Part shown: piece by piece, positions 1 through 64,000 of the stretch | Layout of the letters: each line of letters opens with the position of its first letter | How positions within the stretch are numbered: position 1 is the first letter of the stretch | Origin: Petrotoga mobilis SJ95 | GTDB taxonomy: Bacteria; Thermotogota; Thermotogae; Petrotogales; Petrotogaceae | DNA length: 64,000 bases | NCBI RefSeq assembly: GCF_000018605.1 | Contig: NC_010003.1 | Location: 534,501-598,500, forward strand | Reading direction: 5' to 3' | The notes under the pieces: model-generated | The model's database searches: none | What the model was told of the DNA's origin: nothing | The model's input: the letters and a program-made list of their open reading frames with translations, nothing else | Program-made: the position numbers and the translations under genes

Positions 1-1
1 A

Positions 2-1291
2 TCTTACCAAATAGAAGGTTCTCCTTTAGCAGATGGAGCTGGTCCTTCGATTTGGCATAGGTTTTCTCATACACCTGGAAACACATATAATGGAGATACT
101 GGAGATCTGGCAGACGATCATTATAACAGGTACAAAGAAGATATTGCTTTGATGAAAGAGTTAGGATTAAAAGCGTACAGGTTTTCTATATCTTGGTCAA
201 GAATTTTCCCAAATGGTAAAGGTAAAATCAACGAAAAAGGTGTTGATTTTTACAATAGATTGGTTGATGAATTACTCAAGGCAAATATAACCCCTTTTGT
301 TACGTTGTATCATTGGGATTTACCTGCAGCTTTACAAGATCTGGGGGGTTGGACAAACAGAGACATCGCTTATTGGTATACCGATTACGCTGACTACATG
401 TTTCAAAGATTGGGGGACAGAGTAAAAAATTGGATTACTTTAAACGAACCCTGGGTAATGGCTTTTGTTGGACATTTTATGGGTGAACATGCACCTGGAA
501 TGAAAGATCTTTATGCCGCTTTCTCAGTTGTTAACAACCAGTTGCGAGCTCATTCAAAAACGGTTAAAGCGTTCAGAGAAGAAAACGTAAAAGAAGGGAA
601 AATCGGAATTACTTTATCAAATACTTCTCACGATCCAGCTACGGATTCACAAGAAGATATAGATGCTGCACGGTTGGCACACGAATGGACAAATTATCCA
701 TTGTTTTTGAATCCAATATACAATGGTGAATATCCAAGCGGGATAAAAGAACATGCTTCTGTGTTTTTACCCCATAATTACGAAAATGATTTGGAAGAAA
801 TAAAAGAAAAAATCGATTTTGTAGGCATTAATTATTACTCTGGAGATCTTGTCAAGCTCGATACAAAATCATTCTTAGGTGGAAAAACCGTTGAAAGAGG
901 TCTTCCAAAAACTGAAATGGGATGGGAGATCTACCCTGAAGGTTTCTACAAAATACTAAAAGGGGTTCAAGAAGAGTACAATCCAAAAGAAGTGTATGTC
1001 ACTGAAAATGGGGCTGCTTTTGACGACAGCGTAGTAAACCAAGAGGTACACGATGAAAATAGAATAGATTACTTAAAGCAGCATCTTGAACAAGCGTTAA
1101 GAGCTATTCAAAATGGAGTTACGCTCAAAGGATACTTCGTTTGGTCTTTATTAGACAATTTTGAATGGGCATTGGGCTATTCAAAGAGGTTTGGAATAGT
1201 GTACGTTGATTACAAAACTCAAAAAAGGATCATAAAAGACAGCGGTAAATGGTATTCACAGGTTATTAAGAATAATTCTTTTAATTTCTAA
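2..1291 (+). CDS. GH1 beta-glucosidase, 5' truncated by window edge
   Basis: Retaining family 1 glycoside hydrolase, expected to cleave beta-glucosides or related beta-glycosides in the cytoplasm. The reading frame is open to the first bases of the window, where SYQIEG, the usual GH1 N-terminal motif, is read; only a few tens of residues are missing. The acid/base Glu lies in TLNEP (codon 446-448) and the nucleophile Glu in VTENG (codon 1004-1006). The C-terminal motif DNFEWALGYSKRFG is intact. A start at 149 would delete conserved sequence and is not real. The GH3 gene follows 51 bp downstream and is probably co-transcribed, which suggests a beta-glucoside utilisation cluster. Confidence 0.95.
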   Translation, partial: SYQIEGSPLADGAGPSIWHRFSHTPGNTYNGDTGDLADDHYNRYKEDIALMKELGLKAYRFSISWSRIFPNGKGKINEKGVDFYNRLVDELLKANITPFVTLYHWDLPAALQDLGGWTNRDIAYWYTDYADYMFQRLGDRVKNWITLNEPWVMAFVGHFMGEHAPGMKDLYAAFSVVNNQLRAHSKTVKAFREENVKEGKIGITLSNTSHDPATDSQEDIDAARLAHEWTNYPLFLNPIYNGEYPSGIKEHASVFLPHNYENDLEEIKEKIDFVGINYYSGDLVKLDTKSFLGGKTVERGLPKTEMGWEIYPEGFYKILKGVQEEYNPKEVYVTENGAAFDDSVVNQEVHDENRIDYLKQHLEQALRAIQNGVTLKGYFVWSLLDNFEWALGYSKRFGIVYVDYKTQKRIIKDSGKWYSQVIKNNSFNF

Positions 1292-1342
1292 TCTACATTT
1301 AAAAAAAGTTTTTTAATAACAAATAAAAGGATGTGAAAAAAT

Positions 1343-3613
1343 ATGGAGAAGGACATAAAAAAGTTGATCTCTCAGATGACACTCGAAGAAAAGGCAAGTT
1401 TATGTTCAGGCTTAGACAATTGGCACACCAAACCTATTGAAAGGTTAGGGATACCTTCAATTATGATGAGTGATGGGCCTCACGGCTTGAGAAAAGAAAT
1501 CACAAATCCTGAAGAAAGCTTGTTGGCAAACAGCGCCCCCGCTACGTGTTTCCCAACAGCCGCTACAACAGCTTGTTCATGGGATAGAAAATTAATTGAA
1601 GAAGAAGGAAAAGCCTTAGCCGAAGAATGTCAAGCTGAAGAAGTTGATATCATATTGGGCCCCGCTATTAACATTAAAAGGTCTCCATTGTGTGGAAGAA
1701 ATTTCGAATACTTCTCTGAAGACCCCTACTTATCAACAGAACTGGCTACAGCGTATATAAACGCTGTACAAAGTTATGGAGTAGGAACCTCTTTGAAACA
1801 TTACCTTGCAAACAATCAAGAACACAGAAGAATGAGTGTAGATGAAATAATAGACGAAAGAACTCTAAGAGAGATTTACTTAGCGAACTTTGAAGGAGCG
1901 GTGAAAAACGGCAAGCCCTGGACGGTAATGTGTTCTTACAACAAAGTGAACGGCACGCATGCATCTGAAAATAAATACTTATTGACAGATATCTTAAAGA
2001 AAGAATGGAACTTCGAAGGATTCGTTGTATCCGATTGGGGAGCAGTGAACGAAAGGGTAGACGGGTTAAAAGCAGGATTAGACTTAGAAATGCCTTCAAG
2101 TTTTGGAATAGGAGACGACAAAATCATACAAGCAGTAAAGAACGGACAATTAGAAGAGAAGGTATTGGATGAAACTGTAGAAAGACTTTTAAAAATTATT
2201 TTCAAAGCGATAGATAACAGGAAATAAAACGCAACATATGACAAAGAAGCTCATCATCAATTAGCGAGGAAGATTGCAAGAGAAAGCATGGTACTTTTGA
2301 AAAATGAAGACAATATACTTCCAATTAAAAAAGAAGGAACTATAGCCATAATTGGAGAATTTGCCACATTACCCAGGTATCAAGGCGGTGGAAGTTCGCA
2401 TGTAAACCCTATAAAAATAGATAATCTATTAGAAGAGATAGAAAAAATAACTCAAGGAAAATCTAAAATTCTTTACGAAAAAGGATACCATCTTGGCTCA
2501 GATGAAATCGATGAGGAACTTATAGAAAAGGCGAAAAGATCTGCAAAAGAATCTGATATTGCCGTAATCATCGCAGGACTTCCTGAAAGATACGAATCAG
2601 AAGGGTACGATAGAGAACATATGCAGATGCCTCAAAGCCATAATAAGTTGATAGAAGAAATCACCAAGGTTCAACCAAATACGGTGGTGGTATTAAGTAA
2701 TGGTGCCCCAGTTGAAATGCCTTGGGTTGATAAAGTCAAAGGGCTACTAGAAAGTTACTTAGGAGGCCAAGCATGGGGAGGAGCCGTTGCAGATCTCCTC
2801 TTTGGTGAAGTTAATCCTTGTGGAAAATTGGCAGAAACATTCCCAAAGAAACTGAGTCACAATCCTTCATATCTAAATTTCCCAGGCGAAGATGATAGGG
2901 TTGAATACCGAGAAGGTGTATTTGTAGGGTACAGATATTATGATAAAAAACAAATAGATCCGTTATTCCCATTTGGATATGGATTAAGTTACACCAATTT
3001 TGAATATACCGACCTAACAATAGATAAAAAGGAAATAAATGATAATGAAACGTTGAACGTTAAGGTGAAAGTTAAAAATACAGGAAATATGAGAGGCAAA
3101 GAAATAATTCAATTGTATGTAAGAGACATAGAAAGCCGAGTAAATAGGCCAGAAAAAGAACTAAAGGGATTCGAAAAAATACAACTTGACCCTGGCGAAG
3201 AAAAAACTGTAAATTTTAAGTTGGATAAAAGGGCTTTTGCTTATTACAACACAGAGATAAACGATTGGCACGTGGAAAGTGGAGAGTTTGAACTATTGGT
3301 TGGAAAATCGTCAAAAGACATTATATTAAAAGAAACAGTAAAAGTTAACTCCACAAAAATAATAAGAAAGAAGTTTCATAGAAATTCTACGATTGGCGAT
3401 GTAATGGAAGACCCTATTGGTTCGCAGATCTTAAAACAAATAATGCAAGATCAGATTTCAGAAATTTTCCCCGTTGATGAACACAGAAATGAAGAGCTGG
3501 TTTTATCGATGATGAAGTATCTGCCTCTGAGAGGATTAATAAACTTTGGAAGAGGACTATTCACTGAAGAAATGCTGGAAGATCTTCTTAAGAAATTGAA
3601 CGAACAAAGATAG
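1343..3613 (+). pseudogene. GH3 beta-glucosidase interrupted by one in-frame TAA
   Basis: Family 3 beta-glucosidase. The N-terminal part (1343-2227, 294 residues) is the TIM barrel with the KHYLANNQE motif and the nucleophile Asp231 in VVSDWG. The C-terminal part (annotatable as 2288-3613) holds the alpha/beta sandwich with the likely acid/base Glu in SEGYDR, an FnIII-like domain and a tail of about 75 residues. Both parts are in the same frame. The codons between the TAA (2225-2227) and the ATG at 2288 read NATYDKEAHHQLARKIARES, which is normal GH3 linker sequence. Without the stop the protein would be 756 residues, normal for the family. The break is thus a single nonsense codon (for example GAA to TAA), not a frameshift. 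No good ribosome binding site precedes 2288. A recent mutation, a sequencing error and readthrough all remain possible. Confidence 0.88.
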
Positions 3614-3622
3614 AAATCTTTG

Positions 3623-3650
3623 GAGACGATCTCTTAGATCGTCTCTTTAC
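3623..3650 (+). terminator. Hairpin after the GH3 gene
   Basis: A 9-bp perfect stem GAGACGATC/GATCGTCTC with a 5-nt loop is followed by TTTACTTTAA. It lies ten bases after the GH3 stop and separates it from the MCP gene. The T tail is imperfect, so termination may be partial. Confidence 0.6.
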
Positions 3651-3692
3651 TTTAATCACTCATTTGAATAAAAAAGGGGAAGGTGATCTTTT

Positions 3693-5705
3693 ATGAAATC
3701 AAGATCCATTGGTAAAAGAATAATAAGTATAGTAATAATCATATTCATATTGTTCGGCCTTTCTATAATTTTTAATACCACTTCTCTTACCAAATCAAAT
3801 GCTGGTTTGGAATCTTATAAAAATTTGTCAGACCAAGTTAATAATATAACAGAAGTAGAAACAGCATTTTTTGAAGCTTCTTTGAATTTTAAAGATTATA
3901 TAGATAATTACGAAAAGAATTTTGAAAACGCCTTTAGAGGAAATTTATCTAAAATAGAATCATATATGAATAATTTGCTTGACACCACAGAAGAATCTAC
4001 TTCTTTAGTTTATATTAATGAATCTTTAAATACATATGGATCTAATTTCGATCAAATTGTACAATTAAATTTTCAGGCTAATACTTTTCTTTCGGAATAC
4101 AATAAGCTAAGCGAATTACTTATTCAACAACTAAATGATTTCAATACTTTAACTAAACAATATAGTGTTTTGGCTTTTTCACTATTATCAGAAGATCCTG
4201 TTGTAACAGTGCAAAATATCAATGAAGAAGTTAAAAAATATTTCTCTTCTAAATCTTCAAGCGATAAAAACAATGTATTAAATATATTCTCAACCTTTAA
4301 AGACAATTTAGCTTTTGTAGAATTTGGATTAACCAACGATGAACTTAAAAATGCTTTTTCTGAGCTAATGGAAAACCTCAACAATTTAGAAAGCACCTTC
4401 AACCAAATAGTCACAACGATAGAATCCCAACAACCCATAATCGGGCAGATGGAACAAGCAAGGGTAGAGATAATAAACCTGTTAGAAGAACAAAGAAATA
4501 AATTAAAGGTTCAGCAAGACACGTTAGGTCCATCACTCATAGAAGAAAACAATCAAGCAATAACCTTGACAGCCATCCTAACCGTAGTAGCCTTCATAGT
4601 ATCGATAATCATGGTCATCTATCTAATAAGGAGTATAACGAAACCACTGTTAGACTTCAAAAATAAGATAAACCAATTCAAAGAAGGAGACCTAACGATA
4701 AACTTTGAAAGTAAAAGCAAAGACGAAATAGGACAGATGGCGAACGCCCTATCAGAAATGAGTAAAGAATTAAGAAGATCCATGGGGTCAATAAGGCAGG
4801 CATCGGACAAAGTAGAAAACGCATCAGAAAGTCTAACACAATCATCACAAGAAAGTAGGAAGAACTCAGAAGAACTCAAAAACCAGATGGACAAGATACA
4901 AACAAGTACGGAAGAAACGGCAGGAAACGTAGAAGAAGTGACCTCAGGTGTAGACGAAGTAGCAAGGGCAGCACAAGGTGTATCCCAAGACGCACAAAGA
5001 CTAAGTGAAGAAGCAGATGAAACAAGTAAAGCTGCAGAAGAAGGAAGCAAAACGATAGAAAGTATAAGTCAAGCTGTGAAAGAAGCGGTAGAAAGGACGA
5101 AAGAAAGTCAAAAAGAAGTAGAAACACTCGCAAGCAACGCCAAGAACGTACAAAGTATAGTAGAAACGATAAACTCGATAACGGAACAAACGAACCTGTT
5201 GGCACTAAACGCAGCGATAGAAGCGGCAAGGGCAGGGGAAGCGGGAAGAGGATTTGCAGTTGTAGCGGATGAGATAAGGAAGTTAGCGGAAGAATCAAGG
5301 AATGCAACGGATGAAATATCCGAAATACTAACCAACATAACGCAAGGAACGAACAAAGTAAACGAATCGACGAACAAGGTAGTAGGAACGATAGGAGAAA
5401 TAAACGAAAAGATGGAGAATGTACAGAAAAGTTTCAATCGTATAAAAGAAAGGATAGAAAGGATGGACCAAGGGATAGAAAACATGACGGCAAGTGCAGA
5501 GGAACAAAGTGCGAGTGCACAAGAGATGAGCACAGCGATGGACAGGGTAGCGAAAGCTGTGACAGAAATAAGTGAACAACTAGAAAGGTCAAGAAGTGTA
5601 ATAGACGAACAAGTAAAACAAGGGATAGGGATAAACGAAGAAGCGAAAGAGCTGAGTGAGTTAGCCACAGAGTTAAAAGGATTAGTTGGAAGTTTTAAAA
5701 TATAA
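3693..5705 (+). CDS. Methyl-accepting chemotaxis protein (copy 1)
   Basis: Transmembrane chemoreceptor that would signal to CheA/CheW. TM1 is at residues 9-28, a helical extracytoplasmic ligand domain at about 30-290, TM2 at about 291-312, HAMP at about 313-365, and a coiled-coil signalling domain to residue 670. The hairpin tip (about 495-530) contains the canonical [16 protein letters not shown] sequence. The start is ATG after a GGTGAT-type site. From about residue 229 to the end the protein is nearly identical to the MCP at 18525-20525, while the ligand domains differ strongly, so the two sense different ligands. It sits between glycosidase genes, so a sugar ligand is plausible but not shown. 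Confidence 0.95.
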
Positions 5706-5796
5706 AATCATCAAAGAGACGCTATATATAAGGTTTTAGAGTTTTTAAGGTTTTAAAGACAGTACCAAAAAATATTAATAGGAGGAGAAATTTCAA

Positions 5797-8178
5797 TTGA
5801 AAATATCTTTAAATGGAAAATGGAAGGTTTACGATAACGAAAAAGAGTTTGAGTTTGATGGAAACGTTCCTGGAACCGTACAAGGAGACCTTGTGGATTT
5901 GAATCTCATGCCTCACCCTTATGTAGGAGAAAATGAAAAACTTTTCAAAAGGTTAGAATGGAAAAATTGGATATACGAGAAGAAATTTCACATAGAAGAG
6001 ATAAACGATGAGCTACGTTACGATCTTGTATTAGAGGGTGTGGATACCCTTTCAAATATTTACCTTAACGATAATTTTGTTGGAGAAACCGAGGATATGT
6101 TCATAGAATACCGGTTTGATATCAAAAAGTATTTGAAAATTGGAGAAAATTCTTTAAAAATAGAGATTAAATCTCCCATAGATCTCCCTAAAAGATTTGA
6201 AAAAAATTATGGGAAATTACACTCTGGCGAAGAAACCGCTAGAGTTTACATAAGAAAAGCTCAGTATTCCTATGGCTGGGACTGGGGAGCAAGAATAGCT
6301 ACAAGCGGGATATACAGAGATATATACATAGAAAGTTACAAAGATGCTAGACTTTTTGGTTCCACCGCTTTTTTGGAGACTTTAGATGGAAAAGTTAACT
6401 TTTCCGGTTACATTGATTCGTGTATCAACTATACTAAAAACTACGAGGTAGAAATCCTTTTCAATGGAAATCCAGTAATTACATTACCAGTAACCACTAG
6501 TGTTGAAAATTACAAGTTTGAAGGTTCTAAAAGAATAGAGAATTTAAAGCTTTGGTATCCACACGATTTGGGTGAAAGTTATTTATACGAAGTTGAGTTC
6601 AGACTTAAGGAAAATAAAGAAGTAATCTATGGTGAAAAAAAGAAAATAGGTTTTAGAATCGTCAAAGTAGTGAGAGAAAATGATTCAGAAGGAGAAAGCT
6701 TTATCTTCGAGATAAACGGCAGAAAAATCTTCGCCAAAGGCGCAAATTGGATACCTGCTGAAAATATCTTAAGTTGGTTAAAAGGGAGTGATTACGATAA
6801 ACTTCTCAAAATGGCGAAGGAATCCAATATGAACATGTTGAGAGTATGGGGAGGTGGCCTTTACGAAGATCCTGCATTTTACAACAGATGTGATGAGTTA
6901 GGAATATTAGTTTGGCAAGACTTCATGTTTGCATGTGCGGAATATCCTGACCATATAGATTGGTTTAGAAAGCTTGCAAATGAAGAAGTAAAACATCAAG
7001 TATTGAAACTAAGACACCATCCAAGTATAGTCCTTTGGTGCGGAAATAATGAGAATAATTGGGGCTTTGAAGAATGGGACTACAAATTGAAAGTGGATGG
7101 GAAAAATCTTGGAAATAGACTTTATTTGGAAGATTTTCCTAAAATATGTGCTCAAGAAGATCCATCGAGACTGTACTGGCCATCAAGCCCATACGGTGGC
7201 AGTAGAGCTAACTCTTCTGAAGCAGGAGACAGACATGTTTGGGAAATCTGGTCCGGATGGCAAGATTATAAATACTATACATGGGACACTTCAAAGTTCG
7301 TAAGTGAATTTGGATTTCAAGCGGCTCCAGATCCGAAAACTATTGATTTCTTTGCAGAAGACAAAGAAAAAGATATATTTTCACCAACGATGTTAAATCA
7401 TAATAAACAAGTTGAAGGTCCCGAAAGACTCTTAAGGTTCATCAATGGGCATTATGGATTGATTGACAACTTTGATTCAATTGTTTATTTAACTCAACTC
7501 AACCAAGCAGAGGCTATTAAAACAGGAGTAGAACACTGGAGAAACAGAAAATACAAAACAGCCGGAACTCTTTATTGGCAAATAAATGATTCATGGCCTG
7601 TTTTCAGTTGGGCTTCAATAGATTATTTTAAAAGGCCCAAGCCTTTATACTTTTACACTAAAAGATTTTATAATCAATTGTTAGCGATTGCCAAAAATAA
7701 AGATGAAAAGGTCATAATATCACTGATAAACGATGGAATCAAAATCAAACTTGATTTGGAATTTCAACTTTGGTCTCTAAATGGGAAAAAACTTATGCAA
7801 AAAGAATATTCAAACATAAAAACGTCCGAAGATTCTGTAATAACTGTTGATCAACTCAATATTTCCAACATTGACTTAGATAACTCCATAGCTTACTTAA
7901 TTCTAAAACAAAATGGAAAAACCATAATAGAAAACCACGAATTATTTGCAGATTTAAGAAAAAATAAATTAAACGATCCAAAGATTACATACGAAAAAGA
8001 AGGAAACAACTTGATATTGAGTTGTGAAAAACCGGCGTGGGGAGTAAACGTTAGGGTAAATGGAGAAAATTATTCTCAAGATAACTTCTTTACTCTTTTT
8101 CCATCCTATCAAAAAGTTTTAAATAATATTGAAGGGGAAATTAGCATAAAAAGCGCCTTTGATTATTTGAGGAGATGA
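5797..8178 (+). CDS. GH2 beta-mannosidase
   Basis: Exo-acting beta-mannosidase of glycoside hydrolase family 2, removing terminal beta-mannose from manno-oligosaccharides in the cytoplasm (no signal peptide). The 793-residue protein has the N-terminal jelly roll, Ig-like domain and TIM barrel in order. The predicted acid/base is Glu419 in WCGNNENNWG and the nucleophile Glu504 in SEFGFQ. The WDWG motif near residue 161 is typical of mannosidases in this family. The start is TTG at 5797, seven bases after GGAGGAG. It overlaps the next gene by ATGA and heads a short operon with a VOC protein and a LacI regulator. Confidence 0.93.
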   Translation: MKISLNGKWKVYDNEKEFEFDGNVPGTVQGDLVDLNLMPHPYVGENEKLFKRLEWKNWIYEKKFHIEEINDELRYDLVLEGVDTLSNIYLNDNFVGETEDMFIEYRFDIKKYLKIGENSLKIEIKSPIDLPKRFEKNYGKLHSGEETARVYIRKAQYSYGWDWGARIATSGIYRDIYIESYKDARLFGSTAFLETLDGKVNFSGYIDSCINYTKNYEVEILFNGNPVITLPVTTSVENYKFEGSKRIENLKLWYPHDLGESYLYEVEFRLKENKEVIYGEKKKIGFRIVKVVRENDSEGESFIFEINGRKIFAKGANWIPAENILSWLKGSDYDKLLKMAKESNMNMLRVWGGGLYEDPAFYNRCDELGILVWQDFMFACAEYPDHIDWFRKLANEEVKHQVLKLRHHPSIVLWCGNNENNWGFEEWDYKLKVDGKNLGNRLYLEDFPKICAQEDPSRLYWPSSPYGGSRANSSEAGDRHVWEIWSGWQDYKYYTWDTSKFVSEFGFQAAPDPKTIDFFAEDKEKDIFSPTMLNHNKQVEGPERLLRFINGHYGLIDNFDSIVYLTQLNQAEAIKTGVEHWRNRKYKTAGTLYWQINDSWPVFSWASIDYFKRPKPLYFYTKRFYNQLLAIAKNKDEKVIISLINDGIKIKLDLEFQLWSLNGKKLMQKEYSNIKTSEDSVITVDQLNISNIDLDNSIAYLILKQNGKTIIENHELFADLRKNKLNDPKITYEKEGNNLILSCEKPAWGVNVRVNGENYSQDNFFTLFPSYQKVLNNIEGEISIKSAFDYLRR

Positions 8179-8591
8179 GTATTATGGATTTTAATTTTGA
8201 TCATTTAGCAATCACAGTTTCCGATTTGGAAAAATCTGTTGGATTTTACAGAGATATTATGGGTTTTAGAGTTTTAGGAAAACTTGTTCAAGACAATGGG
8301 AATTTCGTAATTGTTTACCTTGATATGGGGGATAAAGTACTCGAATTATTCAATTTTACAGAAAAAGGAAAATATCTAACAACTCAAAACGATAAAGACA
8401 TGGGCATAAAACACTTTGCTTTTAAAGTAAAAAGTGTCGATCAAGCCTTTAAATATCTAAGAGAAAAAGGTGTAGAATTCACAATGGAACCTAACAATGC
8501 TGTGGGCGGCGTACGAATCGCTTTTTTCAAAGACCCTGATAACATTCTAATAGAGATAATTGAGGGAGAACTTAATTTAGAAACATATTAA
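8175..8591 (+). CDS. VOC/glyoxalase superfamily protein
   Basis: A 138-residue vicinal-oxygen-chelate protein with two beta-alpha-beta-beta-beta modules. The four usual metal-ligand positions are occupied: His10, Glu57, His80 and Glu127. This fits a lactoylglutathione lyase, methylmalonyl-CoA epimerase or related isomerase/lyase; substrate cannot be told from sequence. Its ATG overlaps the beta-mannosidase stop (ATGA), so the two are translationally coupled. An ATG three codons in (8184) is an alternative start. Confidence 0.82.
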   Translation: MSIMDFNFDHLAITVSDLEKSVGFYRDIMGFRVLGKLVQDNGNFVIVYLDMGDKVLELFNFTEKGKYLTTQNDKDMGIKHFAFKVKSVDQAFKYLREKGVEFTMEPNNAVGGVRIAFFKDPDNILIEIIEGELNLETY

Positions 8592-8614
8592 GTGTAACCT
8601 TTGAGGTGAGAAAA

Positions 8615-9607
8615 ATGGCAACGATAAGAGAAATCGCTAAAGCTTCGGGCTTCTCTATTGCAACGGTGTCTCGAGTTCTCAGTGGAAGCGAGAACGTTAC
8701 TGAAGAAACAAGAAAAAAGATTTTTAAAGTTATAAAAGAATTAGATTACAGAAGAAGCCAGAGTATAAAAGGGAGCTCCTTCAGAGGGATTGGGGTCTTA
8801 GTCCCAGATCTAAAAGAAGATTTCTACGGAATGGTAGCGGAAGGAATAGAAGAAGTCCTTCTAAAAAATCATTTCGAAATGTTCCTTTCAACATATAGAC
8901 ATTCTTTAGAAAAAGAGAGAGATGCCTTAGAAGAGTTCTTCGCAAGAAAAGTTGATGGTGTCATTGTTTGTACAACCTACCAAGATGAAGAATGTTTAGA
9001 AAAATTTATTGAAGCAGGTATACCCGTTGTTGCTGTTGATAGAGAAAACACGGAACTGAAAATGGATATTGTTACTATAGATAATTATGCCTCTTCGTTG
9101 AAAATTGCAAAATATTTGTACGATATGGGTCACAGAAAAGTCTTACATGTCGAAGGTCTAATAGAAGTATACTCTGCCAGGGAAAGAAAGCAGGCTTTTA
9201 TGGATTTTGCACAAAAGAAAGAGGATTTTAATGTTACCTTTATTCCCGCGACTTTTGATGTAAAAGATGGATATATTGCTATTAAAAAATATCTTGACAA
9301 ATATGGTAAAAACTTTACAGCGATTTTTTTTGCTAATGATTGGATGGCCTTGGGTGGGATAAAAGCACTGAAAGAAGCTGGATTGAATTACCCTGAAGAT
9401 ATATCAATAGTTGGTTTTGATGATTCCCCTTTGGCTAAATATTTATACCCTTCTCTAACAACCATTAAGCAACCTGTTTACGAAATGGGATTGAACGCAG
9501 CAAAGTTATTGATCGAAAAATTAGAAGGTAAAAATGAAAGTAAGGTGAAAAGAAGGGTTATCTTGCCAACAAAATTAATAATTAGAGATTCAGTCAGAAA
9601 AATATAA
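8615..9607 (+). CDS. LacI-family transcriptional regulator
   Basis: A 330-residue repressor. The N-terminal helix-turn-helix reads TIREIAKASGFSIATVSRVL, followed by the hinge and a periplasmic-binding-protein-like sugar domain ending in the usual DDSPLAKYLYPSLTTI region. The start is ATG 8615, six bases after GAGGTG; the upstream GTG at 8606 lies inside the ribosome binding site. Its position at the end of the beta-mannosidase operon suggests it controls the nearby glycosidase genes in response to a beta-linked sugar. No operator palindrome could be assigned. Confidence 0.93.
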   Translation: MATIREIAKASGFSIATVSRVLSGSENVTEETRKKIFKVIKELDYRRSQSIKGSSFRGIGVLVPDLKEDFYGMVAEGIEEVLLKNHFEMFLSTYRHSLEKERDALEEFFARKVDGVIVCTTYQDEECLEKFIEAGIPVVAVDRENTELKMDIVTIDNYASSLKIAKYLYDMGHRKVLHVEGLIEVYSARERKQAFMDFAQKKEDFNVTFIPATFDVKDGYIAIKKYLDKYGKNFTAIFFANDWMALGGIKALKEAGLNYPEDISIVGFDDSPLAKYLYPSLTTIKQPVYEMGLNAAKLLIEKLEGKNESKVKRRVILPTKLIIRDSVRKI

Positions 9608-9621
9608 TTTAATGATTTTTT

Positions 9622-9629
9622 GATATAAT
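9622..9629 (+). promoter_or_regulatory. Extended -10 promoter of the M55 gene
   Basis: TGATATAAT at 9621-9629 is a perfect extended -10 element (TGnTATAAT) about 20 bases before the ribosome binding site. No good -35 box is seen, which extended -10 promoters tolerate. It lies just after the lacI-type gene stop. Confidence 0.6.
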
Positions 9630-9651
9630 TATCAATAAAGAGGTGATTATT

Positions 9652-10461
9652 ATAAAAATATACATTTCATTTGATTTTGAAGGGCTTGGGGGTGTCGCCC
9701 AATGGAACGATGTCACAAAAGATAACAAAGATTACAAACAAACATATGCTGTTAGGCAATTAAAAGCTTTATTAGAAGAATTAAAAGAACATGAGATCAT
9801 CTTATCTGATTCCCATGCGGAAGGGAACAACATTCCGTGGGAGATCACAGAAGAATTCCCAAACGTAAAATTAATCAGCGGTGGGATAAGAAAATATTAT
9901 ATGATGACAGGTATAGATGAATCTTTCGATAGGATGATCTTTTTTGGTTACCATGCTGGAGTAGGAGAAAAATACTCTACTATGGATCATACTTATTCAA
10001 GTTCTTCTATTCATAATATTTGGATCAATGGAATAGAAATGAATGAAACGCTAATTAATGCCGCATACGGAGGTAGTTTTGATGTTCCATTGGCAATGGT
10101 TGTTGGGGATGATAAACTCAAAAAACAACTGAACCCATATTTCAAACATTTATACTACGTAGAAACCAAAAGATCTTTAGGCAGATACTCTGCAGAGTTT
10201 AAACCAATGAAGAAACTACTAGAAGAAATTAAAAGTGCAACTAAAGAAATGAAAGATAAAAACAAAGAATATTTCGATGTTTACAGATTCAATTCACCCA
10301 TCGAGATGATTGTTGAATTTTCTGACACTTCGAAAGCTGATATGGTCGAATCCATGCCATTAACAGAAAGAATAGATGGAAGAAAGGTCAAAATAAGCAG
10401 CGACAATTATCGTGTGATTTTTGAAGCTCTTTTAGCGATAACTTATATATGTGGAGCATAG
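9652..10461 (+). CDS. M55 family D-aminopeptidase (DppA-like), apparent ATA start
   Basis: Zinc D-aminopeptidase family, which in Bacillus (DppA) cleaves D-amino-acid peptides. Read from ATA 9652 the protein begins xKIYISFDFEG. The metal and active-site residues are then Asp8, Glu10, His55, His101 and Glu129, close to the DppA set (Asp8, Glu10, His60, His104, Glu133). No ATG, GTG or TTG stands at a proper distance from the strong GAGGTG site at 9640-9645. The only GTG (9643) is inside that site. ATA 9652 has the same 6-nt spacing seen in the msrA gene just downstream. An ATT start at 9649 or a base error (ATG to ATA) are alternatives. Confidence 0.85.
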   Translation: MKIYISFDFEGLGGVAQWNDVTKDNKDYKQTYAVRQLKALLEELKEHEIILSDSHAEGNNIPWEITEEFPNVKLISGGIRKYYMMTGIDESFDRMIFFGYHAGVGEKYSTMDHTYSSSSIHNIWINGIEMNETLINAAYGGSFDVPLAMVVGDDKLKKQLNPYFKHLYYVETKRSLGRYSAEFKPMKKLLEEIKSATKEMKDKNKEYFDVYRFNSPIEMIVEFSDTSKADMVESMPLTERIDGRKVKISSDNYRVIFEALLAITYICGA

Positions 10462-10480
10462 AAAATAAGAGGTGATTAAA

Positions 10481-11002
10481 ATGAGCGAAATACCAACAGA
10501 TAAAGCGATCTTTGCAGCAGGTTGTTTTTGGGGAGTAGAATACATGTTTAAAAAAGTCGCAGGTGTCCTCGACGTAGTCAGTGGTTATACAGGTGGTTTT
10601 GTTGAAAATCCATCTTATGAACAGGTTTGTAGTGGAAAAACAGGTCATGCAGAATCTGTTTTAATTGTCTTCGATCCAAACATAGTAAGCTACGAATCGT
10701 TAGTTAGATATTTTTTTGAAATTCATGACTTTAGTCAAGAAAACGGTCAGGGGCCCGATATTGGAGAGCAATATAGAAGCGAAATATTTTACATAAATGA
10801 GGAACAAAAAGCAATCGCAGAAAAAGTAAAAGACGAGTTAATCCATAGAGGTTTGAAAGTCGCTACCAAGATAACTAAAGCTTCAGAATTTTACAAAGCA
10901 GAGGATTATCACCAAAATTATTATGAAAAAACAGGAAAAGCCCCTTATTGCCACTTTAGAAGAAGAGTTTTTAAAAATGATTATATCAAATTCTTAGTGT
11001 AG
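10481..11002 (+). CDS. msrA: Peptide methionine sulfoxide reductase A
   Basis: Reduces methionine-S-sulfoxide in proteins. The 173-residue product has the catalytic motif GCFWG (Cys15), the GYTGG motif, and the conserved EDYHQNYYEK and YCHFRR segments near the C-terminus. The ATG at 10481 lies six bases after GAGGTG; the GTG at 10472 is within the ribosome binding site. It follows the M55 gene by 19 bp and converges with the minus-strand array, with no clear terminator between. Confidence 0.96.
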   Translation: MSEIPTDKAIFAAGCFWGVEYMFKKVAGVLDVVSGYTGGFVENPSYEQVCSGKTGHAESVLIVFDPNIVSYESLVRYFFEIHDFSQENGQGPDIGEQYRSEIFYINEEQKAIAEKVKDELIHRGLKVATKITKASEFYKAEDYHQNYYEKTGKAPYCHFRRRVFKNDYIKFLV

Positions 11003-11034
11003 AATAAGGGGAATAATCTCAAAATTTAATTGTT

Positions 11035-11826
11035 TTAATCGTTATTAAAAAAGGCTTCTACTAGTAGACAGAATTCTTCAAATTTTTCAAAAAACAGCGC
11101 ATGGCCCGTGTTTTCTAAGTTTGCTAGTAAAGAATTTTTTACTTTTTTACTCATTTCTATTATGTGGCTTTTGGGGGTTATAATATCTTCTTCTCCTGAA
11201 ATGAAAAGAGTTTTAGCTGTGATATTCGATATTTCATTTCTAATATCAAATGTTTCGTTAGACGAAGCGAGCCTTACAAAGCCGTCAAACCAGTCTTTAG
11301 TTAAGGTTTCTTTAAATACCTTCCTTCTATTCATCAACCATTCGTAGTTGTTGTTATAAAATGGTCGAGAATATATATAAGGGAGAGAAATATCAAAAAA
11401 CTTTTCACCATCGTAAAGTTCTGCCGCTACTTTCCATGCTTGACCTATGGACTTAAGATAGTTATCTATATGGTCGGTTGCATTTGAAAGAACCAGTTTG
11501 TCGATCATCTCAGGATACTTTAAAGCAAACAATTCTGCAATTTGTGCCCCGTAGGAAACCCCCATTAAATTTACCTTTTTTAATCCTAAATGATCAATCA
11601 ATTTCTTTAGATCTTCGACATGAACTTCTATAGTATAAGGTTTGTCGGTAATTCTTGAGGATTTTCCTTGATCTCGAGTATCGTACGTGATAACTTGGAA
11701 TTTTTTTTGCCACCTTTCTATATGTGCCATCCAACTTGAGGTACTCATCATAATCCCGTTTAATATAATTACCGGCTTTCCTTTTCCATAAATTTCATAA
11801 TAGATACCTGGATCCTCCAAATACAT
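11035..11826 (-). CDS. Alpha/beta hydrolase, last gene of the Liv array
   Basis: A 263-residue cytoplasmic alpha/beta-hydrolase-fold enzyme, likely an esterase, lactonase or thioesterase. The predicted triad is Ser91 in GVSYGA, Asp214 in SGEEDIITP and His242 in NTGHAL; the oxyanion segment is LNGIM. It begins 17 bp after the double-TetR gene and is the most distal gene of the long minus-strand array. It is one of three hydrolase domains there. The exact substrate is not recognisable. Confidence 0.9.
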   Translation of the reverse strand: MYLEDPGIYYEIYGKGKPVIILNGIMMSTSSWMAHIERWQKKFQVITYDTRDQGKSSRITDKPYTIEVHVEDLKKLIDHLGLKKVNLMGVSYGAQIAELFALKYPEMIDKLVLSNATDHIDNYLKSIGQAWKVAAELYDGEKFFDISLPYIYSRPFYNNNYEWLMNRRKVFKETLTKDWFDGFVRLASSNETFDIRNEISNITAKTLFISGEEDIITPKSHIIEMSKKVKNSLLANLENTGHALFFEKFEEFCLLVEAFFNND

Positions 11827-11843
11827 TCATCTCTCACTCCTTT

Positions 11844-12977
11844 TTAGATACGTATTCCATGTGTAAGGTAAATTGATAATTCTTTTAAAACAGATTTTAT
11901 ATCTTTAATTCTTTTCAAAAAAATTCTATCTATACCTGTGTAATGGCTTACCCCCATTAGACTGTTAGCTATCAATTTTTTATCTTCTATTTTTGTTCGT
12001 TCAAGATTCTCAACATAACCCTTTTCAAATCTGTCATAATAATCATTTGCTGCCTTTTTTACAATAAATTCAGATTCTCTTACGATTTTATAGTATTCAG
12101 AATTACTTTCAAAATATTTTAGAAAGAGATAAATCCCTCTTAACTCGTTTTCTGCCCTATTTAATTGTTTTTTTTGATTGATAGTAAGGAATCTTCTTGT
12201 CATTTTACCAATTATTTTAACTATCTCCTCTAAAAAAGCTTCTTTACTTTCAAAATAAAGATAAAATGTCCCCACTGAATAACCTGCATTCCTTGTGATA
12301 TCGTGAACATCAGTTTTATAATATCCTTGCGTACCAAATAGTTCAATACCTGAAGATAATAATTTACTTCTGGCGGATTCGTCTTCGGGAATATCAGGGT
12401 AAATTACATCTTCTTCATCGAATATCAAAGAATAATTTTTTATTTCATCGTAAAAAATCCCATTGGTAATAATCTTCTTAATTTTGGTTTTGTCATAACT
12501 TAAACCATTAAAAATATACCTTATAATGACAAATCTTGCAATTCCTGAAATAAATAATTGTTCCGCCTGACTCGTTTCACGTAGTAAAACTAAAGAAACT
12601 CCCTTGCCGTATAAATCCCTCAAATGTTGCTCGTATTTTGGATATCGATATTGACCCTCTCTATAAATCAAAACATCTTTTTTGTAATCTCCGACTCCAG
12701 ATTTAACAACGGTGTCTAAAAACCGATCCATCCTGTCTTCAAAACTTTTACCAGAAATTGTAGAAAAGCCCTCTTCATAATAAATTACTATTTCGTTTAA
12801 CAATTTGAGAAATATGTCCTCTTTGTTCTTAAAATACCTGTAAAACACCCCGTTAGATAATCCGGCTCTTCTACAGATTTCGACAACGGAAACTGTTTCA
12901 TACCATTTTTCAGAAAAAAGATCCCTGGCTGCTGTCATTAATTTTTCATACGATTTATTTTTGACTTTATCCAACAT
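11844..12977 (-). CDS. Tandem TetR-type regulator with two DNA-binding domains
   Basis: A 377-residue protein made of two TetR-like units in one chain. The first helix-turn-helix region covers about residues 8-58 (VVEICRRAGLSNGVFYRYFK) and the second about 202-250 (VHDITRNAGYSVGTFYLYFE). Each is followed by a helical ligand-domain-like segment. TetR proteins normally have one such unit (about 200 residues) and dimerise, so this is an intramolecular pseudo-dimer. It starts 16 bp after the LivM-hydrolase fusion and is probably the local regulator of the array. TetR repressors of acyl-CoA metabolism (FadR of Bacillus and Thermus) bind acyl-CoA, so a CoA-ester ligand is an inference from context. 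Confidence 0.88.
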   Translation of the reverse strand: MLDKVKNKSYEKLMTAARDLFSEKWYETVSVVEICRRAGLSNGVFYRYFKNKEDIFLKLLNEIVIYYEEGFSTISGKSFEDRMDRFLDTVVKSGVGDYKKDVLIYREGQYRYPKYEQHLRDLYGKGVSLVLLRETSQAEQLFISGIARFVIIRYIFNGLSYDKTKIKKIITNGIFYDEIKNYSLIFDEEDVIYPDIPEDESARSKLLSSGIELFGTQGYYKTDVHDITRNAGYSVGTFYLYFESKEAFLEEIVKIIGKMTRRFLTINQKKQLNRAENELRGIYLFLKYFESNSEYYKIVRESEFIVKKAANDYYDRFEKGYVENLERTKIEDKKLIANSLMGVSHYTGIDRIFLKRIKDIKSVLKELSIYLTHGIRI

Positions 12978-12992
12978 TATCTCCTTCGTTTT

Positions 12993-14717
12993 TTAATTTT
13001 TCTCCAATGTAAAACTTTTAAAAATATCTATAAATGCTTTTGGTTCTTCTATTATAATCGAATGTCCAACATCAGGAATAATTTCTAATTTCCCATTTGT
13101 ACTTCGAACGACTTCATCAGCCATATTTTTAGTTATCAACGTATCTTTTTCCCCAAGAATGAATAATATTTCCCCAATATAATTTTTAGATATTTCTTCA
13201 TAGTTATAATTTTCCAAAGCCCTTGCATTTTCAGTAAAACATTTTGGGTTCATCAAAAGAGCATCGTTAGTTAGACAGTTTAGTAATTTTCTATCTCTTG
13301 ATGAAGGGACCATTGCCTTTAAAGAATTCTTTAGAAGTGTTCTATTGTTTTTTAACAAATTTAGAACATAATAATTTTCTTCTGGTGTCTTCAAACCCTT
13401 TAAAGAAGGGGAATCAACAAGTATTAATTTTTCTACTTTTTCTGGATATCTAAAAGCTATCGACATCGCTACAGCTCCACCCAAAGAATGCCCAACTAAA
13501 ACAACCTTATTCAACCCTAAAAGATCTATAAACTTTTTGGTATATTCTGCATAAGTATCTATTTGAATTTCTTTCATCCAATCAGAATAACCAAAATTTG
13601 GCAAATCAGGTGTATAGACCTTAAAACCTTCAATGTTTTTCACTTTCTCAAACCATCTGTGAGAGGCATAATTACCATGAATCATAACAACGGGTTTACC
13701 TTCACCACTTACTTCATAATATAATTTTACTCCATCAATGTTAATATAACTTCCCTCTTTTTTCTTATTCTTCCAAAATTTTTTTATAATCCATATAACA
13801 GGGATTTCAAAATATCTAAAATACAACATTTTCAACCCATAAGAAAGGCCACGAGGGAAGAATAAAACAAATATTATTAATAAACTCCCTACTATTATAG
13901 TCATAGGAAAATTGCTTCGTGAAAATAAAAAAGGCATTCCTGTAATTATAACAGAACCAATCAATCCTCCATTTAAAGAAGCAACTCCACCTACAATAAC
14001 CATTGCCAAAAGATTCAAAGAGACGTTCAAACCAAAATCTGCAGGAGATATATATCCTAGCGTATGCGCATATAAAAAACCTGCTATTCCGCTGTATATA
14101 GAACTGATAATAAAGGCTTGTAATTTTGCTTTAGCAATTTTCACCCCGAACGCTCTGGCAGCCAATTCACTGTCTCGCACCATATTGAATCTCTTCCCTG
14201 CAGGAGATTTTACAATTAAACTTGTTATATAGACCAAAAGACTATAAAAAAACAAATTCAACAAATAGGTATAAAAATCAGAATCAAAAAAAGCAGGGAT
14301 GTTCCTCATTCCGGTCCTTCCACCAAATACCTCCATTGAGGCAATTATCTCTTGTACCGCTATCCCAAATGCCATAGTTGCTATGGCTAAATAAAATCCT
14401 TTCAGTCTCATAGCTGGTAACGCTATTAACATACCAAACAAAGCAGAAAAAAGGATAACAAAAATTAAGTTTACAAATATTGGCATATTTAAACTCATTG
14501 TAAAAAAAGCACTTGTATACGCTCCAATGGCCATAAAAGCAGCATGGCCGATAGAGATCTGACCTGTGTACCCAAATATTACATTTAAACCTAAAGCTGC
14601 GATTGCAAAGATTATTATATTAGAAAATACTAACAACAAAAACGACTTGGAAATAAACAATAAACCCAGGAGAGAACCAATTATTAAGGTGTATAATGCT
14701 GTTTTCACTATTCTCAC
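12993..14717 (-). CDS. LivM-type ABC permease fused to an alpha/beta hydrolase
   Basis: Residues 1 to about 300 form a complete LivM-type inner membrane permease with about eight to ten hydrophobic segments, the GYTGQISIGHAAF motif and the usual end FVLFFPRG. A basic linker (about 311-321) follows, then a full alpha/beta hydrolase (about 322-574) with oxyanion segment MIHGNY and predicted triad Ser411 in GHSLGG, Asp525 in LGEKDTLI and His552 in VGHSII. LivM alone is about 300 residues. The fused enzyme should face the cytoplasm if topology follows LivM. The GTG start overlaps the livH stop by 4 bp. The fusion suggests the substrate is hydrolysed as it enters. Confidence 0.9.
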   Translation of the reverse strand: MRIVKTALYTLIIGSLLGLLFISKSFLLLVFSNIIIFAIAALGLNVIFGYTGQISIGHAAFMAIGAYTSAFFTMSLNMPIFVNLIFVILFSALFGMLIALPAMRLKGFYLAIATMAFGIAVQEIIASMEVFGGRTGMRNIPAFFDSDFYTYLLNLFFYSLLVYITSLIVKSPAGKRFNMVRDSELAARAFGVKIAKAKLQAFIISSIYSGIAGFLYAHTLGYISPADFGLNVSLNLLAMVIVGGVASLNGGLIGSVIITGMPFLFSRSNFPMTIIVGSLLIIFVLFFPRGLSYGLKMLYFRYFEIPVIWIIKKFWKNKKKEGSYINIDGVKLYYEVSGEGKPVVMIHGNYASHRWFEKVKNIEGFKVYTPDLPNFGYSDWMKEIQIDTYAEYTKKFIDLLGLNKVVLVGHSLGGAVAMSIAFRYPEKVEKLILVDSPSLKGLKTPEENYYVLNLLKNNRTLLKNSLKAMVPSSRDRKLLNCLTNDALLMNPKCFTENARALENYNYEEISKNYIGEILFILGEKDTLITKNMADEVVRSTNGKLEIIPDVGHSIIIEEPKAFIDIFKSFTLEKN

Positions 14718-15595
14718 ACTCTCCCTTCAAAATCTTTCCCAAATAACCCAGAAGGTTTAAATAACAAAACTAATATTATCAATACAAGAATAATAGATAA
14801 TTGATAATCTGGAGATATATAAACCCCAACTAATTTTTCTAAAACACCTAAAATTAGCCCACCTATAATAACACCAAAAAGGTTCGAAAAACCACCGAGA
14901 ACACCTGCTGTTATACCATACAATTGCATATTTATCAACATGCTGGGATGTATGTAAGTTTTTGGCGCTGCAATAATTCCAACTAAACTTACAGTAGCTA
15001 TTCCAATACTCCAAACAATTGCATCCACACGGTTAATATCTATTCCACATACAAGTGAACCTATCTCCTCTTGAGACCGAGCTCTAATAGCTATACCTAA
15101 CTTGGTATACTTTAAAAACATTGCTAAAAGTAGCATTACAGCAATGGAAATTATAGTAATCACAACATCGTTTGAAGGCATAACTAGCACCCCATTTTCC
15201 AAAAATAAGATAAAAGGCTTTCCTGAAAACAATTCTGGATAAGAAAAGTAATCAGTTCCCCAAACCAACACAACCAAACCTTCAATTACCATCAACAAGC
15301 CTAATGTAACCATAAGCATCGCACCATGGGATAAATGTTTCAAAGGTCTCATTAAAAACCGCTCAACAACCATACCAATAAGGAATCCTGAAAAAACTGC
15401 TGAAATTAAAGATAAAATAATATTACCACTTACCAAATAAACAGTAAGTCCAATATAACTTCCTAACATTCCCGAATTTCCATGAGCAAAGTTTAGAACC
15501 CCTGTGGTCCTAAAAATCAAAGCTATTCCAAATGCGGTGAGCCCGTATAATGCTCCTTGTGGAATCCCCGAAATTATGCTTTGGAGTATTTGCAA
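14714..15595 (-). CDS. Branched-chain amino acid-type ABC permease LivH (system 2)
   Basis: A 293-residue membrane permease, the LivH half of the second Liv-type importer. It begins with the typical SGIPQGALYGLTAFGIALIF segment and contains LNFAHGNSGMLG, with about eight membrane spans. It lies 16 bp after the LivF gene and overlaps the LivM-hydrolase fusion by 4 bp, so the two permease subunits are translationally coupled. Confidence 0.94.
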   Translation of the reverse strand: MQILQSIISGIPQGALYGLTAFGIALIFRTTGVLNFAHGNSGMLGSYIGLTVYLVSGNIILSLISAVFSGFLIGMVVERFLMRPLKHLSHGAMLMVTLGLLMVIEGLVVLVWGTDYFSYPELFSGKPFILFLENGVLVMPSNDVVITIISIAVMLLLAMFLKYTKLGIAIRARSQEEIGSLVCGIDINRVDAIVWSIGIATVSLVGIIAAPKTYIHPSMLINMQLYGITAGVLGGFSNLFGVIIGGLILGVLEKLVGVYISPDYQLSIILVLIILVLLFKPSGLFGKDFEGRV

Positions 15596-15611
15596 TTCTA
15601 CCTCTCCTTTC

Positions 15612-16310
15612 TTATTTCCCCAAATATGACTTTTTTAATCTCTCATCATTCAACATTTCCTTGGATACTCCTTGATGTGCAACGTTACCATTTTCTAATA
15701 TATAAGTTCTATCACTTATTTTTAGTGATTTTATCGCGTTTTGTTCCACGAGCAAAATTGGAATATTAGATTCTTTTAAAGTTTTTAATACACTGTATAT
15801 TTCATCAATAATTATTGGTGCCAATCCCAAGGAAGGCTCATCTAACATCAACAACTTTGGAGAAGCCATAAGCGCCCTGCCTAACGCCAACATCTGTTGT
15901 TCTCCTCCAGATAACGAACCTGCTTTCTGCTTCCTTCTCTCTTTTAAAACAGGGAAAAGATCGTAAACATATCCAGAATTTTTTGAATAATCTCCCCTTA
16001 AGTACGTTCCCATTTTCAAATTTTCTTCGACTGTTAAACTTGAAAAGATTCTTCTATTTTCAGGACATAACACAATCCCTTTTTTTACCATATAAACAGT
16101 ACTTTTATTACTTACATCTTCACCTTCAAAAATTACTTTACCTTTAGATTTAACTATATTCAAAACTCCAAAAAGTGTTGAAGTTTTACCAGCTCCATTG
16201 GAGCCCAAAATGGTAACAATTTCACCCTTATTCACAGAAAAAGAAATTTTTTTTACCGCCTTTACATGACCATAATTAACTTCCAAATTTTCAACTTCAA
16301 GCATTTTCAT
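15612..16310 (-). CDS. ABC ATPase LivF (system 2)
   Basis: A 232-residue ATPase of the LivF type. Walker A GSNGAGKT is at 36-43, signature LSGGE at 133-137, and Walker B with catalytic Glu LMLDEPS at about 154-160. It overlaps the livG end by 14 bp. The first ATG (16310) directly abuts the GGGGGAAG ribosome binding site, so the second ATG (16304) may be the real start. Confidence 0.95.
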   Translation of the reverse strand: MKMLEVENLEVNYGHVKAVKKISFSVNKGEIVTILGSNGAGKTSTLFGVLNIVKSKGKVIFEGEDVSNKSTVYMVKKGIVLCPENRRIFSSLTVEENLKMGTYLRGDYSKNSGYVYDLFPVLKERRKQKAGSLSGGEQQMLALGRALMASPKLLMLDEPSLGLAPIIIDEIYSVLKTLKESNIPILLVEQNAIKSLKISDRTYILENGNVAHQGVSKEMLNDERLKKSYLGK

Positions 16311-17052
16311 CTTCCCCCAAGTACACTTTTACAACTTCTTCGTTATTTGATACTTCTTCGGGAGTTCCTTCGGCAATTTTCTTCCCAAAGTTCATAACGG
16401 TTACTAAATCAGAAACAGTCATTACAACATTCATATCATGCTCCACCAACAATATCGTCTTTCCTCTTTTATTGACCATTTGTATAATGTTTTTTATCTC
16501 CTCTGTTTCATAATAATTTAAACCCGCTGCAGGTTCATCCAATAAGAGAAGATCTGGATCAGAAATAACTGCTCTAGCCATTTCAACCCTTTTTAGCATC
16601 CCATAACTGAGTCCAGAAGGATAAGAAGTGAGCCTATTTTTTATGTCAAACATCTCAGCCACTTCTAAAACCTTATCTCTTGCTTCTCTATCAAAATTCG
16701 ATTTTGATTTTGAAACCACAGAGAAAATGGAGTCATTATATTTGTGTATTAATCCACTATAGATGTTTTCAAAAACGTTCATGGCCTGAAAAAGTTGTAA
16801 ATTTTGAAAAGTTCTCGATATGCCTTTATATATTATGTCGTGGGTATCTAATTTTAAAAGAGATTCACCTTTGAATAAAATATCCCCCTGTTGGGGATTA
16901 ACTATCCTGGTAATTGTATTGAACAAAGTTGTCTTCCCAGCTCCATTAGGACCGATAAGAGCATGAATCTTTCCTTGCACTAATTTCATAGAAAAATCGT
17001 TAACAGCCTTTAAACCGCCAAATGCTACGGTAACGTTTTTGACTTCAAGCAT
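16297..17052 (-). CDS. ABC ATPase LivG (system 2)
   Basis: A 251-residue ATPase of the LivG type. Walker A GPNGAGKT is at 34-41, the signature is LSYGMLKR at about 148-155 (LivG proteins often have LxYGxxR here), and Walker B is LLLLDEPAAG at about 168-177. It follows the substrate-binding gene after a strong intercistronic hairpin and pairs with the adjacent LivF. Confidence 0.95.
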   Translation of the reverse strand: MLEVKNVTVAFGGLKAVNDFSMKLVQGKIHALIGPNGAGKTTLFNTITRIVNPQQGDILFKGESLLKLDTHDIIYKGISRTFQNLQLFQAMNVFENIYSGLIHKYNDSIFSVVSKSKSNFDREARDKVLEVAEMFDIKNRLTSYPSGLSYGMLKRVEMARAVISDPDLLLLDEPAAGLNYYETEEIKNIIQMVNKRGKTILLVEHDMNVVMTVSDLVTVMNFGKKIAEGTPEEVSNNEEVVKVYLGEDENA

Positions 17053-17079
17053 TCTTTCACCTCAAATTTGTGTTTATAA

Positions 17080-17112
17080 GATTATAAGGGGGGAATTTAC
17101 CCCCTTATAATC
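17080..17112 (-). promoter_or_regulatory. Intercistronic hairpin after substrate-binding gene 2
   Basis: A 13-bp perfect stem GATTATAAGGGGG/CCCCCTTATAATC with a short loop starts two bases after the stop of the binding-protein gene and precedes livG. There is no T run, so it is more likely an mRNA-stabilising or partial-termination element that keeps binding-protein levels above those of the membrane complex. The same arrangement recurs after two other binding-protein genes in this window. Confidence 0.75.
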
Positions 17113-17114
17113 AT

Positions 17115-18326
17115 TTATAAAACTTCTAACAACGATTCAACAGAATAATGTATCCAACTTGAAGCAAAGTCCCAAACTAATCCTTGATCGGTTAAAACAG
17201 ATTTTAGAACATACATAGAAGTCATTCCCATTCGAGAATCAAAGCCTGAGGACACCGGCTTATAGCTCAAACCATGATTTTCATCACCAAGTGTAATGTA
17301 ATTGCCCTTCCAATTGTCTAAAGTCTCCAAAGCTGAAACTAAACTTTCTCTAGTCAAATCAGGACCTGCCCTTTTAACCCCTTCGACAAAAACTTCTGCC
17401 GCTATCATACCAGCGATAGCATAAGCATTAGGAATACCTTCATAATATTCTTGCCATATTTTTATCGCGGGTTCTTCGGGGTTTGTAAAATCCACGGCAA
17501 CCCAAGCCATTACCTCAACACCGTCTCCTGCTTCTTGAGCTAATTGTAGATAACTCACATCTGCGTTTGAATAGGTCAGAAGATACCTTTGATCGGTCAT
17601 TCCAAATTGTTTGGCTTGGCGAACAAATCCAACTGATTGGGGAAGGAACAACATAACAGCTACGGCATCAGGTTTAACTGATAACAAACGTGTTACTTCA
17701 GATGTGAAGTCACTTTTAAAAGGATCCACTGCTATGTTTGCAACGGGCTCCATCCCCAAAGCTTTTAATGTACCTACCGCTGAATTACTGAACTCTTGAC
17801 CATCTTCTGCATTCCTATAAACGATTGCTATTCTTTCATGGCCCTTTTCTACCAAATAATTCATTACTATGTTCGCTTCTACTATGTAATTCGGTTGAAC
17901 CGGGAAAATATACTCTCTGGGTGGAAGACTGAACTCTATCGAACCCCCACCTTGATAAACAAAGGGAACACCGTTGTCATTCAGATAATCTTGTACAGCT
18001 AAAATACCTGGAGTTCCTAGTCCTCCAACGATGGAAAAAACTCCATCTTGCTCAACCATCCTTCTAACTTCTACAACCGTTTTAGCAGGATTGAACTGAT
18101 CATCAGCTACTATTAACTCAATCTGTCTTCCGTAGATACCACCGTTGTCGTTGATGTAATTAAAATAAGCTTGCATACCCTGCGCCATTGGTCTTCCTAT
18201 AGGTGCAACAGGTCCCGACATGGCTTGAAAAGTACCTACTAAGATCTTATCATCAGTTACCCCTACTTCCGAAAAGCCTGAAACTAGCAACAAAACCACA
18301 AAAACCATACCAATAAATCTTTTCAC
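17115..18326 (-). CDS. Liv-type ABC substrate-binding protein (system 2)
   Basis: A 403-residue extracytoplasmic binding protein of the LivJ/LivK family (periplasmic-binding fold type I). The signal peptide is KRFIGMVFVVLLLVSGFS, and the mature domain begins DDKILVGTFQAMSGPVAPIG. The start is GTG 18326, placed correctly after GAGAGGTGAG; longer readings to 18371 have no ribosome binding site. Family members bind branched-chain amino acids, amides, urea, aromatic acids or short carboxylates, so ligand is open. Confidence 0.92.
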   Translation of the reverse strand: MKRFIGMVFVVLLLVSGFSEVGVTDDKILVGTFQAMSGPVAPIGRPMAQGMQAYFNYINDNGGIYGRQIELIVADDQFNPAKTVVEVRRMVEQDGVFSIVGGLGTPGILAVQDYLNDNGVPFVYQGGGSIEFSLPPREYIFPVQPNYIVEANIVMNYLVEKGHERIAIVYRNAEDGQEFSNSAVGTLKALGMEPVANIAVDPFKSDFTSEVTRLLSVKPDAVAVMLFLPQSVGFVRQAKQFGMTDQRYLLTYSNADVSYLQLAQEAGDGVEVMAWVAVDFTNPEEPAIKIWQEYYEGIPNAYAIAGMIAAEVFVEGVKRAGPDLTRESLVSALETLDNWKGNYITLGDENHGLSYKPVSSGFDSRMGMTSMYVLKSVLTDQGLVWDFASSWIHYSVESLLEVL

Positions 18327-18379
18327 CTTTCTCACCTCTCTTAATAAAGTTAAATTTCCTGAAAAGTACACTTTCTTAG

Positions 18380-18484
18380 TTACACACCTATCTTTCTAGC
18401 CACATTTTGAAACTTTTTAAATATTCTTTTAGTATATTGAGCTATCATTAATTCCTCGTCGGTTTTTACTATTAAAACCTCCAC
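18380..18484 (-). CDS. Possible 34-residue small ORF
   Basis: Between the MCP stop and the binding-protein start, a GTG-initiated frame reads MEVLIVKTDEELMIAQYTKR and ends 14 residues later in KIGV. It is hydrophilic and plausible in composition, but it has no convincing ribosome binding site and no recognisable family. The whole 198-bp gap (18327-18524) otherwise shows nothing clear; this may be chance or a gene remnant. Confidence 0.2.
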   Translation of the reverse strand: MEVLIVKTDEELMIAQYTKRIFKKFQNVARKIGV

Positions 18485-18524
18485 TCATACCTGTTCGTTA
18501 TTTTCTCCCACACCCACTGTGAAT

Positions 18525-20525
18525 TTATATCTTAAAACTTCCAACTAATCCTTTTAACTCTGTGGCTAATTCACTCAACTCTTTCGCTTCTTCGTTTATC
18601 CCTATCCCTTGTTTTACTTGTTCGTCTATTACACTTCTTGACCTTTCTAGTTGTTCACTTATCTCTGTCACCGCTTTCGCTACCCTGTCCATCGCTGTGC
18701 TCATCTCTTGTGCACTCGCACTTTGTTCCTCTGCACTTGCCGTCATGTTTTCTATCCCTTGGTCCATCCTTTCTATCCTTTCTTTTATACGATTGAAACT
18801 TTTCTGTACATTCTCCATCTTTTCGTTTATTTCTCCTATCGTTCCTACTACCTTGTTCGTCGATTCGTTTACTTTGTTCGTTCCTTGCGTTATGTTGGTT
18901 AGTATTTCGGATATTTCATCCGTTGCATTCCTTGATTCTTCCGCTAACTTCCTTATCTCATCCGCTACAACTGCAAATCCTCTTCCCGCTTCCCCTGCCC
19001 TTGCCGCTTCTATCGCTGCGTTTAGTGCCAACAGGTTCGTTTGTTCCGTTATCGAGTTTATCGTTTCTACTATACTTTGTACGTTCTTGGCGTTGCTTGC
19101 GAGTGTTTCTACTTCTTTTTGACTTTCTTTTGTCCTTTCTACCGCTTCTTTCACAGCTTGACTTATGCTTTCTATCGTTTTGCTTCCTTCTTCTGCAGCT
19201 TTACTTGTTTCATCTGCTTCTTCACTTAGTCTTTGTGCGTCTTGGGATACACCTTGTGCTGCCCTTGCTACTTCGTCTACACCTGAGGTCACTTCTTCTA
19301 CGTTTCCTGCCGTTTCTTCCGTACTTGTTTGTATCTTGTCCATCTGGTTTTTGAGTTCTTCTGAGTTCTTCCTGCTTTCTTGTGATGAGCGCGTTAGACT
19401 TTCTGATGCGTTTTCTACTTTGTCCGATGCCTGTTTTATTGACCCCATGGATCTTCTTAATTCTTTACTCATTTCTGATAGGGCGTTTGCCATCTGACCT
19501 ATCTCGTCTTTGCTTTTACTTTCAAAGTTTACCGTTAGGTCTCCTTCTTTGAATTGGTTTATCTTGTTTTTGAAGTCTAACAGTGGTTTCGTTATACTCC
19601 TTATTAGATAGATGACCATGATTATCGATACTATGAAGGCTACTACGGTTAAGATGGCTGTCAAGGTTATTGCTTGATTGTTTTCTTCTATGAGTGATGG
19701 ACCTAACGTGTCTTGTTGGACCTTTAATTTATTTCTTTGTTCTTCTAATAGGTTTATTAACTCTACCCTTGCTTGTTCCATCTGCCCGATTATGGGCTGT
19801 TGGGATTCTATCGCTGTGACTATTTGATCAAAGGTGCTTTTGAATGAAGCAACTATATCGGTCAGTTTTGAAAAAGCATCATTTAATTCCTGATTAATTA
19901 TGCTATATCCTAAAGTAGAAAGTTGCAAGTCTAAATTTTCGAACTCTTTAATTACGTTGTTCTTATCTCCATCCGATAAACTTGAGAAATATTGTGTAGA
20001 CAAATCAATAATTGTGTTTTTGTACTGCAAAATTCTTTGTGAATATATAGGCAAAGAGGAAGAACCACCAACTTTTTGTGATAATTCTATAAAACCATTC
20101 ATATTATTCTCTAATTCAGATCCCAGATTTAAAAATTCATCTATAAGGGCATCTTTTTCTTGGTTTAAAGTAACTAATTTATTGAAAAGGGATTCGTAAT
20201 TAGTCAAATTTGATTGTAATTCTTCTAAGTTATAAGTTGAAAGATTAGATAAATCGTCTTTGACACTATCTATATAGCTAAAAAAATCACTGGCTTTTTG
20301 TTCTTCAAAACTATCGGTGTAATCTTTTAAGCTAATTGTAGCTTGAAAAAAGTTGAATTCAGCTTGAGAGAAAGAATTAACGTGATCGGCCATAAGTTTA
20401 TATTCTTCTAAAGCGTTGTTTGAATTGATTAAAGAATATATATTGTATGAAATAGATAAACTAAACAAAAGAAAAGTAGTTATTATGATCAACGTTATTT
20501 TGCTTCCAATACTTTTAAAAGACAT
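18525..20525 (-). CDS. Methyl-accepting chemotaxis protein (copy 2) inside the Liv array
   Basis: A 666-residue chemoreceptor: TM1 at about 9-28, helical ligand domain to about 286, TM2 at about 287-308, HAMP, and a signalling domain with the [16 protein letters not shown] tip. Residues from about 230 to the end differ from the MCP at 3693-5705 at only a handful of positions, whereas residues 1-229 are clearly divergent. It lies 36 bp after livF of system 1 and upstream of the system 2 binding protein, on the same strand. This suggests it senses the substrate (or a binding protein) of these importers. Confidence 0.94.
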
Positions 20526-20560
20526 CTCAATCTCCTTCTTAAACTAATATTCTTGAGTAT

Positions 20561-21268
20561 TTACACCCCAAGATAAGATTTTTGAATGTGTGGACTGTTA
20601 GCAAGATTCTGGACAACATCTTCCATAACAATCTTCCCATTTTCTAGCACGTAACCTCTATCAATAACTTTTAGCCCTTGTTTTACGTTCTGTTCTGCCA
20701 ACATTATCGATACCCCAGATTTCTTAATCTCTACTAATTTTTGAAACAATTCTATTACAAGTGAAGGTTGTAATCCCAACGAAGGCTCATCAAGTATTAG
20801 CAATTTTGGATTTGCCATTAATGCTCTTCCGATAGCCAACATTCTTTGTTGACCGCCACTCATAGTCCCAGCTAATTGATGAATCCTTTCTTTTAATATT
20901 GGAAAAATTTCAAAAACAAAATCCAAATTTTCACTTATTCTATTCCTCGCATTTGGCACATAGGCTGCTCCCAATTTTAAATTTTCTTCAACGGTCATAA
21001 AAGGGAATAATTCTCTTTCCTGGGGAACCAAAGAAATCCCTTTTCTTATTATTTCATGAGTTTTAAATCCAATTAATGAATTCCCCTCAAAAATGAGTTC
21101 TCCTGTTTCTGGTTTTATTAAACCAACGATCGAACTGATTAAGGTAGTTTTACCAGCTCCATTGGGTCCAAATATGCCTACAGCTTCATTGTTATAAATT
21201 GACATAGTTAAGTCCCAGATTACTTGTATTCTTCCATATTTTAAATTCAAATTTTTGATTTCAAGCAT
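20561..21268 (-). CDS. ABC ATPase LivF (system 1)
   Basis: A 235-residue LivF-type ATPase. Walker A GPNGAGKT is at 34-41, signature MSGGQQR at about 136-142, and Walker B LLILDEPS at about 156-163. Its ATG overlaps the livG stop by one base (TGATG), so translation is coupled. It energises the first Liv-type importer of the array. Confidence 0.95.
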   Translation of the reverse strand: MLEIKNLNLKYGRIQVIWDLTMSIYNNEAVGIFGPNGAGKTTLISSIVGLIKPETGELIFEGNSLIGFKTHEIIRKGISLVPQERELFPFMTVEENLKLGAAYVPNARNRISENLDFVFEIFPILKERIHQLAGTMSGGQQRMLAIGRALMANPKLLILDEPSLGLQPSLVIELFQKLVEIKKSGVSIMLAEQNVKQGLKVIDRGYVLENGKIVMEDVVQNLANSPHIQKSYLGV

Positions 21269-21984
21269 CAGTCTTCCTCCCCTAAGTAGGCAGATATAAC
21301 TTTAGGATCTTTTGAAACTTCCTGATAAACCCCTTGTGCTATAATTTTCCCAGATTCCAAAACTATTACTCTATCTGTTAACTCTTTTATTACACCCATT
21401 ACATGTTCTATTATGGCTATCGTTATTCCATTTTCTCTAAGCTTTTTTACCAAGTCTATCATTTGCCATGTTTCATCGGAGTTTAACCCAGCCATTACTT
21501 CATCCAAAAATAAAACTTTTGGTTTGGAGGCTAAAGCCCGTCCTATTTCCACTTTTTTTAAGTCAAGAACAGTTAATTTATCTATAGGTTGGTTCCTATT
21601 TTCCAATTCCAAAAGATCGCATATTTCATTTGCCGTTTTCCTCGCTTGTATTAAATTCTCTCCAGCTCCAAACAAGGCACCAACCATAATATTTTCTAAG
21701 CCAGTAAACCCTTGCAATGGCCTTACAACTTGAAAGGTTCGAGAGAGTCCTATTCTGTTTCGAATATGTGGTGGATATTTTTCAATGTTCTGATTATCAA
21801 ATATTATTTCACCTTCAGTGGGATAATGCATGCCAGCTATTAAATTAACAAAAGTGGTTTTCCCAGCACCATTCGGTCCAATAATACCTAAAATTTCTTT
21901 TTCTTCTATGCTCATTGTGACATCATTTACAGCTACTAATCCTCCAAATTTTTTTACTAAATTTCTTGTCGATACTATTTGCAT
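21268..21984 (-). CDS. ABC ATPase LivG (system 1), atypical signature
   Basis: A 238-residue LivG-type ATPase. Walker A GPNGAGKT is at 36-43 and Walker B VLFLDEVMAGLN at about 157-168. The signature region reads LTVLDLKKVEIGRALA (about 137-152), so the usual SGGQ-like core is absent. In a heterodimeric ATPase this would leave one composite site weak. The pairing LivF keeps a normal signature. Confidence 0.93.
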   Translation of the reverse strand: MQIVSTRNLVKKFGGLVAVNDVTMSIEEKEILGIIGPNGAGKTTFVNLIAGMHYPTEGEIIFDNQNIEKYPPHIRNRIGLSRTFQVVRPLQGFTGLENIMVGALFGAGENLIQARKTANEICDLLELENRNQPIDKLTVLDLKKVEIGRALASKPKVLFLDEVMAGLNSDETWQMIDLVKKLRENGITIAIIEHVMGVIKELTDRVIVLESGKIIAQGVYQEVSKDPKVISAYLGEED

Positions 21985-22018
21985 AAAGTTCCCCTCCGTA
22001 GTATATATTCAAAATTAA

Positions 22019-22942
22019 CTACTTACCAGATTGTATTTTGTTTTTTAAAGATCCAAATATTCCTTTTGGCAAGAACAGTATTATGAGAATTATGATTATT
22101 CCATAAATTATGAGATGACCATAGGGCATAATTAATTTTAAATATTCAGACGCAAATCCTAAAACAATTGCTCCAATAATTGGACCCCAGGTAGAATATA
22201 TTCCTCCTACAAGCGCCATGGCCATAGGTAGTAAGAGAAAATCTAAAGAAAAGGTTGTTTCAGGAGAGACGAAACCGTATTGTTGAGAGTACACAGCCCC
22301 AGTTATCCCTTGAATAGCTGCTGTTATAATAAAGATAATTATCAGATATTTAAAAATATTGATACCAGTAGATTTAGCCACAACTTCATCTGTCCTTATT
22401 GAGTTGATAGCAAAATGAACCCTCGTTCGACTGAATATTTCAGAAACTAAAATTGTCGATAGAGCTAAAGTCAATATTAACCAATATATTTTTGATGAAT
22501 CTCCTTGAAATATTATATTAGGTATAACCTTCCCACTTGCTCCACCGGTTAAACGTGGAGTATTCCTGATAATAACCGAAAAAACCGTTGTCAAGGCTAA
22601 GGTGGTGATTGCAAAATAAATTCCTCTCAATTTAAGAACCACAAATCCTAATGCCAAAGCTATCAGCGCCATAAAACCCCCGGCAAGAAATATGCTAACT
22701 AAAGGGTTAATTCCAAAATTTGCAAAGGAAACTATCGATATATAAGCACCTACCCCGAAAAAACCTGCTACTCCAAAGGATAATTGACCCGTTCTCAACA
22801 TCATATCCCAGCTCAAAGATAACGTCATATAAATTAAAATAGTCATAACGACATGAAGAAAATACGCTCCCGTATAAAAAGGCAAAAATATTAATAATCC
22901 TATTGCTATAACCAATATTAAAGGAGTTAAGATTTTTTTCAT
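22019..22942 (-). CDS. ABC permease LivM (system 1)
   Basis: A 307-residue LivM-type permease with roughly ten hydrophobic segments, the motif MMLRTGQLSFGVAGFFGVGA and the standard C-terminal IILFLPKGIFG. Unlike its counterpart in system 2 it ends there, without a fused hydrolase. It overlaps the livH stop by 4 bp. Confidence 0.94.
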   Translation of the reverse strand: MKKILTPLILVIAIGLLIFLPFYTGAYFLHVVMTILIYMTLSLSWDMMLRTGQLSFGVAGFFGVGAYISIVSFANFGINPLVSIFLAGGFMALIALALGFVVLKLRGIYFAITTLALTTVFSVIIRNTPRLTGGASGKVIPNIIFQGDSSKIYWLILTLALSTILVSEIFSRTRVHFAINSIRTDEVVAKSTGINIFKYLIIIFIITAAIQGITGAVYSQQYGFVSPETTFSLDFLLLPMAMALVGGIYSTWGPIIGAIVLGFASEYLKLIMPYGHLIIYGIIIILIILFLPKGIFGSLKNKIQSGK

Positions 22943-23868
22943 GACTCTGACCCCCTGTATGCTCTAATTAATATTACTATAATTAACACTCCAAAAAAAA
23001 CTAAATCAGACCAACCACTGTATCCAGGAATTGATTGAACAACTGCTTCAACTACTCCTAAAGTGATTCCACCAATTAAAATACCGTTTAAATTGCCCAA
23101 TCCTGCCATAGCTGCTAAAGCAAAGGACTTTAAAGTATATGCATTTCCTGACAAGGGGAATATGGATGTCCTTGGCAACATTATACCCGCAGCAATACCT
23201 ATAATTCCAAAAGCAATAGCAAAAACGATAAGATATACTTTGTTGGTATCTATACCTACAATTTCAGCTCCTTTTGGGTTTTGCCCAACTGCTCTTGTTG
23301 CTTGCCCTAAAAGTGTCTTTTTCAAAAAAAGTTGAAGAAAGATTAATACTCCAATTGCCACTATTGGGTATAGAAATTCATAAATACCAATAGAGAAATT
23401 TGATATTGTTATGGATGAAGAAGCATAAGGAGTATAAATATTTCTGGGACGGGTAGTCCAAATTATTTTTATAAGCTCTATAACTACCATAGAAATCCCA
23501 AACGTTAACAACAGTTGGTTCAGTTCCCCTGCTTTTAACACGTATCTTATTGAAATCTGATAAATCCCTATTGCTAATAAAAACATTAAAATAAATAATG
23601 GAAACACTGAAATAAGTGGGTCTAACCCTAATTGAGTGAAAAAAATATACCCTATGTATAAACCTAAAGTCAAAAAATCCCCATGAGCTAAGTTTAATAT
23701 TCCAACGATTCCTAATATCAAAGCCAAAGGTAAACCAATTAAAGAATATAAACCACCGCGTTGAAGACCATAGATCAAAGGTATGGGTTTCCAAATAGCA
23801 ATAATTACAAGGAAAACAAGAAACATTAAAAATGTTTTATTAAGTCGAAAATGCAGAGAATTCAACAT
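22939..23868 (-). CDS. ABC permease LivH (system 1)
   Basis: A 309-residue LivH-type permease with the motif LALILGIVGILNLAHGDFLT and about eight spans. The ATG at 23868 follows GGTGGTGATT; an upstream frame to 23913 runs through the intercistronic hairpin and is not coding. It overlaps livM by 4 bp. Confidence 0.92.
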   Translation of the reverse strand: MLNSLHFRLNKTFLMFLVFLVIIAIWKPIPLIYGLQRGGLYSLIGLPLALILGIVGILNLAHGDFLTLGLYIGYIFFTQLGLDPLISVFPLFILMFLLAIGIYQISIRYVLKAGELNQLLLTFGISMVVIELIKIIWTTRPRNIYTPYASSSITISNFSIGIYEFLYPIVAIGVLIFLQLFLKKTLLGQATRAVGQNPKGAEIVGIDTNKVYLIVFAIAFGIIGIAAGIMLPRTSIFPLSGNAYTLKSFALAAMAGLGNLNGILIGGITLGVVEAVVQSIPGYSGWSDLVFFGVLIIVILIRAYRGSES

Positions 23869-23893
23869 AATCACCACCGTTTTTTTAATGAAA

Positions 23894-23918
23894 GGGGGAG
23901 GAATATCTTCCAACCCCC
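23894..23918 (-). promoter_or_regulatory. Intercistronic hairpin after substrate-binding gene 1
   Basis: GGGGG and GGAA pair with TTCC and CCCCC around a 4-nt loop, giving a bulged 9-bp GC-rich stem. It lies between the stop of the system 1 binding protein and livH. No T tail follows on the minus strand, so mRNA stabilisation or partial termination is likely. Confidence 0.65.
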
Positions 23919-23940
23919 ATATTTCAAAAATTTACTTTTA

Positions 23941-25170
23941 CTATTTACCAAATGTGAAAGGATAAGCCATCGTTGCCGTTGCAAGATCTATAGGCCAAAT
24001 AACTTCTTGTCTACCATTTTGCCATTGTAAAATTTTTTGATACTTGAATCCTTGATTTGGTATTATTCTGCTTGGTTCAATTTTCAACACTTCACCCAAC
24101 GGCGATTCATATTCAATAGTTCTCAATGCAGAAATTATAGCTTCTTTATCCATGGTTCCTGCTTTTTTTATACCTTCAACCAAAAAATAAATATTAGTAT
24201 ATCCAAGGGGAGCAAAGTATGTTACCGGTTCTTCATCCCACATTTCAACGTAAGCATCATAAAAATGTTTAGCTACTGGACTTACATCATTTAAAGTTGG
24301 AGCCCACATCCCATAAAGAATAACATTCTCTGCTAAAGGATTTTTCCCAAAGTCCGCTGGCCAACCTGGAGGAGCTCCTACTAACAAGTCAGGTGTGAAA
24401 TCCACTTCTTTTGCCTGGGCTACAATTGGTATAGCATCAGCGTCGTATCCCGCCCAAACAAAAAGGTCCGGATCAAAAGCCTTTGCTTGATTTAACATAG
24501 CTCTATAATCTCCCCCTCCTAGGGCGGCACTCTTGAATGAAGCTCCAGCAAATTCTTCCATTATTCCTTGCCATGGACCTTCTCCTTTTTTTGCTAACTC
24601 ATAAAGATCTAAATAAGCTGTATATGAGTCCGTGCCGAAGGCTCCTTCTTCATACGCCAAAAAGATTTTTTTAATATCAACATTTGGATATGCCTGAACT
24701 ATTTCTCTCCAACCTATCCCATAACCTTCGCCTTGTTGATAATCCCATGGGTGAAGATGGAAGTACCAGTCTGCATCTGGACCCATCGCTATTTCAATTT
24801 GATGGGAAGCTCCACCTGCCCAAACAGTTATTTTTTGGTATTTTTTAAGAATAGGCACTTGTGCTAAATGTACACCACTAGACATTCCACCAACAAAAAA
24901 ATCTACTTTTTCAACGGTTGCTAATCTCTCGATCGCTGCAGCCCCTTTTGCTGGATTCATTTCATCATCTATAACTATAAGTTCCAGCGGTCTTCCCAAA
25001 ACCCCACCGGCGTCGTTAATCTCTTTAACTGCTAACCTCATCGCCTTTGTACTTTGGTTGCCAGTTATATCTCCTAAAGGATTTACAGCGCCGATTTTAA
25101 TAGGATCTACTGCCATCGCCAAAGAAAACATGACAACCAAAAAAAGAACCAATCCTATGTTTCTTTTCAC
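23941..25170 (-). CDS. Liv-type ABC substrate-binding protein (system 1)
   Basis: A 409-residue LivJ/LivK-family binding protein. The signal peptide is KRNIGLVLFLVVMFSLAMA, and the mature part starts VDPIKIGAVNPLGDITG. The GTG start at 25170 follows GGAGGTGAG at the same spacing as in the system 2 protein. It begins 5 bp after the thiolase stop, tying the importer to the CoA enzymes. It differs clearly from the system 2 binding protein, so the two importers probably have different ligands. Confidence 0.92.
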   Translation of the reverse strand: MKRNIGLVLFLVVMFSLAMAVDPIKIGAVNPLGDITGNQSTKAMRLAVKEINDAGGVLGRPLELIVIDDEMNPAKGAAAIERLATVEKVDFFVGGMSSGVHLAQVPILKKYQKITVWAGGASHQIEIAMGPDADWYFHLHPWDYQQGEGYGIGWREIVQAYPNVDIKKIFLAYEEGAFGTDSYTAYLDLYELAKKGEGPWQGIMEEFAGASFKSAALGGGDYRAMLNQAKAFDPDLFVWAGYDADAIPIVAQAKEVDFTPDLLVGAPPGWPADFGKNPLAENVILYGMWAPTLNDVSPVAKHFYDAYVEMWDEEPVTYFAPLGYTNIYFLVEGIKKAGTMDKEAIISALRTIEYESPLGEVLKIEPSRIIPNQGFKYQKILQWQNGRQEVIWPIDLATATMAYPFTFGK

Positions 25171-25175
25171 CTTTC

Positions 25176-26387
25176 TCACCTCCATATATTTTTTACCACT
25201 AAAGCCGTCCCCATTCCTCCACCAATGCAAAGTGATGCCAGACCAAATTCGCTATTTCTCTTTTTCATCTCGTAAAGAAGTGTAACAACTATCCTATTTC
25301 CCGATGCTCCAATAGGATGTCCTAAAGCAATTGCACCACCATTCACATTGGTTCTTTCAAGAAACCAGTTTTTAGATTTCCCATAAATATCTCCTAATTC
25401 TGTTATCACCCCCAAAGACTGGGCAGCAAAAGCTTCGTTTAGTTCAATTAATTCCATATCTGTTATATCCATTTTGATCTTTTCTAAAAGGCCCTTTACA
25501 GCGGGAACTGGACCTAAACCCATGTATGCTGGGTCTACAGCGGCCTGATTGTAACCAACTAATTCTGCTATTGGTTTTAATCCGTATTTTTCAACAGCCC
25601 TTTCTGAGGCTAATAAGACAGCACTGGCACCGTCGTTTATTCCCGAAGCGTTTCCAGCTGTTACGGTTCCCTCTTTTACAAATGCAGGTTTAAGACTGGC
25701 TAACTTTTCTTTCGTTGTATCAAATCTTGTATGTTCGTCTTGGTCAAAAAGAACTGTTTCTTTTTTTCTTTTTACTTCGATTGGTATTATTTCATCTTTA
25801 AATTTCCCTGATTCTATGGCTCCTTTAGCTCTCATTTGACTCGTATATGCAAAATCGTCTTGCTCTTCACGAGAAATATTGTGTTTTTTTGCGATGTTTT
25901 CTGCAGTTACCCCCATATGATAGTTATTAAAAACATCGGTGAGCCCGTCTAGTATCATATGATCTTGAACTTCAAATGATCCAAATTTGTTTCCAAATCT
26001 ACTTGTGGATGGCAAAAGATAAGGAGCTGTTGACATACTCTCCATTCCTGCCGCCACAACTAGGTCGGCGTCACCTGTTTTAATATCCGTAGCACCGATC
26101 ATTATACTTTTCATGCCGCTTCCACATAACATATTAACAGCGTAGCCAGGCTTGTCTTCTGGAATCCCTGCATATATGGAGACTTGTCTTCCTGGGCCCA
26201 TGCCTTGGCCTGCCATCAAAACATTTCCAACAATGACTTCATCAACATTTTCAGAATTTACTTGAGCTTCTTGTAGCACTTTTTTCACAACTTCAGCTCC
26301 CAATTTGGTTGCAGGTATATCTTTTAGGGTTCCACCAAAAGTACCGATGGCCGTCCTTTTTGCGGATATTATATAAACTTTACTCAT
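25176..26387 (-). CDS. Acetyl-CoA acetyltransferase (thiolase)
   Basis: Thiolase that cleaves acetoacetyl-CoA to two acetyl-CoA or runs the reverse condensation. The 403-residue protein has the acyl-carrying Cys88 in NMLCGSGMKS, the His-containing GGAIALGHPIGASG and the second catalytic Cys in LCIGGGMGTA. The start is ATG 26387 after GGGAGGT. It stands 5 bp upstream of the binding protein of importer 1 and 91 bp after the CoA-transferase. Confidence 0.95.
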   Translation of the reverse strand: MSKVYIISAKRTAIGTFGGTLKDIPATKLGAEVVKKVLQEAQVNSENVDEVIVGNVLMAGQGMGPGRQVSIYAGIPEDKPGYAVNMLCGSGMKSIMIGATDIKTGDADLVVAAGMESMSTAPYLLPSTSRFGNKFGSFEVQDHMILDGLTDVFNNYHMGVTAENIAKKHNISREEQDDFAYTSQMRAKGAIESGKFKDEIIPIEVKRKKETVLFDQDEHTRFDTTKEKLASLKPAFVKEGTVTAGNASGINDGASAVLLASERAVEKYGLKPIAELVGYNQAAVDPAYMGLGPVPAVKGLLEKIKMDITDMELIELNEAFAAQSLGVITELGDIYGKSKNWFLERTNVNGGAIALGHPIGASGNRIVVTLLYEMKKRNSEFGLASLCIGGGMGTALVVKNIWR

Positions 26388-26478
26388 TGTTTCTACCTCC
26401 CATATAGTCTTATCACTGTTTAGGTCCAACACCTTGCAGCAGCCTGTTTAGATTAAATGTGGTCCACAAGTCAAAGCT

Positions 26479-27795
26479 CTATATTAACCCCATCTTTATA
26501 GCTTCTTGTTCTAATTCTTTTCTAAAGTCTGGATGAGATATCGAAATCAATTTCTTAGCCCTTTCACCTGCGCTTCTACCTCTTAAGTGAGCTACTCCCC
26601 ATTCTGTTACGACATAATCTAAATCCTGCCTTGGAACAGTAATTGGAGCTCCTTGTGGAAGTAGGGGGACTATCGTTGAAATGGTGCCTTTTTTTGCTGT
26701 GGATCGTAGGGCTATTATACCTTTCCCATTTTTACTTTTTATAGCCCCTCGATGTGTGTCCAATTGGCCTCCTGTTCCAGAAAACTGTTTGGTCCCTATT
26801 GCTTCTGAAACAACCTGACCGGTCAAATCTACTGAAATTGCTGTGTTTAAACTTACCATATTGTCATTTTGACAGACTACGTAAGGATCATTGACAAATC
26901 TCCCTCTGAGCTCAAGAATACCAGGATTATCGTCGATAAATTCATACATTCTCTTTGTCCCTAAGGCAAAAGCTATTACAAATTTCCCCTTCCAAAGGGT
27001 CTTCTTCATATTTGTTATTACACCTTTTTCAAAAAGATCTATCATTGATTCTGTAAGCATTTCAGTGTGAATTCCTAAATCTTTTTTTGTCTCAAGCAAT
27101 TTTGCTACCGCGTTAGGTATTCCACCGATACCTATCTGCAAGGTTGAGCCGTCTTTTATGATATCTGCTATGTACTGAGCAATCTTTTTTTCTTCTTCTT
27201 TAGGTTCTGAAATAGCAATTTCAGGAATTTCCCAATTAGACTCAACAACAACATTTACATTGTTTATATGCCATTCGGTATCCCCATGAACATATGGCAT
27301 TTTTTCATTGACCTCCATTATTACTATATCCGCGTTTTCTGCTAAATCTTTTTCATACACATTAGAGATACCTAAATTAAAGTATCCAGTTTTTTCTCTC
27401 ATAGGAGTGGAAGTTCCCCAAAACACCAAGGTATTTCCTTCTTCTTTTTCAGCCATAACCTTGTCTAAACCAGCCATATGAAGATTATTTGGTATATAAT
27501 CCAATATTTTTAATTTATCTTCATGTTTAGATTTTCTCGTAGGATCAGAATAGAACCATGTATGTAATTCGAAAGTTCCTTCATATTCTTTGTTCAAAAA
27601 GAACTCATAATATCCCGTATCTAAACAAGTTATCACTTTTATTTTTTCAAAATGATCTTTAAATTTATGAATACTTTTCAAAAAACCTTGGGCTTCAGCT
27701 GCAGCCATACTCACAACCACCGAAACTCTTTTCGGTAGGTTTAATATTGCATCGTCAATTGACATTAATTTTTGTTTATATTTTTCTTTCCACAT
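26479..27795 (-). CDS. Acetyl-CoA hydrolase/transferase family CoA-transferase
   Basis: A 438-residue class I CoA-transferase of the 4-hydroxybutyrate or butyryl-CoA:acetate CoA-transferase type. The predicted catalytic Glu245 lies in GIHTEMLTE, and the QFSGTGGQLD and GAPITVPRQD motifs are present. It would activate an imported or hydrolysed carboxylic acid using acetyl-CoA or another CoA donor. It lies between the SDR and the thiolase genes. Distinguishing donor and acceptor needs biochemistry. Confidence 0.92.
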   Translation of the reverse strand: MWKEKYKQKLMSIDDAILNLPKRVSVVVSMAAAEAQGFLKSIHKFKDHFEKIKVITCLDTGYYEFFLNKEYEGTFELHTWFYSDPTRKSKHEDKLKILDYIPNNLHMAGLDKVMAEKEEGNTLVFWGTSTPMREKTGYFNLGISNVYEKDLAENADIVIMEVNEKMPYVHGDTEWHINNVNVVVESNWEIPEIAISEPKEEEKKIAQYIADIIKDGSTLQIGIGGIPNAVAKLLETKKDLGIHTEMLTESMIDLFEKGVITNMKKTLWKGKFVIAFALGTKRMYEFIDDNPGILELRGRFVNDPYVVCQNDNMVSLNTAISVDLTGQVVSEAIGTKQFSGTGGQLDTHRGAIKSKNGKGIIALRSTAKKGTISTIVPLLPQGAPITVPRQDLDYVVTEWGVAHLRGRSAGERAKKLISISHPDFRKELEQEAIKMGLI

Positions 27796-27890
27796 TCTGA
27801 AAGTACCTCCTAAATCGTAAATTTTATACTATCGGACTCTACACTATATCCCTTTTAAAAATAAATTTATGTCTCTAATATTTATAAAGA

Positions 27891-28634
27891 TTAAAGAACT
27901 GTTCCCCCGTTTACATCCAAAATGTGACCAGTTACATAAGAAGCCTCTTCAGAAGCTAAAAATAATACTGCATTCGCCACTTCTTCTGGTTCTCCCATTC
28001 TCCCTAAAGTTATTTTTGATTTTATGCTTTCTAATACCTTCTCTGGAATTTTTTCTGTCATTGGAGTTTTAATGAATCCAGGAGCAACCGCGTTAACTCT
28101 AATATTTGCCCCTTTCCTTGCAAATTCCTTAGCCCAAGTATATGTCATTGATATAACTCCACCTTTTGAAGCTGCATAGTTAGTTTGACCAACATTCCCT
28201 CTTTCACCCACGATTGAAGATATATTCACTATACTTCCTTTTCCATTTTCTAACATAAGATTTGAAACAAATTGTGTCATATTGAATACACCTTTCAAAT
28301 TTACTCCAATGACCTTATCCCAATCTTCTTCTTGCATCTTACCTATCAAAGCGTCCTTCGTTATACCAGCATTGTTAACAAGTACATCGATTCTTCCAAA
28401 CTCTTCTTTTACTTTTCTCACAAATTCTTCTATAGCAGGCCTATCGGTTACATCCAACAGATAACCTCTCACATTTTCTCCTAATTGATTCTGTAACTGA
28501 GAAAGAATTTCTTGGTTCATGTCTAAAGCAAAAACAATCTTTGCTCCTTCTTCGGCAAACTTCTTAACGATACTTTCCCCTATGCCTCTGCCTCCACCTG
28601 TAACTACACAAACTTTGTCTTTCATTCTATCCAT
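27891..28634 (-). CDS. SDR family oxidoreductase, FabG or 3-hydroxyacid dehydrogenase type
   Basis: A 247-residue classical short-chain dehydrogenase. The cofactor motif TGGGRGIG is at about 12-19, NNAG at about 87-90, and the catalytic Ser and YxxxK lie in NISSIVG and TNYAASKGG. The family covers 3-oxoacyl-ACP reductase, acetoacetyl-CoA reductase and 3-hydroxybutyrate dehydrogenase. Next to a CoA-transferase and thiolase, a catabolic 3-hydroxyacid dehydrogenase role is more likely than fatty-acid synthesis. The start follows GAGGTG; the ATG three codons in (28625) is possible. Confidence 0.92.
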   Translation of the reverse strand: MDRMKDKVCVVTGGGRGIGESIVKKFAEEGAKIVFALDMNQEILSQLQNQLGENVRGYLLDVTDRPAIEEFVRKVKEEFGRIDVLVNNAGITKDALIGKMQEEDWDKVIGVNLKGVFNMTQFVSNLMLENGKGSIVNISSIVGERGNVGQTNYAASKGGVISMTYTWAKEFARKGANIRVNAVAPGFIKTPMTEKIPEKVLESIKSKITLGRMGEPEEVANAVLFLASEEASYVTGHILDVNGGTVL

Positions 28635-28668
28635 TAATACTACACCTCACTTAAGTGATATTTTCTAT

Positions 28669-29670
28669 TTAACCCCACTTTACGGTGGTTGCAGCCCAAA
28701 CAAAACCTATACCTGCTCCCACCATAACAACGACGTCTCCAGGGTTGAGTTTTCCTTCCTTTAGAGCCAACTTCATAGAAAGCACCTGATCGTTTTGTCC
28801 AAGATGACCGTAATTTTCCAGATAAGTTGTTTGTTCTTCCTTCAAGCCTAATTCTTCCAAAACAGCCTTATGAGCAGATCTCTTAAAGTGAAGAATGGCT
28901 AAGTATCCGATATCTTTTTCACTATAACCGGATTTTTTTAAAGAATCTCTGATTACTCCATAAAAGTTAGGCATGGTTTTTTCACTCAAATTTGCTTTAA
29001 ATTTTTCGAACTCTCTTACAGTAAAGTAAAACTTATTTGCGTCTTCTGGCTTCATGGGCCATTTTTTGGTTCCTCCTACTTCTATTACACATTGCTCTGA
29101 AAAAGAGCCATCTCCCCTAAAAGCGGATGATAAAATCAAATTCTTGTTTAAATTCTTTCTTAATATCAAAGCTGCCCCTCCAGCCCCAATATCGAACATA
29201 AAAGAGGTTTCTGGAACTTCATAATTGATGAGATCACCATTTCTGTAACCACTTACAAGTAATACCGTGTTCAAATTATCATTATTCATCATAAGGGATT
29301 TTGCTGTCTCCATTCCTACCATCATCGATCCACACATTGCCTCCATATCAAAACCCCATGCACGAGTGGCTCCAATCTCATGAGCAACTTTTAAGCTGGC
29401 AAGCCAGCATGGATAATCTTTGTGTTGGCCACCATTCCATATGACTAAATCTATATCTTTTGGATCTATACCTGCGTCTTTGATAGCTTCCTTAGCCGCT
29501 TGAATACCCATATAACTCGTTGTATCCTCAGGACCAGGGATGGGTTTTTTTAAAATACCAAATTTTTCTTCTATCACCCATTGCGGAATATTCGTTCTCT
29601 TGGCTATCTCTTCAGCATAAATGTAATTATCAGGTATGTAAACCCCTAAACCCATTATTCCTACATTCAT
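28669..29670 (-). CDS. KAS III-like thiolase-fold enzyme with altered triad
   Basis: A 333-residue protein of the FabH/HMG-CoA synthase-like thiolase superfamily. The nucleophile Cys113 lies in MEAMCGSMM and His261 in AILHFKR. Where FabH has the third catalytic residue Asn in a YGNTSA motif, this protein has YGHLGQND, placing His289 there. It is therefore unlikely to be the housekeeping FabH. It may condense or cleave an acyl-CoA. The start is ATG 29670 after AAGGAGG; the frame above it has no ribosome binding site. It stands 34 bp upstream of the SDR gene. Confidence 0.86.
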   Translation of the reverse strand: MNVGIMGLGVYIPDNYIYAEEIAKRTNIPQWVIEEKFGILKKPIPGPEDTTSYMGIQAAKEAIKDAGIDPKDIDLVIWNGGQHKDYPCWLASLKVAHEIGATRAWGFDMEAMCGSMMVGMETAKSLMMNNDNLNTVLLVSGYRNGDLINYEVPETSFMFDIGAGGAALILRKNLNKNLILSSAFRGDGSFSEQCVIEVGGTKKWPMKPEDANKFYFTVREFEKFKANLSEKTMPNFYGVIRDSLKKSGYSEKDIGYLAILHFKRSAHKAVLEELGLKEEQTTYLENYGHLGQNDQVLSMKLALKEGKLNPGDVVVMVGAGIGFVWAATTVKWG

Positions 29671-29816
29671 TCCATTTCCTCCTTTAAAATCTAACATTCA
29701 GTACCTTTAGAAACTCCAAACTTTCTTTAACTCTCTGTTACTTTTTTTAAGATCAAAATATTATTTGCCAAATTATTTTATTTACAAGTCTCAAAATATA
29801 ACATATGAATCAGTTC

Positions 29817-30710
29817 TCACACAATTAAAAATTTTTTCACAACTTTTATCAATTGATCTAGATCATCTACTAACGGAGAGTGACCACAATTTTTTAGATA
29901 AATTAGTTTGGCGTTTTCTCCTATATCGTGTTGTATATCAAGAGCCATTTGTTCTGGAACCACTAAATCATTCTCTCCCCACAATATCAAAGTAGGGCAT
30001 TTTATATTTTTGGCTCTACCATCACCTTGCTTTATCCCATTATAATCGTCACTTATATTAAAAGTTGCCAAGGCATAATCTACATCAACCAAATTCCTCT
30101 GAGTTAACATATCATCCAAATATTCTTCGTATTTTTGAGGTTCTGGCTTATGATGTGTGTATATAGTTGCTTCCCAAACTACTTTAAGAAAATTTTTGTC
30201 TTTATTGCTATATGCACTTAAAATGGGAATTACCTGAACAGGATCTTGAGCTATTTCTTCTTTAGTTTTCAAAAATTCACCTTTTATCGGCTTACCTTTT
30301 TCATCTTTTTTCAATATAGGATAACCTCTTGTTCCAACAGATTCCAAAAGTATTAATTTGTCAACATAATTTGAATAATCTGCGGCAAAGATCATGCAAA
30401 CTCCTCCACCCGTTGACCATCCCATAAGATCTAATTTTGACAAGCCCAATTTATCTACGAATAATTTTAAATCTTCCTCAAAACCGTCAAGAGAATCGAT
30501 AGGATTGTTATAAGTTGAAATACCAAAGCCTCTTAGATCAGGGGCATAAATAGTGTAATCTGAATCAAAAGATTCCATAAAAACATCCCAATGCTTTGAG
30601 GAAGTCATATTTCCGTGGATCAAAAGCAAAGTCTTTTCTCCACCTTGTTTGTATCTATATCCCATAGTTTCACCATTTGGAAGTTCTACCTTTTTTAAAA
30701 GTATGTCCAC
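29817..30710 (-). CDS. Alpha/beta hydrolase, first gene of the Liv array
   Basis: A 297-residue cytoplasmic alpha/beta hydrolase. The predicted triad is Ser99 in GWSTGGG, Asp248 in GENDLVVP and His277 in NCGHSP; the oxyanion segment is IHGNM. It is the first gene behind the minus-strand promoter at 30763-30791, so it is likely made in quantity when the array is expressed. Esterase, lactonase or hydroxyacid-oligomer hydrolase are possible. A gap of 146 bp separates it from the KAS III-like gene, with only a weak internal promoter candidate. Confidence 0.9.
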   Translation of the reverse strand: MDILLKKVELPNGETMGYRYKQGGEKTLLLIHGNMTSSKHWDVFMESFDSDYTIYAPDLRGFGISTYNNPIDSLDGFEEDLKLFVDKLGLSKLDLMGWSTGGGVCMIFAADYSNYVDKLILLESVGTRGYPILKKDEKGKPIKGEFLKTKEEIAQDPVQVIPILSAYSNKDKNFLKVVWEATIYTHHKPEPQKYEEYLDDMLTQRNLVDVDYALATFNISDDYNGIKQGDGRAKNIKCPTLILWGENDLVVPEQMALDIQHDIGENAKLIYLKNCGHSPLVDDLDQLIKVVKKFLIV

Positions 30711-30762
30711 TTTTAATCACTTCCCTTATAAATTTTAATAAGTGAATCATCTCTCACTATTA

Positions 30763-30791
30763 GTATATACATTTTTTACCTAAATTCCAAA
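30763..30791 (-). promoter_or_regulatory. Promoter of the minus-strand Liv array
   Basis: On the minus strand TTGGAA (30791-30786) and TATACT (30768-30763) are separated by 17 nt. This lies about 50 bp upstream of the first hydrolase gene. An AGTGA/TCACT inverted repeat (30742-30759) sits between the -10 box and the start codon and could be part of an operator. Confidence 0.6.
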
Positions 30792-30843
30792 TTCAATTAA
30801 CAGTATTTATAGTTGATTAGAAGTAATTACATCCAAATAAACC

Positions 30844-30879
30844 CAATTAAGTAAAAAATTCTCATTTTTCACTTAATTG
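30844..30879. promoter_or_regulatory. 36-nt near-perfect palindrome in divergent spacer
   Basis: The left arm CAATTAAGTAAAAAAT (30844-30859) pairs with the right arm at 30864-30879 at 15 of 16 positions around the loop TCTC. It lies between the two divergent promoters, upstream of both -35 boxes. This is the position and size expected of an operator for a dimeric regulator (the double TetR or the RpiR). The rest of the 400-bp spacer is plain AT-rich sequence. Confidence 0.6.
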
Positions 30880-31012
30880 TAAATAAATGGGCCATCGAAT
30901 TTTTTCGAATTATATCAGAAAGAAAAAAATTGAAAATTATCCAAATTAACCAATCAGATCAAATTATTAGCAATTAAAAGCGATTATGAAAGAAATTCTC
31001 TATTTTTCTGAT

Positions 31013-31041
31013 TTGACTTTTCAGAAAATAAGAATTATAAT
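31013..31041 (+). promoter_or_regulatory. Promoter of the amino-sugar operon
   Basis: TTGACT (31013-31018) and TATAAT (31036-31041) are separated by 17 nt, a near-consensus sigma-70-type promoter. It stands about 70 bp upstream of the NanE-NanK start. Confidence 0.78.
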
Positions 31042-31111
31042 GAAAATGTAGATAAATTTCGTTATTTAGTTTTTTATATGAAAATTATTTTCAATATTTG
31101 GAGGAAGATCT

Positions 31112-32620
31112 ATGAAAATGTTGAAGAAGAATGCATTCATTGTATCCTGTCAAGCAGAAGAAGGGGAACCCCTATATGGGAAAGAAACTATTGTAAAGAT
31201 GGCTATGGCGGCTCAGGCTGGAGGAGCAGACGCTATCAGGGCTCTTTCTCCTGAAAATATTCGAGAGATAAAAAAAATTGTTAACCTTCCAGTAATAGGA
31301 ATAACTAAAAACAGGAGTTTAAAAGGGGCATTTATCACAACCACTAAAAAAGATATAGATAATTTAGTTGATGCGGACTCAGATTTTATTGCTATTGATT
31401 GTACAAGAAGAGAAAGACCTGAACCTTTACCAGAACTTTTTGACTATTTAAGAAAATATTACCCCCACATTGGAATAATAGCGGATATAGCTGACATAGA
31501 AGATGTGAAATATGTTTTACCTTTAAAGCCCGACTATATAGCAACTACACTCGCTGGTTATACTGATTATACCTCCGGAAGAGATTTACCAGATTTAGAT
31601 TTAATAGAAAAAACTGTAAAAATAACGAATATACCTGTTATCGCTGAAGGGAACATCTCTACTCCTCAATATGCAAGGCAAGCAATCTTATACGGAGCAT
31701 ATGCTGTTACTGTTGGATCGGCCATTACTAGGCCTCATGTAATTGCTAAAAATTTTAAAGATCACCTTAAGGACTTTAGAAATGATGAAATTTCTGCTGT
31801 AGGCATAGATATAGGAGGAACTTGGACTCGTGGAGTTTTAACTGATAGATTTGGAGAAATTATAAAAAGTAAAAAGATACCTACAGCAGCAACAGGCAAA
31901 GAAGTTATTTCAAATATGCTTTCTCTAATTAAAGGTTTAATAACGAATGAGACCCACTTTATGGGAATTGCTACCGGTGGAAAAATTAATTTTAAGTCAG
32001 GAATTGTCAATTTTTCAACTGGTTTGATTCCTGATTGGGAAGGAGTACAAATTGCAGATATTGTAGAACAAGAATTTCATATACGGCCAAAGGTTGATAA
32101 TGATGCTAATTGTGCCGCATATTTCCAGCATTACATCACAAAAGTCAACAATTTATTGATGATAACCGTAGGGACAGGTCTTGGTGGAGGAATAATTATT
32201 AACGGGAAGATAATAAGAGGAATTATGGGAGGTGGTGGAGAAATAGGTCACATAGTATATCCAGGAAATAACAAACGATGTACTTGTGGAAAAGTTGGTT
32301 GCGTTGAAACTTTGCTTTCTGGAAGATACTTAAGAGAAAAAGTATATGAAAAGAATAATGAAATATCCCTAAATAATATAAAAGATTATGCAAAAGTTAT
32401 GGCTTGGTTAATTGATACAGTTAAAACTACCGTGGACTTTGAAAAATGTTACCTTGGTGGAGTCATTCCAAAGTACGGTGAGAAAGTATTAAAGGAAATT
32501 CGGTCCTCTTATGAAAAAATAAGAAATGAAAGTGGCGAATTTATTGAATTTAGTCAATTAGGTGAATTTGCAGGCGCAAGGGGATCGGCAATACTTTCAT
32601 TTCAAAAAGGAGAAATCTAA
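31112..32620 (+). CDS. nanEK: Bifunctional NanE-NanK: ManNAc-6-P epimerase fused to ROK kinase
   Basis: Residues 1 to about 225 are an N-acetylmannosamine-6-phosphate 2-epimerase TIM barrel (VSCQAEEGEPLYG, IAIDCTRRERP, VIAEGNISTP). Residues from about 227 to 502 are a ROK-family sugar kinase: ATP site VGIDIGGTWTRG, likely catalytic Asp331 in DNDANCAA, and zinc motif His380 with Cys390, Cys392 and Cys397 (CTCGKVGCVE). It would phosphorylate N-acetylmannosamine and convert the product to GlcNAc-6-phosphate. Such fusions are known in other bacteria. It is the first gene of the operon; no sialate lyase is seen in the window. Confidence 0.9.
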   Translation: MKMLKKNAFIVSCQAEEGEPLYGKETIVKMAMAAQAGGADAIRALSPENIREIKKIVNLPVIGITKNRSLKGAFITTTKKDIDNLVDADSDFIAIDCTRRERPEPLPELFDYLRKYYPHIGIIADIADIEDVKYVLPLKPDYIATTLAGYTDYTSGRDLPDLDLIEKTVKITNIPVIAEGNISTPQYARQAILYGAYAVTVGSAITRPHVIAKNFKDHLKDFRNDEISAVGIDIGGTWTRGVLTDRFGEIIKSKKIPTAATGKEVISNMLSLIKGLITNETHFMGIATGGKINFKSGIVNFSTGLIPDWEGVQIADIVEQEFHIRPKVDNDANCAAYFQHYITKVNNLLMITVGTGLGGGIIINGKIIRGIMGGGGEIGHIVYPGNNKRCTCGKVGCVETLLSGRYLREKVYEKNNEISLNNIKDYAKVMAWLIDTVKTTVDFEKCYLGGVIPKYGEKVLKEIRSSYEKIRNESGEFIEFSQLGEFAGARGSAILSFQKGEI

Positions 32621-32622
32621 AA

Positions 32623-33474
32623 ATGAGTAAAATTCAAGCTTTTCTTAATTCTAGGATGCCTACTTTCACTAAATCTGAAAAGAAAGTAGCGGAGTATATA
32701 TTAAATAGTAAAAAAGAGGACATAACAAGGATTACCATAACTGAATTAGCTACAAAATGCGGAACAAGCGAGGCTACAATTGCTCGATTCGTTAAAAAAG
32801 CAGGTTTTGAAACTTTTCAAGATTTCAAACTTACGTTAGCCTTGGATAATAATGAAGATATATTTGAAGAAGAAAAAGATATAACCATCTTCAAAAATGA
32901 CTCTCCTCAAGAAATACTCAGAAAGGTAAAATTGGGTTCTCTTAAATCGATTGAGAGCACAACTTCAATACTAGACATAAACAACTTTTTACAAGCTGCA
33001 AATTTCATTAGATCTGCTAAAAGAATAGAGATTTACGGGGTAGGGTCCTCGTCAGCAGTTGCCAAAATATTACAATATAAGTTAACAAGGCTAGGCTTCC
33101 CATCTTACGCATTGGAGGACCCTCACATGCAAGCTATCTCCGCAGCTACTTTGAACTTTGGAGATTTAGCAATTGGAATAAGCCAAAGTGGATCCACTAA
33201 AGACACAGTAGACTCGTTAAATGTTGCTAAAAAGCATGGGGCAACAACAATTAGTTTGACTGAACATGCGAATTCTCCTATTACAAAATATTCTGACGTG
33301 GTATTAGAAATATTCTCTGGTGAAAACCCTGTAAAAACTAGCGCAGGGAGATCTATCCTGGTTCAAATTTTTGCGGTGGAGATCTTGTCTGGCTTGTTGT
33401 ATTCAATAGAATATGAAAAGGCTTTAACTACAGGAAAAGACACTGCAAGAGCAGTCGTTAATAAATTATACTGA
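32623..33474 (+). CDS. RpiR-family regulator with SIS domain
   Basis: A 283-residue regulator: N-terminal helix-turn-helix (ITELATKCGTSEATIARFVK) and a C-terminal SIS sugar-phosphate domain (about 120-260, GVGSSSAVAKIL). RpiR proteins sense phosphosugars and often control sialate or amino-sugar operons. It starts 3 bp after the NanE-NanK stop behind AAAGGAG, so it is part of the operon it likely controls. Confidence 0.93.
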   Translation: MSKIQAFLNSRMPTFTKSEKKVAEYILNSKKEDITRITITELATKCGTSEATIARFVKKAGFETFQDFKLTLALDNNEDIFEEEKDITIFKNDSPQEILRKVKLGSLKSIESTTSILDINNFLQAANFIRSAKRIEIYGVGSSSAVAKILQYKLTRLGFPSYALEDPHMQAISAATLNFGDLAIGISQSGSTKDTVDSLNVAKKHGATTISLTEHANSPITKYSDVVLEIFSGENPVKTSAGRSILVQIFAVEILSGLLYSIEYEKALTTGKDTARAVVNKLY

Positions 33475-33484
33475 GGTGGTTGTA

Positions 33485-34780
33485 GTGAAATATCGTAAAC
33501 AAGTAACAATTGTCGGCGGAGGGATCGCAGGGTTCCATGCAGCGATAGCAGCTTCAAGAAGTGGCCTAAAAACATTATTAATTGAAAAGAATTCTACAAT
33601 TGGCGGGCTTACTACACTTGGATTGATTAATCCTTTTATGAAATATTGGCTAGATAATCAAATACTGATAAAAGGAATATTTCAAGAACTAATTGAAAGG
33701 TTAAAAAGAAAAGGTGGAGTATTCTTCAACACTTTTGACAGCGAGTTAATGAAGATTGAAATGATGAAAATGCTAAAAGAAAGTGAAGTTGAATTATTAT
33801 TTAAAACAATGGTAACAGAAGTAATAAAAGAAGAAAACAAAATTATTTCCTTGAAAGCCCAATCCTCAAATGGTGAAACAATAGAAATTGAATCCGACTT
33901 TTTTGTTGATGCCAGCGGTGACGGAATAGTTGGGTATCTTTCTGGAAATGAATGTTTTGTAGGCGATGAAACGGGAAAAAATCAAGCTTTAACAATAATG
34001 TTTACTATTGCAGGTGTTGATTTTGAGAGTGTCAGAAGAGATGTAAAAAATAACCCAAAAAACTTCTTTGCATGGGTTGCTCCGAATATGGACGTTATTT
34101 CTGTTGCAGGCTACTTTGAAGAACTAGAAGAGGCGAAGAAAGAAGACCCTTCGCTATCTATAGATCATTTCTTCTTTGTTCAGTTACCTGGTAAAGGAAG
34201 AGTGACAGTTAATACTATGAATATTTCTAAAGATTCAATTGATAACTCAGAACTTTCAAGAAGTATATTAGAAGGAACTATAATGGTAGAAAAAATATTG
34301 AATTTTGCAAAGAGATATATAAAGGGGTTTGAAAATGCATACCTTGAAAAAATAGCCTCGGAAATTGGGATAAGAGAAAGTAGAAGAGTTAAAGGAATGT
34401 ATGTTTTTACAGGAGAAGATGTAAGAACTTACAAAAAATTCCCTGATGGGGTAGTGAAAGGTTGTTATGGAATTGATATTCACTCAAATGAAAAGAAAAT
34501 AGATGAAAAAGAAAAAGGTTTTATTCCGAAATATGATGACTACTATGAAATACCTTTACGATCGTTGATATCAGAAAGTTATACAAATTTAGCAATAGTT
34601 GGAAGGTGTTTTTCTTCAGATTTCGAAGGCCAATCCGCTGCAAGAATTCAACCAACATGTGCAGGTATGGGACAAGCGATTGGTTCGGGAATTTATTTGG
34701 CACTGAGCAAGAATATCGAACTTTTCAAGATCCATCCTGACGAAATAGAAAACCAGATTCAAAAGACATCAAAGTTATAG
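33485..34780 (+). CDS. FAD-dependent oxidoreductase
   Basis: A 431-residue flavoprotein of the FAD-dependent oxidoreductase group often annotated FAD_oxidored. The N-terminal dinucleotide motif is VGGGIAGFHAAIAASRSG, a second FAD motif VDASGDGIVGYLSG is mid-protein, and the C-terminal segment is IQPTCAGMGQAIGSG. The start is GTG 33485, six bases after GAGGTG. Substrate is unknown. Its place between a sugar kinase/epimerase and a sugar importer suggests oxidation of a sugar or sugar derivative. Confidence 0.86.
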   Translation: MKYRKQVTIVGGGIAGFHAAIAASRSGLKTLLIEKNSTIGGLTTLGLINPFMKYWLDNQILIKGIFQELIERLKRKGGVFFNTFDSELMKIEMMKMLKESEVELLFKTMVTEVIKEENKIISLKAQSSNGETIEIESDFFVDASGDGIVGYLSGNECFVGDETGKNQALTIMFTIAGVDFESVRRDVKNNPKNFFAWVAPNMDVISVAGYFEELEEAKKEDPSLSIDHFFFVQLPGKGRVTVNTMNISKDSIDNSELSRSILEGTIMVEKILNFAKRYIKGFENAYLEKIASEIGIRESRRVKGMYVFTGEDVRTYKKFPDGVVKGCYGIDIHSNEKKIDEKEKGFIPKYDDYYEIPLRSLISESYTNLAIVGRCFSSDFEGQSAARIQPTCAGMGQAIGSGIYLALSKNIELFKIHPDEIENQIQKTSKL

Positions 34781-34817
34781 CCACGAAATGTGGCAAAAAA
34801 GAAGGAGGTAGATTGGC

Positions 34818-36068
34818 ATGAAAAAGTTTTTTGTAGTGTTGGTATGTTTGATTATCAGTTCGTTGATGCTATCAGCAAAAAGTGTAACTGTTGAATTTTG
34901 GACACTTTCTTTGTCTACATTTTCAGATTACATTAACTCAGTCATAGATACTTTCGAAGCTGCAAATCCTGACATAAAAATCAACTGGGTCGACGTTCCT
35001 TACGATGCTTTTCAACAAAAACTCATTGCTGCAATAGCCTCTGGTAACCCGCCTGATCTGGTGAATATGAATACTCCTTGGGTTATAGACTTTGCAGCTC
35101 AAGATGCATTAAGCCCTATCGATGAATTCGTAACTGAAGTGGACAAATACTTATACTTACCTAACTACTGGGAAGCTACCGTCATAGATGGAAAATCATA
35201 TGCTATTCCTTGGTATCTAAGTCCCCAAATTATGCTTTACAACAAACAGATTTTTGAAGAAGCGGGTTTAGACCCTAATGTTCCACCAAAGACATGGGAT
35301 GAAATCATAGAATATTCAAGGATAATTAAAGAAAAAACTGGCCTATACGGATATCAACCCAACATTGTTGCGCATATCGATCTTCAGGAAGAGGGCGTCC
35401 CGTTAATTTCTGAAGATGGAAAAAAGGCTATAGTAAACACCCCTGAGGCAATGGCTAAATTGAAACAACATCAACTTGCCTTCAAAGAGGCACTTATGCC
35501 TCAAGATTTAGGAGGTTATCAAGCCGGTACCCAAAAGTATGCCGGTGGGAGAATTGCCATGTTTCCTGTTGGAATAACTATGGTTAAACATGTCCAAATA
35601 AATAGTCCAAGTATATTCGAAGTTAGTGATGTTACTTCCTTCCCTCTGGGAAAAGGTAAAAAAATTCCTGCGGGAGCAATGAATGTGGCAGTGCCATACA
35701 ATGCGAAAAATAAAGCTGAAGCGGTAAAATTTGGATTATGGCTAACTTCTCCATATTGGCAAGTGGAGTTCGCTAAGATTGCAACAGTTGTTCCCTCAAC
35801 AAAAATATCGCTCGAAGAAGATCCTTGGTTTTTAGAAAGGGCAGAAAGAGATTTGAATGTTAAAGCACAATTAGTAGCTAGTGAATCAATGATATATGGT
35901 TTTGATCAAGATGCAATCGGGAAAATAATAGGGCCAGCGAAATATTCTGAATTCAGAAGGATCTTAGATGATTATTGGATACCTGCTATTAAAGGTGATT
36001 ACACAGCCGAAGAAGCATTATCCTTAGCTGAAGAAGAGTTAGATGATCTACTATCCAGTGAATTTTAG
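34818..36068 (+). CDS. Sugar ABC transporter substrate-binding protein
   Basis: A 416-residue binding protein of the family 1 (MalE/UgpB-like) type. The signal peptide is MKKFFVVLVCLIISSLMLSA, followed by VTVEFWTLSLSTFSDYINSV and the usual ANPDIKINWVDVPYDAFQQKL segment. It is preceded by GAAGGAGG and followed by a strong hairpin, then two permease genes. In this operon the expected cargo is an amino sugar or glycan oligomer. No ATPase gene is present, so a shared MsmK/MalK-type ATPase encoded elsewhere is implied. Confidence 0.93.
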   Translation: MKKFFVVLVCLIISSLMLSAKSVTVEFWTLSLSTFSDYINSVIDTFEAANPDIKINWVDVPYDAFQQKLIAAIASGNPPDLVNMNTPWVIDFAAQDALSPIDEFVTEVDKYLYLPNYWEATVIDGKSYAIPWYLSPQIMLYNKQIFEEAGLDPNVPPKTWDEIIEYSRIIKEKTGLYGYQPNIVAHIDLQEEGVPLISEDGKKAIVNTPEAMAKLKQHQLAFKEALMPQDLGGYQAGTQKYAGGRIAMFPVGITMVKHVQINSPSIFEVSDVTSFPLGKGKKIPAGAMNVAVPYNAKNKAEAVKFGLWLTSPYWQVEFAKIATVVPSTKISLEEDPWFLERAERDLNVKAQLVASESMIYGFDQDAIGKIIGPAKYSEFRRILDDYWIPAIKGDYTAEEALSLAEEELDDLLSSEF

Positions 36069-36094
36069 TTTTCTATTTATTGCATTGGTTAAAA

Positions 36095-36119
36095 GGCGAT
36101 AGGGTATCGACCTATCGCC
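36095..36119 (+). promoter_or_regulatory. Intercistronic hairpin after sugar-binding gene
   Basis: A 9-bp perfect stem GGCGATAGG/CCTATCGCC with a 7-nt loop stands between the binding-protein stop and the first permease gene. It is followed by CCTTGATTTAGG rather than a T run. It probably stabilises the upstream message or attenuates downstream transcription. Confidence 0.7.
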
Positions 36120-36142
36120 CCTTGATTTAGGAGGTGTGACCT

Positions 36143-37054
36143 TTGAAACTTAGTAGAAAAAAACAAACATATTTGATTGCCTTTTGTTTTTTAGTAGCTC
36201 CTTTGGTTTTATTGGGTATCTTCAGCTATTATCCGATTGTGAGAGGGATAACTTTATCTTTCGCTGATTACAATATGTTAACAGGTGAAACTAAATGGGT
36301 GGGGCTAAAAAATTATAGATGGCTTTTTAATTACAAGTATTTCTATATTTCATTGGCTAATACTTTAAAGTATCTTATAGTTGTCCCTTTTATACAATTC
36401 GCCTCAATGGGCTTAGCTGTTCTAGTCAATCAAAAAATACCTGGAATAAAATTTTTTAGAACATTATTTTATGTTCCTGTAATAACAGGTAGTGTTATAG
36501 TCAGCATAGCTTGGAGATGGATATTTGACGTAGATGGGATACTCAATTATTTTCTTATGTCTTTGAACATTATCGAAGAACCGGTTTTATGGCTTTTAGA
36601 TAAAAATGTAGCATTGTTTTCATGTATGTTTGTTACCTTTTGGAGGGGCCTTGGTTATTATATGATTATCTATCTAGCTGGATTACAAAATATACCTTCG
36701 GAGCTTTACGAAGCAGCGGCTTTAGATGGAGCGAGCAATTTTAAAAAATTCACCAGAATTACCATTCCTTTATTAAGACCTACAATGTTATTGTGCTTTG
36801 TTTTGTCAACTATGTCCGCTTTAAAGGTTTTTGAAGAAATTTTTCTACTCACAGGAGGAGCAAATCAGACAACGACGTTAATGTTTGAAACTTACAATTT
36901 GGCGTTCAATAGATACCAATTTGGACGATCAGCGGCCGTGGGAGTAATATTTTCTGCATTCTTAATTACTCTAACATTAATACAGTTCAAATTTTTTGGT
37001 TTAGGAGGTGTCGGTGGTGAAAATGAGAAAAAAAGAAAAAAAACAAATAAATAA
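36143..37054 (+). CDS. Sugar ABC transporter permease, MalF-like
   Basis: A 303-residue permease with about six membrane spans and the ATPase-coupling EAA loop EAAALDGASNFKKFTRITIP. The TTG start at 36143 follows GAGGTGTGA. The end overlaps the next permease gene by about 38 bp, in a very lysine-rich C-terminus. Confidence 0.93.
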   Translation: MKLSRKKQTYLIAFCFLVAPLVLLGIFSYYPIVRGITLSFADYNMLTGETKWVGLKNYRWLFNYKYFYISLANTLKYLIVVPFIQFASMGLAVLVNQKIPGIKFFRTLFYVPVITGSVIVSIAWRWIFDVDGILNYFLMSLNIIEEPVLWLLDKNVALFSCMFVTFWRGLGYYMIIYLAGLQNIPSELYEAAALDGASNFKKFTRITIPLLRPTMLLCFVLSTMSALKVFEEIFLLTGGANQTTTLMFETYNLAFNRYQFGRSAAVGVIFSAFLITLTLIQFKFFGLGGVGGENEKKRKKTNK

Positions 37055-37871
37055 GAAAAAAATAATAAAAATCACTTTAAATTATGTTCTTTTAATTATT
37101 TTGGCTTTATTTTTTATATTCCCATTTTTATGGGCTCTTTCTACCTCTTTGAAGACTGCAACAGATGTTCTAACTTGGCCGCCCAAGTGGATACCTAACC
37201 CTGCTACTCTTGATGCTTACAAATACGTTATTGAAAATGTTCCATTTCCGCGATACTTCTTAAATTCTTTAATAATTACAGCCTTGGGAATAATTTTTAA
37301 TGTTCTATTTGCATCTTTAGCAGCCTATCCCCTTGCAAGATTGGAATTCAAAGGACGAAATCTTATATTTTTCTTGATTTTGTTACCTATGATGATCCCC
37401 ATTCAAGGAGGTCTAATTGTTAATTTCATTACTATTTTAAATCTTAAACTTTTCAATACTTATTTAGCAGTTGTTTTGCCGAGTGCTGTTAGTATTTTTG
37501 GAATTTTTATAATGAGACAAAATTATCTCGCTATTCCAAGGGATCTTGAAGATGCTGCTAGAATAGATGGTTGTAATGAATTTCAACTTTGGAGGAAAAT
37601 AATGTTTCCGATGGTGAGACCTGCGGCTACAGCACTTTCTATTATTTCATTTGCAGGTTTTTGGAATGCTTTTTTGTGGCCATTGATAGTTCTTCAAAGT
37701 CAAAATAAATTCCCTTTACAGGTAGGCCTTTCTTACTTAAACAATATGTTTGAACAAAATTATAGATACATAACCGCCAGTTTAATTATTGCTTCCATCC
37801 CGATTCTTGTCTTTTTCTTTTTTACTCAAAGATATTTTATAGAAGGCTATCAAGGGGCACTAAAACAGTGA
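37017..37871 (+). CDS. Sugar ABC transporter permease, MalG-like
   Basis: A 284-residue permease with about six spans and the coupling loop EDAARIDGCNEFQLWRKIMF. GTG codons at 37014 and 37017 and ATG 37023 are possible starts; 37017 is best spaced from AGGAGGTG (37003-37010). It overlaps the MalF-like gene, so the two are coupled. Confidence 0.92.
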   Translation: MKMRKKEKKQINKKKIIKITLNYVLLIILALFFIFPFLWALSTSLKTATDVLTWPPKWIPNPATLDAYKYVIENVPFPRYFLNSLIITALGIIFNVLFASLAAYPLARLEFKGRNLIFFLILLPMMIPIQGGLIVNFITILNLKLFNTYLAVVLPSAVSIFGIFIMRQNYLAIPRDLEDAARIDGCNEFQLWRKIMFPMVRPAATALSIISFAGFWNAFLWPLIVLQSQNKFPLQVGLSYLNNMFEQNYRYITASLIIASIPILVFFFFTQRYFIEGYQGALKQ

Positions 37872-37915
37872 ACTTTTAGTTCAAATCAGTGTTTCCCAAA
37901 GGAGATGAATGAAAA

Positions 37916-38172
37916 ATGAAAAAAGGAATAATGTTTCTATTTTTTGTATTTTGTTCAGTGATTTTTTTGGAGCAGAAGTTGGGGTACTAGTATCAGAAGC
38001 TTCTGAAAATTTCTACGGGGCGTCAAAGGTGAAAACGACATAAACGAAATGAAAAATGAAATTGAAAGAATACGACCTATGTCACAGAAGAAAGATACTT
38101 TTCTTTTTTAAATAGTATAAATGAATTGAGAAAAATTAGGCAATATCAAAATAAAGAGAGGTCATTAAAATG
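37916..38172 (+). pseudogene. Decayed small secreted-protein gene
   Basis: An ATG after AAAGGAGATGA opens a signal-peptide-like frame (MKKGIMFLFFVFCSVIF). Coding sense continues in the +1 frame as GAEVGVLVSEASENFYGASK, then shifts again to NDINEMKNEIERIRPMSQKK and to FLNSINELRKIRQYQNK, which ends overlapping the next ATG. At least three frame changes show decay. The family is not recognised. Confidence 0.55.
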
Positions 38173-39690
38173 AGAATAATATTTTTACCTATTGATGAAA
38201 GATTTTGCACTCGGGAATATTTTTTAATGTTTGCAAAAGCCTCAGGCTTGAATATTTTGACTCCTCCTAAAGAATTGCTAGGATCTAAAAAAATCCCAGC
38301 AGATACTGATGCTTTAAAAAATTGGCTTTTAGAAAACACTCGAGAAGGAGATAATTTAATCCTTTCATTAGAAACCTTGATTCATGGAGGATTAATCCCA
38401 TCAAGAATAAATTTGCTCCAAAAGCCTACAATTAATGAAAGACTAAAAATTCTTAATACTTTAAAGAAAAAAAGAACGGTTATCTATCTTTCTTCTACAA
38501 TAACAAGAATCCCCATATACAACTCGTCGGATGAAGAACCTGATTACTGGGAGTATTATGGAGAAACTTTAAGTAATCTGTCAAAGGATTTCGCTAAATA
38601 TCTAGAATCAAAGGATAAGGTAGAAAATTTATCTTACAAAGATGATTTACCAAAATTTATGGAAGGGCATAAAAACAAATATCAAGAAATCCCCGAGTGG
38701 ATGATAAAAGACTTTTTTTGGAGGAGAGAAAGAAACTACAACATTATCCAAGAAACGGTTAAGCTTGTCGATAATGGAACAATAGATTTTTTGAATATAA
38801 CCTTGGATGATAATTCACCTGGTAGCTTATCAGTTTATGAATCAAAACAGCATCAAAAGTTAGTTAACCAATTAGGTTTAAATGAAAAAATCTCTATTCA
38901 TCCTGGTGCAGATGAAACTTCTTTAACCCTTTTAAGCAGGTTATTATGTTCAACGTTTACATATTCACCTTCTTTTGAACTTTTTTATACAAATCCAGAA
39001 TCAATCACTTTGATTCCCCCTTATGAAGGATATCCCTTAAAAAGTAGCGTTGAAACTCATATTGGAGCAGCTGGAGGGAAAATAGAACAAAAAGGTGATA
39101 TTTTACTTTTATTGAATAATTCTTATGATTATAGTAGATACGACATTACTTTTCAAGACACCGCATTAATTGATTCTGAGGAAGAATACGAAACAATTAT
39201 TGAAAGAATTAAAAAAGAAGATAAAATTATTGGAATAGCTGATATAAGATATGGAAATGGTTCAGATAAACGATTAGTAGAAAAACTTTTGGAAAATAAT
39301 TTAGACTGGTTAAAGATAAATTACTCTGGTTGGAACACTGTAAGTAATACTCTTGGAACCGTTATCCTTCATTCCATAATTCAGTATTTTGCTCAAAAAA
39401 ATTATTTAAAATTAGACACAGAAGAATTACTTAAACTACAGGCAATTTTTTTCATAGAACATTGGGGTTACCAAGCAGTGGTAAGGCAACAACTAAGAAA
39501 AGATTCTGTCCAAAAAGGATGCAATATATGGACACTTATACCCGCTGAAAAATGGGCAGAAGAGTATACGAGAACTAAACTATTGCCTTTTAAGGAAATA
39601 GTAGAAAAAAGTATGAAAAAAAGATGGAAAATGGAAATATTTTTCCCATGGCATCGAAGCTTTGAAGTTGGAATAAATTTATCTCCATAA
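38170..39690 (+). CDS. DUF4127 family protein
   Basis: A 506-residue cytoplasmic protein whose N-terminus (MRIIFLPIDERFCTREY) and motifs LSLETLIHGGLIPSR, DDNSPGSL and GADETSLTLLSRL match the DUF4127 family. Function is unknown. It follows the decayed gene in the NanE-NanK operon, which links it to amino-sugar or glycan use. The start follows AGAGAGGT. Confidence 0.85.
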   Translation: MRIIFLPIDERFCTREYFLMFAKASGLNILTPPKELLGSKKIPADTDALKNWLLENTREGDNLILSLETLIHGGLIPSRINLLQKPTINERLKILNTLKKKRTVIYLSSTITRIPIYNSSDEEPDYWEYYGETLSNLSKDFAKYLESKDKVENLSYKDDLPKFMEGHKNKYQEIPEWMIKDFFWRRERNYNIIQETVKLVDNGTIDFLNITLDDNSPGSLSVYESKQHQKLVNQLGLNEKISIHPGADETSLTLLSRLLCSTFTYSPSFELFYTNPESITLIPPYEGYPLKSSVETHIGAAGGKIEQKGDILLLLNNSYDYSRYDITFQDTALIDSEEEYETIIERIKKEDKIIGIADIRYGNGSDKRLVEKLLENNLDWLKINYSGWNTVSNTLGTVILHSIIQYFAQKNYLKLDTEELLKLQAIFFIEHWGYQAVVRQQLRKDSVQKGCNIWTLIPAEKWAEEYTRTKLLPFKEIVEKSMKKRWKMEIFFPWHRSFEVGINLSP

Positions 39691-39691
39691 T

Positions 39692-39822
39692 TCAAAATCT
39701 TCTGTCATCGTTGAACAATCCACCAATGAAGCCTCTGCTCATGTTTCTATTTTCACCCTTGTTTTGATACTTTGCTGCAGCGTTTATTCTGTCCGCAAGT
39801 CTTGAAAAAGGAAGGCTGGGTC
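39692..39822 (-). pseudogene. C-terminal coding remnant
   Basis: On the minus strand an open segment reads PSLPFSRLADRINAAAKYQN, then KGENRNMSRGFIGGLFNDD and a TGA stop at 39694-39692. It has protein-like composition but no start codon or upstream part, and a stop closes it upstream. It appears to be the tail of a lost gene near the IS insertion. The parent family is not recognised. Confidence 0.45.
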
Positions 39823-39856
39823 AAGCTAAATTTTCAATGGTATTTTTTAAATGGTC

Positions 39857-39884
39857 TTGATTTTTATTTTTTTTATGTTATAAT
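39857..39884 (+). promoter_or_regulatory. Promoter pointing into the IS element
   Basis: TTGATT (39857-39862) and TATAAT (39879-39884) are 16 nt apart, and TGT precedes the -10 as an extended element. It points rightward, toward rimP-nusA, but the IS110 element lies in between. It may be the original rimP-nusA promoter, now separated from its genes. Confidence 0.55.
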
Positions 39885-40009
39885 ATTAATGGTAATTAAG
39901 AGTCAAGTATGATAGTCCCCTATTTAATTAAAAAAATTTTAAATATTTTCTATTTAAAAAATCCTCATTCAGTCATACTTCTAGGTTGAAAGTAGCAGTT
40001 GTTGTTTAT

Positions 40010-41272
40010 TCAGGTTACTATTTCTCTTTTCCTTTTTAATTTTTTTGCTGTATAATTGCCATGAGCTCTCAGTTCTTGATTTTGTAATTTGTAATGATAG
40101 TCAGAATCATATTTTTTCCCACTCTTTACCAGTGAATATATTATTCTCAACAATTTTCCCGCTACGGCTAACACAGCAACAGTATGTGATTTACCTCGAG
40201 TACGTAGTTTCATGTAATAATTCTTGAAGTATTCATTGTTTTGAATAGCAACGATGGCAGCGATGTAAACAGCTTTTCTTAGGTATCTGTTACCTTTTCT
40301 ATTGATGAACCAGCCTTTTTTCATTTGACCTGATTCCTCTGTACGAGGATCGATGCCAACGAAAGCCACCAGGGCAGAAGCAGAATAGAATCGGTTAATA
40401 TCTCCTGTTTCTGCTACAATATTTAAAGCTGTTTCATTGAAACCATCAAGAGATTGTATTAATTCTACCTGGTTTTTAATTACATCGTTTGATGAATTGT
40501 TCAAAGTTTCTTTCAATTTTTCTTTGAAGAGCTTTTGATCTGATTCAAGTTTGAACAACAATTCTATTCTTTTTTGAAGAGCTAACTCATGCGCATCGTT
40601 GCCACTTGCTATTGAATTTTTAGAAAGTTCAATGATTTGGTCCAACTTATTTTCATCGAAATACAATTGATTATCTATCTTCATCGCATCAATAAGCTGT
40701 TTTTTGTTGGTTGTAGCGATCTTCCTTGCAGAAGGGAAGTTATACAATAAATTCATTAAACTCTTGATAAAGATATTAGATTGAAAAGATTCCAATTCAG
40801 GGAACAAAAGGTAGACATAACGTTTGATTTCATTCTTAACCCTTGAAATCTCCTCAGAAAGGTTAATGATCTCGCGAGAGTATTGAGTGAAATTATCTAT
40901 CTCCTTAGAAGAAGGGATGTTGTCTGGATACTTTTCTTTCAGCCAAATGGAGATCAGCTTGGAATCAATGTTGTCGTTTTTAGAATGGCGAAGAGTTTCA
41001 CTTTTTCTGAATTCTTTCAACAAAAGGGGATTAATGATATGGACATCATAATCGTGTTTAAGTAAATAAGAAAACAAATGTTGATGGTAAATAGAAGTGG
41101 ATTCCATACCAATTATAATCTCTCTTTTGTTGAACTTTTTAAGAATTTTGTCGAAAGTGGTGAAACCACTCATATTCTGTTTGAATTTACCACTATCGAT
41201 TTTGGTCCTACCTGAATCGGAGATGTAGTAATGAAAAGAGTTTTTAGAAATATCAATACCTACAAAATACAT
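40010..41272 (-). CDS. IS110-family transposase (DEDD recombinase)
   Basis: A 420-residue IS110-type recombinase. The RuvC-like domain supplies Asp7 (GIDISK), Glu57 (GMESTS), Asp100 and Asp103 (SKNDNIDSK). The C-terminal Tnp domain has the LDGFNETALNIVAETGDI segment, the motif FVGIDPRTEESG with likely catalytic Ser314, and NRKGNRYLRKAVY. The length is full and there is no stop or frameshift, so it may be active. The enzyme is expected to work with a bridge RNA from the noncoding end. Confidence 0.93.
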   Translation of the reverse strand: MYFVGIDISKNSFHYYISDSGRTKIDSGKFKQNMSGFTTFDKILKKFNKREIIIGMESTSIYHQHLFSYLLKHDYDVHIINPLLLKEFRKSETLRHSKNDNIDSKLISIWLKEKYPDNIPSSKEIDNFTQYSREIINLSEEISRVKNEIKRYVYLLFPELESFQSNIFIKSLMNLLYNFPSARKIATTNKKQLIDAMKIDNQLYFDENKLDQIIELSKNSIASGNDAHELALQKRIELLFKLESDQKLFKEKLKETLNNSSNDVIKNQVELIQSLDGFNETALNIVAETGDINRFYSASALVAFVGIDPRTEESGQMKKGWFINRKGNRYLRKAVYIAAIVAIQNNEYFKNYYMKLRTRGKSHTVAVLAVAGKLLRIIYSLVKSGKKYDSDYHYKLQNQELRAHGNYTAKKLKRKREIVT

Positions 41273-41299
41273 ATTTTTTCACCTCGCTTTAGTATTGTT

Positions 41300-41475
41300 T
41301 GAGGATCCGCCTTTTGCAATCATCCTTCTAATACGGCCTTGAAAGGTCAATCAAGTATCGGATTTATGGGCGGAAAGTGGGTAGCGAACAAACTTTTAAA
41401 CGAACTTAAAAGTTCAGAAAGAATAAGCGTTCTACTACCCACTCATTTTTTAAAGAAAATAGTTGTTTATGCTTA
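41300..41475 (-). ncRNA. Candidate IS110 bridge RNA
   Basis: The noncoding segment just upstream of the recombinase folds into two long stem-loops on the minus strand. The 5' one is closed by AGTGGGTAG/CTACCCACT (41376-41384 with 41435-41443). It has an inner GAAC/GTTC pair and a terminal AACTTTTAA/TTAAAAGTT hairpin. The 3' one is closed by TCCGCC/GGCGGA (41306-41311 with 41369-41374) and has large internal loops around CCTTTCAAGG. An extended -10 TGATACAAT on the minus strand (41485-41477) would start an RNA of about 170 nt. This matches the location, size and two-loop plan of IS110 bridge RNAs. A loop segment at 41351-41358 matches TCAAGTAT at the other element end (39903-39910). Confidence 0.65.
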
Positions 41476-41525
41476 TATTGTATCATCAAATATCATAGAA
41501 GAAAATTAATTAACAAAATGAGTGC

Positions 41526-41553
41526 CGAGGGCTTTTCGCCCTCGAGCTTTTTT
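41526..41553 (+). terminator. Terminator or attenuator upstream of rimP
   Basis: A 7-bp perfect stem CGAGGGC/GCCCTCG with loop TTTTC is followed after AGC by six T. It stands about 40 bp before the rimP start on the same strand. No plus-strand gene ends just upstream, so it may attenuate rimP-nusA transcription or block read-through from the IS. Confidence 0.7.
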
Positions 41554-41590
41554 ATAAAAAATATTTTTTGGAACGAGAGGGGTGAATACC

Positions 41591-42064
41591 ATGTTAACCA
41601 ACAAAGAAATTAAACAGTTAATATGGGAAAAAGCCGATAATGTTGCTTCTAAGTTGGGTCTTGAAATTTTTGATATTTTAATTAAAGGTAGTAATAAAAA
41701 TAAAATTCTAGAGGTTGTGATCGATAAGGCAGACGGATACGTGTCCATAGGAGATTGTGAAAGGTTTTCCAAAGCCTTTGACCCTTGGCTAGACGAAATT
41801 GACCTCTTTGACAAGAGTTATGAGTTAGTAGTTAGTTCCCCTGGACTTGATAGAAAATTAAGAGGCAAAGCAGATTACGAAAGATTCAAAGGAAAATTAG
41901 CAAAATTCATTTTAAAGGGGAAAGAGACGAAACATCCTGTAGTAATTGGTTATATTGACGAGATATTGGAAGATCAAATTAAAATTACTGAAAAAGATTC
42001 TGGAAAATTATTTAACATCGATTTAAACGAAATAGACAAAGCCAATTTAGAAATTGAATTGTAA
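41591..42064 (+). CDS. rimP: Ribosome maturation factor RimP
   Basis: A 157-residue protein needed for 30S subunit maturation. It shows the family pattern: N-terminal alpha/beta domain with VVIDKADGYVSIGDCERFSK and LVVSSPGLDRKLR, and a C-terminal SH3-like barrel. ATG 41591 is six bases after GAGGGGTG; the upstream GTG 41582 overlaps the ribosome binding site. It is followed by nusA 29 bp downstream, a widely conserved pair. Confidence 0.95.
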   Translation: MLTNKEIKQLIWEKADNVASKLGLEIFDILIKGSNKNKILEVVIDKADGYVSIGDCERFSKAFDPWLDEIDLFDKSYELVVSSPGLDRKLRGKADYERFKGKLAKFILKGKETKHPVVIGYIDEILEDQIKITEKDSGKLFNIDLNEIDKANLEIEL

Positions 42065-42093
42065 AATTTGAAAGATATGGGAGGTGTGGAACA

Positions 42094-43119
42094 TTGAACT
42101 TAAACCTATTAGAAGCTTTAGACGCCTTGGAAAGAGATAAAGGTATAAGTAGGGACTCGTTAGTTGATATTATAGCTAAATCTATTAAAAGTGCGTACAA
42201 AAAAAATTATGGAGCAAAAAACGTTGAAATTGAAATTGATAAAAATCTAACAAAATTGAATGTTTATCAACTATGGAAAGTCGTTGAAACAGTTGAAAAC
42301 CCTAAAGAAGAAATTTCTTTGGAAGAAGCTAAAAAAATTAATCCAAAAATAGAAATAGGTGAAATGGTAAGAAAAAAGATCAATCTTAAAAAGGATTTTA
42401 GGCGAGTTGCCGCTCAAACAGCTAAACAAGTGATACTTCAAAATTTGAAGGAATTGGAAAAGAAAAACTTGTTTGATAAATACGTAGCTTTAAAAAATAG
42501 GATTTCAACCGCTGAAATAATTAAAGTTAGTGATGAATATATTGACATCAGAATAGGAAAATTAGAGACTAAACTCCCTATGAAAGAGACAATTCCTGGA
42601 GAAACTTTTAAAAGCGGAGAACTTGTAAAAGTCTACATAAAAAACATTCAAAACACATCAAAAGGCCCAAAAATTATGGTTTCAAGAACTGTACCTGAAC
42701 TCATTACAGAACTACTATCATCTATCGTACCCGAGATAGAAGAAGGTATCATAAAAATTGTAAAAATAGTCAGGGAACCCGGAATACGCACTAAAGTAGC
42801 TGTTGTCAGTTCCATGCCTGGAGTTGATCCTGTAGGTGCTTGTATCGGTGAAAAAGGTTCAAGAATCAGTGAGTTACTGAAAGAATTAAAAAATGAAAAA
42901 GTAGATATAATAGAATATTCAGAAGATCCTAAAATTTTTATAAAGCATGCTCTTGCCCCTGCTGAAGTAAAAAATATAATTCTTAACGAAGATGAAAAAA
43001 CTGCTTTTGTTTACGTCCCAGAGAATCAACTTTCTTTAGCTGTGGGAAAGGGAGGACAAACTGCTAGATTAGCAGCAAAGATTACTGGATGGAAAATTGA
43101 TATTCACTCATTAAAATAA
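42094..43119 (+). CDS. nusA: Transcription factor NusA
   Basis: A 341-residue NusA: N-terminal RNA-polymerase-binding domain (1 to about 125), S1 domain (about 133-200), KH1 with CIGEKGSRISELL (about 205-275) and KH2 with AVGKGGQTARLAAKITG (to the end). It lacks the C-terminal acidic repeats of enterobacterial NusA, as is usual outside gammaproteobacteria. The TTG start at 42094 follows GGGAGGTG. infB, the common next gene, is absent; the rRNA operon converges here instead. Confidence 0.96.
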   Translation: MNLNLLEALDALERDKGISRDSLVDIIAKSIKSAYKKNYGAKNVEIEIDKNLTKLNVYQLWKVVETVENPKEEISLEEAKKINPKIEIGEMVRKKINLKKDFRRVAAQTAKQVILQNLKELEKKNLFDKYVALKNRISTAEIIKVSDEYIDIRIGKLETKLPMKETIPGETFKSGELVKVYIKNIQNTSKGPKIMVSRTVPELITELLSSIVPEIEEGIIKIVKIVREPGIRTKVAVVSSMPGVDPVGACIGEKGSRISELLKELKNEKVDIIEYSEDPKIFIKHALAPAEVKNIILNEDEKTAFVYVPENQLSLAVGKGGQTARLAAKITGWKIDIHSLK

Positions 43120-43121
43120 GT

Positions 43122-43164
43122 GAAAAAAAATACCGCATCAGTCAAGTAGATGCGGTATTTTTTT
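43122..43164. terminator. Bidirectional terminator between nusA and the rRNA operon
   Basis: The stem TACCGCATC/GATGCGGTA (43131-43139 with 43149-43157) has eight A before it and seven T after it, with a 9-nt loop. It can terminate nusA on the plus strand and the rRNA operon on the minus strand. Confidence 0.85.
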
Positions 43165-43213
43165 AGGGGTGAGAAATACAAATAGGTCATAATTATTACT
43201 GTAAAAAAAAGGA

Positions 43214-43326
43214 AGGGGGCGATACCTACTCTCACACGACATAGCGTACTACCATCGGCACGATACGGCTTAACCGTCAGGTTCGGTATGGTTCTGGGTG
43301 TTTCCCGTATCGTTATCTTCACCCCC
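43214..43326 (-). rRNA. rrf: 5S ribosomal RNA
   Basis: About 113 nt. The 5' GGGGGTGA pairs with 3' TCGCCCCC as helix I, and the typical internal block GGGAAACACCC..CCATACCGAACC is present. It follows the 23S gene by about 35 nt as the last gene of the operon. Ends are estimated from pairing. Confidence 0.9.
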
Positions 43327-43331
43327 TATTA

Positions 43332-43361
43332 CTCATTCACAAGTGCATAGAGTTTCGTCCA

Positions 43362-43364
<3 letters not shown>
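43332..43364 (-). other. 23S processing stem, 3' side
   Basis: This segment pairs with 46268-46299: ACAAGTGCATAGAGT and its complement, plus CTTTGGAC/GTCCAAAG and CTCATT blocks on either side. It forms the long helix at the base of precursor 23S rRNA, the expected RNase III substrate. Confidence 0.75.
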
Positions 43365-46267
<2,903 letters not shown>

Positions 46268-46270
<3 letters not shown>

Positions 46271-46299
46271 TGGACGTACTCTATGCACTTGTCAATGAG
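46268..46299 (-). other. 23S processing stem, 5' side
   Basis: The partner of 43332-43364, just upstream of the mature 23S 5' end and downstream of the tRNA-Ala gene. Roughly 28 of 32 positions can pair. Confidence 0.75.
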
Positions 46300-46328
46300 C
46301 TTTCTTTCTCCTTAGGATTGGTACAATT

Positions 46329-46404
46329 TGGTGGAGTGAAGGGGACTTGAACCCCTAACCTTCTGCGTGCAAGGCAGACGCTCTCCCAGTTGAGCTACCA
46401 CCCC
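46329..46404 (-). tRNA. tRNA-Ala (TGC)
   Basis: A 76-nt cloverleaf with the acceptor GGGGTGG/CCACTCC-type ends and encoded CCA. The anticodon loop CTTGCAC gives anticodon TGC (Ala). The T loop reads GGTTCAAGTCC. It lies in the 16S-23S spacer. The remaining spacer to the 16S gene (46405-46498) holds only the 16S processing stem. Confidence 0.96.
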
Positions 46405-46452
46405 AACAAAAAGAATTAGACTATATGTTTTAGACTATAAAAATCTATATTA

Positions 46453-46478
46453 CTCTCTCAAAAGTAGATAGAGGAGGT
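46453..46478 (-). other. 16S processing stem, 3' side
   Basis: CCTCCTCTATCTACTTTTGAGAG on the minus strand is complementary to a segment at 48024-48048 upstream of the 16S gene. Together they form the precursor 16S processing helix. Confidence 0.72.
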
Positions 46479-46498
46479 AGAAACTTTGTAATCTCCTT

Positions 46499-48016
<1,518 letters not shown>

Positions 48017-48023
48017 TCTTGGG

Positions 48024-48048
48024 CCTCCTCTATCTACTTTTCAATGAG
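48024..48048 (-). other. 16S processing stem, 5' side
   Basis: CATTGAAAAGTAGATAGAGG on the minus strand, the partner of 46453-46478, placed about 10 nt before the mature 16S 5' end. Confidence 0.72.
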
Positions 48049-48114
48049 CTTTCCCTTTCCTTCTTCTCTTACTCTTTTTTCTCTCTTTCTCTCTTTCATC
48101 CATCAGCGTTGTAT

Positions 48115-48144
48115 ATATTACCACATCTCTCTCCACTTTGTCAA
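48115..48144 (-). promoter_or_regulatory. rRNA operon promoter P2
   Basis: On the minus strand the -35 TTGACA (48144-48139) and -10 TAATAT (48120-48115) are 18 nt apart. It lies about 100 bp before the 16S gene, with a purine-rich leader after it. Confidence 0.7.
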
Positions 48145-48168
48145 TTTCTTTTTTATGAACTTATTTGA

Positions 48169-48197
48169 AAATTATTGTGAATTGATAATTTTGTCAA
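48169..48197 (-). promoter_or_regulatory. rRNA operon promoter P1
   Basis: On the minus strand the -35 TTGACA (48197-48192) and -10 TAATTT (48174-48169) are 17 nt apart, followed by P2 50 bp downstream. Tandem promoters are usual for rRNA operons. Confidence 0.62.
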
Positions 48198-48229
48198 AAA
48201 TCTCTTTTAGAAAACATTGACCTTGTATT

Positions 48230-48262
48230 TAAAAAAATGAGGCCTTCAAAACCAGGCCTCAT
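48230..48262 (-). terminator. Terminator of the PLP decarboxylase gene
   Basis: A 9-bp perfect stem ATGAGGCCT/AGGCCTCAT is followed on the minus strand by a run of about seven T. It lies 15 bp after the decarboxylase stop and just before the rRNA promoters. Confidence 0.88.
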
Positions 48263-48277
48263 TGAAATTTTACGCAA

Positions 48278-49450
48278 TTAGCTCTGTACCTCTTCCATTA
48301 ATAGTATATTGTTTCTTAACAAAGCTTCTAAATCTTCGACTGTGTATACTTTAAGAGGTTCAATTCCATTAAAAGATGTCGCATATTCATTGGTGTAAGC
48401 ACCAGTATTTATAAAATATACTATATCATTATAATCAATATCGATTGGTAGCTCAATTTCATCGTAGATAGTATCTACACTGTCACAAGTAGGGCCAGCT
48501 AAGGTCATAGTTGTTGTCTCGGAATACTCTTTACCTTCCACCAGCACTTCATACCTGAAATTTTCAATGGTTTCCATTAAACCGTGAAAAACCCCAGTAT
48601 CTAAAAACACCCAGTTTTGTGTACCCTTTCTGCCTCTTAAAAGTACTCTTGATGCAATTATTCCAGCATTCCCAACCATAGACCTTCCGGGTTCAGATAA
48701 AACTCTCAATCCATCCACCCAACCAAGATACTCTTTGATCGATTCATTTATTACTTCTCCAATTTCTTCTACTTCCGGAACTGGTTTTGTATGTTTTACT
48801 GGAATGCCCCCACCTAGATTCAACATTTTTAAATCAATCTTTTGCTTGTGAAGTTTTTCAAAAACCTCGCTGGCATTCAAAATTGCTTCCTTCCACTTGT
48901 ATTTGTTATATGATTGTGAACCGACGTGGAAAGATACCCCATACGGAATTAAACCTTTTCTTTTTGCATATTTGAGTATTTCTATTAAATGATCTACGTC
49001 CGTACCAAATTTACCTGACAGTGGCCAATCCGAATCATTGGAACTCATTGACAATCTTCCATATACTTTAGCACCTGGAGCGTTTCTTGCAATCTTTTCA
49101 ACTTCCATCTCTGCATCTACTGCAAAATATTCTACTCCATTATCCCAGGCGAATTTTATGTCTTTTTCTTTCTTTATGGTATTTCCAAAACTCATTTTAT
49201 CTGTAGAAATTCCCAACCTCATCAATTTTTCTATTTCCCCTCTTGATGCAACATCAAAAGAAGCTCCTAAATCTCTTAATGTTTCAAGTATACTAGGATG
49301 AGAATTGGCTTTTACCGCATAAAAAATTTCGACATCGTTGATTGAATTTTTGAGCTTGTAATAATTTTCCTTTACATAATTAGTATCTAGTACTAAAAAA
49401 GGTGTTTCAAGATTTTTTGCCGCCTCTCTTATGAGTTGCGTTAATTCCAA
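48278..49450 (-). CDS. Fold-III PLP decarboxylase (ornithine/lysine type)
   Basis: A 390-residue alanine-racemase-fold decarboxylase of the group IV ornithine/lysine/diaminopimelate type. The PLP lysine is in FYAVKANSH, the phosphate-binding glycines in NLGGGIP and EPGRSMVGN, and the active-site Cys in GPTCDSVDT. It probably makes putrescine or cadaverine for polyamines. TTG 49450 is 9 nt after GGGAGG; the TTG at 49459 abuts the site and is less likely. It is monocistronic with its own terminator. Substrate (Orn or Lys) cannot be fixed by eye. Confidence 0.9.
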   Translation of the reverse strand: MELTQLIREAAKNLETPFLVLDTNYVKENYYKLKNSINDVEIFYAVKANSHPSILETLRDLGASFDVASRGEIEKLMRLGISTDKMSFGNTIKKEKDIKFAWDNGVEYFAVDAEMEVEKIARNAPGAKVYGRLSMSSNDSDWPLSGKFGTDVDHLIEILKYAKRKGLIPYGVSFHVGSQSYNKYKWKEAILNASEVFEKLHKQKIDLKMLNLGGGIPVKHTKPVPEVEEIGEVINESIKEYLGWVDGLRVLSEPGRSMVGNAGIIASRVLLRGRKGTQNWVFLDTGVFHGLMETIENFRYEVLVEGKEYSETTTMTLAGPTCDSVDTIYDEIELPIDIDYNDIVYFINTGAYTNEYATSFNGIEPLKVYTVEDLEALLRNNILLMEEVQS

Positions 49451-49669
49451 TTTATCCAACCTCCCTAAGTTTTTTTGGATTTTATATTGCCTTTAGAAAC
49501 TCTAAAATTATCTTATTCATATTCGTAAACTGCTAAATTTTTGAGAATCCCAATTTCAAAAATCATAAATTTCTAATTCAATATTTAATACACAAAAAGT
49601 AACGCACAAACATTTATTTAGTTAATATATAATTATGCTAAGTTACATTATTAAATATCCCGAATGGTA

Positions 49670-49698
49670 TTCACAAAATTCCTTTGTAGTGGTATAAT
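49670..49698 (+). promoter_or_regulatory. Promoter of tRNA-Leu
   Basis: TTCACA (49670-49675) and TATAAT (49693-49698) are 17 nt apart, 22 bp before the tRNA. The rest of the 49451-49669 gap is AT-rich, with no gene or clear signal seen. Confidence 0.68.
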
Positions 49699-49720
49699 TT
49701 AAACGAATAGCAGTTAATAA

Positions 49721-49808
49721 GCCGAGGTGGCGGAATTGGTAGACGCGTAAGATTCAGGATCTTATGGGCTTTTAGTCCGTGCGGGTTCAAGTCCCGCCCT
49801 CGGCACCA
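49721..49808 (+). tRNA. tRNA-Leu (CAG)
   Basis: An 88-nt class II tRNA with a long variable arm. The anticodon stem-loop TAAGATTCAGGATCTTA gives anticodon CAG (Leu). The acceptor GCCGAGG/CCTCGGC ends in an encoded CCA. The D loop has GGTAGACGC and the T arm GGGTTCAAGTCCC. Confidence 0.96.
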
Positions 49809-49809
49809 G

Positions 49810-49863
49810 TCACCTTTCCTTAAGAGGCGGAAGCCCGTTTCTTCAGAAAAGGTGATTTTTTAT
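49810..49863 (+). terminator. Terminator after tRNA-Leu
   Basis: TCACCTTT pairs with AAAGGTGA around an inner imperfect GC hairpin, followed by TTTTTTATTTTA. It starts two bases after the tRNA CCA. Confidence 0.78.
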
Positions 49864-49929
49864 TTTATGATTCAATTTTGATATAATTTAAATAATTGTT
49901 GGAAAATCAAAAGGAGGTCCATTGTATTA

Positions 49930-50877
49930 ATGAGAAGCGTTTTTAGAGATTTTACTGATTATTTTTTTGAAGTATTGACTTATCCAAAAGAAAAATGGAA
50001 TTTATTTTGGCAAGACTACAAGAGAACTTTAGATTTTATAAATCTTTATCAAGAAAAAAAAGGTATCAAAGATGATGAAATTGTTGAAAAGTTTAAAAAA
50101 ATTGGAAGAAGGGAACTTGACAGGGCTTTTTGGTACAAGCAAGAAATCATAAAAGATTTAAAAGCTGATATCATCAAGGACCTGACAAAATCCTCTGAAA
50201 AGTTTCAAGTTGACAGGGGAGATTATGCGGTTTATTTAACTGTGTTCACAGGTGATAGCCCTTACGAATTTTTAGAATCATTCATAGGAACCATAATTGG
50301 TATAGATATACTTTATTTTTATTTCAACAGGGATAAGATCGACCCAAAAACCCTAATAGAAGAAGCAATAATGAAATTCATTAATTCTACACCACCCAAT
50401 AAGAAAAAAGCTGACTTCTGGATTTTATACGATAAAATTAAAACCCTTATCAGTGACAAAAATTATAACGATAAGCAGAGCATTTTAAAATTAATTTCTC
50501 AATTGTTAGCTGAAAGGATACCTTATTATAATTGGGTGGGTTTTTACCTAGTCGATGAGACAGAAGATAATTCTCTTGTATTAGGACCTTTTGTTGGAGA
50601 GCCAACAGAACATACAAAAATAAAGTTTGGACAAGGTATCTGTGGGCAAGCAGCAAGTACAAAAACGACCTTCGTTGTTGATGATGTTAGCAAAGAGGAT
50701 AACTATCTTTCATGCAGCCCAAAAACACAGTCAGAAATCGTTGTTCCCATATTTGATAAAAATGGCAATATTGTTGGTGAAATAGATATTGATAGTCATG
50801 AAAAAGCCCCTTTTGATCAAGACGATCGATCTTTTTTGGAGGCTATTGCCAAATTACTTTCTGAAAGATTTTGGTAA
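49930..50877 (+). CDS. GAF protein, fRMsr-like, with unusual N-terminal domain
   Basis: A 315-residue protein. Residues from about 185 to 315 form a GAF domain of the free-methionine-(R)-sulfoxide reductase type: NWVGFYLV, LGPFVGEP, FGQGICGQAAS (Cys238) and SCSPKTQSEIVVP (Cys262, aligned with the catalytic Cys of fRMsr). The third family Cys is replaced by EHTKI. Family members are about 150-180 residues, so the 180-residue N-terminal region, helical and charged, is an extra domain I do not recognise. ATG 49930 follows AAGGAGG at 11 nt. The Nudix gene is 20 bp downstream. Confidence 0.82.
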   Translation: MRSVFRDFTDYFFEVLTYPKEKWNLFWQDYKRTLDFINLYQEKKGIKDDEIVEKFKKIGRRELDRAFWYKQEIIKDLKADIIKDLTKSSEKFQVDRGDYAVYLTVFTGDSPYEFLESFIGTIIGIDILYFYFNRDKIDPKTLIEEAIMKFINSTPPNKKKADFWILYDKIKTLISDKNYNDKQSILKLISQLLAERIPYYNWVGFYLVDETEDNSLVLGPFVGEPTEHTKIKFGQGICGQAASTKTTFVVDDVSKEDNYLSCSPKTQSEIVVPIFDKNGNIVGEIDIDSHEKAPFDQDDRSFLEAIAKLLSERFW

Positions 50878-50897
50878 ATAATAAATAAGGTGATTCT

Positions 50898-51506
50898 GTG
50901 AATATAGATAAAATTAAACAAATTTTTAAAGATTATTCTCCAAAACCTATAGGAGTAGAAAATTGTTTTTCAGTGTTGATTTCTTTGATACAAAAAGACA
51001 ACTCTTTACATCTTTTATACGAATTGAGATCAAAGACTTTAGAGAGACAACCTGGTGAAGTTTCTTTTCCAGGAGGAGAAATTGAGGCAAATGAAACACC
51101 AAAAAATGCAGCAATTAGAGAAAGTTGTGAAGAATTGAATTTGCAACCGAATAACATAGAAATATTGGGAGCAGCGGATTATCTCCTTACTCCCTTCAAT
51201 TATTTAATATATTCGTATGTTGGCTTTTTGAATATAAACGTTAACACAATAAAACCTAATGAAGAAGTGGAAGAGGTATTTACGATACCGTTAGACTATT
51301 TCTTATCTCATGAACCTTTAGTGCATAACACTTATCTTACAAACGAAATAGATGAAGGATTCCCTTATGATCTTATACCTAACGGAAAAGATTACAACTG
51401 GAGAGTTGGCAAATATCCTGTTTATTTCTATGTTTACGAAGATAGAATTATTTGGGGCATCACTGCCAGATTGACCTATGAATTTATTAAAAAATTGAGA
51501 TGCTGA
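50898..51506 (+). CDS. Nudix hydrolase, CoA pyrophosphatase type
   Basis: A 202-residue Nudix protein. The Nudix box runs from Gly60 to Glu79 (GEIEANETPKNAAIRESCEE). Just before it, LRSKTLERQPGEVSFPGG fits the extra motif of coenzyme A pyrophosphatases (NudL/YeaB type), which split CoA to 3',5'-ADP and phosphopantetheine. The GTG start at 50898 follows AAGGTGATT. It converges with the glycerate kinase gene with a 4-bp gap and no clear terminator. Confidence 0.88.
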   Translation: MNIDKIKQIFKDYSPKPIGVENCFSVLISLIQKDNSLHLLYELRSKTLERQPGEVSFPGGEIEANETPKNAAIRESCEELNLQPNNIEILGAADYLLTPFNYLIYSYVGFLNINVNTIKPNEEVEEVFTIPLDYFLSHEPLVHNTYLTNEIDEGFPYDLIPNGKDYNWRVGKYPVYFYVYEDRIIWGITARLTYEFIKKLRC

Positions 51507-51510
51507 AGAT

Positions 51511-52758
51511 TCAATCACACAGTATAAAAGTTAAATCATTTACATTTGTACCGGTAGGTCCCGTTATAACTAACCCGCCAATACTTTGGAGAGCATTATA
51601 TGAGTCGTTGTCAATCAATACCTTTTCAACATCTATTCCTTTTTCTTGTAATCTGTTAACCGTTTCTCCGTCAACTATTCCCCCGGATGCATCCGTCGGG
51701 CCATCTGTTCCATCTGTTCCTACCGAAGCGATCAAAACTTCTTGATATTCTTTAATACCTCGAGCTGCAGATAAAACCAATTCTTGATTCCTTCCTCCTT
51801 TACCCTTTCCTCTAACATGAACAACCGTTTCTCCTCCTAAAATTATTGCACAAGGAGTTTTTAAAGGCCTTTCTCTTTCTTTTTCCTCTCTAACTATGGC
51901 AGCTAAAAATGAGCCGGCTTCTTTTGCTTCACAATCAAGCGTGGTTGTTAAAATTATAGTATTATATCCCAAATGTTGAGCAATCTTAGCAGCACTTTCA
52001 CAAACCTTAGTTACACTACCAATAATCCTTGTTTCAACGTTATTTAGATGTTTTGGAGTCTCATTTTTTAGAGCCTGTAAGATCTTTTCTGAAAGTTGTA
52101 AGTCATACTTTTTTATTATTTTTTCCACATCTTTGATGGTGGTAGAGTCAGGGTATGCAGGACCAGATGCTATGCTATCCAATCTGTCCCCTAACACATC
52201 AGATAAAACAAGAGAATATATTTTTGCAGGTTCAACTAATTTTGCAAAATTTCCTCCCTTAACTCGAGATAGATGTTTCCTAACTGTATTTATTTCCACT
52301 ATATTTGCTCCAGATTTTAACAACATATCTGTGACATTTTTTATGTCTTCTAAAGTAACACCCTCAACGGGAAGCTCAAAAAGGGCTGAACCTCCTCCTG
52401 AAACAAGAAATAATACAACATCATCTTCACGTAAATTTTCTACCAATTCTATAGCTTTCTTTGTAGATTTTATGGTATTTTCATCCGGAATCGGATGACC
52501 TGCTTCATATATTTGAAGACCACCTATATCACCTTGAGAATGGCCATATTTTGTTATAACTATTCCATCTTTTACCTTATTCTTTAAAAATTCTTTTGCT
52601 GCTTTGGCCATTCTCCAGGCAGCTTTACCTATAGAAACTATGTGAATATTATCATCTAAACTCAAATTCTCAAGTTCTTGTTGAATAGCTTTTTCAGGTA
52701 AAACAGAATCTATTGAACTTTTTATTATTCTAAAGGCATCTTCACGTAAATTTTTCAA
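51511..52758 (-). CDS. Glycerate kinase (MOFRL type)
   Basis: A 415-residue glycerate kinase of the GckA/TtuD class that makes 2-phosphoglycerate from D-glycerate. It carries VSIGKAAWRMAKAA (conserved Lys45), SGGGSALFELP (about 120-130), the KGGRNQE segment and the C-terminal SVGTDGTDGPTDASGGIVD motif of the MOFRL domain. It follows the GntP permease gene by 12 bp. This pairing suggests uptake and phosphorylation of glycerate or a related sugar acid. Confidence 0.94.
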   Translation of the reverse strand: MKNLREDAFRIIKSSIDSVLPEKAIQQELENLSLDDNIHIVSIGKAAWRMAKAAKEFLKNKVKDGIVITKYGHSQGDIGGLQIYEAGHPIPDENTIKSTKKAIELVENLREDDVVLFLVSGGGSALFELPVEGVTLEDIKNVTDMLLKSGANIVEINTVRKHLSRVKGGNFAKLVEPAKIYSLVLSDVLGDRLDSIASGPAYPDSTTIKDVEKIIKKYDLQLSEKILQALKNETPKHLNNVETRIIGSVTKVCESAAKIAQHLGYNTIILTTTLDCEAKEAGSFLAAIVREEKERERPLKTPCAIILGGETVVHVRGKGKGGRNQELVLSAARGIKEYQEVLIASVGTDGTDGPTDASGGIVDGETVNRLQEKGIDVEKVLIDNDSYNALQSIGGLVITGPTGTNVNDLTFILCD

Positions 52759-52770
52759 ACAATCAACTCC

Positions 52771-54114
52771 TTACAAAATCATTAAACTTATAATCCATAT
52801 AACGATTGCTGCCGTGACTCCTTCTATTAATGTCCCCAGCGTTTGAAGCCTATAAGCTTGATTAACACTCATTCTAGAAAATTGTGAAACAACCCAGAAA
52901 TAACTATCGTTGGCATGAGATACTACCATGGAACCAGCTCCAATGGCAACAACAGACAATGCTATTGCAGCAGGTGTGGTCAAACCTAGAGAGCCCATCA
53001 ATGGTGCCATTAACGATGCAGTAGTTATTATGGCAACAGTTGAAGATCCTTGGGCCGATTTAATCGCTGCAGCTACGATAAAAGGCAGCCAGATACCTAA
53101 ATTAGCTGTTGCTAAACCTTCGCCTAATACATTTGCAATTCCTGAATTTTGAAGGACTCTTCCAAATGCACCCCCAGCTCCTGTTATCAAAATAATAGAT
53201 GCCGCATTCAACAATCCTTCACCTACCCAACCACTTGAAGAAAGCATCTTTTTATCTAATTTTTTAGGTAAAGTAAATGCTATTAAGACGCCTATTAAAA
53301 GAGCGATTACCGGATTACCAACAAAACCAAAAAAGTTTCTAATAGCTCCGTCTCCAAAAGGTCTGGTTGGGAAATCAGAAATTGATTTTAAAAGTATCAA
53401 TATGATAGGAACAACTATCGGCATGAAAGAATTAAAAGTTGAAGGGGCTTTCTTGGTTCTTTCCTCGATCTCGGCATCACTTAATTCGGGTTCTGGTTCA
53501 ATATATATTCTTTTGCCCATTATATTGGCGTATAGTACACCTATGAGCATAGCGGGAACAGAAACTATCAACCCAATCAATATAACCATCCCCAAATCTG
53601 CACCTAAGATACCAGCAGCAGCTATAGGTCCTGGGGTAGGAGGAACCATCGTATGGGTGGCATATAATCCAAGACTCAGGGCAAGACCGGTTGCTGCAAG
53701 GGAGAACTTTGCCCTCTTCGTAACAGCCCTGTTTAATGGAGAAAGAATTACATATCCAGAGTCACAAAAAACAGGGATGGAAACTATATAACCTATTATA
53801 GCCATAGCCAACGGAACTCTTTTTTCTCCAGTTAATTTTAAAGTAGCTTCTGCCATCTTAAATGCGCCACCAGACTTTTCAAGGAAAGTACCGATTATCG
53901 TACCAGCAGCGATCACTATTCCGATACTTCCAAGCGTTCCTCCAAAACCACCGGTAATTGAATCGACTATTTCTGTCAAACCCATTCCAGAAAAAATACC
54001 GAACAAAATCGCAGTGAAAAGCAAAACTAAGAAAGGGTGTAGCGTTAACCTTGCAGTTGCAAAAATTATAAAAATAACAGATAAAACCAATAAAAAGATC
54101 AACCATATACCCAT
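52771..54114 (-). CDS. GntP-family sugar-acid:H+ symporter
   Basis: A 447-residue integral membrane protein with about 12-14 hydrophobic segments and typical GntP motifs such as DSGYVILSPL, AGGAFGRVLQNSG and VVSHANDSYFWVVSQFS. The family carries gluconate and related acids. Adjacent to glycerate kinase, glycerate is the likely cargo. It starts 24 bp after the diguanylate cyclase gene. Confidence 0.93.
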   Translation of the reverse strand: MGIWLIFLLVLSVIFIIFATARLTLHPFLVLLFTAILFGIFSGMGLTEIVDSITGGFGGTLGSIGIVIAAGTIIGTFLEKSGGAFKMAEATLKLTGEKRVPLAMAIIGYIVSIPVFCDSGYVILSPLNRAVTKRAKFSLAATGLALSLGLYATHTMVPPTPGPIAAAGILGADLGMVILIGLIVSVPAMLIGVLYANIMGKRIYIEPEPELSDAEIEERTKKAPSTFNSFMPIVVPIILILLKSISDFPTRPFGDGAIRNFFGFVGNPVIALLIGVLIAFTLPKKLDKKMLSSSGWVGEGLLNAASIILITGAGGAFGRVLQNSGIANVLGEGLATANLGIWLPFIVAAAIKSAQGSSTVAIITTASLMAPLMGSLGLTTPAAIALSVVAIGAGSMVVSHANDSYFWVVSQFSRMSVNQAYRLQTLGTLIEGVTAAIVIWIISLMIL

Positions 54115-54137
54115 TAGTAATACCCCCTTAATATTAA

Positions 54138-55247
54138 TTAATGTATTTCTTTTTGCAAATACATTTTTTTATCGGCTATTTCAATGGCTTTCTCAATATC
54201 AGGAGCTTCTTGAGGAACAAGACAGTAACCAACACTGATAGAAGATATTATCAAGATATCGTTGATTGTTATTGGGGTTTTAACAGTTGATTTGATCCTT
54301 TGTATTATTATGTCAATACTATTGTTCTCTCTTATTTCATTTATTATTATAACAAATTCGTCTCCTCCGTACCTAAAGATTAAATCATCAGATTTAATAG
54401 AATTTTGAATTCTCTTTGTAAGGAGTTTTAAAGCTTGATCCCCTACGGTGTGACCAAAATTATCGTTAATCTGTTTAAAATTGTCAAAGTCCAAAAAAAT
54501 AACGGCCTTTTTTGAACTATCAGATTTATGTTGAGAAATATATTTTTCAAGGGCTTTCCTATTGTACACCTGAGTTAAGATATCTAAATCTGAACTTAGA
54601 AACAGTTCATTCAAAGAAAAAATCGTTTTTAAAATCCTATCTATATCTTCTAGAAAATAATTTATCAATTCTTTTTCAAATTTGGATACTTTTACTTCCT
54701 TAAACCAATCCACATTCAAAACACCTATTATCTCATTTTTTACCATAATCGGCATGCCCAGCCAAGACTTAGACAAGCTATGTTTTTGATTCCAAAGAGT
54801 ATTATTTTTAGTATCTTTTATAAAAAGTATTTTTTTTGTATTGAATACCCTTTTTATATGTTCTCCGCTAATCTGTATTTCTTTGGCTACTTCTTCTAAG
54901 GGAAGAAAGTCTAAATTCTTTGACCAAAATAAAAATCTCCATTCGTCATTATTGGGAGTCAATAAAAAACTCCAAGAATCGGCTTTTAAAAAGAGAGGTA
55001 ACTTTTCTATAATAGATTTAAGTGCATAATCCTTTTCGACCTCATTTTCTAAACAAGTAATAGCCGTTTCAAAAAGAGAACCTTTAAATCTATGTCTTAT
55101 AACCTTTTTCGGACTGGGAGGAGCGAAAGCAGGTGGTTTATCTTTTTCATTAGCGATTCTTCTAACATAGATTGCAGTTTTTATCCCTATATAAAAAACA
55201 TAGACCAATATTAACAAAATTACAATAGAAATGATTATATATACCAT
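54138..55247 (-). CDS. Diguanylate cyclase with GAF domain
   Basis: A 369-residue membrane-anchored protein: one N-terminal TM segment (about 3-25), a GAF-like domain (about 55-200) and a GGDEF domain (about 218-369) with intact RYGGDEFVI at 292-300 and the DFDNFKQINDNFGHTVGDQ metal segment. It should make cyclic di-GMP. The inhibitory RxxD site is replaced by KSDD, so product inhibition may be reduced. It has an extended -10 promoter upstream. Confidence 0.93.
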   Translation of the reverse strand: MVYIIISIVILLILVYVFYIGIKTAIYVRRIANEKDKPPAFAPPSPKKVIRHRFKGSLFETAITCLENEVEKDYALKSIIEKLPLFLKADSWSFLLTPNNDEWRFLFWSKNLDFLPLEEVAKEIQISGEHIKRVFNTKKILFIKDTKNNTLWNQKHSLSKSWLGMPIMVKNEIIGVLNVDWFKEVKVSKFEKELINYFLEDIDRILKTIFSLNELFLSSDLDILTQVYNRKALEKYISQHKSDSSKKAVIFLDFDNFKQINDNFGHTVGDQALKLLTKRIQNSIKSDDLIFRYGGDEFVIIINEIRENNSIDIIIQRIKSTVKTPITINDILIISSISVGYCLVPQEAPDIEKAIEIADKKMYLQKEIH

Positions 55248-55300
55248 ACTAACTCCTTCAAATATTACAATTATCGTATATTAATCTTTTTTTCCTAAAC

Positions 55301-55309
55301 ATTATATCA
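55301..55309 (-). promoter_or_regulatory. Extended -10 promoter of the diguanylate cyclase gene
   Basis: The minus strand reads TGATATAAT (55309-55301), a perfect extended -10 about 54 bp before the start codon. It overlaps the hairpin at 55306-55339. Confidence 0.55.
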
Positions 55310-55345
55310 CGATTCTAACCCTTTGGATAGAATTGTGATTTTTTT
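55306..55345 (+). terminator. Terminator-like hairpin on the plus strand
   Basis: ATCACGATTCTA (55306-55317) pairs with TAGAATTGTGAT (55328-55339) with one G-T pair, followed by seven T on the plus strand. The neighbouring genes are all on the minus strand, so it is oddly oriented. It could stop antisense transcription or be an operator over the -10 box of the cyclase gene. Confidence 0.45.
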
Positions 55346-56312
55346 ATAACTTTTTATAATCCACCACAGCAAAAGTCCATAATTTGTAGTTTGAGCTTTT
55401 TACCCATTCGGCGCTTATGGGCATCGCAAATTCCGGAGCCAATCGCCCATTTAATATCCAGTATTTTGACTCTTCGTTGTTATATATACCTGGATTTACC
55501 AAAATTTTGAGTTTTAAAGCGCTGTCTACTATATCAACAAAATCTATGGTATCTTCATTCTGAAGGAGATGTTTTATCTCTTCTAAAATTTTTTTAGATG
55601 GTAAGGGTTTAACATTAATTAAAGCAATATTCTTTGAAAGAGGACCGATAATCTTAACGTTTGCAATCTCTCTTTGAACATTGTAAAAATCAAGCACATC
55701 GTGAATCACTTCATTGGCAATAATATCGGCTCTTGAATGATAATCTCTATTAACAGACATTTTTAATAAATGTTTGTACTTACAACCCTCTCTTATACTA
55801 TTCTCCCCAATTTTTGGTATCTTTACATTATAGTATTGCAAAATCTCCCTTATCTCTTCTTTGTTCAAATTTAAAATAGGAGAGTATATCCCATCAAAAA
55901 ACTTAATCCCCGTATTGCCCCATGAATCAGATAAGTTGGCACCTGAAGCAACTATCCCTTTATAAGAAAACTGCTTTACCTTTCCGATTTTCACAATCCT
56001 TGTACATTGATTACAATTTGGGCCATGGTACATTATCCCTTCTTGTTCTTCTTCGCCTCGTGAAAAAAATAATTTTAAACCCAACTGTTTGGATAAGGTT
56101 AAAACAGCTTCTAATCCTTTTGAGTAAGAATAACCACCAAAACAAACATTCACTAAAGTAATCTTACTTTTAGGGAAAATATCTTTTGCAAGTAGGGCTA
56201 CGACGGTACTGTCCATGCCTCCTGAAAAAGCAATATACAAATGTTCATTACCTATTATCTCTTTCATTTCCTTTTTTATGGAATCTATTTTTTCTTCAAT
56301 CGTTGTTGTCAT
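55344..56312 (-). CDS. PP-loop ATPase, LarE/ExsB-like
   Basis: A 322-residue adenine nucleotide alpha hydrolase-type protein. The PP-loop SGGMDST is at about residues 30-36, a CNQC pair is near residue 100, and GANLSDSWGN and REGCKYKHLLKMSVNRDYH follow. The C-terminal half resembles LarE, the sulfur transferase that builds the nickel-pincer cofactor, but larB and larC are not nearby, so function is open. It lies 13 bp after the EAL gene and just before the diguanylate cyclase gene. Confidence 0.75.
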   Translation of the reverse strand: MTTTIEEKIDSIKKEMKEIIGNEHLYIAFSGGMDSTVVALLAKDIFPKSKITLVNVCFGGYSYSKGLEAVLTLSKQLGLKLFFSRGEEEQEGIMYHGPNCNQCTRIVKIGKVKQFSYKGIVASGANLSDSWGNTGIKFFDGIYSPILNLNKEEIREILQYYNVKIPKIGENSIREGCKYKHLLKMSVNRDYHSRADIIANEVIHDVLDFYNVQREIANVKIIGPLSKNIALINVKPLPSKKILEEIKHLLQNEDTIDFVDIVDSALKLKILVNPGIYNNEESKYWILNGRLAPEFAMPISAEWVKSSNYKLWTFAVVDYKKL

Positions 56313-56325
56313 TTCTCTCTCCCTT

Positions 56326-58380
56326 TTATATCCTAATTCTTTCTTTTTTCAAAAAAAGTTTGAACTGATCAAAGGGTAAAGGCTTACTAAAATAATAACC
56401 TTGTACCTCATAGCACCCTTCCTCTTGAAGAAATAATAACTGTTCTTCACTTTCTACACCTTCTGCAATAACTTCAAATCCTAAGCTTTTCGACATTGAA
56501 ATGATACTTGATACTAATCTTTGAGACGTCTCATCATGTAAAATATTATCAATAAAACTTTTATCTATTTTTATCTTATCAATATCCAATTTATTTAAAT
56601 AGGAAAGAGAAGAAAACCCTGTTCCAAAATCATCAAGGGCAATCTTTAATCCAATTTCTTTTAAAGCCTTTATTTTTTTCTGAGCTGAATAAAAATCTTC
56701 AATGAATAGATCTTCCGTAAGCTCAATTCCTAAGTAAGAAGGATTTAAATTATACTTATGCAACATACTTTCAATGTTATATAAAAAATTCTCTCTTTCA
56801 AAAAATGATTTTGAGACATTGAAAAAAATTCTTACGTTTTTATTTAATGATTCGTTTATAACGCCTGAACTCTTTATTGTTTCCTCCAAAACAAACTGAT
56901 CGATCCTATCCATAAGCGCATTCTTTTTAGCAATACCCAAAAATTCATTTGGTGATAAAATAGAACCGTTCTCTTTTTGTAGCCTAATTAATGCTTCAGC
57001 ACCTATAATATTCATCGAATTTGTATCTATTTGGGGTTGAAAATACATCAATAATCCCTTATTTTCCAAAGCCAAATTTATCTCATCTTCCACTTTCTTT
57101 TCAAATCCAAAAATTTTCGATAATTCGGGTGAATAAAAATTGATAGTTTTTTTCTCTGAATCTTTTAAAGCTATTTTCGCCTGATTTATTAAATCTTCTG
57201 GATTGGTTGAATCTACTGGGTAGTTGCTTACACCTATCTTCATTTTTAAAAAAATTCTTTCTCCAAATATTTGAAAAGGTTTTGATAAGTTATTTAAAAG
57301 GTTGGCTGCGAATTTTTCTAACTCATCTACATCTTCAAAACTACCAAGCAAAGCAAACTCGTGTTTAGAGATCACGGAGACAAAGTATTTTTTATCAACA
57401 ATTTCGATAATTTTCTTTGCCACATCTTTTATAACGTGATTCATCGTTTCTAAACCATAAAAATCAATTAATTCGTGTAATTCTTCGATTTCCACTATCA
57501 AAAGAGCAAGTTTATTTTCTTGTGTGTTTTTTTGTAGAATCTCTTCAATCCTTTCCAATAAATTTTTCGAGTTTGGCAAACCTGTTAAAGAATCATGTTT
57601 GAGTACTCTTGTTATTTCTTCTTCTTTTTTAACCCTATTAGTAATATCCGTATTTATAGCCATATACCCTATTACTTCGTTGTTGTATCCTTTAATTTCG
57701 AAGAAATTTGAATAAAGGAATATGACTTCACCGTTCTTTTTTCTATCTATTATTCTACCGCTCCAAAATCCTTTTGATTTAAGTTCTTGCCACATCTGCT
57801 CATAAAAACTTTTATCGTGCATATTTGAAGCCCAAAAGTGAGGGTCCTTCCCGATAACCTCATCAAGAGTATAGCCGGTCATTTTTAAAAATGCTTTGTT
57901 TACCCTCACTACTTTATTGTTTTTATCAGTTATCACTATGGCCTGAGGAGAATTGTCAATTACCTCTTTTGGGAAAAATGTATCAGGACTCATCAAACCA
58001 AAATTCTTCTGGGGATTGCGAACCAAAACGTATAAAACATCTTTTCCGTCCCTTCTTTTTTTCTTTCCTATTAAATCAAAAGTATTAAAACCTTCTCTGT
58101 TGCTTTTCAAAGAAACTTTCAACGTCCACTCGGCTTCGTATTCACTGCTATTAACTTTATCGATAATTTTTTGGACATCTTCTTCTTTTATCAAACCTAA
58201 TAACTCATTTAGATTTTGGGGAAGCTCGTTTTTCCCAATACCGGTGATTTGTTTTAAATTTTCTGAATACAATATCTTACCATTAGACAGATCTATTCGC
58301 ATTACAGCTCCAGTATACATCTCGGAGGCGGATTCATACATATCCAACAGTTCTTCTATTGCCTTTTCATCATTTTCCAC
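56326..58380 (-). CDS. PAS-GGDEF(degenerate)-EAL phosphodiesterase
   Basis: A 684-residue cytoplasmic signalling protein. A PAS-like region spans about 15-130 and a clear PAS with PAC about 144-255. A GGDEF domain follows (about 260-415) in which the signature is SKHEF, so cyclase activity is not expected. An EAL domain runs from about 428 to 680 with EALIR, DDFGTGFSSLSYL, KIDKSFI and EGVESEEQL, and appears competent to degrade cyclic di-GMP. It is upstream of the active diguanylate cyclase on the same strand, so the two may set c-di-GMP levels together. Confidence 0.93.
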   Translation of the reverse strand: MENDEKAIEELLDMYESASEMYTGAVMRIDLSNGKILYSENLKQITGIGKNELPQNLNELLGLIKEEDVQKIIDKVNSSEYEAEWTLKVSLKSNREGFNTFDLIGKKKRRDGKDVLYVLVRNPQKNFGLMSPDTFFPKEVIDNSPQAIVITDKNNKVVRVNKAFLKMTGYTLDEVIGKDPHFWASNMHDKSFYEQMWQELKSKGFWSGRIIDRKKNGEVIFLYSNFFEIKGYNNEVIGYMAINTDITNRVKKEEEITRVLKHDSLTGLPNSKNLLERIEEILQKNTQENKLALLIVEIEELHELIDFYGLETMNHVIKDVAKKIIEIVDKKYFVSVISKHEFALLGSFEDVDELEKFAANLLNNLSKPFQIFGERIFLKMKIGVSNYPVDSTNPEDLINQAKIALKDSEKKTINFYSPELSKIFGFEKKVEDEINLALENKGLLMYFQPQIDTNSMNIIGAEALIRLQKENGSILSPNEFLGIAKKNALMDRIDQFVLEETIKSSGVINESLNKNVRIFFNVSKSFFERENFLYNIESMLHKYNLNPSYLGIELTEDLFIEDFYSAQKKIKALKEIGLKIALDDFGTGFSSLSYLNKLDIDKIKIDKSFIDNILHDETSQRLVSSIISMSKSLGFEVIAEGVESEEQLLFLQEEGCYEVQGYYFSKPLPFDQFKLFLKKERIRI

Positions 58381-58561
58381 TATGACCTCTCCTGTTTAAA
58401 AAGTATTCGCTGTAAATCCTTTATAGTTATATATAATTAAAATCTGTATGATAAAATATACATTGATTATATTATACTCTTTTTAATTATAAATAAAGAT
58501 AAATCAAAATGTTTAAAAATTGTTTCTTTTTTTACAAAAGATACCAAAAGAGGTGATTGTG

Positions 58562-59440
58562 TTGGTGAAAATAGAAAAAGAAAACTCTATATTTAGTTTT
58601 TCTAAAGCAAATACTCCCGTAGCTAAAGTTAAACCTAAAGAGAAAATCTGTATAGAGACCAAAGACGCTTTAAGTGATGAAATAAGATCCGAGAACCAGC
58701 CTTTCGATTCAATAAACTGGGAAAAAGTTAATCCAGCTACAGGTCCTCTTTTCATTGAAGGAGCAAAAGAGGGAGACATTTTAGAAGTCAAGATAGAAAA
58801 TATAAAAATAACTCGAGAGTATGGCGTAATGTTAACGGGCAAAGATATGGGAGTTTTAGGGGATGCTTTTGAACGAAGTTTTATAAAAATAGTGCCAATA
58901 AAAGAAAACAAAGCTTTTTTGTATGACTATGAAATCCCTTTAAGCCCTATGATAGGGGTTATTGGTACCGCTCCTAAAGAAGGAAGTATCCCTTGTGGTA
59001 CACCTGGAGAGCATGGTGGAAACATGGATTGTAATATCATTGGAGAAGGAACTACCGTGTACCTACCTGTACATGTTGAAGGAGCTTTATTTGCTTTAGG
59101 CGATTTACATGCCACTATGGGCGATGGAGAAGTTTGCGTAACAGGTGTCGAAATTCCGGCTGAAGTATCCGTTTCATTCAATATAATAAAAGATAAAAAT
59201 TGGAAATTGCCTATGGTGAAAACTGAAAAAAATATTTATACCTTAGCTTCAAAACCATCTTTAGATGAAGCTTCGATTACAGCCACAAAAAAAATGGTGC
59301 ATTTTTTGAGTCAAGAATACAAATTGAGTAAAGAAAAGGCTATGTTCTTGCTCAGCGCTATCGGAAATCTTCAAATTTGCCAAGTGGTTGATCCTTTAAA
59401 AACCGTGAGAATGGAACTACCGTTAGAATTCCTAAAATAG
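58562..59440 (+). CDS. Acetamidase/formamidase family amidohydrolase
   Basis: A 292-residue amidase of the FmdA_AmdA family, which hydrolyses formamide or acetamide to ammonia and the acid. Typical segments are VNPATGPLFIEGAKEGDILE, PGEHGGNMDCN and LGDLHATMGDGEVCVTGVE. Three codons in a row (GTG, TTG, GTG at 58559-58567) can start; TTG 58562 has the 6-nt spacing from GAGGTG used by its neighbours. The gene lies 31 bp before an AEC transporter. The upstream 180-bp divergent gap is very AT-rich, with no certain promoter. Confidence 0.9.
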   Translation: MVKIEKENSIFSFSKANTPVAKVKPKEKICIETKDALSDEIRSENQPFDSINWEKVNPATGPLFIEGAKEGDILEVKIENIKITREYGVMLTGKDMGVLGDAFERSFIKIVPIKENKAFLYDYEIPLSPMIGVIGTAPKEGSIPCGTPGEHGGNMDCNIIGEGTTVYLPVHVEGALFALGDLHATMGDGEVCVTGVEIPAEVSVSFNIIKDKNWKLPMVKTEKNIYTLASKPSLDEASITATKKMVHFLSQEYKLSKEKAMFLLSAIGNLQICQVVDPLKTVRMELPLEFLK

Positions 59441-59471
59441 ATATTTTTAGCAATAAAAGGAGAGTAATTCA

Positions 59472-60350
59472 GTGACAGCACTTATAAACTTCGTAATAAT
59501 AGCAACCATAGGAAATATATCTAAAAGATTTTTACCTAAAAACACAGGTGAGATTCTAACAACTTTGATAATCAATTTTACACTTCCCATGACTGTATTT
59601 ATAGGAGTAACTTCATCTCAAATAGATTTATCCAAATTATTTTTTGTTCTGATAGGCTTTTTAGGTGGTTTACTGATCTTTTGGGGCGGAAAATTTTTAA
59701 TAAGAACTTTAAAAATCGAAGATGTAAAAATAAGTACCGTAATACTATTAGCTTTTTGTGGATTGAATATAGGACTTTTCATGTACCCTTTGGCAGAGAT
59801 GTTATGGGGGATTGAATCCATAACTTACTTTGCACTTTACGACTTAGGAAACAGTTTTATAGTATTTGGAGTTGGCAAGTCTGTTGCTGAAGGAAAAGGT
59901 GGAAAGTTTCATATTGTAGACCTGTTTGAATTTCCTCCCTTTATAGCTTTAATTATAGCTTTTCTACTAAACGGCGTTAATTTACCTGAATTAATACTTT
60001 CTCCTATGATGGTCATAAAAGATGCCAATAATTTTTTGATAATGTTTTTAGTAGGTTTTTATTTCAATATAGTATCTCTAAAAGCTCACAGAAGGATCTT
60101 AACGATTTCTGTAACCACAAAGTATTTATTGGGGCTTATAGTTTCGTTATTCACTTTACTAATCCCTGTAAGTACAGAACTGCAAAGAATTTCTCTTTTT
60201 CTTTCCCCATTGCTACCAAGTGCAATGATGGCGATCGTTTATTCGGTAAAAAACAACTATGACTCCGAACTCGCTAGCAGTTTCGTGAGTCTGACAACTC
60301 TTATTTCTTTCATAATTGTATTTGTTGTAACAGCGATAATGGGGTTTTGA
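59472..60350 (+). CDS. AEC family transporter
   Basis: A 292-residue membrane protein of the auxin efflux carrier (AEC) family with about ten spans in two repeats. These proteins move organic acids such as malate or malonate, or amino acids. It begins with GTG after AAAAGGAGAG and ends one base before the stop of the convergent hydrolase gene. The pairing with formamidase suggests export or import of the acid or amide involved. Confidence 0.87.
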   Translation: MTALINFVIIATIGNISKRFLPKNTGEILTTLIINFTLPMTVFIGVTSSQIDLSKLFFVLIGFLGGLLIFWGGKFLIRTLKIEDVKISTVILLAFCGLNIGLFMYPLAEMLWGIESITYFALYDLGNSFIVFGVGKSVAEGKGGKFHIVDLFEFPPFIALIIAFLLNGVNLPELILSPMMVIKDANNFLIMFLVGFYFNIVSLKAHRRILTISVTTKYLLGLIVSLFTLLIPVSTELQRISLFLSPLLPSAMMAIVYSVKNNYDSELASSFVSLTTLISFIIVFVVTAIMGF

Positions 60351-61907
60351 TCAAAGTCCCTGGCTTTCCAACCAAAGTGCGATTTGATCGACTACTTTAT
60401 CTTCAAATTTTAATGTTTGGAAGTTGACAAGCTCATGAGCCATATTCTCTATGTAAACTATTTCTAAATCATTTTTCTTTTTCAATTCTTTTTCATATTC
60501 TTTTAAGAGCTCGTAGGGCGTCTTCAAATCTTGTGTGCCATTGATTATTAATAACGGAACATTCATATTCACAAACTTTTCTACCATACTTCGACTAAGC
60601 TCACTCCATCGAATTAAAAATTCTCCACTATAATAATCTAAATATAGCTCGTTTGGGTCTATTTCTCCTTTTTTCATACTTTCATTTACTTTTTTTGCCT
60701 CTGTTAAAACGTCTTCTAACTTTTTTATAACACTATCTAATGAATTGTCAGTATTATGCTTTTTATAATAATTTATTTGATATTCTACTTGGTAAACTAT
60801 TTGATCTGTAATCTCTAGCAAAGCTGGAGAAAGAGTAACAGCAGCAAATACTTCTTCTCCTTCAATTATATAAGGTAAGAAAGAAGCTCCTTGACTGTGA
60901 CCAATAACGATTATTTTTTCTTTATCAACTTCTGGTAGGGTTTTTAAGTATCTTATAGCTGCTTGTGCGTCTTTGATAAACGCCTCCGGCATAACCTTTG
61001 AAAAATTTTGTCCGTTTTTTGCCATGGTGAAATTTCTTTTGTCATATTTTAAAACTATATATCCTTCTTCAACTAGGCCTTCTGAAAGGTGCAAAAAAGG
61101 TGTAAGCGTTCCAATAGTTTCATTTCTGTCAAGTGGGCCTGAACCATGTACCAAGACAATACCGAATGACTTCTTATTTTTATCAACTTCTTTTGGAATC
61201 ATCAGAGAACCTTCCAATTTAAAGCCATCGAAACTGTCAAAAATAATTTCTTTTTCAACGTAATTTTTCGCTTTTTGCTCTTTCTTGTGCATTGTTACTT
61301 CAATTGATTGAGAAGGTATCTCAACCTTAGTGATTTTACCGTCTTGAAAGGCTACATTCTGTGCTAAACCCGAAAACAAAATTACCAAATTTTGAGGATC
61401 TTTATACTCAATTTCCACGTCTAAAATTGCATTGTTCCAGGTTGTCTGGTTTAGAGACAATTGAGGAACAAATGCTGAATATTTACCTTCGGGCAAATTT
61501 TTATAATAAAGGGCGAATATATGGTCTAAAATGAAGTTATTATCTAAAATAATTACGTTTTCTACGTTATAATTTTTTAAATTTATACCGTTGAATTGAT
61601 TTGTGACCTTTTTCCCGTTGTAAGTACTTACCAAAGTTCCTTGCTTTTGATTGTCAACAAAAATCTCTAGTGAATATTCTTGAAATGTCCAAGAATCATC
61701 ATATTTTGTTTCTGAAACAAATTTTAGGGTGTTTTCCCCTATATTTAAAATAGAGGTAGTTTTTCCCAAACAATTAGCTACATCAAACTCCACGATAATA
61801 TTTCCAATCTCTGCATCGTTTTGATAAATATAATACTGATAACTTTCTGAAAAAGCCAGCATAAAGCTAAACATAACCGGTAAAATTAAAACAAAAAACT
61901 TCTTCAC
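60351..61907 (-). CDS. Secreted alpha/beta hydrolase
   Basis: A 518-residue exported protein. The signal peptide is KKFFVLILPVMFSFMLAFS, followed by a beta-rich N-terminal domain of about 200 residues and an alpha/beta hydrolase domain with LVHGSGPLDRNE. The predicted triad is Ser338 in GHSQGASF, Asp460 in NGTQDLKTP and His491 in NMAHEL. The GTG at 61907 sits six bases after GAGGTG; the ATG at 61913 overlaps it. It lies 39 bp after the ABC permease gene. An esterase or peptidase role outside the cytoplasmic membrane is likely. Confidence 0.88.
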   Translation of the reverse strand: MKKFFVLILPVMFSFMLAFSESYQYYIYQNDAEIGNIIVEFDVANCLGKTTSILNIGENTLKFVSETKYDDSWTFQEYSLEIFVDNQKQGTLVSTYNGKKVTNQFNGINLKNYNVENVIILDNNFILDHIFALYYKNLPEGKYSAFVPQLSLNQTTWNNAILDVEIEYKDPQNLVILFSGLAQNVAFQDGKITKVEIPSQSIEVTMHKKEQKAKNYVEKEIIFDSFDGFKLEGSLMIPKEVDKNKKSFGIVLVHGSGPLDRNETIGTLTPFLHLSEGLVEEGYIVLKYDKRNFTMAKNGQNFSKVMPEAFIKDAQAAIRYLKTLPEVDKEKIIVIGHSQGASFLPYIIEGEEVFAAVTLSPALLEITDQIVYQVEYQINYYKKHNTDNSLDSVIKKLEDVLTEAKKVNESMKKGEIDPNELYLDYYSGEFLIRWSELSRSMVEKFVNMNVPLLIINGTQDLKTPYELLKEYEKELKKKNDLEIVYIENMAHELVNFQTLKFEDKVVDQIALWLESQGL

Positions 61908-61946
61908 ATACATCACCTCTTGCAGTTTTTTTAAAAACAATTACTA

Positions 61947-63626
61947 TTATAATTCTCTACTTAGAAGCTGAACGGTTTTTCTTTTTAAATATCTCCATAG
62001 TATTAAGCTAAAAATCAAGAATATGAAGTTTAGAGAGATTAAAATAATATATTGATCGAACAGAGGAACCAATTTATATATCAAGAACCCTACGATTCCT
62101 ACAACTCCAAAAACCAACAATATAGCAAGCAAACCATTTATATTTTGTTTCATCGCCTTCTGTGGATTATCCCAGTTTAAGTATGGTTTTGAAGCATCAA
62201 TAATCATTTGAATTATATTTAGAAACAAATTAAAAATAATCGCTAAGATCATGGCTCCGCAAAATTCATAAAGATTTAGTTTAAAAAGCAATGTCCCAAT
62301 AATTAAACCAGAAACAAAACCTAATGAGCTTATTTGTACAATATGTTTAATTTTGGCCCTTAAAATTTGATCCACATTCACAGGTAGTATTTTCAGTTCT
62401 TTTATCAACCCTCCTTCCCTTGAAAAACATGAGTAAGAAAGACCATTTATAGACGAGGCTAAAGTTGCAACAAAACCAACAATAAATAATTTGTATTGTA
62501 ATATCGTACTTATTATTTCATTACTTAACCCTAATTCCACATTATTGAATATAATACCAAAGACTATCAATATTATTGGAAAGGCCAAAACATTACTAAA
62601 TCCATTGACTGAAAATGAAGGTGTTTTCAAAAAATACAGCCACTCTCTTTTCAATAGAGCTTTGTCTACCGTAGATTCTTTCGTGAAGAAGTTATAAGTT
62701 CCTTGAGTTTTAGATTTTCTAAGTAAAGGCTTTGATTCTATCAGAGAAGAATAATTAGAATAATATAATTTTTCACCAACATACAACGTTAAAATTAATA
62801 GGGATAAATGAAAGCCCAGGAACAATAAAAGCCATGCTAAATTTAAAAAAATGCTACTAGTTAAAGATTTTACGGCTAAAAAAGCAGGGGGATAAATCCT
62901 TGCTAACTTAGTAATGATGCTATCGGGATTGATAGAAATATTAGGTATTTCGTTGCTATTTTGCATATTTATTGAGAAAGTTGACCCTGATAAAAACAAA
63001 TATAAACCAAAGATAACTATAAGAAAAATTGTTGATAAATACAATAGAAGCTCTAGCCTATTAGATTTTTTTAATAATCTTGAAGTGAACAAAGTATAGA
63101 GTAAAACCAAAGTCATTGGAAATACTTGCGAAAAAAGAAAAACAATTATGAATATTAAATAATATAAAAAATTTTGTTTAGTATAAACCCCAAAATAAAT
63201 CAAAGGAGGCAGCAATAATATCAATGAAATAAACATTTGATCTGATAAAATTACAGATAATTTCCCTAAAATAACTTCATAAGGTTTCAAAGGTAAGGTT
63301 AACAAAAGCTTCATGTCTTCATTGATAAATAATTCTCCAATCAGCAGAAAAGCACCTAAGAAGAAGCCAAAAAAACCAGCTAAGACAAAAAAATTTGCCA
63401 GAAATAATGGCTGAATATTCAAGATTGTATAAGTTTCCAAAGTAGTTTTAAGCATGTTGAGGTAGGGAAATGAATAGGCAACAACCGTTGGTACAAGTGC
63501 GCAAAAAATAACTATAAAAGTAATTAAATCACTTTTATTCCTTTTTATAGAGTATTTAGTTTTGGAAATTCCATAGTGCTGATCTAATTTAATCAAGATA
63601 AGAGAAATCAATCTTTTCACTTTCAC
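61947..63626 (-). CDS. ABC-2 type exporter permease
   Basis: A 559-residue membrane protein with roughly twelve hydrophobic segments, consistent with a two-module ABC-2 type permease. GTG 63626 stands seven bases after GAGGTG and lies within the end of the ATPase gene (38-bp overlap). With that ATPase it forms an export complex; cargo is unknown. The secreted hydrolase follows in the same direction. Confidence 0.85.
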   Translation of the reverse strand: MKVKRLISLILIKLDQHYGISKTKYSIKRNKSDLITFIVIFCALVPTVVAYSFPYLNMLKTTLETYTILNIQPLFLANFFVLAGFFGFFLGAFLLIGELFINEDMKLLLTLPLKPYEVILGKLSVILSDQMFISLILLLPPLIYFGVYTKQNFLYYLIFIIVFLFSQVFPMTLVLLYTLFTSRLLKKSNRLELLLYLSTIFLIVIFGLYLFLSGSTFSINMQNSNEIPNISINPDSIITKLARIYPPAFLAVKSLTSSIFLNLAWLLLFLGFHLSLLILTLYVGEKLYYSNYSSLIESKPLLRKSKTQGTYNFFTKESTVDKALLKREWLYFLKTPSFSVNGFSNVLAFPIILIVFGIIFNNVELGLSNEIISTILQYKLFIVGFVATLASSINGLSYSCFSREGGLIKELKILPVNVDQILRAKIKHIVQISSLGFVSGLIIGTLLFKLNLYEFCGAMILAIIFNLFLNIIQMIIDASKPYLNWDNPQKAMKQNINGLLAILLVFGVVGIVGFLIYKLVPLFDQYIILISLNFIFLIFSLILWRYLKRKTVQLLSREL

Positions 63627-64000
63627 TATTTGTCACCTCTAGGAATATTTGCTCCAAACTTTTATCCCCTTTGAGCTTTCTTAGTTCGTTTATAGAACCA
63701 TCAAAGATGATTTTCCCTTTATCAATTATTGCTATTTCATCACAAATTTTTTCTGCAATTTCCATAATATGTGTGGAAAAAAATACTATATTTCCTGCTT
63801 CCACATGTTTTTTCATAAGATTTTTCAGAATAAAAGCTGACTCAGGATCAAGTCCAACAATCGGCTCGTCGAGAATCCAGAACTTTGGGTTGTGAATCAA
63901 CGCAGCAATCAGAGTTAATTTTTGTTTCATTCCATGGGAGTAAGTAGAAATAGGATTACTAATAGAGTTTTCGAGCTTAAAGGTTTTTATCAGCCACTCC
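63589..64000 (-). CDS. ABC exporter ATPase, truncated by window edge
   Basis: The C-terminal 137 residues of an ABC ATPase. It is open to the right edge. The signature reads STYSHGMKQKL, Walker B FWILDEPIVGLDP and the switch His FFSTHIME. The upstream Walker A part lies outside the window. The ATG at 63930 is an internal Met, not the start. It overlaps the permease gene that it energises. Confidence 0.93.
   Translation of the reverse strand, partial: EWLIKTFKLENSISNPISTYSHGMKQKLTLIAALIHNPKFWILDEPIVGLDPESAFILKNLMKKHVEAGNIVFFSTHIMEIAEKICDEIAIIDKGKIIFDGSINELRKLKGDKSLEQIFLEVTNSESEKIDFSYLD

Follow-up and report, generated by a model that had tools for sequence, protein, structure and literature searches.

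The window, i.e. the whole stretch of 64,000 nucleotides analysed here, contains a gene in which a LivM permease and a complete alpha/beta hydrolase are joined in one open reading frame (livM1-abh1). With a probability of about 0.5, this gene belongs to a Liv importer taking up short 3-hydroxyacid oligo-esters or similar esters, which would be cut on arrival by the tethered PhaZ-like esterase. The single reading frame, the conservation of the fusion, the invariant catalytic triad, the fold and the operon context were obtained from sequence or computation; we infer the substrate, and also that the tethering may speed or rectify uptake. The positions of the genes concerned are listed in Table 1.

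Table 1. Genes of the importer locus and its surroundings in the window.
Feature	Position	Strand	Remarks
ABH2, separate alpha/beta hydrolase	11035..11826	-	nearest NCBIfam model PcaD, below cut-off
Tandem double TetR regulator	11844..12977	-	377 aa, two TetR DNA-binding domains; 15 bases after fusion
livM1-abh1 fusion gene	12993..14717	-	574 aa; LivM permease 1-~290, linker 290-316, PhaZ-like alpha/beta hydrolase 323-572
livH1 permease	14714..15595	-	stop overlaps start of fusion gene by 4 bases
livF1 ATPase	15612..16310	-	from sequence; conserved order
livG1 ATPase	16297..17052	-	from sequence
SBP1 binding protein	17115..18371	-	LivJ Thr102, Glu226 equivalents are Gly, Tyr
Methyl-accepting chemotaxis-type protein	18525..20525	-	between the two importers
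Second Liv importer: livF2, livG2, livM2 (unfused), livH2, SBP2	20561..25230	-	
Acetyl-CoA acetyltransferase (thiolase)	25176..26432	-	
CoA-transferase, butyryl/4-hydroxybutyrate CoA-transferase type	26479..27795	-	
SDR, acetoacetyl-CoA / 3-oxoacyl reductase type	27891..28634	-	
KASIII-like enzyme	28669..29697	-	NCBIfam PRK06840
ABH3, orthologue of Bacillus intracellular PHB depolymerase PhaZ	29817..30710	-	NF050089 449 bits, above cut-off of 300

The fusion gene starts with GTG and lies on the minus strand, which refines the earlier reading. Its permease half, of LivM type with 10 helices, matches PF02653 (BPD_transp_2) at residues 30-263 with an E-value of 1.9e-36 and 126 bits compared to a cut-off of 26.8, and the hydrolase half matches Abhydrolase_1 at residues 341-559 (E 6.1e-27), likewise above the cut-off. 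The hydrolase comprises the alpha/beta fold, a Ser-acid-His triad (Ser411, Asp525, His552) and a GxSxG-type elbow, and the AF2 model reached a pLDDT of 90.8 and a pTM of 0.77. Thus, the original prediction of a LivM permease ending near residue 290 and followed by a complete hydrolase with this triad is borne out. The linker between both parts is basic, as had been described, and additionally forms a helix in the predicted structure. Neither LivM2 (22019-22942), which belongs to the companion importer, nor a third LivM of the same genome carries a hydrolase, so that the fusion is specific to one importer, as originally stated.

A stop between the domains, named by the original prediction as the finding that would speak against it, does not occur in the frame. 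That a sequencing or assembly error merged two genes is extremely improbable: apart from the occurrence of two separate genes in some relatives no support for it was found, and the same join in about 51 independent genomes already refutes it. Moreover, the codon differences between relatives over residues 290-345 amount to 52, 26 and 102 at positions 1, 2 and 3. Since the substitutions across the linker follow this coding pattern, the join is translated and is not an assembly artefact. An internal start yielding a separate hydrolase within the window fusion was considered and rejected, as no Shine-Dalgarno-led start was seen near the junction.

By sequence profile and fold, the fused hydrolase most resembles PhaZ, the intracellular PHB depolymerase of Bacillus. 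When a profile built from 45 domain sequences was compared with the PDB, PhaZ of B. thuringiensis came first with 154 bits and the next family reached 112, and the single-sequence and NCBIfam rankings also placed PhaZ first for the window protein. Against NF050089 (intracellular scl-PHA depolymerase) the fused domain scored 110-114 bits, compared to a curated cut-off of 300; for this reason it is termed PhaZ-like and not PhaZ, and its specificity may differ. The top structural match of the AF2 model was PhaZ as well (Z 33.5, rmsd 1.8, 254 aligned), followed within 1 Z by an aryl esterase (Z 32.6); several esterases tie in this comparison, so that the structural ranking alone amounts to a tie.

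The genes SBP, livG, livF, livH and the fusion gene stand in this order in one run, so that the fusion is accompanied by the set expected for a LivM. The binding proteins, in turn, differ from those for amino acids. In LivJ, Thr102 and Glu226 hold the alpha-ammonium group of the amino acid. These residues are replaced by Gly and Tyr in all 43 SBP1 sequences and by Ala and Pro in all 14 SBP2 sequences, so that neither protein carries the alpha-ammonium ligands of a branched-chain amino acid importer; both retain Ser/Thr at position 79. It is therefore very unlikely that this is an ordinary importer of branched-chain amino acids whose hydrolase tail is incidental: the Liv family name and fold agree with it, but the binding proteins lack the ammonium-binding residues, the operon is not related to amino acids and the hydrolase triad is invariant. 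The chemoreceptor-type gene between the two importers suggests chemotaxis towards their substrate.

In the AF2 model, six membrane helices precede the coupling helices (172-189) and four follow them, which, given the topology usual for such permeases, places the C-terminus inside. Natural LivM-ATPase fusions occur in Sinorhizobium (e.g. Sinorhizobium meliloti WP_088195341), and since they need a cytosolic LivM C-terminus, they point to the same side. In addition, the split relatives of family f5 start directly at the hydrolase without a signal sequence. A secreted hydrolase was considered for Mesotoga-like genomes, in which the longest open reading frames of the locus open with signal-like sequences. 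It was rejected: in at least three of the five loci an internal ATG has a purine-rich ribosome-binding site in front of it, and the additional sequence shows no coding pattern; the signal-like part is thus read as an upstream extension of the frame and the protein as cytosolic. Altogether, there is strong reason to infer that the fused hydrolase is cytosolic.

Upstream of the fusion, on the same strand, ABH3 and the genes for the KASIII-like enzyme, the SDR, the CoA-transferase and the thiolase form a 3-hydroxyacid-type catabolic cluster. In 42 of 53 loci, at least one of thiolase, CoA-transferase, SDR and KASIII-like enzyme is encoded on the same strand at a distance of at most 12 kb. In some of the remaining ones these genes are found further along or the locus is cut by contig ends, and in family f9 the neighbourhood often lacks the KASIII-like gene and the thiolase. 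Counted by genome, hydrolase and KASIII-like gene occur together in 51 cases, the hydrolase only in 15, the KASIII-like gene only in 4 and neither in 33 (Fisher p 3e-11, shared ancestry not being corrected for). The KASIII-like enzyme appears to have kept its Cys and His motifs with a changed Asn region, and among 14 control genomes an enzyme of the PRK06840 type was present only in Thermus composti. The PhaZ orthologue of the ABH3 type is limited to part of one family, which, like the f9 loci, speaks against the uptake of 3-hydroxyacid oligo-esters. Most other loci have a TetR-type relative close to the fusion.

No PHA synthase was detected in 103 Thermotogota genomes with the two models tried. 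This makes PHB granules an unlikely internal substrate, and a PhaZ-type enzyme in this phylum needs an imported one. Since a search with one model for a secreted PHB depolymerase found none in the genome of the window, the oligomers would have to come from other organisms.

Elsewhere in the window, a single frame of 502 aa (31112-32620, plus strand) joins a NanE epimerase with a ROK kinase, and the lack of long open reading frames at 43214-48012 (minus strand) is explained by a complete rRNA operon (16S, tRNA, 23S, 5S).

Of 103 Thermotogota genomes, about 51 from eight families have a single frame spanning both domains (counted from the match table, two of them cut by contig ends). The residues Ser411, Asp525 and His552 as well as the HGN motif (347-349) are the same in all 43 distinct fusion proteins; the first Gly of the GHSLG elbow is Ala in 12 of them. 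In the tree of the hydrolase domain, the sequences group largely by family, as vertical descent would predict, with some weak deep nodes. Separate genes occur in one genus of family f5, which groups with a fused relative at a support of 0.998. They also occur in family f2, in Mesotoga-like genomes that are nested among fused relatives (support 0.976) and have the hydrolase gene placed after the second importer instead. Both cases are best read as fissions, and the fusion seems to be ancestral and to have been split at least twice afterwards. In a genome of family f3 (L079, 8568-10773), the fusion appears frame-disrupted within the hydrolase domain.

The search for the domain architecture, as proposed originally, thus revealed a widespread fusion within Thermotogota, and none of the plasmids searched outside this phylum carried both domains in one frame. 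Accordingly, among the Thermotogota genomes and outside plasmids searched, the carriers belong to one phylum and not to many unrelated genomes. A collection-wide genome scan with a single protein as query returned one relative. On two Deinococcus plasmids, the nearest relative (34% identity) stands unfused next to a Liv importer, and one of these clusters also contains an annotated 3-hydroxybutyrate dehydrogenase. A literature search of incomplete coverage yielded no description of a LivM-hydrolase fusion.

Concerning the substrate, the same architecture on the same side of the membrane could also serve a lactone, an acetoacetate ester or another short-chain ester feeding the same CoA pathway. 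The score of the fused domain below the PhaZ cut-off, the nearly equal scores of aryl esterase and enol-lactonase folds and the likeness of the adjoining ABH2 to the enol-lactonase PcaD agree with such a substrate. It is nonetheless rather unlikely, as PhaZ scores 42 bits above the next family in the sequence profile and the same cluster encodes a true PhaZ orthologue. Even less probable is that LivM is a mere membrane anchor, with the hydrolase acting, independently of transport, on an ester near the membrane or on a general ester of the cytosol. The separate genes in several genomes speak for this, since they indicate that the fusion is not obligatory; however, even the split hydrolase remains within an importer operon, and the fusion has been retained in eight families. 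Of the original suggestion that hydrolysis of an ester or lactone is coupled to entry, the ester chemistry is supported by the PhaZ-like domain and the catabolic cluster; the coupling and the exact substrate are putative.

For the favoured import of 3-hydroxyacid oligo-esters, the route may be as follows: SBP1 would deliver a carboxylate ester without alpha-amino group, most likely a short 3-hydroxybutyrate oligomer or a related 3-hydroxyacid ester, which LivH1/LivM1 would carry inward together with the ATPases LivF1/LivG1. At the inner mouth, the tethered hydrolase would cleave the ester bonds, and the freed hydroxyacids could be activated by the CoA-transferase, oxidised by the SDR and thiolysed by the thiolase, yielding acetyl-CoA. 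Uptake of the monomer may be the task of the second importer. Only tentatively can it be proposed that cleavage at the channel exit pulls uptake (vectorial hydrolysis), and that this is an undescribed scavenging pathway for PHB-type oligomers ancestral to Thermotogota.

Primary ABC importers are thought to move their substrates unchanged. A permease keeping its own hydrolase across a phylum is thus a natural test case for the coupling of chemistry and import. The predicted scavenging of hydroxyacid oligo-esters by thermophilic anaerobes without PHA synthesis bears on PHB turnover, and the system offers thermostable hydrolases and binding proteins.

Compared to LivFGHM with LivJ/LivK of E. coli (Liv/HAAT-type), the importer comprises the same gene set of SBP, LivG, LivF, LivH and LivM with the LivM fold and motifs, whereas LivM1 bears a C-terminal hydrolase and the SBPs of the window lack the alpha-ammonium ligands. 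The LivM-LivG fusions of Sinorhizobium ('ATP-binding protein/permease') likewise attach a cytosolic partner to the LivM C-terminus, but this partner is an ATPase and not a metabolic enzyme. With Bacillus PhaZ (NF050089; PDB 8ynv) the fused domain shares the closest profile, top structural matches, the HGN motif and the Ser-Asp-His triad; it differs by an identity of only about 26%, a length shorter by about 30-40 residues and the tether to a permease. The standalone homologues of Mesotoga-like genomes and Deinococcus plasmids belong to the same hydrolase family and adjoin Liv importer genes, but they are unfused, and the importer next to them belongs to the SBP2/LivH2 type in the Mesotoga-like genomes and on one of the two plasmids.
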